Assembly: GCA_021813325.1 (NCBI GenBank)
Contig: JAKALA010000029.1
Span: forward strand, 1-45,535
DNA length: 45,535 nt
Reading direction: 5' to 3'
Origin: a bacterium
GTDB taxonomy: Bacteria > Verrucomicrobiota > Verrucomicrobiia > Limisphaerales > UBA11358
In this document: positions 1-45,535 of the stretch, one piece after another
Numbering within the stretch: position 1 is the first letter of the stretch
How the letters are laid out: every line of letters begins with the position of its first letter
Program-made: the position numbers and the translations under genes
The notes under the pieces: generated by a model
Database searches by the model: none
The model's input: the letters and a program-made list of their open reading frames with translations, nothing else
Told to the model about the DNA's origin: nothing

Positions 1-2
1 AG

Positions 3-206
3 CCGCCCACTGTTGCTGTTGCTGGCGAGAAAATCGCTTCCGTCGAGGTCGAAAAACTCTATTCATTCCCCCATTGTGCCAGCCTGCATCAGCTACCGAT
101 AGTATGCACCCCTGAAGACGCTTACGAAAGAGCCAACCAACGCCCCCGCAAAGTGATTAACGCGCCTGTGAGTTTTTCCGGTTGCCAGCCGGCGGCGAGG
201 GTGTGA
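3..206 (+). CDS. C-terminal end of a possible gene, unknown function (partial)
   Basis: The third frame is open from the left edge of the window to a TGA at 204-206. It would encode about 67 residues with a mixed, protein-like composition (charged residues near 'GEKIASVEVEK', then 'TPEDAYERANQRPRK'). No start is visible because the gene would begin outside the window. I do not recognise the family. The support is only the open frame and the composition, so this could also be chance. Confidence 0.3.
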   Translation, partial: PPTVAVAGEKIASVEVEKLYSFPHCASLHQLPIVCTPEDAYERANQRPRKVINAPVSFSGCQPAARV

Positions 207-632
207 GATTGTCCCCGCCGCGCCCGGAACTGACACCGTCCGCACTGCTGGCAGCGACGCCAGCAACGAAAGCCAAAGAGGGCAATTCCCGGCCTGTCCG
301 GTCGCTACGGAGAAGGGCGTCTTGGGTGTGACGGCGGAATCGGGTTCAAATCCCGATCATGGCGCGGCATTTTCTTTCCCGCTTCACCTGCTAACAGGCG
401 CGAAACAGGCGGTCAAGCCGTTCACTGAAAACAGTGACGGAACAGTAAGAATTGCGGCAGTGTGGACGAGAAAAAACAACTACAGTCGCAGAACCGACCG
501 CAAAACCGACTGCCGCTGTTTCACGGCTGTTAGCAGCCGTCACAATGTTCTCCGGGCGCGGAATCCTAGATGCAAAACCCCGGAGCCGGGCGGTGAGTCA
601 ATTTGGAGCGCAGCCGGAATGAGACCGGCGAT
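207..632. other. Non-coding stretch with one stem-loop
   Basis: I see no credible gene here. An open frame from 322 runs into higA on the opposite strand and is a shadow. A hairpin lies at 418-440: CACTG (423-427), loop AAAA, CAGTG (432-436), extended by CCGT/ACGG with one bulged T. No T-run follows, so it does not look like a terminator. At 339-357 there is a sequence that resembles a tRNA T-arm (ATCGGG-TTCAAAT-CCCGAT), but no matching acceptor, D-arm or anticodon arm is seen. Confidence 0.5.
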
Positions 633-1076
633 TTACGGCAGGAACAAATCGGCTGACACGCTGAAATGCTTCGCCAGCGTGCGGACGTGCGCCAGCGTCA
701 ATTGCCGTTCGCCGCGCAGAATCATCGCGCCCAAGTTGCGGCTGGCACCCAATAACCGGGACAAATCTGCCGCGCTCATGTGATTTGCTTCCATCAGGTG
801 TTTGAGCGAGTCCAAGCCGCTGACTTTCGGCCAGCGGATTTTCTTGCCCTTGTCGTATTCGTCCACAAATTTCGTCAGCACGTCGAGATAGTCCTGTTGC
901 TCCGCGTTCAGCCGGGTAAAAACCGCGAGCGCGTTCATCATGGCCGTGGCTTCCTCGTCCTGCGCGTCGTCGTGAATCGGGCGCGGCAAGTATGCCTGGC
1001 ACAATTCGCGGTAGGTCTTGGGAATGTCCGCGTGACTGGCAAACCGCCGGGTTGGTTGCTGCGTCAATGTTTTCAT
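633..1076 (-). CDS. higA: HigA-type antitoxin with HTH domain
   Basis: This 147-residue protein ends in a Cro/C1-type helix-turn-helix ('MSAADLSRLLGASRNLGAMI' and 'LTLAHVRTLAKHFSVSADLF', about residues 95-145). That is the usual layout of HigA-like antitoxins, where the HTH binds the operator and the protein neutralises the toxin. I chose the start at 1076 because it overlaps the toxin stop codon as ATGA, which implies translational coupling. The open frame continues further upstream, but that part lies inside higB and reads as non-protein. The toxin-before-antitoxin order is typical of higBA. The role is inferred from family and context. Confidence 0.82.
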   Translation of the reverse strand: MKTLTQQPTRRFASHADIPKTYRELCQAYLPRPIHDDAQDEEATAMMNALAVFTRLNAEQQDYLDVLTKFVDEYDKGKKIRWPKVSGLDSLKHLMEANHMSAADLSRLLGASRNLGAMILRGERQLTLAHVRTLAKHFSVSADLFLP

Positions 1077-1387
1077 AATTCGTCTTTCCATCGGTCTTTG
1101 CTGTATTCGGCGTGCGTCAGGAAGCGGAGCAGGAACACCTTGCCGGTGTCGTAATGTATGGCGCAAATCAGCCGATAGGTGTTGCCGCATACATTGAACA
1201 CCACCACCGGATTTCCGCTGGACACACGCACCTGATCCGCCGCACGAAAACACTGGCGCAAGTCGGCAAAATGCCGGAATTGCGCCTGCCGCATGATTCG
1301 CCGCCAGACCGCCAACCCCGTTGCGGCCTGCGGGTAACTGACGGCAAAACCGGCCAGCGTGCTTTCCTTAATAATCCGCACGCACAC
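1073..1387 (-). CDS. higB: HigB-type toxin (mRNA interferase family)
   Basis: This 104-residue protein matches the HigB family pattern: an N-terminal basic stretch, the middle 'FRHFADLRQCFRAADQVRV', then 'VFNVCGNTYRLICAIHYDTG' and the C-terminal 'RFLTHAEYSKD'. Family members are ribosome-dependent RNases of the RelE fold, and length is normal. The gene is followed with a 4-nt overlap by higA. A 7-bp perfect inverted repeat lies 19 bp upstream of its start and is a good autoregulation site. The pair sits just beyond the tRNA, so it may belong to the host or to a neighbouring element. Confidence 0.82.
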   Translation of the reverse strand: MCVRIIKESTLAGFAVSYPQAATGLAVWRRIMRQAQFRHFADLRQCFRAADQVRVSSGNPVVVFNVCGNTYRLICAIHYDTGKVFLLRFLTHAEYSKDRWKDEL

Positions 1388-1405
1388 AATCTGTGTTCAC
1401 TCGCG

Positions 1406-1420
1406 GTGTTTGTCAAACAC
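1406..1420. promoter_or_regulatory. Palindromic operator candidate for higBA
   Basis: GTGTTTG-T-CAAACAC is a perfect 7-bp inverted repeat with a 1-bp centre, 18 bp upstream of the higB start. HigA-like repressors bind such sites to autoregulate. The assignment rests on position and symmetry. Confidence 0.5.
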
Positions 1421-1437
1421 GATTAACACGGGCAGAC

Positions 1438-1461
1438 ACGTTACCCCGTGACGTTACCCCG
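1438..1461. repeat. Tandem 11-bp direct repeat upstream of higB
   Basis: ACGTTACCCCG occurs twice, at 1438-1448 and 1451-1461, with a 13-bp period. It lies between higB and the tRNA gene. It could be a second regulator site or part of a recombination region; nothing more can be read from it. Confidence 0.55.
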
Positions 1462-1521
1462 AAGGCTTAATCTCTGGCCCGAAACCTCTAAAATAGCCGT
1501 ATTTATTGACGTCTTGCAATT

Positions 1522-1609
1522 TGGTGCCGGTGGTGGGACTCGAACCCACACGACTGTTTAAGGTCCCAGGATTTTAAGTCCTGTGCGTCTGCCATTTCGC
1601 CACACCGGC
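1522..1609 (-). tRNA. tRNA-Leu (UAA)
   Basis: On the minus strand the cloverleaf is complete. The acceptor GCCGGTG (from 1609) pairs with CACCGGC. The anticodon loop CTTAAAA carries anticodon TAA, a long class II variable arm follows (as expected for leucine), and the T-arm is GTGGG-TTCGAGT-CCCAC. The discriminator A is followed by an encoded CCA (1522-1524). An integrase gene starts 63 bp beyond the 5' end, so this tRNA is the obvious landmark for the island. However, the integrase lies on the 5' side of the tRNA rather than the more usual 3' side. Confidence 0.95.
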
Positions 1610-1662
1610 AATGCTGTATTTACAACGATTAAATGAGTTGTTGATAGCTTGAAACTTGACTT

Positions 1663-1682
1663 GTGCCACTAAATGTGCCACT
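1663..1682. repeat. Paired GTGCCACT direct repeat before the integrase
   Basis: GTGCCACT occurs at 1663-1670 and 1675-1682, a 12-bp period, between the tRNA and the integrase and overlapping its annotated start. Short direct repeats next to tyrosine integrases often serve as arm-type binding sites, which is an inference here. Confidence 0.4.
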
Positions 1683-2965
1683 GTTATGGCATGAAAGAGA
1701 ATGCAGCCATAAGCAATCAGCAAAAGAGTGAAATCAAACGTCACAACCATGCGCTCACTTTCTCAAAAGTTCTGGATGGGCGCAAGCAACCGATTCGTGG
1801 CTTGTGGATACGAGGCGCGCGTTATTACGCCCGGTTGAGTGTTGAAAACCCAATTACCGGCGTCAAAAAGACGCGGCGCGTGCCATTGATTGACAAGGAT
1901 GGCAATGCTGTCGCGACGGTGCCGCAAGCCGTGGCGGAATTGAAACGGTTGCAAACGCAGCGGTCGGACAATGCGCTGCCGACACTCGCACGGACGCCGA
2001 AGTTTGGTGATTACGCTGCACGTTATTTGGATTTTGTCGGGAGTGGGCAGGGAGCTAAAAAGCCGGGCACCGTGGAAAAAGAAAAAACGATTCTTAACCG
2101 CTGGACTGAATTTTTGAGCGGACTTCGTCTCGATCAAATTAAACCCGTTCATGTCAATCGCTTCATTGAGTCTCGCATGAAAAAAAATGTGTCGTCGCGC
2201 ACAATCAACCTGGACGTAATCGGGCTGCGGGTTGTTCTCAAGCGCGCCATATCTGATGGACTCATACAGCGGTTGCCGACCGAGGGGCTGCGACCCTTGA
2301 AGACCAGCACGGAAAAACGCGCCTTGTTCACGGCGGCTAATTTGGATGCGCTTTGCGCCGCCGCGTTTGAAACCAAAACGAACAAAAAGGGTGGAAACGT
2401 GCCAGTCACTGAGAATGCACAAGAGTTTGCGGATTATGTCAAACTGATGGCCTATTCCGGCGCACGTCGCAATGAAGCGCTCGGTTTGCAATGGGATGAT
2501 GTTGATTTTGGAAACAACCAACTTTTTATCCGCAGACAAATTACGAGACGTGGAATCGAAGACCTGAAAAATCGTGATGCTCGGGTGGTGGATTTTAACC
2601 CCAAGTTGAAGACACATTTGACTGAGATGAAAGCTCGTTCGCATAATGCGTCGAAATGGCTTTTCCCATCGCCGCAGCGAGGCGACAAAGACGTTCCTGC
2701 CAAAACGTTTCGTGAATCGTTGGAATTGGTTCGTGAGCGGGCAAAATTGTTGAATTTTGGTTTTCACGATTGCCGGCATCATTTTATATCAATGTGCGTT
2801 ATGAGCGGCATTGACTTTATGACGATTGCAGCATGGGTGGGCCACAAAGACGGAGGTGTTTTAATTGGAAAAGTTTATGGACACTTGGCAAATGAACATC
2901 GAAGGGCGATGGCTGAACGGCTAAAATTCGAGCCCGACGCACTTCAAAATGCAGCCAACAACTAA
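1673..2965 (+). CDS. int: Tyrosine site-specific integrase
   Basis: This 430-residue protein has the tyrosine recombinase catalytic set: Arg in 'YSGARRNEALGLQW' (about residue 264), 'HDCRHHF' (His-x-x-Arg, about 366), His in 'WVGHKD' (about 389) and the Tyr nucleophile in 'GKVYGHL' (about 402). The N-terminal half holds an arm-binding region and a core-binding, SAM-like segment ('LSGLRLDQIKPVHVNRFIES'). Length is normal for genomic-island integrases. It lies beside tRNA-Leu and reads away from it, as expected for the enzyme that integrates and excises the island. An alternative start is Met-7 at 1691; neither start has a clear ribosome-binding site. Confidence 0.93.
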   Translation: MCHCYGMKENAAISNQQKSEIKRHNHALTFSKVLDGRKQPIRGLWIRGARYYARLSVENPITGVKKTRRVPLIDKDGNAVATVPQAVAELKRLQTQRSDNALPTLARTPKFGDYAARYLDFVGSGQGAKKPGTVEKEKTILNRWTEFLSGLRLDQIKPVHVNRFIESRMKKNVSSRTINLDVIGLRVVLKRAISDGLIQRLPTEGLRPLKTSTEKRALFTAANLDALCAAAFETKTNKKGGNVPVTENAQEFADYVKLMAYSGARRNEALGLQWDDVDFGNNQLFIRRQITRRGIEDLKNRDARVVDFNPKLKTHLTEMKARSHNASKWLFPSPQRGDKDVPAKTFRESLELVRERAKLLNFGFHDCRHHFISMCVMSGIDFMTIAAWVGHKDGGVLIGKVYGHLANEHRRAMAERLKFEPDALQNAANN

Positions 2966-2971
2966 AGGGCT

Positions 2972-3490
2972 ATGGCGTTGGTCAAATGCAAAGAATGTAA
3001 TGAAACTGTCAGCGCGGAGGCGGTTGATTGCCCCTACTGTGGAGCGCCGCAACAAACGGTCGTGGTGCTAACCGCAGTTCCCGTGGAATCAACGGAAGAA
3101 ATATTCTTTTCCGACAATTCGGTGATCATTACCAATGTGCGTCTGGTTGTAGGAGGAGCGACCTATGCTTTAAGGAACATTATTTCGGTTGAAATGCAGT
3201 TCACGCCGCCACGACTCATAAAGCCGGTCCTGTTTCTCATTGTTGGCCTGATGATTTTATTTGCCGCCTTCATGCCAATAAACGAAAACGCTCCTGCTCC
3301 AGCCGGTGTTTACATCATTGCAGGCATGATGATTGTCGGCGCAGTTCTGTGGATGTGTTGTGCAAAGACCAAATATCATGTTGGCCTTTCGAGCGCGTCA
3401 GGCGAAATTCATGCGCTCACTTCCAAAAATAGAGCTTACATCCAACAGATTGTGGTGGACATCAATAAAGCTATTGCGAAGCACCTATAA
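2972..3490 (+). CDS. Zinc-ribbon membrane protein (DUF6232-like)
   Basis: The 172-residue product starts with a zinc ribbon (C7-x2-C10 and C20-x2-C23, 'CKECNE' and 'CPYCGAPQ'). A beta-rich stretch follows ('SVIITNVRLVVGGATYALRN'), then two membrane segments at about 89-107 and 117-136, and a cytoplasmic tail. This arrangement resembles DUF6232-type proteins, whose function is not known. The gene starts 6 bp after the integrase stop, so the two are probably co-transcribed. It may be an accessory of the integrase, but no sequence evidence shows a recombination role. Confidence 0.75.
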   Translation: MALVKCKECNETVSAEAVDCPYCGAPQQTVVVLTAVPVESTEEIFFSDNSVIITNVRLVVGGATYALRNIISVEMQFTPPRLIKPVLFLIVGLMILFAAFMPINENAPAPAGVYIIAGMMIVGAVLWMCCAKTKYHVGLSSASGEIHALTSKNRAYIQQIVVDINKAIAKHL

Positions 3491-3875
3491 AGCAGATGTT
3501 TGTTTTCGCCGTGACCAGCGCGCTTTATTGCTTCACTTCACGGGCTGAAGGTCGGCCTTGTTGCCTCCCGACCACGCCCGTTCTGTTTCGCAAAAAGCGC
3601 ACTCGTCGCGAGCGTGGATCGTCTGGCAACGAATAATCGGCCTGCTTCCGCCTTTGGTTCGCCGACGGTCGTTTCGCTCCGGCTGCATTCCTGCGTCTCT
3701 CCGCCTCCGCTCCACTTTCCCGTTCGCCGAACCGCAGGCCGAAGCAAAATTATGAGCAACGCGCCAACGCTTGGTAATCACTGCAAACCTGGAATCAACA
3801 CATCCTCTCATTTTAAAGCGCTTCAGCAATGGCAGTTGAAGTCTTGATCCCTTGCACGCATTCAAGTGCGGGTGG
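3491..3875. other. Non-coding stretch between integrase unit and arsenic island
   Basis: No credible gene is seen. Open frames on both strands have low-complexity Arg/Pro/Ser composition without family resemblance. The DNA is GC-rich with short palindromic pieces (for example CTCGTCGCGAG near 3603). No terminator with a T-run is evident. Confidence 0.5.
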
Positions 3876-4178
3876 TTAAAACGCCTGCGGGCCAGCTCCC
3901 GGCCCGGTGATGAGCAGGAACAGCAAGCCAAACCACCTGGAAAAATCCGTGCGCGCCTCATGCACCATGCTCAAAAAACCATAATGGGGCAATTCCATCA
4001 ACGAAAAGCCAAGAAAACCGTGACCGAGTAGGACAGGGATTTTTGTGGTGAAGATTGCCACGGAGATGTCAATGAATAGCAATATTGCAGCCGGGCGCGT
4101 AAACAAACCAAGAATAACCATCGCCCCGCAAACGGTTTCGACCGTGCCGACAAAACTTTTTGAATTGTTTCCATTCAA
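3876..4178 (-). pseudogene. DoxX-family membrane protein, N-terminally truncated
   Basis: The 100-residue frame matches the middle and end of DoxX-like proteins: 'GLFTRPAAILL', 'KIPVLLGHGFLGF', 'YGFLSMVHEARTDF' and 'LLFLLITGPGA'. The first transmembrane helix, about 40-50 residues with the usual 'GLLFLxFG' region, is missing. The normal C-terminal ending after 'GPG' is also replaced by a short tail. The start codon at 4178 has no ribosome-binding site. It lies 107 bp downstream of acr3. It is most likely a remnant of a gene once at the end of the ars operon; a short functional variant is possible but less likely. Confidence 0.6.
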
Positions 4179-4285
4179 GTCTTGACGTTACATCAACTTC
4201 TTCGCCTATTGATCATCAGGCCCGCCTTCATCTTAACGCACGCCCCGGGAAGAGAAGCTTTTTTACGCGTCTTCTTGGCAGACCG

Positions 4286-5368
4286 TCAGGCTGGCAGTTC
4301 AACGCGTTTATACCAGCTGCGCGACTGGTTGCACACTTTGCACACGGACAACATCACCGGCACTTCCACCAGAACCCCCACCACGCACGCAAGCGCCGCG
4401 CCCGAGCTGGGGCCGAACAGCGTGATGGCCACGGCCACAGCCAGTTCAAAAAAGTTACTCGCTCCGATCAGCGCGCCCGGCGAGGCGACGTTGTGCGGCA
4501 CTTTCAATTTGCGCATCAGCAGGTAGGTCAGGCTGGAGTTGAAATAGACCTGGATCAGAATTGGCACCGCCAGCAGGATGACCGCAAACCATTTCGTCGT
4601 CAGGTTCTCGGCTTGAAACGCGAAAATCAGCACCAGCGTCAGCAGCAGCGCCCACATCATCACCGGATGAAATTTCGGCAGGAAATTCTTTTCAAACCAT
4701 TCCTTGCCGTGCGATTTCAGCAGCAGCGTCCGAGTCAGCCAACCCGCCGTCAGTGGCACCACGATGAAGACAACGACCGACGTAATCAGCACCTTCGGCG
4801 GCACCACTACATTTGCCACGCCGCACAGGAACATCACAATCGGCGCGAACAACACGAGCATGATCAAGTCGTTCACCGCCACTTGCACCAGCGTATAGAC
4901 CGGGTCGCCATCGGTGAGGTAGCTCCACACAAACACCATCGCCGTGCAGGGCGCGGCGGCTAGGATAATCAGACCGGCGGTGTAATTCTTGGCCGTCTCG
5001 GCGTCAATCCAGTGCGCGAACACATGCTGCATGAAAAACCAGCCCAGCAGCGCCATGCTAAACGGCTTTACCAGCCAGTTGACGAACAACGTCACCATCA
5101 AACCTTTTGGCCGTTTGGCGATGCCGCCGATGGCGCTGAAATCAACCTTGAGCATCATCGGATAAATCATCAGCCAGAGCAGAATGCCAATCGGCACGTT
5201 CACCTGTGACCCTTGCCCGAATTCCAGCTTGCTCAACGTGGCGGTAACATCCGGCAGCAGTTTGCCAAACGCCACACCCACCACCATGCAGAGTAAAACC
5301 CACACGGTGAGGTAGCGTTCAAAAAAGGCCAGGCGTTTCGGGGCGACATCGGGATTGGACATAATCAA
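4286..5368 (-). CDS. acr3: Arsenite efflux carrier, ACR3 family
   Basis: The 360-residue protein has about ten hydrophobic segments and the ACR3 signature 'AAPCTAMVFVWSYLTDGDP', with the conserved cysteine at residue 141 in a transmembrane segment. ACR3 carriers export As(III), and Sb(III) in some members, across the inner membrane by proton exchange. The gene lies 3 bp after the arsA stop in the order arsR-arsC-arsC-arsD-arsA-acr3, so it is the export step of this operon. It could act alone or with ArsA as the energising subunit. A start at Met-3 is also possible. Confidence 0.95.
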   Translation of the reverse strand: MIMSNPDVAPKRLAFFERYLTVWVLLCMVVGVAFGKLLPDVTATLSKLEFGQGSQVNVPIGILLWLMIYPMMLKVDFSAIGGIAKRPKGLMVTLFVNWLVKPFSMALLGWFFMQHVFAHWIDAETAKNYTAGLIILAAAPCTAMVFVWSYLTDGDPVYTLVQVAVNDLIMLVLFAPIVMFLCGVANVVVPPKVLITSVVVFIVVPLTAGWLTRTLLLKSHGKEWFEKNFLPKFHPVMMWALLLTLVLIFAFQAENLTTKWFAVILLAVPILIQVYFNSSLTYLLMRKLKVPHNVASPGALIGASNFFELAVAVAITLFGPSSGAALACVVGVLVEVPVMLSVCKVCNQSRSWYKRVELPA

Positions 5369-5371
5369 ATG

Positions 5372-7147
5372 TTAAGGTTTGAAAAATTGTTGCAGACGTT
5401 CCGGCCCGGCGGGTTCTTCCGTCACCCACGGAACGATGGCCGTGCGCTTGGAATGTTGCTCGACAACTTCGCGGAGAAATTGAGTTTCGCCGCGTCCGCG
5501 CGCCACCAGCAGCGGATCGCGCGAGCCGCTTTCGGCAAAGCTCTGGTTGATCACCCACGCAAACGGCTCGATTTGCGCCCGACGCAAATCCGCTTGCAGC
5601 ATGGCCGCCTCGTGAACTGGCGTGGCTTCCGGCAGCGTAACCACCACCACGCGGGTATAATTTCCGTCGCGCAAGCGTGGCAGCAGTTGCAAAACTTCTT
5701 CGGGCAGGTCGCTCGCTTTGCGCGCGATTTCACGGTGATACGATTCCGTGGCGTCCAGCAGCAGCAGCGTGTGGCCCGTCGGCGCGGTGTCCAGCACCAC
5801 AAACGCATCCTTGCCTTGCGCCACGGTGCGGGCAAACGCCCGGAATACGGCGATTTCTTCCGTGCAGGGCGACCGCAAATCTTCTTCCAGCAAGGCGCGG
5901 CCGTTGGCGTCGAGATTTTTTTCCGCCGTCGCCATGACCTGTTCGACGTAAGCCCGCGTCTCCACTTGCGGATCAATCCGGCTGACCCGCATTCCGGGAA
6001 TTTTACCCGCCGCCGCCGCAATGTGCGCCGCTGGATCGGTCGTGCTCAAATGCACCGGAAATCCGCGACGCGCCAGTTCCGTCGCAATGGCGGCGGCAAT
6101 CGTCGTCTTACCCACGCCGCCTTTCCCCATCGTCATGATCACGCCCCGGCCGGCTTGGGCAATGTCATCCACCAAATCCGTCAGCGTTTCCGTCGCCGGC
6201 AATGGCTCGTTTCTGTTTTCCACTTTTTGCTTTCCGATTTCCCCCAGCGTCACCAGCGCCCGCAGCGCCGGGATGCCCACCAGATTGTGCGACAGCAACG
6301 GGACTTTGCTCACCCGCATCCGGTTCAGAAACGCGCCCGCTTCCGTCAGCGCCTCCGCGCCGCGTTTTTGCAGCGCGCGCGCCACCGGATCGGAATCCAC
6401 GGCTTGAAACAAACCATTCAAAATCAAACGCTGATTGCGCACGCCGATGGCCGCGAGTTCATCGCTGGTGCGTTCCGCTTCCGTCAGCGCCGCCCCTTGC
6501 GCTCGGCTCACCAGCACGAGCGTCGTGCGTTCGCCATTGGCCAGCGCCGCCACCGCATTTTCATAAATCACCCGCTGCTTCTCCAAACCAGCCAGCGGGC
6601 CGAGACAGGAATTGCCGGTGGTATTCGTGTCCAGAAAGCCGGTCCAGGCTGTCGGCAGCGTCATCAGCCGCAGCGTGTGGCCGGTTGGCGCGGTGTCGAA
6701 AATAACGTGGTCAAAATCCGCCGTCGCTTCCGGCTGGCCGAGCAGGCGGGAAAATTCGTCAAAGGCCGCAATCTCCATCGTGCAGGCGCCCGATAGTTGT
6801 TCCTCCATCCCGCGCACAATGGCGTCGGGCAGCTTGCCGCGATACGGCCCGACCAGTTTTTCCCGATACGTCGCGGCTGCCGCTGCCGGGTCAATGTTCA
6901 GCGCCGCCAGTCGCGGCACGGCTGGAATTTCCGTCGCAGCGGAAGTCAGCCGCACACCCAGCACTTCATCCAAATTCGAGGCCGGGTCAGTGCTTACGAG
7001 CAGCACCCGGCGCCCGCCATCCGCCAGCGCAATGGCCGAGGCGCACGCCAGCGAAGTCTTGCCCACACCGCCCTTGCCGGTGAAAAACAAAAAGCGCGTC
7101 GGTGCCACCAGAAAACTGGCGAGCGTTTGTTCGGCGGGAATGTTCAT
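5372..7147 (-). CDS. arsA: Arsenite-transporting ATPase ArsA (two-domain)
   Basis: This 591-residue protein carries two homologous ATPase halves. The first P-loop is GKGGVGKT at residues 24-31 and the second is GKGGVGKT at about 341-348. Each half also has the switch/signal motif DTAPTGHT. This is the full-length two-domain ArsA form, which hydrolyses ATP to drive As(III) export through the membrane carrier. Two Cys residues in 'LSGACTMEI' and 'RSPCTEEI' fit the metalloid-binding positions of the halves. I chose the start at 7147, 1 nt after the arsD stop, instead of an upstream Met that lies inside arsD. Confidence 0.95.
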   Translation of the reverse strand: MNIPAEQTLASFLVAPTRFLFFTGKGGVGKTSLACASAIALADGGRRVLLVSTDPASNLDEVLGVRLTSAATEIPAVPRLAALNIDPAAAAATYREKLVGPYRGKLPDAIVRGMEEQLSGACTMEIAAFDEFSRLLGQPEATADFDHVIFDTAPTGHTLRLMTLPTAWTGFLDTNTTGNSCLGPLAGLEKQRVIYENAVAALANGERTTLVLVSRAQGAALTEAERTSDELAAIGVRNQRLILNGLFQAVDSDPVARALQKRGAEALTEAGAFLNRMRVSKVPLLSHNLVGIPALRALVTLGEIGKQKVENRNEPLPATETLTDLVDDIAQAGRGVIMTMGKGGVGKTTIAAAIATELARRGFPVHLSTTDPAAHIAAAAGKIPGMRVSRIDPQVETRAYVEQVMATAEKNLDANGRALLEEDLRSPCTEEIAVFRAFARTVAQGKDAFVVLDTAPTGHTLLLLDATESYHREIARKASDLPEEVLQLLPRLRDGNYTRVVVVTLPEATPVHEAAMLQADLRRAQIEPFAWVINQSFAESGSRDPLLVARGRGETQFLREVVEQHSKRTAIVPWVTEEPAGPERLQQFFKP

Positions 7148-7148
7148 T

Positions 7149-7523
7149 TCAGCAGGTGCCACCGCCGCAGCAGCAATCCGACTTCGCAGGGGCAGCCGTC
7201 GCCGGGGCTTCCAGTTCAAACCAGCCGGCCAGTTCAGTGCGGTCGGGATAGCGTCCCGTGGTCGCAACTTTGCCGTTGAGCAAAATCACCGGCAGCGCGG
7301 CTTCGCCCTTTTCTGTCAGCGCGGTTTTCACCAGTTCGTTTTCCACGAACGCCGCCGGGTTTTGCGAGAGGTTATGCCGCTGGACAATCACGTCCTGCGT
7401 TTTCAGCCAGGCGAGATCGGCGGCGAATTGCACGAGCTTGGCATCAACGTCCGGCCCGCATACGCCGGTTGAACAGCACATCGCAGGGTCGAACACATGG
7501 AGAATTTGCGTGGTTAGTTTCAT
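7149..7523 (-). CDS. arsD: Arsenite metallochaperone ArsD
   Basis: The 124-residue protein has the ArsD thioredoxin-like fold signature. 'DPAMCCSTGVCG' (Cys16, Cys17 and Cys22) matches the three cysteines that bind As(III), and the 'LPVILLNGKVATTGRYPDR' segment is typical of the family. The C-terminus 'SDCCCGGGTC' adds a second vicinal Cys cluster seen in many ArsD proteins. ArsD receives arsenite (from glutathione in known systems) and delivers it to ArsA, which is encoded immediately downstream with a 1-nt gap. Confidence 0.93.
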   Translation of the reverse strand: MKLTTQILHVFDPAMCCSTGVCGPDVDAKLVQFAADLAWLKTQDVIVQRHNLSQNPAAFVENELVKTALTEKGEAALPVILLNGKVATTGRYPDRTELAGWFELEAPATAAPAKSDCCCGGGTC

Positions 7524-7532
7524 AAATTATCG

Positions 7533-7964
7533 TTAGGTGGTGGTTGAGGTTTTGAGCCATTCCAGAATCTTCGCTTCAATCTGGTCGCGCACGTCGCGGA
7601 ATTTTTTCAACCGGTCCGCTTCCGTGCCGTTGCAGGCGGCGGGGTCTTCAAACGGCCAGCAGAGGCGTTGCATGGCAAAGGGAAAAATGCGCGGGCAATT
7701 CTTTTGCGCCTGTTCGCAAACAATTATGGCAACTTGAATCGTGGTCTTTCCCAAAAATGCGTCCAGCCCTTTGGCCTGCTGGTCGGAGATGTCCAACCCG
7801 ACTTCATTCATCACACGCACGGTTAACGGATGAACCGCCGTGGGTTCCAGCCCTGCACTCGCCACGTCAAACCGTTCCCCGCCATGCTTCCGCAAAAATG
7901 CTTCCGCCATCTGGCTGCGGGCGGCATTGTGCGTGCAAAGGAACAGGACGTGTTGCTTCTTCAT
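7533..7964 (-). CDS. arsC: Thioredoxin-type arsenate reductase (low-MW PTP fold)
   Basis: The 143-residue protein has the P-loop Cys10-THNAA-Arg16-Ser17 of low-molecular-weight phosphatase-type arsenate reductases and the two resolving cysteines Cys83 and Cys90 ('[10 protein letters not shown]'). Such enzymes reduce arsenate to arsenite by passing a disulfide through three cysteines and are recycled by thioredoxin. It follows another ArsC-type gene by 5 bp and precedes arsD by 9 bp, so the operon holds two related reductases. The sequence differs from its neighbour, with a CTHNAARSQ rather than CTGNSCRSH loop. Confidence 0.93.
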
Positions 7965-7969
7965 AACTG

Positions 7970-8413
7970 TCAGGCCGCTTTGGACTTCATCTGGTCGTGC
8001 CGGCCATCGGCATACGCCTCAAAAACCATCTTGATCTGGTCGCGCACCTGCCGGAATACCGCCAGCTTTTCCTCATCCGTGCCAGTCGCGTGTGCCGGAT
8101 CGTAAAAGCCCCAATGATGCCGGTTCACCTGGCCGGGAAACATTGGGCAGGCTTGGTCAGCATTGCCGCAGACGGTGATGACCGTTTCGACCGGCTGTTT
8201 GAGGAATTCGTCCATGTGCTTGGAATGATGTCCGGAAATATCAATCCCCACCTCCTTCATCACTTGGATGGCAAGAGGATGCACATAGCCCGCCGGTTTC
8301 GAGCCGGCGCTTTGCACGTTAAGAAAATCACCCGCAACCGCTCGCAGGATCCCTTCGGCCAGATGGCTGCGGCACGAGTTTCCAGTGCAGAGGATGAGGA
8401 CGGTGGGTTTCAT
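7970..8413 (-). CDS. arsC: Second arsenate reductase-like protein (ArsC, LMW-PTP fold)
   Basis: The 147-residue protein carries the P-loop Cys9-TGNSC-Arg15 and the later cysteines Cys82 and Cys89 ('[10 protein letters not shown]'). This matches the thioredoxin-coupled ArsC type with an extra cysteine in the loop, the sequence class 'CTGNSCRSQ'. I chose Met at 8413, which overlaps the arsR stop as ATGA; upstream Met codons would lie inside arsR. It probably reduces arsenate to arsenite like its neighbour. Two tandem reductases may cover different thioredoxin partners or substrates, but that is inference. Confidence 0.92.
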
Positions 8414-8775
8414 TTTTTGCATTGTCGTTTGCATATTTCGGCGAGGTCGGTTTTCAGGATTTGTTTGATTTGTTTGGTGTCGGCTAAAATTTGCGGCTCG
8501 GCTTCAATTGCCTTGTTCACCCAGGCCAAGGCACCCCGGATCGTGGCGGGAGCTTGCTTGTCGGGCAGCCGGTAATAGACCCAGCGGTCGGTCTTGCGGG
8601 ATTCCACCAATCCGGCTTGAAAGAGGACGGACAGGTGCTTGGAAACCGTAGAGGGAGCCATGCCGAACAGCTCGGTGATCTGGCAGACGCACAGCTCCCC
8701 GTCGCGCAAAGCCATCAAGATGCGCACGCGGGTTTCATCCGCCAGCGCCTTGGTGATATACATGAAGTCGCGCAT
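8410..8775 (-). CDS. arsR: ArsR-family metalloregulator (first)
   Basis: The 121-residue winged-helix repressor contains the metalloid site Cys29-Val-Cys31 ('ELCVCQI') in helix alpha-3 and the recognition helix '[19 protein letters not shown]'. ArsR dimers bind DNA without metalloid and release it on As(III)/Sb(III). It is the first gene of the arsC-arsC-arsD-arsA-acr3 operon. Directly upstream lie a promoter (8810-8838) and a 22-bp inverted repeat (8788-8809), so autoregulation is well supported. An internal Met-5 is also a possible start, but the first Met is preceded by a GAGGA ribosome-binding site. Confidence 0.93.
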
Positions 8776-8787
8776 AAGCTATTTCCT

Positions 8788-8809
8788 CATTTCGTCATAC
8801 AGCGAAATG
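8788..8809 (-). promoter_or_regulatory. ArsR operator
   Basis: CATTTCG-N8-CGAAATG forms 7-bp perfect arms with an 8-bp spacer. The site lies between the -10 element and the arsR start codon, so a bound ArsR would block transcription. Size and symmetry are typical of ArsR/SmtB-family sites. It is not shared with the distal arsR block. Confidence 0.7.
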
Positions 8810-8838
8810 AAGATAGGGCGGATTCGTAAACCTGTCAA
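8810..8838 (-). promoter_or_regulatory. Sigma-70-type promoter of the ars operon
   Basis: On the minus strand, TTGACA (8833-8838) is followed by a 17-bp spacer and TATCTT (8810-8815), a near-consensus vegetative promoter. It is abutted downstream by the ArsR operator at 8788-8809. It begins 11 bp after the ccdA-like stop, so the proximal block has its own start of transcription. Confidence 0.78.
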
Positions 8839-8849
8839 GCCTCGGCGGC

Positions 8850-9545
8850 TCAGGCCGTGTAAATCAACCAGCCGCCGCCCAGCAGCACCAGACTGCCGCA
8901 GATGTATTTCACCACGGCCACGCCTTTGGATTGTTCGTTCCAGTTGAGGAAGCGTTGCACCATTTCGGTGGACGTGCCCGCCGCGACGATCACCGCACAA
9001 TGCCCCATGCCATACGCCAGCAACAACGACACTCCGTAAAGCGGCGCGGTCTTGGCCAGTTTGAACGTCACGCCCAGCATCGGGGCCATGTAGGCGAATG
9101 TGCAGGGGCCGAGCGCGATGCCAAACACCAAGCCAAGCATGAACGCGGCGAGCAATCCTTTCCGCTTCATGCCCACCTGTCCCGGTCCCGACCACGGCAT
9201 CGGAATCACGCCCAGCAGATGCAGCCCGACGACAAAGAAAATCACCGCCACGAAATAATTCCCATAACGCCCCACGTCGCCCATCATCCGCCCCGCCGCC
9301 GCCGTGATCGCGCCAATGGCCGCGATGGTGATGAGAATACCCACGGCGAACAGCACCGAAGTCCAGAACGCCCGCCGCACCGTGACTTTGCCTTGCTCGC
9401 TGATGAATCCCACAATCAGCGGGATGCTCGCCAGATGGCAGGGGCTTAAAAGAATGCTCAAAACTCCCCACGCCGCCGCCGCCGATAATGCTATCAGCGG
9501 CGCGCCTTCAACCGCGTGGCTCAGGGTGGTAAAAAGTTGTTCCAT
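8850..9545 (-). CDS. ccdA: CcdA/DsbD-type thiol-transport membrane protein
   Basis: The 231-residue protein has six or so hydrophobic segments and the family cysteines in 'LLSPCHLASIP' (Cys36) and 'ALGPCTFAYMAP' (Cys148), the pair that carries reducing power across the membrane in CcdA/DsbD proteins. Neighbours include two thioredoxin-like proteins and an ArsF-type protein with CxxC motifs. It therefore likely moves electrons from cytoplasmic thioredoxin to these periplasmic proteins. It is the last gene of the distal block, 3 bp after the ArsF-type gene. Confidence 0.88.
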   Translation of the reverse strand: MEQLFTTLSHAVEGAPLIALSAAAAWGVLSILLSPCHLASIPLIVGFISEQGKVTVRRAFWTSVLFAVGILITIAAIGAITAAAGRMMGDVGRYGNYFVAVIFFVVGLHLLGVIPMPWSGPGQVGMKRKGLLAAFMLGLVFGIALGPCTFAYMAPMLGVTFKLAKTAPLYGVSLLLAYGMGHCAVIVAAGTSTEMVQRFLNWNEQSKGVAVVKYICGSLVLLGGGWLIYTA

Positions 9546-9548
9546 AAA

Positions 9549-10061
9549 TCAACGGTTGCCAGATGCGGACGGCAACGTGACTCCGTTTGTTCTGGTTTGT
9601 TGTTCCTGACCGCTTAAAATTTTTCTGACCTCGGTTTCAATGTAGCTATTGAATTTCACCGGGTCCTCAACCAATTGCCAAGTCTCACCGAGCAGCGAGG
9701 ACTTTTCATCCTTGCCATCTTTCTGCCGGACCAGCACGAGCGAAGGGCATGGCAGTTTGTAGTCCAAGAGAAAATGGGCATTCTCCGTCAGATCGAAGTT
9801 CAGCGACATGAACACCAACCGCTTCGCATCCAACTCCGGTTTGAACTGCCGCTCGATTATCGCCTTGGCCTGCTGCTCGATTTTTAAACAGGTTTCGCAA
9901 CGGACGGTGCCGTGAAAATAATACGCGATGACTTGCCGGCTCGGCACATTGGTGGCGGTGGTCGCGGGTGCGACCGGCTGGGGCTTGGGATTATCCGCCG
10001 CCACGACTTGAAGCACAGCCCAAATCAGCAAAAGTCCGATAACAAATAGGTTTCGTTTCAT
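9549..10061 (-). CDS. ArsF-family thioredoxin-like protein (secreted)
   Basis: The 170-residue product has an N-terminal signal/anchor (residues 1-22). It then has the core 'YYFHGTVRCETCLKIE' with Cys55-x2-Cys58, as in the ArsF-type family annotated as a nitrophenyl-compound nitroreductase subunit in other genomes. A thioredoxin-like C-terminal half follows ('PCPSLVLVRQKDGKDE'). It probably works in the periplasm with the CcdA-type protein immediately downstream (3 bp). The name is from family resemblance; the substrate is not shown by the sequence. Confidence 0.75.
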   Translation of the reverse strand: MKRNLFVIGLLLIWAVLQVVAADNPKPQPVAPATTATNVPSRQVIAYYFHGTVRCETCLKIEQQAKAIIERQFKPELDAKRLVFMSLNFDLTENAHFLLDYKLPCPSLVLVRQKDGKDEKSSLLGETWQLVEDPVKFNSYIETEVRKILSGQEQQTRTNGVTLPSASGNR

Positions 10062-10069
10062 AAAATGTT

Positions 10070-10444
10070 TTACGCGAGCAGTTCCGCGCCTTTGGCGGCA
10101 ACGAGCCGGATATTTTCGTGCGTGGCTGGGCTGGAACCTTTGTGCAGGCCCATCTCAAACAGCTTCAAATGTTGGAATCCGGTGAATCCGGCCTGCTCCA
10201 GGGTCTTGCGGGCGCATTCCTGCGGGCAGCCGTCTATCGCTAGAATTTTCGCGGCTGCCTTGGTCGTTTCCATGATGGTGTTGACCCGTCCGCCGATGCC
10301 GGCAAGGCAATACATCTTGCCGGTTTGGTCGAGGGTCATCTGCCGGGCGACGCGGTCGGCAAGGCCGCCCACGTCCGAAGCGCCGGAGCACGGAAAAATG
10401 AGCTTGGGCGCGGACGAACAAGAGCATTGAGGTTTTAAGTTCAT
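10070..10444 (-). CDS. DGC-domain (putative zinc-binding) protein
   Basis: The 124-residue protein has the conserved 'DGCPQEC' motif (Cys73, Cys77) that names the DGC family (PF08859), along with the early cysteines 'CSCSS' and 'FPCSGASDVG' and the 'CLAGIGG' turn. The many conserved cysteines suggest metal or thiol chemistry. Family members often sit in arsenic and redox gene clusters. I chose Met at 10444 because the longer open frame upstream lacks family resemblance. It lies 8 bp upstream of the ArsF-type gene and likely shares its mRNA. Confidence 0.8.
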   Translation of the reverse strand: MNLKPQCSCSSAPKLIFPCSGASDVGGLADRVARQMTLDQTGKMYCLAGIGGRVNTIMETTKAAAKILAIDGCPQECARKTLEQAGFTGFQHLKLFEMGLHKGSSPATHENIRLVAAKGAELLA

Positions 10445-10449
10445 GGTGG

Positions 10450-10689
10450 TTATGGTTGTTTGGATGATGACATGAAGTTCGTGACAGATGATGGACTGGA
10501 AATGCAGTTGGTGGTTGTTCCGTTCGTGCCGGAGAACATCAGCATTGCACTCGGCGCGGACAGGAATGGACAACAAGTTCCACAACTCTGGCCCGCGCTG
10601 TCGAAACGTGAACCGCGCCTCGCCGATGACCACGCCAGCAGGGCGATCAGCAATGTGCCGACCAGCAGGAGTTGGGTGCGTGGTCTCAT
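10450..10689 (-). CDS. Small membrane-anchored protein, unknown
   Basis: A 79-residue frame lies between the thioredoxin and DGC genes. The N-terminus looks like a signal or anchor helix ('TQLLLVGTLLIALLAW', about residues 5-20), followed by 'SCGTCCPFLS' with three cysteines close together, which suits the redox neighbourhood. The second half is low-complexity Ser/Thr and poorly protein-like, so a frameshift is possible. The gap from the thioredoxin stop is 14 bp. I do not recognise a family. Confidence 0.4.
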   Translation of the reverse strand: MRPRTQLLLVGTLLIALLAWSSARRGSRFDSAGQSCGTCCPFLSAPSAMLMFSGTNGTTTNCISSPSSVTNFMSSSKQP

Positions 10690-10703
10690 GCGCGTGACCG
10701 GGT

Positions 10704-11186
10704 TCACTTGCCAGCAGCCGGCTTGGCTGCCAGGTCCACACCGAGACCCTGCCACTTGGCCAGGATGTCTTCCTTCGCAAAGAATCCGACGTGCCGGAAC
10801 AGTTCCTTGCCCTCGGCGTCGTAGAAGATTTGTGTGGGAATGACTTCGATGCCGTATTGCTTTCCGGCGTCTGGATTTTTCCACACGTCAATGAATTCCA
10901 CATTCAGCCGTCCTGCATATTCTTTTTTCAAGTCGTCCAGAACCGGGAACATCATTTTGCAGGGAATACATTTGCCCGCGCCCAAGTCGAGGAGCTTCGG
11001 CAGTTTGCCGTTGGCGTCGGGCGCAGCCTGGTCGCTGGTGATTTCGACTTGCGCGTTCGTGGCTGCCAGCGCGACAACGCTGTTGGTTTCAGAAGGCGCT
11101 TTGTCCTTGTTCTGTTTGAGAGTTACGGCGGCGACCACCGTCATGGTGAGCGCGGCCACAATGGCGAGCTTCAGAGGTGTTTTCAT
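10704..11186 (-). CDS. Thioredoxin-like protein, membrane or periplasmic
   Basis: The 160-residue protein has an N-terminal hydrophobic segment (about residues 7-22) and a low-complexity linker. A thioredoxin fold follows, with active site Cys73-Ile-Pro-Cys76 ('GKCIPCKMMFP') and the cis-proline segment 'VIPTQIFYDAEGKE'. It should reduce or exchange disulfides on the outer face of the inner membrane. The CcdA-type gene downstream could supply electrons. Its substrate may be an arsenic-related enzyme such as the ArsF-type protein, but that is inference. Confidence 0.88.
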   Translation of the reverse strand: MKTPLKLAIVAALTMTVVAAVTLKQNKDKAPSETNSVVALAATNAQVEITSDQAAPDANGKLPKLLDLGAGKCIPCKMMFPVLDDLKKEYAGRLNVEFIDVWKNPDAGKQYGIEVIPTQIFYDAEGKELFRHVGFFAKEDILAKWQGLGVDLAAKPAAGK

Positions 11187-11214
11187 AATTTTTCCACAGT
11201 TTGTGCATCACGGT

Positions 11215-11445
11215 TCACGCGAGCAGTTTTTTGATTTCTTCCACTGACGGCACTTTGCCGCTGACCTTCACCTTGCCATCCACGACCAGCGCGGGCGTCG
11301 TCATCACGCCGAACGCCATGATTTGTTTGAGGTCGGTGACTTTTTCGAGTTCGTATGGCAGACCGAGCGTTTGCGCGGCCTTTTCTGTGGCCATCGTCAG
11401 GGCGTTGCACTTGGCGCAGCCGGTGCCGAGGATTTGGAGTTTCAT
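11215..11445 (-). CDS. Small redox-active thioredoxin (Thioredoxin_3 type)
   Basis: This 76-residue protein is a minimal thioredoxin-fold domain: 'LQILGTGCAKCNAL' with Cys10-x2-Cys13 and 'GVMTTPALVVDGKVKVSGKVP'. Such proteins are common beside ArsP-type permeases, as here, where the permease lies 53 bp upstream. The start is Met at 11445, preceded by GAAAGGA, not the upstream Met that extends into the permease gene. It could reduce the permease substrate or its cysteines; this is not shown. Confidence 0.85.
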   Translation of the reverse strand: MKLQILGTGCAKCNALTMATEKAAQTLGLPYELEKVTDLKQIMAFGVMTTPALVVDGKVKVSGKVPSVEEIKKLLA

Positions 11446-11498
11446 GTTTTTAGTCCTTTCTTTGGTTATGTATGTTTCAGCCGTTTTGATCGCGTGGT

Positions 11499-12617
11499 TC
11501 ACATGATTAAATTAAAAAGGTAGCCCACGAGCAAAATGCCCAGCGCCACGACGCCGAAGAAGGTCGCGATGAGCCGGGGCTTGAGCACCTTGCGCAGGAT
11601 GATGGCTTCGGGGAAAGAGAGCGCGATGACGGACATCATGAACGCCAGCACCGTGCCGAGCGCCGCGCCCTTGCCGAGCAACGCCTGCACGATGGGAATG
11701 ATGCCCGCCGCGTTGGAATACATGGGCACGCCAATCAGCACCGCCAGCGGCACCGACCACCACGCCCCTTTGCCCATGATGGAGGCCATGAAGTTTTCCG
11801 GCACATAGCCATGAATACCCGCGCCCACGGCGATGCCGATCAACACATAAAGCCACACGCGCCCCACGATGTCTTTCACCGCGTCGAGGCCGAGACGGAT
11901 GCGGGCGGGCCAATCGGGAGATTCTTCCTCGGTCGCGTCGCCGGTCTTTGTCTCGAAGACCCAATCCTCGACGTGTTTTTCCATCCGCAACCGTCCGATG
12001 ATCCAGCCGGAAACGATGGCGATGGCCAGTCCCATTCCCAGATAAATGACCGCGACCTTCCAGCCGAACAAACCGAACAACAACACCAACGCCACTTCGT
12101 TGACCATCGGCGATGAAACCAGAAAGGAAAAGGTCACGCCCAGCGGCACGCCGGTGGTCACAAAGCCGATGAACAACGGGACCGCCGAACAGGAACAGAA
12201 AGGTGTCACGGTGCCGAGCAGCGCCGCCAGCACGTTGCCGGTGGTTTCACGCTTGCCGGACAGAATCCGCCGCGTCCGTTCCGGCGTGAAAAAGGTCCGC
12301 ACAATGCCGACGCCGAACACAACCAGCGTGAGCAGCATCAGCACCTTGGGCGATTCAAACACAAAGAACTCTACCGTCGCGCCGAGGTGCGTTCCTTTCG
12401 CCAGCCCGCAAAGTGAATAGGTGAACCACGCCGCGAACGGTGCCAGGCTGTGATACACCAACCACCAGACCGCCAGACCCGCGACGCCCCACGGCAGATA
12501 TTTGCGCCAACCCGGTTTGTCGGCGGCTGGGGGAGGCAATGGGGCGGCGCAGCCGCAAGCGGCCGTCTTATTTGGCCCGCTGCTGGATTCAATTTTGGGT
12601 TCAAGTTGAGAATTCAT
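11499..12617 (-). CDS. ArsP-type permease (predicted permease, PF03773 family)
   Basis: The 372-residue protein has a Cys-rich N-terminus ('CGCAA'), about eight transmembrane segments, and the diagnostic 'TPFCSCSAVPLFIGF' (Cys141, Cys143) and 'GVPMYSNAAGIIPIV' motifs. Characterised ArsP proteins export trivalent organo-arsenicals such as methylarsenite. The context of thioredoxins, a DGC protein and ArsF fits. The start is Met at 12617; the frame extends further into the FmdE-like gene but not with family resemblance. The exact substrate is inferred. Confidence 0.85.
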   Translation of the reverse strand: MNSQLEPKIESSSGPNKTAACGCAAPLPPPAADKPGWRKYLPWGVAGLAVWWLVYHSLAPFAAWFTYSLCGLAKGTHLGATVEFFVFESPKVLMLLTLVVFGVGIVRTFFTPERTRRILSGKRETTGNVLAALLGTVTPFCSCSAVPLFIGFVTTGVPLGVTFSFLVSSPMVNEVALVLLFGLFGWKVAVIYLGMGLAIAIVSGWIIGRLRMEKHVEDWVFETKTGDATEEESPDWPARIRLGLDAVKDIVGRVWLYVLIGIAVGAGIHGYVPENFMASIMGKGAWWSVPLAVLIGVPMYSNAAGIIPIVQALLGKGAALGTVLAFMMSVIALSFPEAIILRKVLKPRLIATFFGVVALGILLVGYLFNLIM

Positions 12618-12627
12618 GGGAATTGCC

Positions 12628-13419
12628 TCATTGCGCCGTGGAATGTTCCAAGGCGTTTTTGTTGATGATGTCGCCGCGCGTGCCGAGATGTTCATAGGCG
12701 TCGGGTTGCCACTTGAAATTTGCCAGCGGCGTAACGGTGAAAGATTCGGCCAATGGATGTTGCAGCAGGTTGCGGGCGTAATCCCATTCCATTTGCTGAC
12801 AGCGCCGCATATCGGCCACGGAAACATCGCCGCTGCGAATTCTTGTTTCCAGTCGGGACACCGCGACGGGAAACACGTCCGGTTTCAACGTCACCTTGAC
12901 CGCCTGATGCGTCGAAAAGCGATAGAGGATGAATTCGTTGCCAAGGGCGGGGTCAATCTTCTGCGTTCCAAAACGGACGCGTCCACCGGTGAGATACGCC
13001 ACCACGTCGCCGTAACAAGGCGAGTTGTTGCAGATGCCGCCGGTGTCTGTGCGGTCAATCACGCCGTCGGGATACAATTCCCGCAGGCCCATGCTCACGG
13101 CGCATGCGGCAGTGACAAGCCCGTCGCACGGATGGCCGTGCATTTTGACGAGGTCTTTGAGCGTGATGGTCTTGGTCCGGCTCGCGTAAGGGCCGAGGCT
13201 GCTTTCAGTGTCCAGCACTTGAAAAGTCGGCGCATAAGGCGCGTGAGCCATCCAATCGGGATAATACCAATCGGCGGTTTCATGGGCGGCGTGCGGCGCG
13301 GAGGCACAGCCGCTCAGGAGCGTTGCCACGACGGCCAAAGAAACCAGCGCACGCTTCAATCGGCCATTCCGCGAACTTGAACTTGTCTGAACACGACACA
13401 TAATTTCATCCATTTTCAT
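12628..13419 (-). CDS. FmdE-like lipoprotein
   Basis: The 263-residue protein has a lipoprotein signal (lipobox 'LSGC', Cys38). It then has the FmdE-family core 'KMHGHPCDGLVTAACAVSMG' (His94-x-His96-x-Cys98) and 'TGGICNNSPCYGDVVAY'. FmdE is named after a formylmethanofuran dehydrogenase subunit, and family members bind metal through His/Cys. Here the protein would be anchored in the cell envelope, not in methanogenesis. It overlaps the RND stop by 1 nt (TGATG), so it is co-translated with the efflux pump. A metal- or metalloid-binding role is plausible but unproven. Confidence 0.75.
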   Translation of the reverse strand: MKMDEIMCRVQTSSSSRNGRLKRALVSLAVVATLLSGCASAPHAAHETADWYYPDWMAHAPYAPTFQVLDTESSLGPYASRTKTITLKDLVKMHGHPCDGLVTAACAVSMGLRELYPDGVIDRTDTGGICNNSPCYGDVVAYLTGGRVRFGTQKIDPALGNEFILYRFSTHQAVKVTLKPDVFPVAVSRLETRIRSGDVSVADMRRCQQMEWDYARNLLQHPLAESFTVTPLANFKWQPDAYEHLGTRGDIINKNALEHSTAQ

Positions 13420-16400
13420 CAGGCTACCGGGTCTGTGGCCGGCGGGGGCAGAGTGGCTGCCCCGTTGACCGCACGGCGGCGGAACAGCCGCCGCACAGCC
13501 AGTTCGGCATCTTCAAACAGCGAGTAAAAAATCGGCACGTAAACCATCGTCAGGAACGTCGAGACCAGCAGCCCGCCGATGGCCACGACGGCGAGCGGTG
13601 AAAGTCGTTCCAGACCAATGGCCCATTGCATCGCAATCGGGATCATGCCCACCGCCGTGCCGACCGCCGTCATTAAAATCGGTCGCGTGCGGATGCGCAC
13701 CGAATCCACCAGCGCGTCGTAGGTGGTCGCGCCGCGTTCCTTCGCGGCGATGATGAAGTCAATCAGCAGAATCGAATTCTTCACCACGATGCCGGCCAGC
13801 AAAATCATGCCCATCATCGAGGGCATGCAGCCGTGCTTGTTCGCCAGCAACATGCCCCACGCCGCGCCGATAAGCGCCAGCGGAATGGCCACCATGATGG
13901 TGAGCGGATGAATCCACGACTTGAACGCCGGCATCAGCGAGAAATAGAGCAGGACCAGGCCGAGCAGGAGCGCCTTGCCCAGCAGGCTGAACGACTCATT
14001 CATCTGCTTGATTTCGCCTTCATGGCTCAACATGTAGCCAGGCGGAAGAGCGAGACCTTTAAGTGACTTTTCAACATCCTCCTGCAAATGAGAGATGGGC
14101 TGCTTGGCGCGATAAGCCTGGATGTCCAGCGTGCGTTCGAGTCCCTGGCGCGTGATGACCGACGCGACGGGCTGGCGCGAGATGGTGCCCAACTGTGCCA
14201 GCGGCACCGCGCCCACCGGAGTTTGAATGGGATAAGTCGCGAATTGTTCGGCGCGCTCCCGTTGCGCTGGCGGCAACTGAATCCACACGTTCAGGCCGTC
14301 CTGATTGGGCACGCGGAACACGGAACTCGGCATCCCGCGCACCGCACCGGCGAGTTGCGCGGCCACGGCGGCAGGTGAAATCTGGTAAAGTGCGCACTTC
14401 TCCGCGTTGGCGGTGAATTGCACTTCCACGGAATCCAAAGTCCACGAGCGGGTGATGGACGTGGCACCGCGCAAATTCTTTTGCAGGCGCTGTTCCACCT
14501 CGTTGCCAATTTGATTAAGCGTCTCCTGATCCGGCCCGGAAATCATCACGTCCACCGACGAGCGAATGGTCGAGAGCGGTGTCGCGCCAAAATCGAACAC
14601 GTCCACGCTTTTCAGGCCGGGCAGTTTCTGGAATTGGCCGCGCAAATCGTCTTCGATCTGCCAGATGGAATCCTTGCGATGGAAGCGGTCGGTGAGATGC
14701 ACGGTGATGTTTCCTTGCTGCGCCAGCCGGCCCGCCCCGAACGAAATCACCGCCGGTTCCGAGCCGATTACGGACGAAACGGAAGTGACTTCGGACCGCT
14801 TTGAAATCATTTGTTCCATTTGCGTCAGCGTCTTCTCGGTCTGCGCCAACGAGGTGTTGGCGTCAGTCTCGAAGTTGATTTTGACAATGCCGGTGTCCAT
14901 CGGCGGCATGAGGTCGCGGCCAATGAGCGGCATCTGGCGCAAGGAGATCGCCAGCAAGATGATCGCCGGCGGGAGAAACCACCACCGGTGCTTGAGCGCA
15001 AAGGCCGTCAGCCGCACATAGAAATCACGCACCGGCTCCACCACCCAGGTATCGAAGCGGGAGACGAGTTGCTCAAAGCGGTTTCGTCCCGCGCCGGGAT
15101 TGCGCCGCAACAACCACGGTGCCAGCAGCGGAATCACCGTCACCGAAACGATGTAGGAAGCCGCCAGCGCGATGCAGAGGCTGACCGACAACGGACGCAG
15201 CACGGTCTGCACAAAGCCGCCGATGAAGATGATCGGCAGCAACACCATCATGGTGGCGTAGGTGCCGGAGAAAATCGCCAGCATGACTTCCTGCGTTCCG
15301 CCCACCACTGCCTTATGCACATCCGCGCCATTTTTGTGGTAATGGCGCTCGATGTTTTCGAGCACTACGATGGCGTCGTCGAGCAACATGCCCACGGCGA
15401 TGATGACGGCGGTGAGCGTCACCATGTCGAATTCGTAGCCGATCAGCCACATGACGGAGAAGGTGAGCAGGTAGGTGAACGGAATGGAAATCGCGGCCAG
15501 CGTCATGCCGCGCAAATCCGCCAGGAACAGGAAGATCACAATCACCGTCATGATGATCGCGTCGCGCAAGGCGTCGAGCATGTTGCCGACGGACAGGTTG
15601 ATCAGTTCGCCCTGTGTGTCCGGGATGCTAAATTCGATGCCGGGGTAGGTCTTTTCCAGTCCGGGCAATACGCTTGCGATGTCGGCAATGGTGTTCAGCG
15701 CGTAGCCGGTGGTGCCGCGCTGGATGTTCACGGCGATGGCGGGTTGGCCATTGCCGTGATAGGCACTTTGCGGCTCCAGCACACTCCGCGTGATGGTGGC
15801 GACGTCCGCCAGATGCACGTCCCCATCGGGTCGGTGCGTCACCACAATCGCGCCCACATCCGCAAGGTTTTGAAACTCGCCGGTGCGCTTGAGCAGGAAC
15901 TGGCTTTCCGAAGTCAGCAGCAAACCGATAGGCTGGTTGGCGTTGAAGGCCACGAGCCGCTGGCTCACATCGGCGGGCGTGAGGCCGAACCGCTGGAGTT
16001 TGTCGCGGTCCAGGGTTACGCGCACGACCGGTTGGTGCGCGCCGAAGACTTCCACATTGGCGACTTGCGGCAATTGCAGCAGGCGCTCCTTGATTTCGTT
16101 GTCGGCGAGTTGCCGCACCATCGAGAGATCCAGCGGCGAATGGGTCTTGGGCCGGAGCGCCAGCGTAAGCACCGCCGGCGTCGCCGAGGAAACTTTGAAC
16201 ACCATCGGCGGGCGGATGGCGTCCGGCAGCAGCGCCTTGATTTTTTGCAGACCGTTGGCCACGTCGGTCGCCGCCGAGTCCAAACCTTTGCTGTATTCAA
16301 ATTCCACCGAGACGGACGACACTTCGTCCTTGCTCACCGAGGTCACGCGGCGCACCTGTTCGATGGTGTTCAACTCCTTCTCAATCGTGCGGCTGACTTC

Positions 16401-16583
16401 GGATTCGACATCGGCCGCCGACGCGCCCGGATAAACCGTCACGACGGCGATTTGCGGACGCTCGGAATCCGGGAAGAGATTGACCGGCATGTGGCGGAAG
16501 CCGACAATTCCAACCACCGCCGCCAGCAAGACGAGCGACGTGATCAGGTGCGGTTTCTTGAGATAGCGTTCGATGAAGTTCAT
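13419..16583 (-). CDS. RND-family efflux transporter (inner-membrane pump)
   Basis: At 1054 residues, this is a full-size RND pump with the usual 12 transmembrane helices and two large periplasmic loops. The N-terminal 'MNFIERYLKKPHLITSLVLL' is typical. The proton-relay Asp pair lies in 'VGMLLDDAIVVLENIERH' (about residues 402-403), the form found in hydrophobe/amphiphile pumps rather than in the metal-type (HME) pumps. The C-terminal half has 'GIVVKNSILLIDFI'. Substrate is unknown. Position with an ArsR regulator and ArsP permease suggests toxic aromatic or arsenic compounds. It overlaps the adaptor stop by 4 nt (ATGA). Confidence 0.95.
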   Translation of the reverse strand: MNFIERYLKKPHLITSLVLLAAVVGIVGFRHMPVNLFPDSERPQIAVVTVYPGASAADVESEVSRTIEKELNTIEQVRRVTSVSKDEVSSVSVEFEYSKGLDSAATDVANGLQKIKALLPDAIRPPMVFKVSSATPAVLTLALRPKTHSPLDLSMVRQLADNEIKERLLQLPQVANVEVFGAHQPVVRVTLDRDKLQRFGLTPADVSQRLVAFNANQPIGLLLTSESQFLLKRTGEFQNLADVGAIVVTHRPDGDVHLADVATITRSVLEPQSAYHGNGQPAIAVNIQRGTTGYALNTIADIASVLPGLEKTYPGIEFSIPDTQGELINLSVGNMLDALRDAIIMTVIVIFLFLADLRGMTLAAISIPFTYLLTFSVMWLIGYEFDMVTLTAVIIAVGMLLDDAIVVLENIERHYHKNGADVHKAVVGGTQEVMLAIFSGTYATMMVLLPIIFIGGFVQTVLRPLSVSLCIALAASYIVSVTVIPLLAPWLLRRNPGAGRNRFEQLVSRFDTWVVEPVRDFYVRLTAFALKHRWWFLPPAIILLAISLRQMPLIGRDLMPPMDTGIVKINFETDANTSLAQTEKTLTQMEQMISKRSEVTSVSSVIGSEPAVISFGAGRLAQQGNITVHLTDRFHRKDSIWQIEDDLRGQFQKLPGLKSVDVFDFGATPLSTIRSSVDVMISGPDQETLNQIGNEVEQRLQKNLRGATSITRSWTLDSVEVQFTANAEKCALYQISPAAVAAQLAGAVRGMPSSVFRVPNQDGLNVWIQLPPAQRERAEQFATYPIQTPVGAVPLAQLGTISRQPVASVITRQGLERTLDIQAYRAKQPISHLQEDVEKSLKGLALPPGYMLSHEGEIKQMNESFSLLGKALLLGLVLLYFSLMPAFKSWIHPLTIMVAIPLALIGAAWGMLLANKHGCMPSMMGMILLAGIVVKNSILLIDFIIAAKERGATTYDALVDSVRIRTRPILMTAVGTAVGMIPIAMQWAIGLERLSPLAVVAIGGLLVSTFLTMVYVPIFYSLFEDAELAVRRLFRRRAVNGAATLPPPATDPVA

Positions 16584-17689
16584 GGCTGCCTTGTTTCGGA
16601 CTGTTTCGCCTCCACGACTTTCGTGCCGTCGGCCAAGGTCATCAGCCGCGACGGTCGCGCCACAATCACCGATTCGCCTGCTCGCACGCTGCCTTTGATC
16701 GCAGCCTCGTCCAACGACCGGTCGAGCACTTCAACTTGGACCGGCTTCACCACGCCATTGTCCACGGCAAAAACCCACGCCCCGTTGTCGCCCTCCAACA
16801 GCGCATCGGCGGGAACCACGATGCCCTCGGCGGAACTCAATTGCACATCCACGCCCACCGTCGCGCCGGAAACGAATCCGGGCGGCGGATTGGTGACATC
16901 GCACTCGAAACTGGCCAGATGGCTGTCGCCCATCGCGGGAAAAACGCGTGACACAGTGGCATCAACGGACGCGCGGTCGGTTCGCAGGCTCACCGGCTGG
17001 CCAATGTGCAACCTGGCAAAATCTTCGGGCGGGAGTGAAGCGCGGATTCGCACATTTTGCTGGGAAACCAATTGCATCAATGGTTTGCCCGGCACGGCCA
17101 AGTCGCCGGGATCGGCCATCCGCCGCGCCACCACGCCATTGGCCGGCGCGACGAGTTGGCAGTAACCCAGCCGAGTGCGGGCCAGATTGAGGCGTTGTTT
17201 GGCAGATTCAAATTGAGCGGATGCGGCGGCTTCGGCGGCTTGCGAATGATCCCACTGTTCCTGCGCGATGGCCTTCACCTCGAAGAGCCGCTTGTCGCGT
17301 GCGGTGGTGTCACGTTGCGCCTGATACGCAGCCTCGGCTGCCGTCAATGTGGCTTCGGCTTCCGTAACGGCGTCCTGAAATTCGCGTTCATCCAGCCGCG
17401 CGAGCAATTGCCCGGTTAGCACGACCGCGCCTTCGCGGACGTTGACCTCCATCACGCGGGCCATGACCTGCGGGGCCAAATCTATTTCCTCCGCACCGAC
17501 GACTGTGCCCAGCACATGGCTGGTGCGGACAACTCGTCCCTCATTGGCGCGTGCGGTTTGAACCGCCACCGGCACTTCCTTGACCAGCGGCGCGTCCTCT
17601 TTTTGGCGCACCCGTTTGGCGCGCACGATGACCAGCACCGCCGCGATGGCTATGATGACGACGATTCCAATGATTCTTGTCTTCTTCAT
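16580..17689 (-). CDS. Efflux periplasmic adaptor (membrane fusion protein)
   Basis: The 369-residue protein has an N-terminal membrane anchor (about residues 5-22), a biotinyl-lipoyl-like segment ('VMARVMEVNVREGAVVLTGQ'), an alpha-helical hairpin (about 110-175) with Ala/Gln-rich coiled coil, a second lipoyl half ('LVAPANGVVARRMADPGD') and a beta-barrel end. This is the HlyD/AcrA adaptor layout. It connects the RND pump downstream to the TolC-type channel upstream. It overlaps the tolC-type stop by 4 nt and the pump start by 4 nt. Confidence 0.93.
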   Translation of the reverse strand: MKKTRIIGIVVIIAIAAVLVIVRAKRVRQKEDAPLVKEVPVAVQTARANEGRVVRTSHVLGTVVGAEEIDLAPQVMARVMEVNVREGAVVLTGQLLARLDEREFQDAVTEAEATLTAAEAAYQAQRDTTARDKRLFEVKAIAQEQWDHSQAAEAAASAQFESAKQRLNLARTRLGYCQLVAPANGVVARRMADPGDLAVPGKPLMQLVSQQNVRIRASLPPEDFARLHIGQPVSLRTDRASVDATVSRVFPAMGDSHLASFECDVTNPPPGFVSGATVGVDVQLSSAEGIVVPADALLEGDNGAWVFAVDNGVVKPVQVEVLDRSLDEAAIKGSVRAGESVIVARPSRLMTLADGTKVVEAKQSETRQP

Positions 17690-19038
17690 GGGAGAATTTC
17701 CTTTTCAGCGATGGTATTGATGCTGGCGGCGGAGATGACGAGATCGGCCCGGGCGGAAGCCAGCGCCGCACGAGCGCCTTCCGCGCGGGAACGGGCGCGC
17801 AACAAATCCTCAATCGTGCCGGCACCGGTGTCGTAGCGCACCTGCTCAATGCGTGCCGCTTCGGTGCCGGCAGCCACGCGCGCTCCGGCAGCGTCCACGT
17901 TGGTTTGCGCGGCGGTAAATTTGGCCAGCGCGTCCTGTAACGCGGCCTGCGTTTGAAATTGAGTCTGGCGCAATAATTCCTCGGCGGTGGCTTGCCGGGC
18001 GCGGGCAGCCTTCAGCTTGGAAGACCGGGAACCCCATTCAAACAACGGCAAGCTCACCGACACGGTCGCGCCCCAGGTTTCCTCATTGCGGTCAATGGTT
18101 GTGCCGGTGTTTTCAAGATAGTTTGCGCCTGCATAGACTTTCGGGAGGAACTCGCTGCGCGCCACCTTGACGCCGCGCGCCGCCTGTTCGGCGGACAGAC
18201 TCGCGGCGCGAATGACTGAGTTGTTGTCCACAACGCCAGGCAGTGTGCTGGACGCATTATCCATCGTGGCAGGCGTTGCCGCTTGCGCGTCCACCATCAC
18301 GTCCCCAGCCGGGTCGCGGCCCAGCACGGACAGCAGCAGGGTGACTACCCGGCGACGATCAGCACCGACACCAGCGCGGTCAGACTTCGCAGCTTCAAGG
18401 TCTTCCACAACTTTCAGCCGGTCCACGTCTGGGCGTTTGCCAAGTGAGACCATTTCGTCCAGGTTCGTTTTGGTTTGCGTCAGCGCGGCAATCTGTTCGT
18501 CGAGCGCCGCCTCCGCCTGATCCAGCGCCTGCGCGGTCGAATAGAGCGAGATGACGTTGAAACGCACCTGCCAGCGCGTGCCTTCCTGCAGTTCCGCTGT
18601 TTTGCGGGATTCGAGTCTGGCGATTTGAATCTGGTTGTTCAGTCTGCCGCCGAGGTAAAGCGGAATCTCATAGCTCACTCCGTAATGCGCCTGGCTGCGG
18701 TCCCAGGGCGCACCGGCAAAACCGTTGGCCAGCAGTTCGCTCGACATGGGCCGGATAAGCTGGTCGTCATTGAGGTAGGAATAGGAGCCGACGGCATTCA
18801 GCCCACCCCAGCGGCTGCGGGCGGCAGCGCTGGCGTCGCCCTCGGCGGCGTTAACCTGATGGCCCGCCGCTCGCAAACCCGGATTCGACTTGAGCGCCTC
18901 GTTAATCGCCTGCGCCAAAGTCAGGCGGAGGGGCGGCGCGTCATTCGTCGCCGCGCCACCCGCCGCAAGGCTGGAGGTCAGCGACACCGCCGCCAAGATG
19001 GCCAGCGCCTTCCACTTGATTTTCCAATTCATTTTCAT
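17686..19038 (-). CDS. TolC-type outer-membrane efflux protein
   Basis: The 450-residue protein has a signal peptide (about residues 1-26, 'LAILAAVSLTSSLAAGG'). Two outer-membrane efflux repeats follow, rich in Ala/Gln heptads ('LTLAQAINEALKSNPGLRAA' and 'ARSRAEGARAALASARADL'). TolC-type proteins form the trimeric exit duct for tripartite pumps, which fits the adaptor and pump genes directly downstream. Its start codon at 19036-19038 lies inside an ATTTAGC/GCTAAAT inverted repeat. A repressor bound there could block its expression, and the only regulator nearby is ArsR2. Confidence 0.93.
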   Translation of the reverse strand: MKMNWKIKWKALAILAAVSLTSSLAAGGAATNDAPPLRLTLAQAINEALKSNPGLRAAGHQVNAAEGDASAAARSRWGGLNAVGSYSYLNDDQLIRPMSSELLANGFAGAPWDRSQAHYGVSYEIPLYLGGRLNNQIQIARLESRKTAELQEGTRWQVRFNVISLYSTAQALDQAEAALDEQIAALTQTKTNLDEMVSLGKRPDVDRLKVVEDLEAAKSDRAGVGADRRRVVTLLLSVLGRDPAGDVMVDAQAATPATMDNASSTLPGVVDNNSVIRAASLSAEQAARGVKVARSEFLPKVYAGANYLENTGTTIDRNEETWGATVSVSLPLFEWGSRSSKLKAARARQATAEELLRQTQFQTQAALQDALAKFTAAQTNVDAAGARVAAGTEAARIEQVRYDTGAGTIEDLLRARSRAEGARAALASARADLVISAASINTIAEKEILP

Positions 19039-19056
19039 TTAGCAAACCCGCTAAAT
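19037..19056 (-). promoter_or_regulatory. Operator candidate over the tolC start codon
   Basis: ATTTAGC-N6-GCTAAAT is a perfect 7-bp inverted repeat. Its first half overlaps the tolC start codon. The same half-site appears in the palindrome upstream of arsR2 (19391-19404), so both sites are likely bound by the ArsR2 protein. Spacing differs between the two. Confidence 0.6.
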
Positions 19057-19073
19057 AAGCGGGTAAAAAAACT

Positions 19074-19382
19074 CTACGGGCACTTCCCGTTGCTCTGCAC
19101 CGCCTCCACACACTTAAAAAAATTCAGCACGCACGGCACACGCACCCGATAGAACACCTGCGCGCCGCGTTTTTCGTCTTCCAGAATGCCGACATTCTTG
19201 AGCTGGCTCAGATGGCGTGACACCGTCGGCATTTCGACGCCAATCATGTCGGTGAGTTCACACACGCATCGTTCGCCGCGCGACAACTCGTCCACGATGA
19301 ACAGGCGAGTGGGATGCGCCAGCGCCTTGATGATGCGGGCCTTCGCTTTGTATTCGGCTTGGCTGGTAGCAGTCATATTCAC
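19074..19382 (-). CDS. arsR: ArsR-family metalloregulator (second)
   Basis: The 102-residue winged-helix protein has Cys39-Val-Cys41 ('ERCVCELTDMIG') in the alpha-3 metal site and three more cysteines near the C-terminus (Cys84, Cys91 and Cys101, 'VPCVLNFFKCVE'). ArsR proteins with additional C-terminal cysteines bind metalloids in a different geometry from the CxC type alone. Its own palindrome lies 9 bp upstream of the start and a second site overlaps the tolC start, so it probably represses its own gene and the efflux operon. It is the first gene of the distal block, 35 bp upstream of tolC. Confidence 0.9.
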   Translation of the reverse strand: MNMTATSQAEYKAKARIIKALAHPTRLFIVDELSRGERCVCELTDMIGVEMPTVSRHLSQLKNVGILEDEKRGAQVFYRVRVPCVLNFFKCVEAVQSNGKCP

Positions 19383-19390
19383 TGCTTAGA

Positions 19391-19404
19391 CATTTAGCTA
19401 AATG
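19391..19404 (-). promoter_or_regulatory. Palindromic operator upstream of arsR2
   Basis: CATTTAG-CTAAATG is a perfect 14-bp palindrome 9 bp upstream of the arsR2 start. It shares the ATTTAGC half-site with the site at 19037-19056. It is very likely an autoregulation site of ArsR2. Confidence 0.65.
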
Positions 19405-19499
19405 GCGAAGTGCTGCTTCACCGATTTTGGCTTTTGTTAGACAGAAATTGTCATCCTTGTCCGCTGGTGCTGCTGGCCAAGCCCAACAGAGCGGTAAAA

Positions 19500-19512
19500 T
19501 ATCAGCGGCGAT
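19500..19512. repeat. 13-bp sequence shared with 27080-27092
   Basis: TATCAGCGGCGAT occurs here and at 27080-27092 in the same orientation. The two copies bracket the mobilization module. A shared 13-mer in 45 kb is not rare by chance, so only its placement is suggestive. Confidence 0.35.
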
Positions 19513-19527
19513 CTACCAAGCGGAAAT

Positions 19528-19884
19528 TTAATTCAGAGCGGTTTGTGAACGGTGGTCAACGGATTTGCTTTCCGTAATTACAATTTCCCGAATCCTGGGC
19601 TGATTTTCGGCAATCAGCGCATGATATTTTTCCGCCAATTTCATTAAACCCGAGAGTTCCAGACGGCAGATGGCCGTTTCAATCCGGCGTAAAACATGGC
19701 CGGAAACCAAAATTTCGTGCGTGGCAAATACCAGGCGCAGTTTTTGTTCCTTGCCGTCGCTGTCCAATTCGGCAAACACGAATTGATCCAGCGGCAGCAC
19801 GAGCAAACGTGTCGCCGTCATTTCGACGCGCAAGCAGCGCGCTTGTGTATCAGTGGTGTAACATTCGGGCGTTTTGGTGTTCAT
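19528..19884 (-). CDS. Hypothetical protein downstream of the relaxase
   Basis: The 118-residue frame starts with Met at 19884 and overlaps the relaxase end by 35 nt, so it is likely translated from the same mRNA. It is predicted to be mixed alpha/beta, with 'LRLVFATHEILVSGHVLRRI' and a C-terminal tail. No family is recognised. Its place just after a MobF relaxase suggests a plasmid or island accessory function, but nothing in the sequence says which. Confidence 0.6.
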   Translation of the reverse strand: MNTKTPECYTTDTQARCLRVEMTATRLLVLPLDQFVFAELDSDGKEQKLRLVFATHEILVSGHVLRRIETAICRLELSGLMKLAEKYHALIAENQPRIREIVITESKSVDHRSQTALN

Positions 19885-22657
19885 GTTTTTGTCCTGATTG
19901 GGAATGACTGCGTGATTGTTTCAACCGGCAAAACGTATCGGCGGCGCGCTGGCCGAACCGCAGGAGGCAGCCATGTAGCCGGTCCCAAAGCGGATTGTGA
20001 TTGGGCAGGCGTCGGCCACCGGCAAATTCCAATGCCAGCGGCCTGTGGCCGGATCGCGCCAGATTCTCGCGCAATTGCCCCTTGTCCGGCGTGAAAATGC
20101 GGACGCCACGCCGCCCGCGCGAAATCGTGACATACCATTGTTGCGCGTTCGTCGCGGCCTTGATGGTGGAATCAGAAAATAGAACGTAATCCACTGTCTT
20201 GCCTTGTGACCCGTAGGAAGTGACGGCGTAGCCGGGGAGAAATTCCCGGAAACTTTTGTCCAAAATGCGGCCGTCAGTCAGTTCAATTTTCCCATCGGGG
20301 AGCGCCGACTTTACCGTGACCAATTCGCCATTCGTAACGCGAGCGCCGGAGGTGAGTTTGCGATTGGCCTTGAGATGCAATTTGTCGCCTTGTGCGACCG
20401 CAATTTCGCGCGGCTGACAAACAGTGATTTTATCCAGCACCTTGTTTGACACGGTGGCGCATTTGCCGTCAATCTCAACCAGCACACCAGCTTTGACGAT
20501 GCCTGCCAACTTTCCGCGCATCCCCGGCTCGATTTGCCGCACTTTTTGATTGAACACAATCACCGAATCTGGCGGATAAAATCTCCGATCCCGTTTCTGC
20601 GCATTCGTTAAATCCAATTTGTTCAATGCTTCAATCGTGACATCGTTGGTGCCAAGCAGCCCTTTTCCTTTCAGCGCGTCACGCACCTTTGAATTCACCC
20701 GATGCACTTCCGCCCAGGTCTGCGATACCACTACGGCAGAAGCCTTTTCTTCCATCAGGCGGACATATTCATCCGCCAGTTTGTCAGCTTGCTCACCCAA
20801 ACCGCAGGCGACCACCGCGCCCAACTTGTCCAGCCGTTCAAACGATTCGGCAAGCTTTCCTGCCGCTGCCACTTCCACCGCCTTGCGATATTGTTTGATT
20901 TTGGAACTTTCTCTTTTGCTCCGGCCCAGCGCCGGGTCTTGTCGGCGAATGGTGTGCAGTTCAACCGGCTTGACGCCCGAATAGCGTTCAACGGCTAGCA
21001 GCGCATCCGACGCCTCGACTGCTCCATGCTGGCGCGTGTCGCCCGATAAAATAACCCGAGCATTTCGTTCTCGCGCCAGTCGGAGCAATTCAGACATCTG
21101 GCGACCCCCAATCTGCCCAGCCTCATCTACGACGATTACCGCACCCTCGACTAACTCACGCTTGAGCAGAAAATTTGTTACCGTCGTTGGTGAGGGAAAA
21201 TCCGGTTCCATTGCCACGACCTGCTGGCGTTGCGGCGCGAGGACGACCACACGCCTGCCCGCTTGTTGAACTTGTCTGACCAGCTCGCCCAGGACAAAGC
21301 TTTTGCCCGTGCCGGCACCTCCACGGAACAATGAAACCGTATTCGTGGAGCGCAACAGCGCATCCAAAGCCAGACGTTGCTCGTCATCCAATTTTGGATC
21401 TGCCGCATAGGAATGCTCCACCAGTGGCCGGCAATTTCCCGCACCGTCCTGGACGGTTTGAACAATCTCCATTTCTCGTGACAACACTTCCCGCAAAGTC
21501 ACTTCGGCGGGACGTTCTGAATTTCGAAGGTAAGGACGCTGGCGCGTGAACTCCTTGAGTTCAGCGACAGTGAAATTTTCGCCACGTCCATGTTCCAACG
21601 CCTGTTGCCATAACTGACATTCCAGCGCGACCGAATTGCGGTCGAACAAATGATCTTCCGACCACTGGACCGCCTCGCCTACGTTCATCCGGTCGCCGGA
21701 TGTTTTTTGCGAGCGTCCTGAAGGCTGGCGTAAAGCAGTGATTTCATCCTCACTCAACTGTGAATTCCACAACGTCCGCAATTCCGCCTGGCTTAAATCC
21801 TTGTGCTTTTTAGCACGGGTCTCAACCGCCAATTGGGCGCGCAACGCTTTGAAGTTTGCACTTTTCAATTCCGGCTTGCTGGCCAGCAGTTTCACCAACG
21901 CCTTGTCAATTTCCGCATCCCGTTTGGAAAAGCGTTCACAAACCGCTTCCGAAATGCCCTCGATTTGGAAATCACCGCGCGGCAGGTTGCGAATTTCATA
22001 GCCGAACCCGCGCAGCTTGCGGGCGAGTTCATGGTAATAGACGTTCTCGGCAAATTTCCGCGCCCGCAATAGCTCATAGTTTTGCAACGCCTTCCACCGA
22101 TTTTCGACGGCATCAAAAGTAGCGTTGAAAACAATGCAGTGAGTGTGCAAATGCGGGTCTAAAGCGCGCGAGGTGTCATGCGTGAACATGGCAGTCGTAA
22201 AATTGCCGGTGGAGCGGTCATTGTTCGCTTTGCCGATCCTAACGCGCGTCGTGGCAAACGCCTCAAATTCCTTGAACGCGGATCGGACGGCATCGGCATG
22301 AGCTTTTAGAATTCGCTCATCAACGCCGACCAGGGCCGCGACCGAAACTGATTTGGGTGGCGAGAACGTGAAGTCATAAAAAATCCGGCGATTGGCGGTA
22401 TTGGCACTGGCTTCATCCATCCGGGTGGAATTCAGCCGTTGCGTCAATGTTTCGCCGGATGCCGGATGCCGGTTTTCGCAGAGACGCAAAAATGCTTCCG
22501 TCCCGACTTTGCCGGCCAAACCAAGCCGTTCTGCACCCAGGCCAAACCACTGGCCGGCCACCCGCTGCCCTTCATCATAGTATTCACCCACGCAAAGATG
22601 CTCCTCAAAGTATTCCTTTGCGTTCTGCAAATTGTATTGCGTCTTGGCCGTAACCAC
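19850..22657 (-). CDS. mobF: MobF (TrwC-like) conjugative relaxase with helicase domain
   Basis: The 935-residue protein has the relaxase domain in its first 300 residues: tyrosines in 'AKEYFEE' (Tyr16) and 'GEYYDEG' (Tyr26, Tyr27), and the three-His metal motif 'DPHLHTHCIVFNATFD' (His169, His171, His173). A superfamily 1 helicase follows, with P-loop 'GGAGTGKS' at about residue 445 and DEAGQ-type Walker B. This is the TrwC/TraI type that nicks oriT, attaches to the 5' end and unwinds the strand for transfer. It uses a GTG start at 22657. Two inverted repeats lie immediately upstream, as expected for an origin of transfer. Confidence 0.93.
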   Translation of the reverse strand: MVTAKTQYNLQNAKEYFEEHLCVGEYYDEGQRVAGQWFGLGAERLGLAGKVGTEAFLRLCENRHPASGETLTQRLNSTRMDEASANTANRRIFYDFTFSPPKSVSVAALVGVDERILKAHADAVRSAFKEFEAFATTRVRIGKANNDRSTGNFTTAMFTHDTSRALDPHLHTHCIVFNATFDAVENRWKALQNYELLRARKFAENVYYHELARKLRGFGYEIRNLPRGDFQIEGISEAVCERFSKRDAEIDKALVKLLASKPELKSANFKALRAQLAVETRAKKHKDLSQAELRTLWNSQLSEDEITALRQPSGRSQKTSGDRMNVGEAVQWSEDHLFDRNSVALECQLWQQALEHGRGENFTVAELKEFTRQRPYLRNSERPAEVTLREVLSREMEIVQTVQDGAGNCRPLVEHSYAADPKLDDEQRLALDALLRSTNTVSLFRGGAGTGKSFVLGELVRQVQQAGRRVVVLAPQRQQVVAMEPDFPSPTTVTNFLLKRELVEGAVIVVDEAGQIGGRQMSELLRLARERNARVILSGDTRQHGAVEASDALLAVERYSGVKPVELHTIRRQDPALGRSKRESSKIKQYRKAVEVAAAGKLAESFERLDKLGAVVACGLGEQADKLADEYVRLMEEKASAVVVSQTWAEVHRVNSKVRDALKGKGLLGTNDVTIEALNKLDLTNAQKRDRRFYPPDSVIVFNQKVRQIEPGMRGKLAGIVKAGVLVEIDGKCATVSNKVLDKITVCQPREIAVAQGDKLHLKANRKLTSGARVTNGELVTVKSALPDGKIELTDGRILDKSFREFLPGYAVTSYGSQGKTVDYVLFSDSTIKAATNAQQWYVTISRGRRGVRIFTPDKGQLRENLARSGHRPLALEFAGGRRLPNHNPLWDRLHGCLLRFGQRAADTFCRLKQSRSHSQSGQKHEHQNARMLHH

Positions 22658-22784
22658 GGAGAACAGCCTGCCAAAAACCCGGATTCACTTTGTTTCATTT
22701 TGAAACAAAGTGGCCGCCAAAAATTGATTGAATGACAGGCGTGAAAATTAACCAGTCCACGCCTCCCGTGCTGTAACGGAGAAC
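22658..22784. promoter_or_regulatory. Candidate origin of transfer (oriT) with two inverted repeats
   Basis: Between the relaxase and the plus-strand genes lie two inverted repeats. The first is a perfect 11-bp stem CACTTTGTTTC (22686-22696)/GAAACAAAGTG (22702-22712) with a 5-nt ATTTT loop. The second is AGGCGTG (22737-22743)/CACGCCT (22758-22764) with a 14-nt spacer. MobF relaxases bind a hairpin next to their nic site, so this is the best oriT candidate. I do not see a known nic consensus. The hairpins might also be transcript structures. Confidence 0.5.
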
Positions 22785-22805
22785 GTGGCGCAACGACGCA
22801 AATAT

Positions 22806-23060
22806 ATGATGACACCTACCACTGCTGAATTACGCACCACCATCGAAGTGTTGAAGATGCTCGACCAACGCATCCACGACCACACCGCCCATTCCATAAA
22901 CCAACTGCCGGACACCGAATTGGGCAACACGTATGCCGCGCATATCAAAGACCAATCCATCGAACAAACCAGCCACATCCAAAAGGTCGCCACGCAGTTG
23001 CAAAACTGGCGGGATGAACTGTTGCAACAGCGAAAACTGCAAGTGCCCCAATCAGTATGA
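22806..23060 (+). CDS. Small helical protein next to the relaxase, unknown
   Basis: The 84-residue protein (from Met at 22806; a GTG at 22785 would add seven residues) is mostly helical: 'LRTTIEVLKMLDQRIHDHTA' followed by a Gln/His-rich stretch and 'KVATQLQNWRDELLQQRK'. This is consistent with a short coiled coil. It lies opposite the relaxase across the putative oriT, the place where R388-type plasmids encode small accessory DNA-binding proteins. No DNA-binding motif is obvious, so the role is inferred only from location. Confidence 0.45.
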   Translation: MMTPTTAELRTTIEVLKMLDQRIHDHTAHSINQLPDTELGNTYAAHIKDQSIEQTSHIQKVATQLQNWRDELLQQRKLQVPQSV

Positions 23061-23091
23061 GAATGAACTTTTTAACAGAACAAGCCTTACC

Positions 23092-23111
23092 CCTTGCCAG
23101 GGCAAGGTTTT
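23092..23111 (+). terminator. Short stem-loop with T-run, possible terminator
   Basis: CCTTGCC-AG-GGCAAGG (23092-23107) forms a perfect 7-bp inverted repeat followed by TTTT (23108-23111). It begins 32 bp after the stop of the small helical protein and ends just before the GTTGC array. It is a plausible intrinsic terminator or a border hairpin; the T-run is short. Confidence 0.45.
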
Positions 23112-23114
23112 CGC

Positions 23115-23313
23115 GTTGCGCAAGTGTTGCGACCAATGTTGCCGGCGGCAAACGCATTCGCGTTGTGTGCAATGTTGCCTGGGATGTTGCGGCCAATGCT
23201 GCCGCGAAAAAGCGCCGCCGCGTTGCGTTCGGCGGTGCATTAAATGTTGTCCAAGCGAAGCGCATCCGCGCATTCAATGTTGCGCCCAGCGTTGCGTCGC
23301 TGTTGCCCAGGCT
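23115..23313. repeat. Array of 12-bp phased GTTGC repeats
   Basis: From 23126 to 23269 the DNA divides into twelve consecutive 12-bp units. Nine begin with GTTGC or a near variant (for example at 23126, 23138, 23174, 23186, 23222), and three are variants of AARCGCMKYCGC at 23150, 23210 and 23258. Flanking copies lie at 23115, 23279, 23291 and 23302. Similar near-in-phase GTTGC words continue into the HTH-like gene (23338, 23410, 23422). It lies directly before the HTH-like and ParA-like genes and looks like an iteron or partition site. Confidence 0.75.
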
Positions 23314-23349
23314 ATGCGCCAGTTTGATGATTCCACTGTTGCCTTGATT

Positions 23350-23805
23350 ATGAACAAGTTTGTTATTTCGCCGGATGCTCTAAATCGTTTCCGCAACGCT
23401 GCATCGGAAGTTGCGCGCGGCGTTGCGTCGCCTGTTTCGCGCTGGTTGCCGCTCAAGGACGACATCTCGGCACTCCGCCAACGCGGCCTTTCCTACCGGG
23501 CCATTAGTGACCTCCTGTCACAAAACGGCATCAAGGCATCGCCATCGGGGCTGATGCGTTTTTGTCGGCGAATCCTAAAGGAGAAACGCTCACACAAGTC
23601 ATCGGCGAGGCGGCAGACGCCGCGTCGTGCCAATGCTTCCGCTTCGCCGAAAAACGCGCCGGTAGCACCAGTCAAAGCCACTCTGCCGCTCGCGTCGGCC
23701 ATGAATACAAAGCCCGCGCCCGCGCGGGCGGAAACTTCCGCCTTCACATCGCGCGGGCCTCGCATCGCCAAAGTTGAGCAACTGCCACCTGGAGAAACAA
23801 TATGA
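23350..23805 (+). CDS. Putative HTH DNA-binding protein (StbA-like position)
   Basis: This 151-residue protein is read from Met at 23350; Met at 23314 is also possible. It has a helix-turn-helix-like stretch 'DISALRQRGLSYRAISDLLS' and 'GIKASPSGLMRFCRR' (about residues 37-75), followed by a long basic, Pro/Ala-rich tail. It overlaps the ParA-like gene by 4 nt. It sits behind a GTTGC repeat array in which its own N-terminal codons lie partly in phase. In R388 the StbA protein binds direct repeats in the same place, so this could be the array-binding protein. That parallel is inference. Confidence 0.55.
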   Translation: MNKFVISPDALNRFRNAASEVARGVASPVSRWLPLKDDISALRQRGLSYRAISDLLSQNGIKASPSGLMRFCRRILKEKRSHKSSARRQTPRRANASASPKNAPVAPVKATLPLASAMNTKPAPARAETSAFTSRGPRIAKVEQLPPGETI

Positions 23806-24503
23806 CCAAACGCCTTGATTTAATCTTTAACGGCAAGGGCGGTGTCGGCAAAAGTTTCTTTGCCGTCAACTTCGTCCAATACCTCAAAGACAAAAACATC
23901 CCGTTTGCCGCCTGCGACTGCGACAACGAAAATTCCACGTTGAAACGCTTTCATGGCGACGACGTGCAGTTTTTGGATCTGTCCCATCCGCGCGGACTGG
24001 ACGCCATGATTCGGGCGCTGGACAAAACCGATCTCGTCGTCGTGGACTGCCGCGCCGCGTCCACCGAAGTGTTCTTCAATTATTTCGACGAGATTGATTT
24101 GCCGTTGACACTCAAAAACCTGTCCACCGCGATGACGTTCATCATGCCCATCAACCAGGAGGCTGACAGCATTGATCAGCTTAACCGCATCACCGACAAA
24201 CTCCAAAACGTGTGTTCCTACGTCGTGCTGCGGAACACTGTTCACAGCGATAGTTTCCCTCTTTTTGAAAACACGGTCATCCGCAAGCGTTTGCTCAAGG
24301 AGCTTGGCGCAAAGGAAATCACCATGTCCAAATTGCAACCCTGGCTCGTGGAGGAATTGAGCCACAGCAATCTTACGATCACGCCCGCCGTGGCCGACGG
24401 CCATTTGCATTTGCTGGACCGCCAGCGGCTGCAAACGTGGCAGCGTAAATTTTACGCCCAAATCGAATCCGTCGCCGAATTGTTACTTCCGGCAAAGTCA
24501 TGA
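23802..24503 (+). CDS. ParA/MinD-like ATPase (StbB- or TraL-like)
   Basis: The 233-residue protein begins with 'LIFNGKGGVGKSFFAVNFVQ', a deviant Walker A (GKGGVGKS, residues 11-18, with Lys12 and Lys17). It then has 'DLVVVDCRAASTEVFF', where Walker A' would be. ParA-like proteins partition or position DNA, and the equivalent R388 protein (StbB) is needed for transfer and stability. The D-x-D/DCDN segment 'FAACDCDNEN' is normal for the family. Overlaps of 4 nt link it to the genes on each side. Partition or conjugation support is likely; the sequence alone does not separate the two. Confidence 0.85.
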   Translation: MTKRLDLIFNGKGGVGKSFFAVNFVQYLKDKNIPFAACDCDNENSTLKRFHGDDVQFLDLSHPRGLDAMIRALDKTDLVVVDCRAASTEVFFNYFDEIDLPLTLKNLSTAMTFIMPINQEADSIDQLNRITDKLQNVCSYVVLRNTVHSDSFPLFENTVIRKRLLKELGAKEITMSKLQPWLVEELSHSNLTITPAVADGHLHLLDRQRLQTWQRKFYAQIESVAELLLPAKS

Positions 24504-24835
24504 GCGCGCCCGACCAACCAACGCCGCCCGATTTTGACGAGGACTTTTTGCAGGCCCAAACCAAATGGAAGGAGCAGCACAAAATCAAGGACGACGACCC
24601 GGTTTTATTGTTGCTCGATTTGTTTCGGATTCATCAACGTCATTGGGATGAAATCCGCCACCGCGAAATGCCATCGCTCGATGAATTTAAGACGGACATT
24701 ACGGCCTTGACTGAAGCGGCAGGCGTTTTGAAGGAAAGGGTGGTGAAAGAAATCCGGACGGTGGATTTACCGACCGCCATTTTTGCAGCCTTTAGCGCAG
24801 CCATTGCCGGTTTTCTCATCGGAAAATTCCTATGA
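24500..24835 (+). CDS. Small membrane-tail protein of the transfer operon
   Basis: The 111-residue protein overlaps the ParA-like gene by 4 nt and the coupling protein gene by 4 nt. Most of it is charged and helical ('DEDFLQAQTKWKEQHK', 'LLLLDLFRIHQRHWDEI'). It ends in one membrane segment ('LPTAIFAAFSAAIAGFLIGK', about residues 90-108), which suggests a tail-anchored or single-span protein that could link the ATPase or coupling protein to the membrane. No family is recognised; the tight coupling supports a real transfer-related gene. Confidence 0.65.
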   Translation: MSAPDQPTPPDFDEDFLQAQTKWKEQHKIKDDDPVLLLLDLFRIHQRHWDEIRHREMPSLDEFKTDITALTEAAGVLKERVVKEIRTVDLPTAIFAAFSAAIAGFLIGKFL

Positions 24836-26292
24836 ACCTCGATTTTATCCCGTTCCCGTCGGTTCAGCTTCCGGCATTGTCCAAATCACTGCGCGGTTTC
24901 GCGCTCGGTTATGCGGTTTTGCTGGCAATCATTACCGCCCGGCTTTTACTGTTGAGAAAACGCCATGTTGCCAAGCTCGGCGGTCTCACTTGGAAGCGCA
25001 ATCAGTTTTGTCGTGGCTGGCTCATCACCGGTGACACCGGCTCCGGCAAAACATCTTCCGGCATCAACCAACTGGCTCATCAGGTGTTTCAAAACGAGGA
25101 TAATTGGGGCGGTCTGTGCATTGATGAAAAGGGGGTTTATTGGGAAACGCTTTCGGCGATGGCGCGGCATTACGAGCGCGAGAATGATTTGATCCATTTG
25201 CAGATTCAAGCGGACGGCCAGAGCGAACAACCGTTGCATCGGTTCAACCTTACCGGCGACCGCAGCATCCCCTTCACAACCTACGCCAAGTTTGTCGTGG
25301 ACACGGCCACCAGTCTTGGCCAGGGCGGAGACAAAGGATTTTTCAAAAGCCAGGCGCAAACGCACATCGCTCATGCACTGGAATTGCTCGCCGAATTGCA
25401 ACGGCCGGTGACGCTCTCCGGCGCTATGGATTTGCTTTCGAGCAAACCAAAGCTGGATGAGGAATTGGAATTTCTCACCAAACTGGAATTGCAAACACCG
25501 CGCCGTCGCGTGTTGAACGATCATTTCAAACATCGTTTCCTCGACCAGCCGGCGGAGCAGCTTGGCGGCGTCCGCGAGACCATTGGCAATTATCTGCAAT
25601 ACTTTTTGACGCCCGAAGTGGCGGAAATCTTTTGCGTGGAAGAAAGCACGTTCGATTTTTCAACCATTGACGAGGGCAAAATCATCCTCACCACCATGCC
25701 GCAAAAGTTTCAGACCGAGCGCCGGTATGTGAATACCTTTTTGAAACTGCTTTTTTACCATCATGCGTTGCGCCGATTCGACCAGCCCAAGAACCAACGC
25801 GGCAAAAATAATTTGCTCATCCTGTGGGCGGACGAAGCGCAGCGGTTTATGACCGCCAGTGAGGACGGCACGAGCGATTACAATTGCGTGGACGTGATCC
25901 GCGAGGCAGGCGCAACCGTCGTCGCCGCTGCACAATCCACGACATCGCTCATCCCGCCTTTGGGCAACGACAAGTCCAAAGTGCTTACGTTGAATCTTCG
26001 CAACCGGATGATTTTCCGCTCCGCCGACGAAACGGATGCCGTTCAAGCCGCCGACTTTCTCGGCAAGAAGCAGGTGATGAAGCGTTCTTGGGGTTCAAGT
26101 GCCGGCAAGCGCAACGTGAACTATTCCGAAACCGAGGAACACAAAATTAAATCCTACAAACTCCGCAAGCTCCGCGACCATGAATGTGTGCTGGTGCATT
26201 GCGAAAAAGGTTTTCGCCAGATGACGCTGCCGCCGCTTGAACCCAATGGACAAACTGCCAAATGGTTTCCTTTTTGGCGAAAATTATTCTGA
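24832..26292 (+). CDS. Type IV coupling protein (VirD4/TrwB-like ATPase)
   Basis: The 486-residue protein has an N-terminal membrane helix (about residues 22-42), a Walker A 'GDTGSGKTSSG' (residues 67-77), Walker B 'LLILWADEAQRFM' (about residues 325-337) and 'VVAAAQSTTSLIPPL', typical of the RecA-like fold of TrwB/TraD coupling proteins. These hexameric ATPases bring the relaxase-DNA complex to the secretion channel. No VirB channel genes are in view, so the island probably uses a helper. It is short for the family and only one N-terminal helix is obvious, as in small mobilizable elements. It overlaps the small membrane-tail gene by 4 nt. Confidence 0.9.
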   Translation: MNLDFIPFPSVQLPALSKSLRGFALGYAVLLAIITARLLLLRKRHVAKLGGLTWKRNQFCRGWLITGDTGSGKTSSGINQLAHQVFQNEDNWGGLCIDEKGVYWETLSAMARHYERENDLIHLQIQADGQSEQPLHRFNLTGDRSIPFTTYAKFVVDTATSLGQGGDKGFFKSQAQTHIAHALELLAELQRPVTLSGAMDLLSSKPKLDEELEFLTKLELQTPRRRVLNDHFKHRFLDQPAEQLGGVRETIGNYLQYFLTPEVAEIFCVEESTFDFSTIDEGKIILTTMPQKFQTERRYVNTFLKLLFYHHALRRFDQPKNQRGKNNLLILWADEAQRFMTASEDGTSDYNCVDVIREAGATVVAAAQSTTSLIPPLGNDKSKVLTLNLRNRMIFRSADETDAVQAADFLGKKQVMKRSWGSSAGKRNVNYSETEEHKIKSYKLRKLRDHECVLVHCEKGFRQMTLPPLEPNGQTAKWFPFWRKLF

Positions 26293-26304
26293 ATCGAACT
26301 GCCA

Positions 26305-26622
26305 ATGAAAACACAAAGGGAAATCCTAAAATGGTTACAGGCCAACCTTGGAAATCGCTGCACTGCCCCGCTGACCAGCACGGATTGTTACGCGCTTGTA
26401 ACCAGTGTCAACCTCTGCAACCTCATCGGTTACGCATCTGCACCGCCAGAACTTTTCATGGCCTATGGGGCCATCGTCCGACAAATGCAAGGGCATACGC
26501 GGGGATTGGCGTATCACGCCATCGCCTGTGAATTAGACTGGACGCATCGTGATATGATATGGGAATTGGCAGGACTTCCAGTTGACGATAAGCCCAAATG
26601 CAAATGTGCGTTTGAACACTGA
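26305..26622 (+). CDS. Hypothetical protein after the coupling protein gene
   Basis: The 105-residue protein starts 12 bp after the coupling protein stop. It is compact with mixed helix and several cysteines (for example 'RCTAPLTSTDCYALV' and the C-terminal 'KCKCAFEH'). 'YHAIACELDWTHRDMIWELA' resembles a helix-turn-helix-like end. No family is recognised. It probably belongs to the transfer operon because of spacing and direction, and it might regulate it. Confidence 0.6.
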   Translation: MKTQREILKWLQANLGNRCTAPLTSTDCYALVTSVNLCNLIGYASAPPELFMAYGAIVRQMQGHTRGLAYHAIACELDWTHRDMIWELAGLPVDDKPKCKCAFEH

Positions 26623-26689
26623 AACAAACCTTGCCACAAATACTGGCTGCCTTTCACCATTCAAATGGGCTAAAGCTCCATTGAATCGC

Positions 26690-26904
26690 CGGCAGACTGC
26701 GGTTTTCCGCACCGGGCTGCGCCGCTGGTTTCTCTGAAACCTGCTGAAAACCGCAGACTGCCGCCGCCATTCAGCGCCTGAGTCCGTCCGGTTCGAGATC
26801 GCTTCACTTCACTGCGCTTCGCAACCGCGTCCGACCCTTGCCCGCCCGCCGGTTGCTTTCGCTTCGTTCCGTTCCGCGACGCCGAATCCGGCGGACACAG
26901 GCAG
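26690..26904 (+). repeat. Dispersed repeat, copy A (about 215 bp)
   Basis: This block recurs, highly similar but not identical, at 28062-28277. It starts with an imperfect inverted repeat: CGGCAGACTGCGGTTTTC (26690-26707) pairs with GAAAACCGCAGACTGCCG (26746-26763) with one mismatch and a loop of 38 nt. It ends with a common tail 'GGCGGACACAGGCAG'. Similarity continues for about 16 bp beyond ('GAAACA-ATGGC'). No gene is seen in it. Confidence 0.9.
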
Positions 26905-27212
26905 TAGATGAAACAATGGCAAAATTCAGGCCCAAACTGACGCGATTATCACCCTGGCGGCTTGCGCCAATAAAAAATCTTAAACTATTTTTCACCTTGA
27001 AAACATTGAGCGCAAATGGCGTCAAAGTTGAAAACCAGCCAGATTGCCCCGCATAAAACCAGCGTGCTTTTGTGTCAAGTATCAGCGGCGATAACGGTTT
27101 CGTTCAATGTTTGCAAGGTGTCGGTCGCCAAATTCGCGATTCAGCAAAAGTGCGACTGATAAAATAGTGGTGTCGTTGAATGAATCAGCGACGCAACCAA
27201 AGAAAGTAAATT
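26905..27212. other. Gap after repeat A with possible 46-codon frame
   Basis: A 46-codon frame with ATG at 26916 and stop at 27054-27056 starts right after repeat A. It is basic and low-scoring as a protein, so I do not call it. Otherwise I see nothing except the second copy of the 13-mer TATCAGCGGCGAT at 27080-27092. Confidence 0.5.
27080..27092. repeat. 13-bp sequence shared with 19500-19512
   Basis: Second direct copy of TATCAGCGGCGAT. Together with the copy at 19500 it brackets the transfer module. A chance match is possible. Confidence 0.35.
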
Positions 27213-27440
27213 ATGGAAACAACTGAAATGACGGACACGTTCAAAAGCATCAATACCACTCCGCACCTTTGCCGGAGCAAGGTGAAACAAACCGCGCTGG
27301 AAATTGCCGCCGCGATCCGGCCAGCGAATAAATTTAGCCGGGTCGGCATGAGCTTCGTTGAACGCATCGAAGCGAAAGTCCGCGCCGCCATCCGGGAGGA
27401 AGTCAGGATTCATCCCAGCAAAGGCAAGACGCTTTTATGA
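27213..27440 (+). CDS. Small hypothetical protein between the two repeats
   Basis: The 75-residue frame (Met-7 at 27231 is a second option) is preceded by AAAGAAAG, a weak ribosome-binding site. It is rich in Lys/Arg and Ala with the helical stretch 'VKQTALEIAAAIRPANKF' and 'VERIEAKVRAAIREEVR'. No family is recognised. It lies alone between copies A and B of the repeat, together with the following gene. Confidence 0.5.
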   Translation: METTEMTDTFKSINTTPHLCRSKVKQTALEIAAAIRPANKFSRVGMSFVERIEAKVRAAIREEVRIHPSKGKTLL

Positions 27441-27522
27441 TGCGGCAGGCACTGGATGAAAGGATTTTCGATTTAACAGATGCTCGACGAATCCGGCCTG
27501 CGGAATATAATTGTCACAGTTC

Positions 27523-27990
27523 ATGGTTCATCTGACGTTGAATTCAGGAAAAGCCCGGCGAAACTCAAGGCGTGCCTTGCCACCGAAACTTGGGAACGTG
27601 GTTCGCTCGTTCATTGACAAGGGTGGCGGCTCTTTTCCATTCCCCTACAACGCCTACCGTATCGAGACCGATGTCACTCCGACCGGAGTCGCATTTTATT
27701 TTTTCAGTGGAGATGTTCAAATCTCGGTTTGCACCGGCACCTGGTCTGCCGAGTTTGCCCAAGAATACTGGACACAAATTGAAAAGGAATACTACGATTT
27801 AACCGATGTTTGTCCAAAGGTGTCATGGGCCAAACATCCACCGAAAATGCCGGATTCCGTGCCGTGGCTGACCTCGCTGATTCTGCCCGGATTCTTTTTC
27901 AAAGTGAAATCCGACAGCCCGGATGTCGAGTTTCTAAATACTTGCGAGTTCGTCTTTTTTGAGGTGGCACACCAACTGGCGCGTTCTTAA
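27523..27990 (+). CDS. Hypothetical protein between the two repeats
   Basis: The 155-residue protein is read from Met at 27523 (a TTG at 27511 would add four residues). It has an alpha/beta look, with 'VAFYFFSGDVQISVCTGTW', 'EFAQEYWTQIEKEYYDL' and 'VPWLTSLILPGFFFKVKSD'. It is aromatic-rich and credible as a protein, but no family is recognised. Genes of this type in variable spots are often island cargo. Confidence 0.6.
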   Translation: MVHLTLNSGKARRNSRRALPPKLGNVVRSFIDKGGGSFPFPYNAYRIETDVTPTGVAFYFFSGDVQISVCTGTWSAEFAQEYWTQIEKEYYDLTDVCPKVSWAKHPPKMPDSVPWLTSLILPGFFFKVKSDSPDVEFLNTCEFVFFEVAHQLARS

Positions 27991-28061
27991 ACGTTGAATC
28001 TAATCTTCGTTAAATTTATCACGGCTTCGTCATGAAATTGGCAAAAGCCCGAATGGATCGT

Positions 28062-28277
28062 CGGCAGACTGCGGTTTTCCGCACCGGGCTTCGCCGCTGG
28101 TTTCTCCGAAACCTGCGGAAACCCGCAGATTGCCGCCGTTAGAAAATGGCCTGAGTCCGTCCAGTTCGGGATCGCTTCACTTCTCTGCGCTTCGCAACCG
28201 CGTCCGACCCTTGCCCGCCCGCCGGTTGCTTTCGCTTCGTTCCGTTCCGCGACGCCGAATCCGGCGGACACAGGCAG
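28062..28277 (+). repeat. Dispersed repeat, copy B (about 216 bp)
   Basis: Near-identical copy of 26690-26904, in the same orientation, with the same stem-forming start (with more stem mismatches) and the same tail 'GGCGGACACAGGCAG'. The most conserved part is about 28161-28277. It lies between the gene that ends at 27990 and the gene at 28302. No credible gene is seen in the whole gap 27991-28301. Confidence 0.9.
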
Positions 28278-28301
28278 CAAGCTGAAACATGGCACGAATT
28301 G

Positions 28302-28655
28302 ATGTCGGGCTACGCAATCTTCCGCTTGTTCACCCCCGGCGAAGAATTCGACATGACCGAACCGCCGTCCGAGGCGTTTGACCGTCAGGAAGTCATCGTG
28401 CTTATGGGTGAGTCGCATATCGGTCAGAAACAGAAATTTCTGCTCATCATTCGGAGTGGTAACGGAAAATTCTTTGGTCTTGGCGAAACCACCGTCCCCG
28501 GAATGGACAGGATGGAAGGCCGTTTCGCCCAAATTCTGCCGCCGAACAATCCTGACGCCCAAACCCGCGAACTGGCCAAAGTCATGCTGAAGGTCAAAGG
28601 CGTCAACATCGCGAAAGCCAGCTCAAGCATCCGCCTTCCCCGTTCCCGGCGCTGA
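28302..28655 (+). CDS. Hypothetical protein after repeat B
   Basis: The 117-residue frame starts 24 bp after the end of copy B. It holds 'SGYAIFRLFTPGEEFDMTE', 'QEVIVLMGESHIGQKQKFLL' and 'AQTRELAKVMLKVKGVNIAK'. The last part is like a small DNA-binding or KH-like tail, but no family is certain. Its place before the large helicase may be accidental; the gap to that gene is 147 bp. Confidence 0.5.
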   Translation: MSGYAIFRLFTPGEEFDMTEPPSEAFDRQEVIVLMGESHIGQKQKFLLIIRSGNGKFFGLGETTVPGMDRMEGRFAQILPPNNPDAQTRELAKVMLKVKGVNIAKASSSIRLPRSRR

Positions 28656-28802
28656 TGTCACCGACGCAGGCAGATGGTGTGCGATCTTCGCACACATAGT
28701 GGTTTTTACCGGCACGCCCAGCCACGATTTCGCCGTTGCCCTCCGTTTGAAAATCTTCACGCTTGCACCTGTGCTTCAATCACATAAAACTCCCACCCGA
28801 CA

Positions 28803-31800
28803 ATGCCACGGATTTTCGACAACATTGCGCTCGACCTCTTACCGTCATTGCGGGAGACGCTGGAGATTTCCCAGCGGTCGGATTTTTGCGTCGGCTACTT
28901 TAATTTGCGCGGCTGGAAAGCCATTGACGGCCTCATTGAAAAATGGCCGGGCGGCGAGGGGCAGCAATGCCGATTGCTCGTCGGGATGCAGCGGCTCGCC
29001 CAGGATGAATTGCGCTCGGCTTACAGCTTGTTGCCGCAGGAAAATGAAATCAGCCAGCAGGCCGTGATCCGGTTGAAACGCCGGCTCGCCGAGGAATTTC
29101 GAGCCCAACTTACCTTCGGCGCACCCAACGACGAGGACGAAGCCGGCCTGCGCCGCCTCTCGGCCCAGCTCAAATCGGGCAAGGTGGTGGTGAAATTATT
29201 TCTCCGCCATACGCTCCACGCCAAGCTGTATCTCTGCTTCCGCCCCGACCCAAACAACCCCATCACCGGTTTTGTCGGCTCCAGCAATCTCACGCTATCC
29301 GGCCTGTCGTATCAGGGCGAACTCAACGTGGACGTGCTCGACCACGACGCCACGCAAAAGCTATCGCGCTGGTTTGAAGACCGCTGGAAAGACCGCTGGT
29401 GCATTGACATCACCAAAGAATTGATCCAAGTGATTGACGAAAGCTGGGCGCGGCCGGAATGTCCGCCGCCGTATCATATCTACGTCAAAATGGCTTACCA
29501 CTTGGCGGAGGAAGCGCGCGCCGGCCTGTCCGAGTTCACCATCCCGGCGGACATGCGCGGCACCTTGCTGGAATTTCAGTCCGCCGCCGTTCGCATCGCC
29601 GCCCGCCATCTGGAAAAACGCGGCGGCGTGATTCTCGGCGATGTCGTCGGTCTCGGCAAAACCCTGATGGCGACCGCGCTGGCCCGCGTGTTCCAAGACC
29701 CGCCGCGCTCGCTGGAAACCCTGATTCTTTGCCCCAAGAATCTCGTCGGCATGTGGAAAGATTACGCCCACCGCTACCGCTTGATCGCCGAGGTGGTTTC
29801 CATCACGCAGGCGCAAAACGAACTGCCCGATCTCCGCCGCTACCGCGTCGTCATCATTGACGAAAGCCATAACTTGCGGAACCGCGAGGGCCGCCGCTGG
29901 GCCGCTGTTCGCGATTATTTGGCGCGCAACGCCAGCAAGTGCATCCTGCTATCGGCCACGCCCTACAACAAAGCCTATCTCGATCTCGCCAACCAGCTCC
30001 GGCTGTTCCTGAATCCCGATGATGTTGTCGGCATTCGGCCCGAGGAATACTTGCGCCGCGACTGTGACGGTCGGCCCGACGAATTTACCCGCCGCCATCA
30101 GTGCGCCATCAATTGCCTCAACGCCTTTGAGAAAAGCAATCATCCCGACGACTGGCGCGAACTCATGCGCCTGTTCATGGTCCGGCGCACGCGCAGCTTC
30201 GTCGAGCGCAACTACGCCTTCACGGAATGTCCGAAATGCGCCACCGTGCTGCTGCCCACGCAGGAGAAATGCCCGAAGTGCGACCAGCCCAAGGCCAAGG
30301 AAGACCGTCGGTTTTTGATTCTTGAAGGCGGCAGCCGTTTCCATTTTCCCAAGCGCCAGCCCAAGACACTCACGTTTCGCATTCGCGATAACGACCCGGA
30401 CGATCAATACGCCAAACTTTATTCTGACAAGGTCGTGGACACTGTTCGGGTTTTGCATCTGCCGCGCTACGGTCTCGCCAATTATCTCAAGCCCACGCTC
30501 GACGTGCCGCCGTCACAGGACGAGGCCGATGTGATGGACAATCTGTCCCGCGCCGGCAAACGGCTCATCGGTTTCTGCCGGACGAACTTGTTCAAGCGGC
30601 TGGAAAGCAGCGGCCATTCGTTCCTGCTCTCGGTGCGGCGGCACATTCTGCGCAATTTTATTTTCCTCCACGCGCTGAAAAACAATTTGCCGCTGCCCAT
30701 CGGCACCCAGGATCAGGCGTTGTTTGATACCCGCGCCGAGGATCACGACAGCGAAAGTGCGTTGTTCGGCTCGGATGAAAAAGCCCCCGCACAGCCCACC
30801 GAAATCACCGCCAAATCCCTCGCCGATTTCGCCGCCGCCGGAGCCGATGGCTACCAGACGCTCAAGACCGAGCATCACCGGAATTTCGATTGGTTGCGCC
30901 CAGATGTTTTTGTCGAAGACCTCTCCACGCATTTGCGGCAGGATGCGGAACGGCTCTTTTCCATCTTGGAACTCGCCGGGCGCTGGCAGCCGGGACAGGA
31001 CAAAAAGCTGGAGGAACTTTTCAAACTGTTGGCCAAAAAACATCCCGATCAGAAAGTCCTCATCTTTTCCCAATTTGCGGACACGGTGTCCTATCTGGCC
31101 GAGCAGTTGAAATCGCGCGGCCTGAAAACCATGTCCGGCGTCACCGGCGATACCGAGAACCCGGCCACCTACGCCCGCCGGTTCAGTCCTGTCAGCAACA
31201 AGGCGCAGGACAAAGGCGCGCCCAACTACGTCGCGCCCGCCGATGAATTGCGCGTGCTCGTCGCCACCGATGTCTTGAGCGAAGGTCAAAACTTGCAGGA
31301 TGCCGCCATCGTGGTGAATTTCGATTTGCCGTGGGCCATCATCCGCCTCATCCAGCGGGCGGGCCGTGTGGATCGTATCGGCCAGAAAGCCGAGCAGATT
31401 CTTTGCTACTCGTTCGTGCCGGCGGATGGCGTCGAGCGCCTCATCCGGTTGCGCTCGCGGGTCCGCCAGCGGTTGAGCGAAAATGCCGAGGTCGTCGGCA
31501 CCGATGAAACCTTTTTTGAGGACGAAAAACACGACACCGTCATCCGCGACCTGTTCACGGAAAAATCCGGCATCCTGGACGACCCGGCGGATGATGAAGT
31601 GGATCTTGCGTCGCTGGCCTACCAGATTTGGAAGAACGCCTGTGACACCAATCCGGCACTGCGAAAAATTATCCCCGATCTGCCCGGCGTCGTGTTTTCC
31701 ACCAAGGCACTATCGGCAATTACCGCCAAGCCCGCCGGAGCCGCCGGCCCGCAGCCCACTTCCGGCGCGATGGTTTATGTCCGCACCGCCGATGGCAACG

Positions 31801-32285
31801 ACGCGCTCGCCTGGGTGGACGAGGACGGCAAAACCGTCACGGAATCACAGCACGAAATTTTGCGCGCCGCCGCGTGCGAGCCGGCCACCCCCGCGCTCCC
31901 GCGCCTGGCCAATCACCATCCGCTCGTGCAAAAAGCCGTCGCTGGCATCCAGACCGAGCATATCACCACGGGCGGCCAGCTTGGTAAACCGTCCAGTGCG
32001 CGGCGGCGCGTGTATGAGCGGCTGAAAGATTACGCCGCCAACGTCAAGGACAGCCTGTTCGACATCAAGCCGCTCCATGTCGCGATTGATGAAATTTACG
32101 AAGCACCGTTGACCGAGGCCGCGCGCGACCTGCTCAACCGTGAAATGCGGACCGGCGTCAGCGATGAAAAACTCGTCGCGCTCGTGCTGTCGCTCCAGGA
32201 AGAAGACCGGTTGTGCGTGCCCAAAGACGACGTCGAGGCCCGCGAACCCAAAATCATTTGCTCCCTCGGTATCCGTAAAGATTAA
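28803..32285 (+). CDS. PLD-nuclease/SNF2-helicase fusion (defence system)
   Basis: The 1160-residue protein starts with a phospholipase D-type domain: 'HAKLYLCF' (H139-x-K141) with 'GSSNLT' (residues 159-164), the HKD-like nuclease pattern. A SNF2/SF2 helicase follows: Walker A 'GDVVGLGKT' (about 280-288), DESH box (about 351), a zinc-ribbon insertion with CPKC pairs at about 476-496, and motif VI 'QRAGRVDRIGQ' (about 851). The methyltransferase gene starts 3 bp after its stop. Similar PLD/SF2 pairings occur in DISARM and in Mokosh-like systems. Here both are one protein and the rest of the DISARM genes are absent. Restriction-like action is inferred. Confidence 0.85.
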   Translation: MPRIFDNIALDLLPSLRETLEISQRSDFCVGYFNLRGWKAIDGLIEKWPGGEGQQCRLLVGMQRLAQDELRSAYSLLPQENEISQQAVIRLKRRLAEEFRAQLTFGAPNDEDEAGLRRLSAQLKSGKVVVKLFLRHTLHAKLYLCFRPDPNNPITGFVGSSNLTLSGLSYQGELNVDVLDHDATQKLSRWFEDRWKDRWCIDITKELIQVIDESWARPECPPPYHIYVKMAYHLAEEARAGLSEFTIPADMRGTLLEFQSAAVRIAARHLEKRGGVILGDVVGLGKTLMATALARVFQDPPRSLETLILCPKNLVGMWKDYAHRYRLIAEVVSITQAQNELPDLRRYRVVIIDESHNLRNREGRRWAAVRDYLARNASKCILLSATPYNKAYLDLANQLRLFLNPDDVVGIRPEEYLRRDCDGRPDEFTRRHQCAINCLNAFEKSNHPDDWRELMRLFMVRRTRSFVERNYAFTECPKCATVLLPTQEKCPKCDQPKAKEDRRFLILEGGSRFHFPKRQPKTLTFRIRDNDPDDQYAKLYSDKVVDTVRVLHLPRYGLANYLKPTLDVPPSQDEADVMDNLSRAGKRLIGFCRTNLFKRLESSGHSFLLSVRRHILRNFIFLHALKNNLPLPIGTQDQALFDTRAEDHDSESALFGSDEKAPAQPTEITAKSLADFAAAGADGYQTLKTEHHRNFDWLRPDVFVEDLSTHLRQDAERLFSILELAGRWQPGQDKKLEELFKLLAKKHPDQKVLIFSQFADTVSYLAEQLKSRGLKTMSGVTGDTENPATYARRFSPVSNKAQDKGAPNYVAPADELRVLVATDVLSEGQNLQDAAIVVNFDLPWAIIRLIQRAGRVDRIGQKAEQILCYSFVPADGVERLIRLRSRVRQRLSENAEVVGTDETFFEDEKHDTVIRDLFTEKSGILDDPADDEVDLASLAYQIWKNACDTNPALRKIIPDLPGVVFSTKALSAITAKPAGAAGPQPTSGAMVYVRTADGNDALAWVDEDGKTVTESQHEILRAAACEPATPALPRLANHHPLVQKAVAGIQTEHITTGGQLGKPSSARRRVYERLKDYAANVKDSLFDIKPLHVAIDEIYEAPLTEAARDLLNREMRTGVSDEKLVALVLSLQEEDRLCVPKDDVEAREPKIICSLGIRKD

Positions 32286-32288
32286 CCT

Positions 32289-35200
32289 ATGCCTCTCGAC
32301 TTCCAACGCGCCCGGCCGCTGCTGCGAAGCGGCAATCTCACGAAGTTGTTCGTCGAGGAACTTGGTTGGGAACCCGCCCGCCAAAAGCTCACGCTTCGCG
32401 TCAGCGAAACGGACTATGCCTTCACCGCCATCGCCGAGAAGCGCGGGTTTACCGCGTGGTCATGCGCGTGCGCCGATGGCAAGTTGCCCGACCACACCAC
32501 GCGATTGAAACTAGATCGCGCCCTGACGCAGACCAGTTTCGAGCATCTCATCGTTTTCCCGACCTATGACGGAGCCACGCAATCATGGATGTGGGTGCGG
32601 CGCGAACAGGGCAAGCCGCTCGCCGCCCGCACACATGAGTTCAATCGCTCCCAGCCCGGTGATTCGCTGCTCCAGAAACTCCAGCACCTTTACATTTCCC
32701 TTGAAGACGAAGAACGGGGCGATGTTCACACCCTCACCCTTTCCGCCGGCGCCCGCGCCGCCTTTGACATTGATAAGGTCACCAAGGCGTTTTACCGCGA
32801 TTTCGACACGCACCGGAAGGCGTTTCTAAAGTTCATCGAAGGCATTGGCGAGGTCGCCGACCGCGAATGGTATGCGTCCGTCATGCTCAACCGGCTGATG
32901 TTCGTTTATTTCATCCAGCGCAAGGGATTCCTCGACGGCGACACCAATTACCTGCGCAACCGGCTCGACCGCTGCAAACAGGAGCAGGGCAAAAATAAAT
33001 TCTACACCTTCTACCGCTACTTCCTGTTGCGACTGTTCCATGAAGGCTTCGGCAAACGCCGCAAGGATCGTGCGCCCGACCTGGAAAAACTGCTCGGCAG
33101 CATCCCGTATCTGAATGGCGGTTTGTTCGATGTTCACGAATTGGAACGCCCCGAACGCTATGGCAAGGAAATCCAGATTGACGACAAGGCATTTGAGCGC
33201 GTCTTTAATTACTTCGATCAATACCAGTGGCATCTGGACGAACGGCCGCTGCGGGATGACAACGAGATCAATCCCGATGTCCTCGGCTACATCTTCGAGA
33301 AATACATCAACCAGAAGCAAATGGGGGCGTATTACACGAAGGAGGACATCACCGAATACATCAGCAAGAACACCGTCATTCCATTCCTGTTCGATGCCGC
33401 CAAGGCCAAGTGCAAGGTCGCCTTTGAAGTAAGTGGCACCGGCGACTCGCCGGTGTGGGATTTGCTCCGCGAAAATCCTGACCGCTATATCTATTCCACC
33501 GTGCAGCACGGCGTTGATAATAAGTTACCACCGGAAATCGCCGCCGGTATCAAAGACGTAGCCAAGCGCGGCGGCTGGAATAAAGCAGCGGCTGCGGATT
33601 GTGCTTTGCCCACCGAAACGTGGCGCGAAGTCATCGGCCGTCGCCAGCGTTACGAGGAAGTCAGAAAGAAACTCGCCGCCGGCGAAGTGAGGCAGGTCAA
33701 CGACTTCATCACCCTGAATTTGGATCTCCGCCAGTTCGCGCAAGATGTCATTCAGAACTGCGAAGGGCCGGATTTGCTCATGGCCTTCTGGCAGGCCATC
33801 ACCAGCATCACGGTGCTTGACCCCACGGGCGGTTCGGGTGCGTTCATTTTTGCGGCGCTCAATATCCTTGAGCCGTTGTATGAAGCCTGTCTGGATCGGA
33901 TGGAAGCATTCCTGGCGGAATGGGGTGCGAACGGCCAGAAATTTTATCCCAACTACCACAAGAAATTCACCGAAGTTCTGGCCCGCGTGGATGCCCACCC
34001 CAACCGGCGCTACTTCGTCTTAAAATCCGTCATCATCAATAACCTCTATGCCGTGGACATCATGGAAGAGGCGGTGGAAATCTGCAAACTTCGGCTGTTC
34101 CTGAAACTCGCCGCCCAGGTCGAGCCGGATGCCAGCCGAGATAATCTCGGCATTGAGCCGCTGCCGGACATTGATTTTAACATCCGCGCCGGCAACTCGC
34201 TTGTCGGCTACGCCACCAAGGCGGAAGTGCAGCAGTGCATGAAGGAACTCGGCGGCGGCCAGATGAAACTGATGGGCGAAGACGAGTTGGGCAGTTTTGC
34301 CCGGTTCAACACGCGCTGCGCTGATGTTGAGCAGGCGTTCAACAAATTCCGCCAGCTCCAGACCGAGGGCGATGGCTCTGTGCCCTACGCCGACAAACAG
34401 GAACTCCAGAAACGGCTCAAGGCGCTGGAAGATGAATTAAACCGTCACCTTGCAACTGAATCCGGCGTGAAGGTGAGCGACAAAGTCGCCTATGCCATGT
34501 GGTTGAAGTCTCACCAGCCGTTTCATTGGTTCGTCCAGTTTTACGGCATCATCGCGAGCGGCGGCTTCGATGTAATCATAGGCAACCCACCTTACGCTGA
34601 AATCCCAAAAGACTTAGGACGATTCCTGCTTCGCAAGACATTCAAGAGTGCGCTTGACCAATGGAGTCGCGACGAAGACCTCTACACACTCGTCGTTGAG
34701 CGGAGTTTGCAACTCATGAAAGCTCATACCGGCAAGTATGGGATGATTCTGCCGCTATCAGTAGCATTCTCAACCAAGAGGCCGTTCGTTGTTCTTCGGA
34801 GTGTCTTGGCAACTGAAAAAGGTTTATGGCTTTGGTCACATTTTGACCGTATTCCAAGTGCGCTTTTTGGAAACGACGTTCGCACACGTTGCACTGTGGC
34901 TTTGCTTTCTCGAACAGAGCAAATTCAGAAGTTTGAAGCTGCAACGACTGCCCTATTACGCTGGAACACCGAATATCGCGATTGTCTCTTCAAGACTTTA
35001 CATTACGCGCGGCTTGATCTTGACATCTCGGCAGGTATACCAAAAGTTGCGAGTCAGATTCAGGCAGATGTGCTAAAAGGGCTACTCCAAGCCAAGTCTC
35101 CCCTGGCATTGGATTTGTCGCGGTCAGTTCCATTCAATGACTTGGCGAGAGCCGCTCCTAATTTTCCTCAGCCGTGTGTCTATGTTGGCGGCACAGCCTA

Positions 35201-35690
35201 TAACTGGTTTCCAGCCTGGCGCGATATACCGGAAACGACAAACATGGACGGTGAGCCATCGCTTCCAGCGCGGACGGCTGGATTTCGTTTTTCCAATGAA
35301 GATCAGGCCAATATCGTTTTTGCACTTCTTTGTAGTTCGATGGGCTATTGGTGGTGGGCAGTTGCATCGGATGCGTTTAACCTTAAAAAGTGGCTGATGG
35401 AACGCTTCCCAGTTTCGGTTTCGATGATACCAGAGGAGGCGCGCAAGCCATTGGCAAAACTTGGGGCAAATCTACGACGGGAGCTAAAAAACAATTACGT
35501 TTACAAAGACAACAAAGGTCGGATAGGTAATTTTTTCTTGCCCGCGTGCGATGCTGAAATTGTCGCAATCGACAATTTCCTAGGCACGGCAGTGCCAAAG
35601 CTTTCAGTTGAGTTTTTTCAAGACGTCAGGAATTTCAATTCCAGTTTCTCCCGCGCCGATTTGGGAGAAGAAGAACGGGACGACGAGTGA
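32289..35690 (+). CDS. Eco57I/PglX-class adenine DNA methyltransferase
   Basis: The 1133-residue protein has motif I 'LDPTGGSGAFIF' (about residues 510-521) and the catalytic 'NPPY' (N766-Y769), typical of N6-adenine methyltransferases that carry their own target recognition domain. The N-terminus ('MGAYYTKEDITEYISKN' at about 341) is as in Eco57I/PglX-like enzymes. Base composition changes at about 34,570, just after NPPY. Two 60-nt counts: 60% GC at 33061-33120, 50% at 34741-34800. The recognition half looks newly acquired. The expected C-terminal tail is absent here but present as a separate frame at 35687. Confidence 0.88.
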   Translation: MPLDFQRARPLLRSGNLTKLFVEELGWEPARQKLTLRVSETDYAFTAIAEKRGFTAWSCACADGKLPDHTTRLKLDRALTQTSFEHLIVFPTYDGATQSWMWVRREQGKPLAARTHEFNRSQPGDSLLQKLQHLYISLEDEERGDVHTLTLSAGARAAFDIDKVTKAFYRDFDTHRKAFLKFIEGIGEVADREWYASVMLNRLMFVYFIQRKGFLDGDTNYLRNRLDRCKQEQGKNKFYTFYRYFLLRLFHEGFGKRRKDRAPDLEKLLGSIPYLNGGLFDVHELERPERYGKEIQIDDKAFERVFNYFDQYQWHLDERPLRDDNEINPDVLGYIFEKYINQKQMGAYYTKEDITEYISKNTVIPFLFDAAKAKCKVAFEVSGTGDSPVWDLLRENPDRYIYSTVQHGVDNKLPPEIAAGIKDVAKRGGWNKAAAADCALPTETWREVIGRRQRYEEVRKKLAAGEVRQVNDFITLNLDLRQFAQDVIQNCEGPDLLMAFWQAITSITVLDPTGGSGAFIFAALNILEPLYEACLDRMEAFLAEWGANGQKFYPNYHKKFTEVLARVDAHPNRRYFVLKSVIINNLYAVDIMEEAVEICKLRLFLKLAAQVEPDASRDNLGIEPLPDIDFNIRAGNSLVGYATKAEVQQCMKELGGGQMKLMGEDELGSFARFNTRCADVEQAFNKFRQLQTEGDGSVPYADKQELQKRLKALEDELNRHLATESGVKVSDKVAYAMWLKSHQPFHWFVQFYGIIASGGFDVIIGNPPYAEIPKDLGRFLLRKTFKSALDQWSRDEDLYTLVVERSLQLMKAHTGKYGMILPLSVAFSTKRPFVVLRSVLATEKGLWLWSHFDRIPSALFGNDVRTRCTVALLSRTEQIQKFEAATTALLRWNTEYRDCLFKTLHYARLDLDISAGIPKVASQIQADVLKGLLQAKSPLALDLSRSVPFNDLARAAPNFPQPCVYVGGTAYNWFPAWRDIPETTNMDGEPSLPARTAGFRFSNEDQANIVFALLCSSMGYWWWAVASDAFNLKKWLMERFPVSVSMIPEEARKPLAKLGANLRRELKNNYVYKDNKGRIGNFFLPACDAEIVAIDNFLGTAVPKLSVEFFQDVRNFNSSFSRADLGEEERDDE

Positions 35691-35821
35691 ACGCGTGCTC
35701 AGCAAACGACCGTCAAAGTAAGTTGACAGGACACTACGGATTCACGCCGGAAGAACTGGATTCCATCATGAATTACGACATCAAATACCGCCTCGGCTGC
35801 GACACGGAGACCGAGGAATAA
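35687..35821 (+). CDS. 44-codon remnant/split C-terminus of the methyltransferase
   Basis: A GTG frame overlaps the methyltransferase stop as GTGA and encodes 44 residues ending in 'HYGFTPEELDSIMNYDIKYR'. I recognise this as the usual C-terminal tail of Eco57I-class methyltransferases. It is in the -1 frame relative to the long gene, and its codons are GC-rich like the front half of that gene. Either the tail is supplied separately, by frameshift or coupled restart, or it is a leftover after the recognition domain was swapped. Confidence 0.6.
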   Translation: MNACSANDRQSKLTGHYGFTPEELDSIMNYDIKYRLGCDTETEE

Positions 35822-35887
35822 TAGGCGGCTCGAAATGATGCCAAGCCAGATGAAATGAATTTTTAGGTCAATTATACCATATTATTT

Positions 35888-38428
35888 ATGAGCGATTCAG
35901 TTCAGGCGTCAATAGATGTAGCCTATAAATCTTTCACTGATTATATCGGCAAGGTTGCAACCTACTTGAGCGAAGACATCAGTGAAAGTGACACGCGCGC
36001 TAAATTTATTGATGTTTTTCTCCGGGATGTGTTGGGCTGGCAGGAAACAAATATCCGCCGCGAGCTTACTTATTGGTCTGAGGGGGAAAAAGCTGCAATA
36101 GACTATATCGTTGGCCACGGCGCAAACTTCCTGGTTGTTGAGGCCAAAAGGCAAATGATCGAGTTTGAATTGCCATCTGATAGGCAACAACTTCTTTACA
36201 AGCTGGACGGCGTAGTTAAGTCGCATCCGAAACTTTGGGCTACGATTCAGCAGGCTAGGACATATTGCGACGATAACGGTATTCCGTTCGCTTTGGTAAC
36301 TAATGGTCGCCAATTTGCGCTATTCAAGGCAATCACGTTAAACAAGTCGTGGAAATCTGGATCTGTTGCCGTTTTTAATCTTGAAACACTGCGCGATGCT
36401 GTTTTCTCAAAAATATTCAAAGCGTTGAGCGCTACTAATTGCAGCTCTACGGCGCTCGACGTGCTGCTGGGGCACTGCCAGCCAACCCTACAAGCTTTTC
36501 GCATAGCTGACACTGTGCAAACCCAACTTGGCCGCATGTGTAACAAGCTTACGGATGTTGTCGAACAAACATTTGCGGAGGTTCTGCGAGACCAATCAGA
36601 GCCGGGTCAAGAGTTCCTAGAGCACTGCTATACGATGGATCAGACAACGGAATTTTATGCCAAATCGCTTCAAGGTCTTCTCCATGATCCAACTCCGCAC
36701 TTTGTAACGGGTGCCGCCAGCGCCAAGCCTGGTCACCGCAAAGATCCATTCGCGCGAGCAATGAGCGCGAATCTTGAGAGAAGTGGGACAAGGCCGCCAA
36801 TTTTATTGATCGGCGGCAAAGGTGTCGGGAAAACCACATTCATCAATTGGTTTTTGAAGGTCAATGAATTTAGGGATAGTGTAAAAGGCGATGTTGTCCT
36901 CTGGATTGATTTTAAGGGTGCCGACTACAACCGGCATGAGGTAGCTCAAAACATAAATCGGGCGCTTTGTCACCAATTGGAAAACAGTAGCTCGCTCAAA
37001 ATCGAAAACTTCAACGCACTTAAACAAGTATTCCACAATAAAATCGCCGCAGAAAAAAAGAGGCTTCTAGCACCCTTCCTGAATGACGATGCAATTTTGG
37101 AGCAGAAAATCTCCGAACTGATTGGGGAATGGCAAAAAGACTCTCATGCCTATTTTGGTGAATTGATCCGGTATGCAACACAACATTGCAATAAGCGCGT
37201 AATTGTAATCCTTGATAACGCTGACCAGAAATCATCACAATTTCAAGGGGCAGTGCATGATGCAGCCCAACAGTTATGTGCGGATTTTCCAATAACTCTT
37301 GTGTTGTCTTTGCGCGAGAGCACTTATTTCAGGTTAAGTAAATCACCGAGGGCAAATGCTTTTTCCCACCAGCAGATATTTCATATTCGGGCTCCTGCGT
37401 TGGCAGCGGTATTGAGAAACCGCCTAAGTTACCTTTCCACACGACTCGGCGTAAAAAACGTGAGCATCACGTCGGCGGCGGGGTTTGAGTTGAAAATTCA
37501 AAACGTCGCTGACTTCATTGATTTGCTAAAAAGGTCGCTACTTGACAGCAAAGATGCACCAAAAATCCTTGAACTTGTCTCGGCTGTGTCCAATGGAAGC
37601 ATTCGCGAATCGCTAAATCTTATTTTTGATTTCTTGGTCAGCGGCCACACAAAAATGGAGGCCTATTTTTGGGAATACGCAAAAAACAAATCAAGTTGCA
37701 TACCATTCCATGAATTTGTCGGCAGCGTTCTATTGAACGAAATGGCCTATTTTTCAGAAAGAAACTCACATTCATTCCTGAATATTTATCGTCGTTCAGC
37801 AACAGTCGGTGACAGCCATTTTACCCGTCTCAGGTTTTTGGCTGTTGTCGAAAAACTTTCGGCAGGCAATTCATTGCAGCCCGAAGATTTTGTGCGAATT
37901 GATGAAATCAAAAAGATTTTCATCGAAGGAGGGACCCCTGCCGAGGTGCTCGATGCTCACCTTCAGGCGCTTATTCGGTTCGGCCTGCTACAAGCGAACA
38001 CCCAAACGAGCCTCAGCGACGAAGATACAATTGCCGAGGAATACGCTGAAATCGCTTCTCTGCATATCACCGCAGCAGGTAAATACTATAAGGAGTTCCT
38101 TTCTAGCGATTACCAATACCTCCTGCGAATTATTCCCGACTCGTCAATATTTTCAGAAAAAGCTTACAAGGAAATTGACGCTGTCTATACGCCATATAAA
38201 ACACGCGATCTAATCGTGCCAATTGATAGGGCGACCGTCGCAGTTGAACACTTTCTCAAATACCTCACAACCGAAGAGCAAAATGAATTGGCCCAGACAC
38301 CAGTCGGAAGCAGCGATATTCTTAAATCGATAATTTACATGCCCACAGTTGGCGTGAGGGCCAAAGCAGACATTGAACATATACGGCGAGCTGTAGCGGC
38401 AGCGCGTCAAGGGGGCAACGGCCATTAG
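35888..38428 (+). CDS. PD-(D/E)xK nuclease/P-loop ATPase fusion
   Basis: The 846-residue protein has an HsdR_N-like nuclease domain at its N-terminus, 'AAIDYIVGHGANFLVVEAKRQ' (D75...E89-x-K91; residues about 73-93). A P-loop domain follows with Walker A 'GGKGVGKTT' (about residue 313) and Walker B 'RVIVILDNADQKS'. The rest (about 450-846) has no family I can name. It is notably AT-richer (24 of 60 GC at 37321-37380) than the genes around it. An AT-rich stretch with 'TATACC' precedes it, suggesting its own promoter. An STAND-like (Avs-type) defence ATPase or a restriction effector are options. Confidence 0.65.
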   Translation: MSDSVQASIDVAYKSFTDYIGKVATYLSEDISESDTRAKFIDVFLRDVLGWQETNIRRELTYWSEGEKAAIDYIVGHGANFLVVEAKRQMIEFELPSDRQQLLYKLDGVVKSHPKLWATIQQARTYCDDNGIPFALVTNGRQFALFKAITLNKSWKSGSVAVFNLETLRDAVFSKIFKALSATNCSSTALDVLLGHCQPTLQAFRIADTVQTQLGRMCNKLTDVVEQTFAEVLRDQSEPGQEFLEHCYTMDQTTEFYAKSLQGLLHDPTPHFVTGAASAKPGHRKDPFARAMSANLERSGTRPPILLIGGKGVGKTTFINWFLKVNEFRDSVKGDVVLWIDFKGADYNRHEVAQNINRALCHQLENSSSLKIENFNALKQVFHNKIAAEKKRLLAPFLNDDAILEQKISELIGEWQKDSHAYFGELIRYATQHCNKRVIVILDNADQKSSQFQGAVHDAAQQLCADFPITLVLSLRESTYFRLSKSPRANAFSHQQIFHIRAPALAAVLRNRLSYLSTRLGVKNVSITSAAGFELKIQNVADFIDLLKRSLLDSKDAPKILELVSAVSNGSIRESLNLIFDFLVSGHTKMEAYFWEYAKNKSSCIPFHEFVGSVLLNEMAYFSERNSHSFLNIYRRSATVGDSHFTRLRFLAVVEKLSAGNSLQPEDFVRIDEIKKIFIEGGTPAEVLDAHLQALIRFGLLQANTQTSLSDEDTIAEEYAEIASLHITAAGKYYKEFLSSDYQYLLRIIPDSSIFSEKAYKEIDAVYTPYKTRDLIVPIDRATVAVEHFLKYLTTEEQNELAQTPVGSSDILKSIIYMPTVGVRAKADIEHIRRAVAAARQGGNGH

Positions 38429-38467
38429 CCGCACAATCATTTAAGCAACCATTCATCCGGACGAATT

Positions 38468-40885
38468 ATGAGTGAACCTGCAAATCCATCTCGGACCATC
38501 GCCGAGTTTATTCTTGGCGAGCTGGACCATTTCAAAAAAACTTTCCGACCGCACGGCGGCAACCTGACGTTTCACGGCCAGACCCAACTCACCCATGAGC
38601 CGTTCGTCGGTTACGCCAGGGTGACAGACAAGAAGAATGTCGAAACCAAGCTCCTGATTTGCCGCCACTATACGCCGCTCAATTTTCATGCCCGCAATGG
38701 AAATGTTGATTTTGCCAGCTATCTTTCGCCGTTGGGGCGCGTCGTGGCCAAACGTCCCGGCCAGGACCACAAGTTTCAGATAAAGACCCGCGCCGGCAAT
38801 ATATTGGAAGACCACCATTTTCAGCTAATTGAGAAGGATGAATTTACCCTGCATCTGGATGGCGGGGCTTGGGATGCCGTCAACAATCAGATTTCATGGA
38901 TTGATGGCCGGCTGCTGGCACGGTCGCTGCGGCAACTTCTGGCGGGCAAGCCGGAGGAAAAACAAATCCGCCAGTTGCGCTATTCGGTTCAGTTGCCCGA
39001 TCAGGCAATTTTGGATCTGGCCCAGGACGAGATTTTTCGTCTGCCGCTGCGGGCGCGGATTCGTATTTCCGGCGCGCCGGGCACAGGCAAGACCACGGTG
39101 CTGCTAAAACGGTTGTCGCAGAAAACCAAGCGTGAGTTTCTGACGGACGAGGAATCCAGCAGCATCCGCGATGAAGATTGGCAGGATGGCAGAAACTGGA
39201 TGCTTTTCACGCCGAGCGATCTGCTGAAAGTGTATCTCAAAGAGGCGATGGCCAAGGAGCTGTTACCGGCGAGCGATGATCATGTGAAAGTTTATCGCAC
39301 GTTCCGGTTGGAGCTGCTGCGGGACATCGGATTTATCCGCGTCGGCCAGCACGGCTTTTTCAAGACCGCGACCGAGGGGCTGCAGTTGATGAAGCGCGGT
39401 AGCGGCGGCGAGCAGGTCGCGCTTGCCAAGGCGTTTGGAAAATATCTCAACCCGCGTTACACCCAGGCATTTCGTGACGCCTTGCAAAAGTTCAATGACG
39501 AAACCCGCGTGCCATTGGGCAAACTGACGGACGCGGCGCAAAAGGTTCTCAACATTGGCTTGGATATTTTGTCCAAACCTCTCGAAGACGTCATCGCCTT
39601 GCAGCAGGCGCAGCAACGCGCGGCTGGGTATCGTCGGCTGAATGAAAACCTGAACAAAATCATCAGTTCCGTCCGCGCTGTGGCCGCGCTTGAAAGCACC
39701 GGCATGGAGCTTACCTTGGCCCGGATTTATCGCCAGACGCGGTTGCTGCCGGGCATTTTGGAATCCTTGACCACATCCAATATGGAGGTCGCCTTGTTCC
39801 CGGACATCCCACCGGTTGTGGAAAATCTGCGCCGCCATGTGAAAGATTTGAGCGAGGCGGTCACACTCACGCGACTGTTTCAAATTATCCCGAGAGCCTA
39901 CCAGGAGTTCCGTGAAACGCCGGATGACCAGAGACGATTCTTCGTTGATGAATGTGAAAAATCCATCAAGGAGCGGGCCTTGTCCGAGCCAGAACAGGAT
40001 GTCCTTCTGTTCCAAGCGCTGCAATTCGTGCGCGAATTGGCAGACGACATCCCGGCGAACCAGACCGGCGTTCCCGGCGATGTGCGGGCCATCCTTGCCC
40101 GGATGCGGATGTTCGTATGCGTGGACGAGGCGGCGGATTTTTCCCCGCTGGAAATCGCCTGCATTGAGCGTTTCGCCAAACTGGGGTCGGGTGGGGTCAC
40201 CATCTGCGGCGATCTCATGCAACGGGTCACGGAATCGGGCTTGAAGGAGTGGACCGACCTTGCCGATATTTCCGAGCCATACGAAGGCCGCGAGTTGCGC
40301 ATCAGCTACCGCCAGACCGAACGGTTATTTTCCATCGCCAAAGACCTTTATCGTCATTCGCGCGGGATCGAACCTGATTTTAAATCGGCGTTTCCAAAAC
40401 GCGCGGAGGATCCACCGCCGTTACTGCATAAAGGCACGGGCGAGCAAACAGCCGAACAATGGCTCACTAATCGGATTTGCGAAATCCACGCCTTGTGCGG
40501 CCAGCACCTACCCACGACGGCAATTCTGGTGGCCCATCAGGATGACGTTGAACCACTCAGGCAAAAACTGAAACCCATTTTGTTGGAAAACGGACTTGAG
40601 CTTGAGGCGTCGCATGGCGGACAGGCTCTCGGCGATTCGGCCCGCGTCCGCATTTTCCCGGTCGAGTTCATCAAAGGCTTGGAATTTGAAGCGGTCTTTT
40701 ACGTCGGCCTCGACCGCATGGCGGAAATCCACAAGGATCTCATAGACAAATATGTCTATGTCGGCCTGAGTCGCGCCCGTAGTTTCCTCGGTGTCACCAT
40801 CGAACGACAGTTTCCGCAGCGCCTCAAGAGCGTTGCCGATCACTTCGTCCAAGATGGAAGTTGGGCGCTAAATCCAGATGCTTGA
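38468..40885 (+). CDS. UvrD/Rep-like superfamily 1 helicase
   Basis: The 805-residue protein has a unique N-terminal region of about 200 residues. UvrD-type motifs follow: Walker A 'GAPGTGKT' (residues 202-209), Walker B 'VCVDEAADFSP' (about 551-560), motif III 'CGDLMQRV', motif IV 'ISYRQTERL', and motifs V/VI 'KGLEFEAVFYVGLDR' and 'YVGLSRARS'. These enzymes unwind DNA 3' to 5'. It begins 39 bp after the nuclease-ATPase stop and ends 6 bp before the DprA-like gene, so the last two are likely one unit. A defence role is inferred from context. Confidence 0.82.
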   Translation: MSEPANPSRTIAEFILGELDHFKKTFRPHGGNLTFHGQTQLTHEPFVGYARVTDKKNVETKLLICRHYTPLNFHARNGNVDFASYLSPLGRVVAKRPGQDHKFQIKTRAGNILEDHHFQLIEKDEFTLHLDGGAWDAVNNQISWIDGRLLARSLRQLLAGKPEEKQIRQLRYSVQLPDQAILDLAQDEIFRLPLRARIRISGAPGTGKTTVLLKRLSQKTKREFLTDEESSSIRDEDWQDGRNWMLFTPSDLLKVYLKEAMAKELLPASDDHVKVYRTFRLELLRDIGFIRVGQHGFFKTATEGLQLMKRGSGGEQVALAKAFGKYLNPRYTQAFRDALQKFNDETRVPLGKLTDAAQKVLNIGLDILSKPLEDVIALQQAQQRAAGYRRLNENLNKIISSVRAVAALESTGMELTLARIYRQTRLLPGILESLTTSNMEVALFPDIPPVVENLRRHVKDLSEAVTLTRLFQIIPRAYQEFRETPDDQRRFFVDECEKSIKERALSEPEQDVLLFQALQFVRELADDIPANQTGVPGDVRAILARMRMFVCVDEAADFSPLEIACIERFAKLGSGGVTICGDLMQRVTESGLKEWTDLADISEPYEGRELRISYRQTERLFSIAKDLYRHSRGIEPDFKSAFPKRAEDPPPLLHKGTGEQTAEQWLTNRICEIHALCGQHLPTTAILVAHQDDVEPLRQKLKPILLENGLELEASHGGQALGDSARVRIFPVEFIKGLEFEAVFYVGLDRMAEIHKDLIDKYVYVGLSRARSFLGVTIERQFPQRLKSVADHFVQDGSWALNPDA

Positions 40886-40891
40886 TTCAAA

Positions 40892-41446
40892 ATGAATACC
40901 GGGGACGAAACAATCACGCGTGAAGATGCCCGCTATCCAGCGCGTTTGACCCAGCGCTTGGGCGCGGATGCCCCATCAAAATTATCCGCGCTCGGCAACC
41001 TCGACGTGCTCGCCCTGCCCAAAACCGCGCTGTTCTGTTCCGCTCGATGCCCCGGCAGCGTCATCCTCCCCACCTACGACCAAGCCGCCAAGTGGCGTGA
41101 TACCGAGCGCTGCGTCATTGGCGGTTTTCATTCGCCGGTTGAGAAGGAGTGTTTGCACATACTGCTTCGCGGCGATTCCCCGGTCATTCTCTGTCCCGCT
41201 CGTGCGATGCTAGAACGGCTGCCAGCCCAATGGGCCATCGCCGTCGCCAGCGGCCGGATGTTGATCCTTTCCGCGTTCGCCGCCACGGCCACGCGCATCA
41301 CCGCCGAGCTTGCCGCCTGCCGCAACGAGTTCGTCGCCGCCCTAGCCGATGACATTTTCATCGCCCACGCCACGCCCGGTGGTCATGTGGAAACCATGAT
41401 GAGCCGCTTGCGTGAGTGGAGAATTCCACTTCGGGAGGCAAAATAA
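40892..41446 (+). CDS. DprA-like Rossmann protein, short form
   Basis: The 184-residue protein has the DprA/SMF-type core: 'LPKTALFCSARCPGSVILP', 'ERCVIGGFHSPVEKECLH', 'LLRGDSPVILCPARAML' and 'RMLILSAFAATATRITAE'. Classical DprA (about 300-370 residues) loads RecA on incoming single strands. This version is much shorter and lacks the N-terminal SAM and C-terminal winged-helix domains. Short DprA-like proteins recur next to helicases and nucleases in defence islands. It starts 6 bp after the UvrD-like helicase, so they likely act together on single-stranded DNA. Confidence 0.75.
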   Translation: MNTGDETITREDARYPARLTQRLGADAPSKLSALGNLDVLALPKTALFCSARCPGSVILPTYDQAAKWRDTERCVIGGFHSPVEKECLHILLRGDSPVILCPARAMLERLPAQWAIAVASGRMLILSAFAATATRITAELAACRNEFVAALADDIFIAHATPGGHVETMMSRLREWRIPLREAK

Positions 41447-41467
41447 AACTGTATATCGCAATCAAAT

Positions 41468-42727
41468 ATGCCCAATGACCAACCAAGCGGTTCGGAGCTC
41501 CCAAGTCCCATTGGGCAAATGCCAACCCGTGACTACGGCGCAGAAACATTCCGAAATTATCGCTATCAGTCAGCCTACGCCGTCGTGTTGCTCGTAGCCG
41601 CCGCCGCCAAGAAAAATGGCTATATGGCCGTTTGGTGTGAGCAGGAGGACGATATTCTGGCTCAGGTCAGCGAAAACTCATTTGATTCCTACCAGGTAAA
41701 AACCCGCAAGCCGGAATTAGGTGAGTGGCGTCTGACGGATGACGCATTTATCAGTGCGGTAAAGGGGTTCATTCGTCTGGACGCTCAATATCCTGGCCGT
41801 TTCCGGCACTTCAATTTTGTCAGTAACGCCGAATGTCTGGAAAGTGACGCCTTAGCGCAAAAGCATCTGTGTCCAAAGCGCCTGGCAGCAGCCGCAGTGA
41901 ATGGCTGTTTATCTGCCGCTGAATTGCCAGAAATCGAAGGCAAAGGGTTCAAGGCATTGCTTGATAAAAGCGAAGCCACGTCGGAAGCCTTGTTCAAAGT
42001 TCTCCAGCGGTTGGGATTTGTTAAGACGCCGGATCGCGAATCTTTTATCGCCGAACTCACCCAAAACCATTTGCGCGAACTCGAATGGTGCCGGCTGCAG
42101 CAACCGAGATTGGAAACCGTGGTGTGGTCGTTGATCGAAATGGTGGACCGGGCATCCTCGCTGTCATCCCAGGATTCCTCCCGGCACCTCGCCCGCCATG
42201 CCGGCGATGGACTGCCCGACCCGCAATTGACCGCCAAATGCATCACGGTCGAGGATTTTATTTTGCGCAGTCGTGAGCTAACAAATCCCGCCTTTCGCTA
42301 TCTTCCGTCGCTGACCACCAGCCCGCTGGGGCAAACGAGCAAGGATTTGAAGCGCTTTAACCGGAAATTGAACCGGGGCGGACTGAATGATTATGCCCAC
42401 TCGTTGCGCAATCAGACGCTTTCAGCGGAAGCTGCGTTCCTTGATCTGGCTACTCGCGGCCCCGAAGGACAGGCAGAATTGACCCAGATTGAAAATGTCG
42501 TCAAAGCCGAATGTGATGCCGCCCACCTGCGCGCCGCGCAGGGGGCGAAGCCTTTTGGCCAGCGAATGTTGATTGATGTTCAGGACAGACTGCATCGCGT
42601 CGCCAGAGAAGAATCGGACAAAGTCGGCAGACAACCTTATGAAGCTTTGATCGGCATGGCAGGTATTTTAACCGAAAGTTGTCCGGTCTGGTGGAGTGAA
42701 AAATTTAATTTGGAGGATCAGCCATGA
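41468..42727 (+). CDS. ABC-three-component nuclease subunit (DUF4297-type)
   Basis: The 419-residue protein starts with a DUF4297/Cap4-like nuclease region. 'YRYQSAYAVVLLVAAAAKK' is followed by 'WCEQEDDILAQVSENSFDSY' and 'QVKTRKPELGEWRLTDD', where E, DD and QxK give a PD-(D/E)xK-type dsDNA nuclease core. The remaining helical part would bind the other components. It overlaps the middle component by 4 nt (ATGA), and the ABC ATPase follows with the same overlap. This is the effector of an ABC-three-component defence set. Confidence 0.78.
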   Translation: MPNDQPSGSELPSPIGQMPTRDYGAETFRNYRYQSAYAVVLLVAAAAKKNGYMAVWCEQEDDILAQVSENSFDSYQVKTRKPELGEWRLTDDAFISAVKGFIRLDAQYPGRFRHFNFVSNAECLESDALAQKHLCPKRLAAAAVNGCLSAAELPEIEGKGFKALLDKSEATSEALFKVLQRLGFVKTPDRESFIAELTQNHLRELEWCRLQQPRLETVVWSLIEMVDRASSLSSQDSSRHLARHAGDGLPDPQLTAKCITVEDFILRSRELTNPAFRYLPSLTTSPLGQTSKDLKRFNRKLNRGGLNDYAHSLRNQTLSAEAAFLDLATRGPEGQAELTQIENVVKAECDAAHLRAAQGAKPFGQRMLIDVQDRLHRVAREESDKVGRQPYEALIGMAGILTESCPVWWSEKFNLEDQP

Positions 42728-43299
42728 GCCTGAAAATTCTGCAACTGGCAGCAGCGGTAGAAAACTCCGACGAGTTCAATGAAGCCCGCCTGCTCTTGTT
42801 GCTAAAAGCTGCCGCCGGCAAAGATGAAATCGCCAAGCCGCTGGAGGGTATAATGAAGCTGGCGAAGATGGATTTCCTGCTTCGGTATCCCAACATGCTG
42901 GTGCGCGCGTTGAATGTCATCGGCGAGTCCAAGAAATCCGCCCTCGCCGCCGCCGCCGCGATTCCCGAACAAGACCGGGACACCATTGAGGCGCGGATGA
43001 TTCGATTCCGATTCGGCCCGTGGGATCCTCGATATCGGCGTTGGCTAAGTATCCTCGTTGCCAAGCAACTGGCCGTTGTTTACCGCGAAGGGCGGACGGT
43101 GAAAATCCAGCTTTCAAAAAACGGCATGGCTTTGTCCGAGCAATTGGCAGAAGCCGAAGCATTCAAACCTCTCGCCGAGCGCGCGAAAGTCGTGAATTCA
43201 GCGGTGGGCAATATGCCATCATCGAAAATCACGGCTTTCGTTTATAAAATAGCACCTGAAATCATCAACATGAAGTGGGGCAACGCCATCGAATTATGA
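42724..43299 (+). CDS. ABC-three-component middle component
   Basis: The 191-residue protein links the nuclease and ATPase genes by 4-nt overlaps on both sides. 'ARMIRFRFGPWDPRYRRWLS' and 'KQLAVVYREGRTVKIQLSKN' form a winged-helix-like segment that is typical of the small middle subunit in ABC-3C systems. Its role is to bridge the nuclease effector and the SMC-like ATPase. Family assignment relies on this layout and the wHTH-like shape. Confidence 0.75.
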   Translation: MSLKILQLAAAVENSDEFNEARLLLLLKAAAGKDEIAKPLEGIMKLAKMDFLLRYPNMLVRALNVIGESKKSALAAAAAIPEQDRDTIEARMIRFRFGPWDPRYRRWLSILVAKQLAVVYREGRTVKIQLSKNGMALSEQLAEAEAFKPLAERAKVVNSAVGNMPSSKITAFVYKIAPEIINMKWGNAIEL

Positions 43300-45245
43300 A
43301 TTTTTCCATCCGTCAGCTAACCGTCAATTGCAAGAAGGAGCGGGACATCCTGCCATTCACCCAATTCAATTACTACTACGGGCAAATGGGCGCTGGCAAA
43401 TCTACCATCGCCCGGCTCATTGATTTCTGTCTCGGCGGCAAGTTGGAATACACGCCCGCCCTACAGCAGGAATTTGTTGCCGCCACTCTGGAGGTTGCGA
43501 TCAATGGGAAAACTCTTTTGCTGACCCGCCACAGCGAGGAAAATAAAATTCACGCGCAATGGACGGAAAACGAGCAGCCCTATGATGTCCTGTTACCCAC
43601 CAGGCAGGCGACCGGTGAAGTTCTCCCTGGCCCCGGCATCGAAGTCCTTTCCGACCTTTTATTTCGCTTATCGGGCGTAAATCCGCCGCGCGTCCGTAAG
43701 GGCAAAGTCAAAGAAGATTCCGAACTGGTTCGGCTCAGTTTTCGCGACCTCTACTGGTATTGCTATCTCGACCAAGATTCGATGGACAGCAGCTTTTTCA
43801 ATCTGGATGACGATGCGAACCCGTTTGTCCGCTTAAAAAGCCGCGACGTTTTGAGGTTCATCGTCGGATTTCATCAGGAAAATGTGTCGGACTTGGAAGC
43901 CGAAATGGAACAGGTCCGAGAAGACCGGTTTCGCAGCGAAGCCGCCGCCCAAGCCATCAAAGAAGCGCTCGAAGCCGAACATTTGGCAACGCCGGTGGAA
44001 ATCGAGGCGTTGCGCCAAAAAATAAAAAAAGACATCGAAGGCTTGGAAATTCAGATTACGGCCATTCGCGCAAAGACCGGTGAGATACGCACGCATGAGA
44101 CTGAACTTCTGCAAACGCGAGGCCGCAAACTTTCAATACAACTATCAGAGATTGATGATGCGTTGAGCGACATTGATCAAAACGTGGCTAAAGACAAGAG
44201 CCACCGCAACACCCTGCTTTCGCTGACCACGCGCCAGAAACGAGCGCAATCAGCACGCTCGGTCTTGACCGGGGTCGCGTTTGCCCAATGTCCGCAGTGC
44301 TACCAAACTTTACAACCCAGGGAAGCTGGTTTGTGTCCGGTGTGCGGGCAGGCGCACGTGGAAATCCTGCAAAGCCCGATTGATGAAGATTCAATTGAAA
44401 CGGATACGAAAGCCCGCGCCGATGAGTTGGATGAGCGCATCAAGTTGCAGTTGGAGGAAACCGGACACCTCCAACGCCAGCGGCAGGGGTTGGTAGCCGA
44501 AAAGACCGTGGTTGATCGAGACCTCAACCAAGCTTCAAAGGAATACGATTCCGCTTATCTGGCTTCCGCTTTGGCGTTGGAAAAAGAGCGCGCCCGTCTC
44601 TTGCAACGGGCCGAAGATTTACGTCAAGTCGAAGCGCTGGCCAATAAGATCGAGCGACTCCAAAAGGAGGCCATCCGTCTAGCGGGGCGAGAAGCCGAAA
44701 TTCGTGCGGAATTGAAAATTGCCCGCGCCAAGGCAGAGCAGGACACTTCAAACCTTGATCTGCTAAAGACGCTTTTCCTTGATTGTTTGCTCCGGTCTCG
44801 GCTTCACGGATTTCTGGCGGATGACTTTGTGGAAATCAATTCGCCCAGCTTTTTGCCGCAGGTGTATGGCCGTAACACCGGCGACATGGTGCAGACTTCC
44901 TTCGCCAACTTGGGTAGCGGTGGAAAGAAAACATTTTTCAAGTGCTGTTTCGCGGTTGCCATTCACAGATTGGCCGCCCGCACCGGCGCGTTCCTGCCAA
45001 AAGTTCTGATCATTGACTCGCCCATGAAGAATATCAGCGAGCGGGAGAATCCCGATCAGTTTGCTGGGTTTCATGAAATGTTGCACGAGTTGGCCGAGAC
45101 TGAACTTAAAGACACCGAGTTCATAGTCATTGATAAGGAAATTTTCCGACCGAAAGACGGGCAGCATTTGAAATTCCAGGAGCGCCACATGAAACCCGAT
45201 GATGCAGAGAATCCGCCGTTGATTAGAAACTACAGGGGTAAATAA
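43296..45245 (+). CDS. SMC-like ABC ATPase with zinc hook (ABC-3C)
   Basis: The 649-residue protein (start at 43296, ATGA overlap with the middle component) has Walker A 'GQMGAGKS' (29-36), coiled coil to about 325, a hinge with two CxxC pairs ('CPQCYQT' and 'CPVCGQAH', about 331-357), coiled coil again, then the signature 'NLGSGGKKTF' (about 538-547) and Walker B 'VLIIDSPMKN' (about 569-578). This is the Rad50/SMC layout of ABC-three-component ATPases, which sense or bind DNA ends and activate the nuclease. Confidence 0.88.
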   Translation: MNFSIRQLTVNCKKERDILPFTQFNYYYGQMGAGKSTIARLIDFCLGGKLEYTPALQQEFVAATLEVAINGKTLLLTRHSEENKIHAQWTENEQPYDVLLPTRQATGEVLPGPGIEVLSDLLFRLSGVNPPRVRKGKVKEDSELVRLSFRDLYWYCYLDQDSMDSSFFNLDDDANPFVRLKSRDVLRFIVGFHQENVSDLEAEMEQVREDRFRSEAAAQAIKEALEAEHLATPVEIEALRQKIKKDIEGLEIQITAIRAKTGEIRTHETELLQTRGRKLSIQLSEIDDALSDIDQNVAKDKSHRNTLLSLTTRQKRAQSARSVLTGVAFAQCPQCYQTLQPREAGLCPVCGQAHVEILQSPIDEDSIETDTKARADELDERIKLQLEETGHLQRQRQGLVAEKTVVDRDLNQASKEYDSAYLASALALEKERARLLQRAEDLRQVEALANKIERLQKEAIRLAGREAEIRAELKIARAKAEQDTSNLDLLKTLFLDCLLRSRLHGFLADDFVEINSPSFLPQVYGRNTGDMVQTSFANLGSGGKKTFFKCCFAVAIHRLAARTGAFLPKVLIIDSPMKNISERENPDQFAGFHEMLHELAETELKDTEFIVIDKEIFRPKDGQHLKFQERHMKPDDAENPPLIRNYRGK

Positions 45246-45255
45246 TCTTAGCTCC

Positions 45256-45324
45256 ATGAATTTCCAAGCCTACGATTTCTGTGGCTGTTACGAACATGGT
45301 AAGGTCAAACGCCCGCTGCCATGA
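45256..45324 (+). CDS. Possible 22-residue peptide
   Basis: An ATG at 45256 opens a 22-codon frame ('MNFQAYDFCGCYEHGKVKRP', then LP) that ends with TGA overlapping the next ATG as ATGA at 45321-45324. The composition looks like a short Cys/His peptide. No ribosome-binding site is seen, and I cannot tell it from chance except by the overlap. Confidence 0.3.
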   Translation: MNFQAYDFCGCYEHGKVKRPLP

Positions 45325-45535
45325 GCCAGACCAAATCATTCCAGGCCAGACGCGAGGCACTGGTGCTTCGCTTGCGGGACCAGGAAAAACTGACCTTCCA
45401 GCAAATCGGCGACCGGTTCGACCGCTCCGCTTGTCGGGCCGCGCAGATTTATCAAGCCGCCCGCCGCAAAATCCAATTTCCTCCCAACGGCCTGTCCAAC
45501 CGGCTCAATCATCTTCTGGCCAATGCCGGCTTCAC
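45321..45535 (+). CDS. HTH-containing protein, partial (runs off the window)
   Basis: The frame starts at 45321 with 'MSQTKSFQARREALVLRLRD' and remains open to the right edge (71 full codons). It holds 'KLTFQQIGDRFDRSACRAAQ', a sigma region-4-like helix-turn-helix. It is probably a small DNA-binding protein. Its 5' end overlaps the possible peptide by 4 nt. The remainder lies outside this window. Confidence 0.6.
   Translation, partial: MSQTKSFQARREALVLRLRDQEKLTFQQIGDRFDRSACRAAQIYQAARRKIQFPPNGLSNRLNHLLANAGF

Follow-up and report, generated by a model that had tools for sequence, protein, structure and literature searches.

It is established that target recognition domains can be exchanged and moved, as the relevant sections of three papers describe (PMC3077401, PMC3983042, PMC3874165). 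For instance, passages on Helicobacter pylori report recognition domains that are exchanged or moved in Type I S genes and Type III M genes (PMC3077401; PMC3983042). The locus presented here, from a bacterium of the order Limisphaerales (Verrucomicrobiota), resembles the H. pylori cases outlined in those passages, in that recognition modules are replaced between conserved flanks. Unlike those cases, as far as the passages describe them, one edge of the exchange lies at motif IV within the catalytic domain, the incoming piece seemingly belonged to a methyltransferase of a different class, and the former C-terminal tail stands as a separate open reading frame (ORF). A search of the open-access literature found no report of such a displaced tail or of this junction, which is weak evidence of absence. 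The stretch of DNA analysed, called the window below, comprises 45,535 nucleotides (contig JAKALA010000029.1, assembly GCA_021813325.1); the source genome is a draft of 123 contigs.

Several described systems share components with this locus. The BREX methyltransferase PglX/BrxX is likewise a gamma-class adenine methyltransferase with an NPPY motif and a C-terminal recognition part, and the domain description in PMC11341690 assigns its residues 227-661 to the methyltransferase region and 662-849 to the recognition domain. Relative to that description, the exchange in the window starts earlier, at motif IV, and the window protein fails the NCBIfam BREX PglX models (49.1 bits against a cut-off of 900, and 42.2 against 500). 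DUF499-centred, BREX-related (Hma) Type 2 systems, in the portion of PMC12839542 devoted to them, have in common with the window a fusion of an HKD/PLD nuclease with an SNF2 helicase beside an N6-methyltransferase. The DUF499 ATPase is absent from the Pfam matches of the 17 window proteins scanned, and a DprA-like gene recurs in this locus instead of the DUF499 gene that those parts of the paper describe. Among the PADLOC matches listed for nine proteins, none is to DrmB of DISARM; the DISARM profiles listed are DrmD, DrmMI and, weakly and once, DrmA, with matches to helicase, methyltransferase or ATPase genes. Type IIG enzymes, as characterised in sections of PMC3874165, provide the profile that fits the protein best along almost its entire length. 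Pfam recognises no nuclease domain in the N-terminus of the protein, and the nuclease of the locus lies in the helicase gene.

The methyltransferase gene (32289-35690, plus strand) encodes a protein of 1133 amino acids, with motif I, VLDPTGGSGAF, at 33813-33845 and NPPY (motif IV) at 34584-34595. The order of motif I before motif IV, together with a C-terminal recognition part, places it in the gamma class (Pfam Eco57I, E 9.8e-22). Its best profile is the PADLOC Type IIG profile REase_MTase_IIG (PDLC03628, 1100 positions), which matches protein residues 11-1070 with an E value of 8.8e-298. Profile positions 11-1037 fall on the main ORF, and positions 1070-1099 fall on a second ORF of 44 amino acids at 35687-35821 (plus strand), which begins with GTG in the -1 frame and overlaps the enzyme's stop in the sequence GTGA. 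The earlier note had recognised in this separate frame the C-terminal tail typical of the enzyme class, as the profile confirms. A structure predicted from seven sequences reached a mean pLDDT of only 52, too poor for judging the join, and was not used for a fold search; in this poor model residues 1-140 form an alpha/beta region to which no active site could be assigned. Searches against solved structures gave the TaqI methylase as the sole pertinent match (E 0.08, residues 759-843), the rest being weak matches to unrelated proteins.

Directly 5' of the methyltransferase lies a gene for a PLD nuclease fused to an SNF2 helicase (28803..32285, plus strand; Pfam PLDc_2, SNF2-rel_dom and Helicase_C; PADLOC C3a139 HKD+Snf2, E 7.6e-43), which is its probable operon partner. 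The same pair occurs in nine of the collected loci (L006, L008, L009, L010, L011, L012, L055, L059 and L060). A recurrent third member, the DprA-like gene (40892..41446, plus strand; Pfam DNA_processg_A, E 6.8e-8), follows the methyltransferase in eight loci as well (L006, L008, L009, L012, L016, L018, L044 and L110). The slot that separates the tail from the DprA-like gene varies in content. In the window it spans about 5 kb (35888..40885, plus strand) and holds two genes identified by Pfam, one HSDR_N-like with an AAA ATPase (35888-38428) and one UvrD-like (38468-40885). It is almost empty in L006 and L016, where the DprA-like gene nearly adjoins the methyltransferase tail; in L110 it contains a DinD-like gene, and both L009 and L044 have a PLD-type gene there. 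Further downstream in the window are Cap4/LmuA-like, LmuC-like and LmuB-like genes. Since TrwC relaxase, ParA-like, SopB-HTH and TrwB/TraG-like genes lie upstream, this defence island is probably part of a mobilisable element. A known motif was considered for the pSYSX homolog of the enzyme and dropped; the pertinent passages of the paper assign it to a different gene, Slr6095.

The methyltransferase gene is a mosaic, and both of its boundaries can be read from DNA alignments. The window was compared by blastn (E 1e-4) with the collected loci, excluding its own copies and duplicates (L001, L043, L062, L010 and L017). In all 15 family genes with matches that reach motif IV (L006, L007, L008, L009, L012, L014, L016, L019, L045, L046, L050, L055, L060, L068 and L070), similarity stops at 34591-34611, ending within the NPPY codons (34591-34595) in 11 of them and at 34596-34611 in the other four. 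The match to a more distant enzyme, L036, likewise ends at 34595; loci cut by contig ends, and L044 and L059, whose matches end earlier in the gene, are uninformative for this edge. No blastn match to the collected loci falls inside 34612-35721 at this threshold. DNA similarity resumes at 35722-35748 and stops at 35790-35825, the tail region being 77-88% identical to the tails of other loci. At the protein level, identity from residue 509 to NPPY is 90% with L014 and 89% with L006, whereas after NPPY it falls to 21% with L014, and the segment from NPPY to residue 1067 shares 21-28% with 15 other rows of the alignment. Identity is thus high on either flank and near background between them. This is the outcome that had been anticipated for an inserted segment in the alignment check proposed with the earlier note.

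The native part of the gene accordingly runs from 32289 to 34595 and includes the N-terminal region and motif I through NPPY, and the incoming segment occupies 34596..35690. On these alignments the left edge is motif IV, within the catalytic domain. Because the exchange begins inside that domain, the incoming piece would include the rest of it, and the later catalytic motifs would have arrived with the recognition half and a foreign C-terminus that carries its own stop. The tail is fused in frame with the enzyme in L006, L007, L008, L012, L014 and L016; in the window the protein has a different C-terminus, the tail lacks its first ten residues and about 128 nt are extra. This surplus and the missing beginning exclude a mere one-base frameshift as the cause of the separation of tail and gene. 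The segment limits originally suggested from the sequence hold as regards the edges at NPPY and at the tail; they need amendment in that the segment starts inside the catalytic domain and that the tail was left over and not rejoined to the enzyme.

Base composition had been the starting point of the swap proposal, and it proved a poor guide. The drop after NPPY is real, with a GC content of 0.60 at 33061-33120 and 0.50 at 34741-34800, as first reported, and with values of 0.563 before NPPY (0.722 at third codon positions) and 0.486 after it (0.475 at third positions). The tail frame, described as GC-rich, has a GC content of 0.511; solely its third positions, at 0.719 over 32 codons, resemble the part before NPPY and differ from the segment. 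The claim that two composition edges bracket the segment fails, because GC stays low past the tail (0.348 at 35822-35887 and 0.459 in the gene at 35888-38428) and because the drop after NPPY recurs in all 16 sequences compared (14 distinct genes). Examples are the Synechocystis plasmid homolog L055, in which GC falls from 0.374 to 0.298, and L046, in which it falls from 0.597 to 0.444. Composition was therefore ruled out as proof of a swap.

Phylogenetic evidence comes from two trees that conflict. The methyltransferases were sorted into classes that we named T-type (tailed), N-type (tail-less) and S-type, the last being a class other than that of the family. In the tree of the part before NPPY, built from 18 sequences over the stretch that starts at motif I, the window and the tailed L014 are sisters (92/90). 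The tree of the part after NPPY, with 23 sequences, places the window with the S-type enzymes L047, L056, L057 and L074, with bootstrap and SH-aLRT support of 100/99. With all rows included, the AU test rejects placement of the window segment with the T class and with the N class (p 0.008 in each case); once the three longest branches are removed, the S grouping is kept at 100/99 and the T class is again rejected (p 0.003). Because the trees conflict and the tailed class is rejected, the segment is, on phylogenetic grounds, not native to the resident methyltransferase, which bears out the initial proposal that the recognition half was swapped in.

The donor was probably a methyltransferase of the S class, which is the best supported source, not a proven one. 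Profiles score the segment at 199 bits for S, 138 for T and 127 for N (142 when L058 is added). A somewhat unlikely alternative is that the tail-less N class of this family was the source, as in L019/L110. By score, the best single blastp match is the N-type L044 with 131 bits, the S-type L056 reaching 125, and the AU test spares the N grouping without the three longest branches (p 0.079). This alternative has to be set against the N-class rejection with all rows, the S grouping in both trees, and the profile margin. A search of 387 phylum genomes, 320 order genomes and plasmids yielded as best relatives one of 31% identity over most of the segment and one of 37% over a single 129-residue piece, and the lack of a close relative speaks against a chimera. 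No segment relative was found in phages (E 1e-5); among viral contigs, a profile search gave one relative of 28% identity (L074), and a whole-protein scan gave none. The S-type genes have an N-terminal half unlike that of the window. Behind them lie a second methyltransferase gene in L057 and a PLD gene in L056; around L047, by eye, the downstream frames are similar to another methyltransferase and to a PLD protein.

The window is not alone in this architecture. For the pair L014 and L050, identity is 70% between residue 509 and NPPY and 84% beyond NPPY; the pair L016 and L050 shares 89% before NPPY and 43% after it, and is again 82-92% identical in DNA at the tail. The AU test rejects the grouping of L014 with L050 before NPPY (8.8e-6) and that of L016 with L050 after NPPY (5.7e-5). 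L009 and L044, too, resemble each other more closely past NPPY than ahead of it, and the three N-type enzymes tested do not form a clade before NPPY (9.8e-74). A second displaced tail is present in L019/L110, where the enzyme has an N-type C-terminus and a stop, and its end is overlapped by the ATG of an intact tail ORF. Judged from such comparisons, the family repeatedly exchanges the part after NPPY.

Two explanations dispense with an exchange. The recognition half could have evolved fast in place, with a frameshift or early stop severing the tail, and the low conservation of recognition halves across the family (19-43% identity for most pairs) fits this idea. Divergence in place would not, however, make L014 and L050, or L009 and L044, more alike after NPPY than before. 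Nor does the idea sit well with the lost tail beginning, the additional nucleotides, or a new C-terminus that resembles other classes and not the T class, and it is already disfavoured as very improbable. The draft state of the genome, with its 123 contigs, leaves some room for an assembly artefact that joined two genes from a mixed sample. This is hardly credible, given that similar junctions exist in other genomes (L019/L110, and L016 against L050), contamination is low (0.13), and the main ORF is open with both neighbours in order.

The methyltransferase gene is thus very probably a recombination chimera, in which the part after NPPY was replaced from another methyltransferase class. The resident copy would have belonged to the family behind the PLD-SNF2 helicase gene and ended in the conserved tail. 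The stretch that begins at the NPPY codons and reaches slightly into that tail would then have been replaced by the 3' part of the other gene, including its own C-terminus and stop, with the left crossover in or beside the NPPY codons and the right crossover inside the old tail. Because the right crossover fell there, the last 32 tail codons would now stand in a separate ORF, which may be translated by coupling. Most likely, the incoming DNA came from a related element and recombined both within the tail and at the NPPY codons, which methyltransferases of different classes have in common. Since motif I and NPPY are intact, it is plausible that the chimera is catalytically active. Through the new segment, the enzyme and the helicase-nuclease that accompanies it would acquire a new DNA target.

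Re-aiming defence enzymes by exchange of the recognition part is already known. In this case both edges are readable at base level, and the event has left direct evidence in the displaced tail. The incoming half probably derives from a different methyltransferase class. The edges indicate a natural junction between classes and also yield a practical rule for spotting similar swaps, namely the loss of similarity at NPPY combined with a tail out of frame downstream.

The tail itself may have a role of its own. Its family consensus ends in DEIDxxLAxHYGFTxEELDFIxNYDIKYRxGR, from which the window tail departs at conserved positions (F to S and R to C). The window tail starts at a GTG twelve codons 5' of the homology to fused tails, which sets in at about 35723-35732, and no ATG is nearby. 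In the order Limisphaerales, the tail profile gave 38 matches in 31 of 313 genomes, nine in frames of at least 800 aa and 29 in shorter ones, some of which are truncated enzymes or contig edges; among phylum genomes, 14 of 387 had matches. Start codons were counted for tails of the collected loci with a profile score of at least 50, duplicates removed, which left 16 near-complete tails without in-frame tailed-class sequence upstream and 27 that are fused or truncated. Ten of the 16 have an ATG no more than five codons from the tail start, as does one of the 27 (Fisher 3.8e-5); about 7% would be expected, and none of 500,000 simulations reached so high a count. The window tail belongs to the six of 16 that lack such an ATG.

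These counts raise the possibility, which we hold tentatively and do not favour, that the tail is not a leftover but a small gene. Its product of about 45 residues would be part of tailed enzymes, or would be encoded on its own and required in trans by the swapped enzyme. Tail starts that overlap foreign gene ends in the window and in L110, L108, L106 and L111 agree with it, as does a pN/pS of 0.23 among eight enzyme-less tails (0.14 among 11 fused ones). The gene end 5' of the L106 and L111 tails, which gave no PADLOC match, is presumably a methyltransferase C-terminus. On the other hand, the window tail has no nearby ATG and is altered at conserved positions, the N-type L009 and L044 manage with a PLD-type gene and no tail behind the enzyme, and the hypothesis came partly from the same data. 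Moreover, collection by protein score favours intact tails, and decayed ones do exist (L117, L119, L121 and L122). In plasmids, six of seven tails lie under genes annotated as methyltransferase and the seventh under 'hypothetical protein'; none was found in phages. If the tail is such a gene, a separate copy, its start often overlapping the enzyme stop, would accompany swapped-in tail-less recognition halves, and it would be retained in some genomes after enzyme loss. The enzyme-less tails, many with a start codon, would then represent a possibly overlooked small protein of these defence loci.

Deletion scars occur at other tails. L112 has the beginning of the helicase fused to the tail, and L121 joins residues 475-648 (92% identical) to its decayed tail. 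In L108, the first codons of the helicase are, by eye, apparently joined to an N-type end plus tail.

The conserved C-terminal tail of the methyltransferase family also occurs as a stand-alone reading frame. An in-frame ATG lies no more than five codons from the tail start in 10 of the 16 tail ORFs that have no sequence of the tailed class, in which the tail is fused in frame to the enzyme, upstream of them (L105, L106, L108, L109, L110, L111, L112, L113, L011:8019-8156 and L137). Scars at L112, L121 and, as it appears, L108 mark deletion of the helicase-methyltransferase module with retention of the tail. In the decayed tails of L116 and L122, a similar short insert, RGFGGQV(K/E)YR, is present at approximately the same position, and it is perhaps a dispersed repeat.

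The catalytic part has been lost in two close relatives of the window methyltransferase. In L011:3775-5979 (the same gene as L017; 95% over residues 1-505), the N-terminal half is joined directly and in frame to a recognition half of the tailed type, together with the tail. In L018:1402-2565 (93% over residues 1-320), the reading frame continues into a downstream gene. Another family member, from genome G489 (L051, L067), has its recognition half divided between two reading frames of 945 and 187 aa. In related helicase-methyltransferase pairs of cyanobacterial plasmids (L055 and L060), two further genes, one small and the other coding for a VapC-family toxin, lie between helicase and methyltransferase.

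Upstream of the island in the window, the presence of TrwC relaxase, ParA-like, SopB-HTH and TrwB/TraG coupling-protein genes (19850-26292) suggests that a mobilisable element surrounds it. Directly behind the DprA-like gene, Cap4/LmuA-like, LmuC-like and LmuB-like genes (41468-45245) make up a Lamassu-like set.
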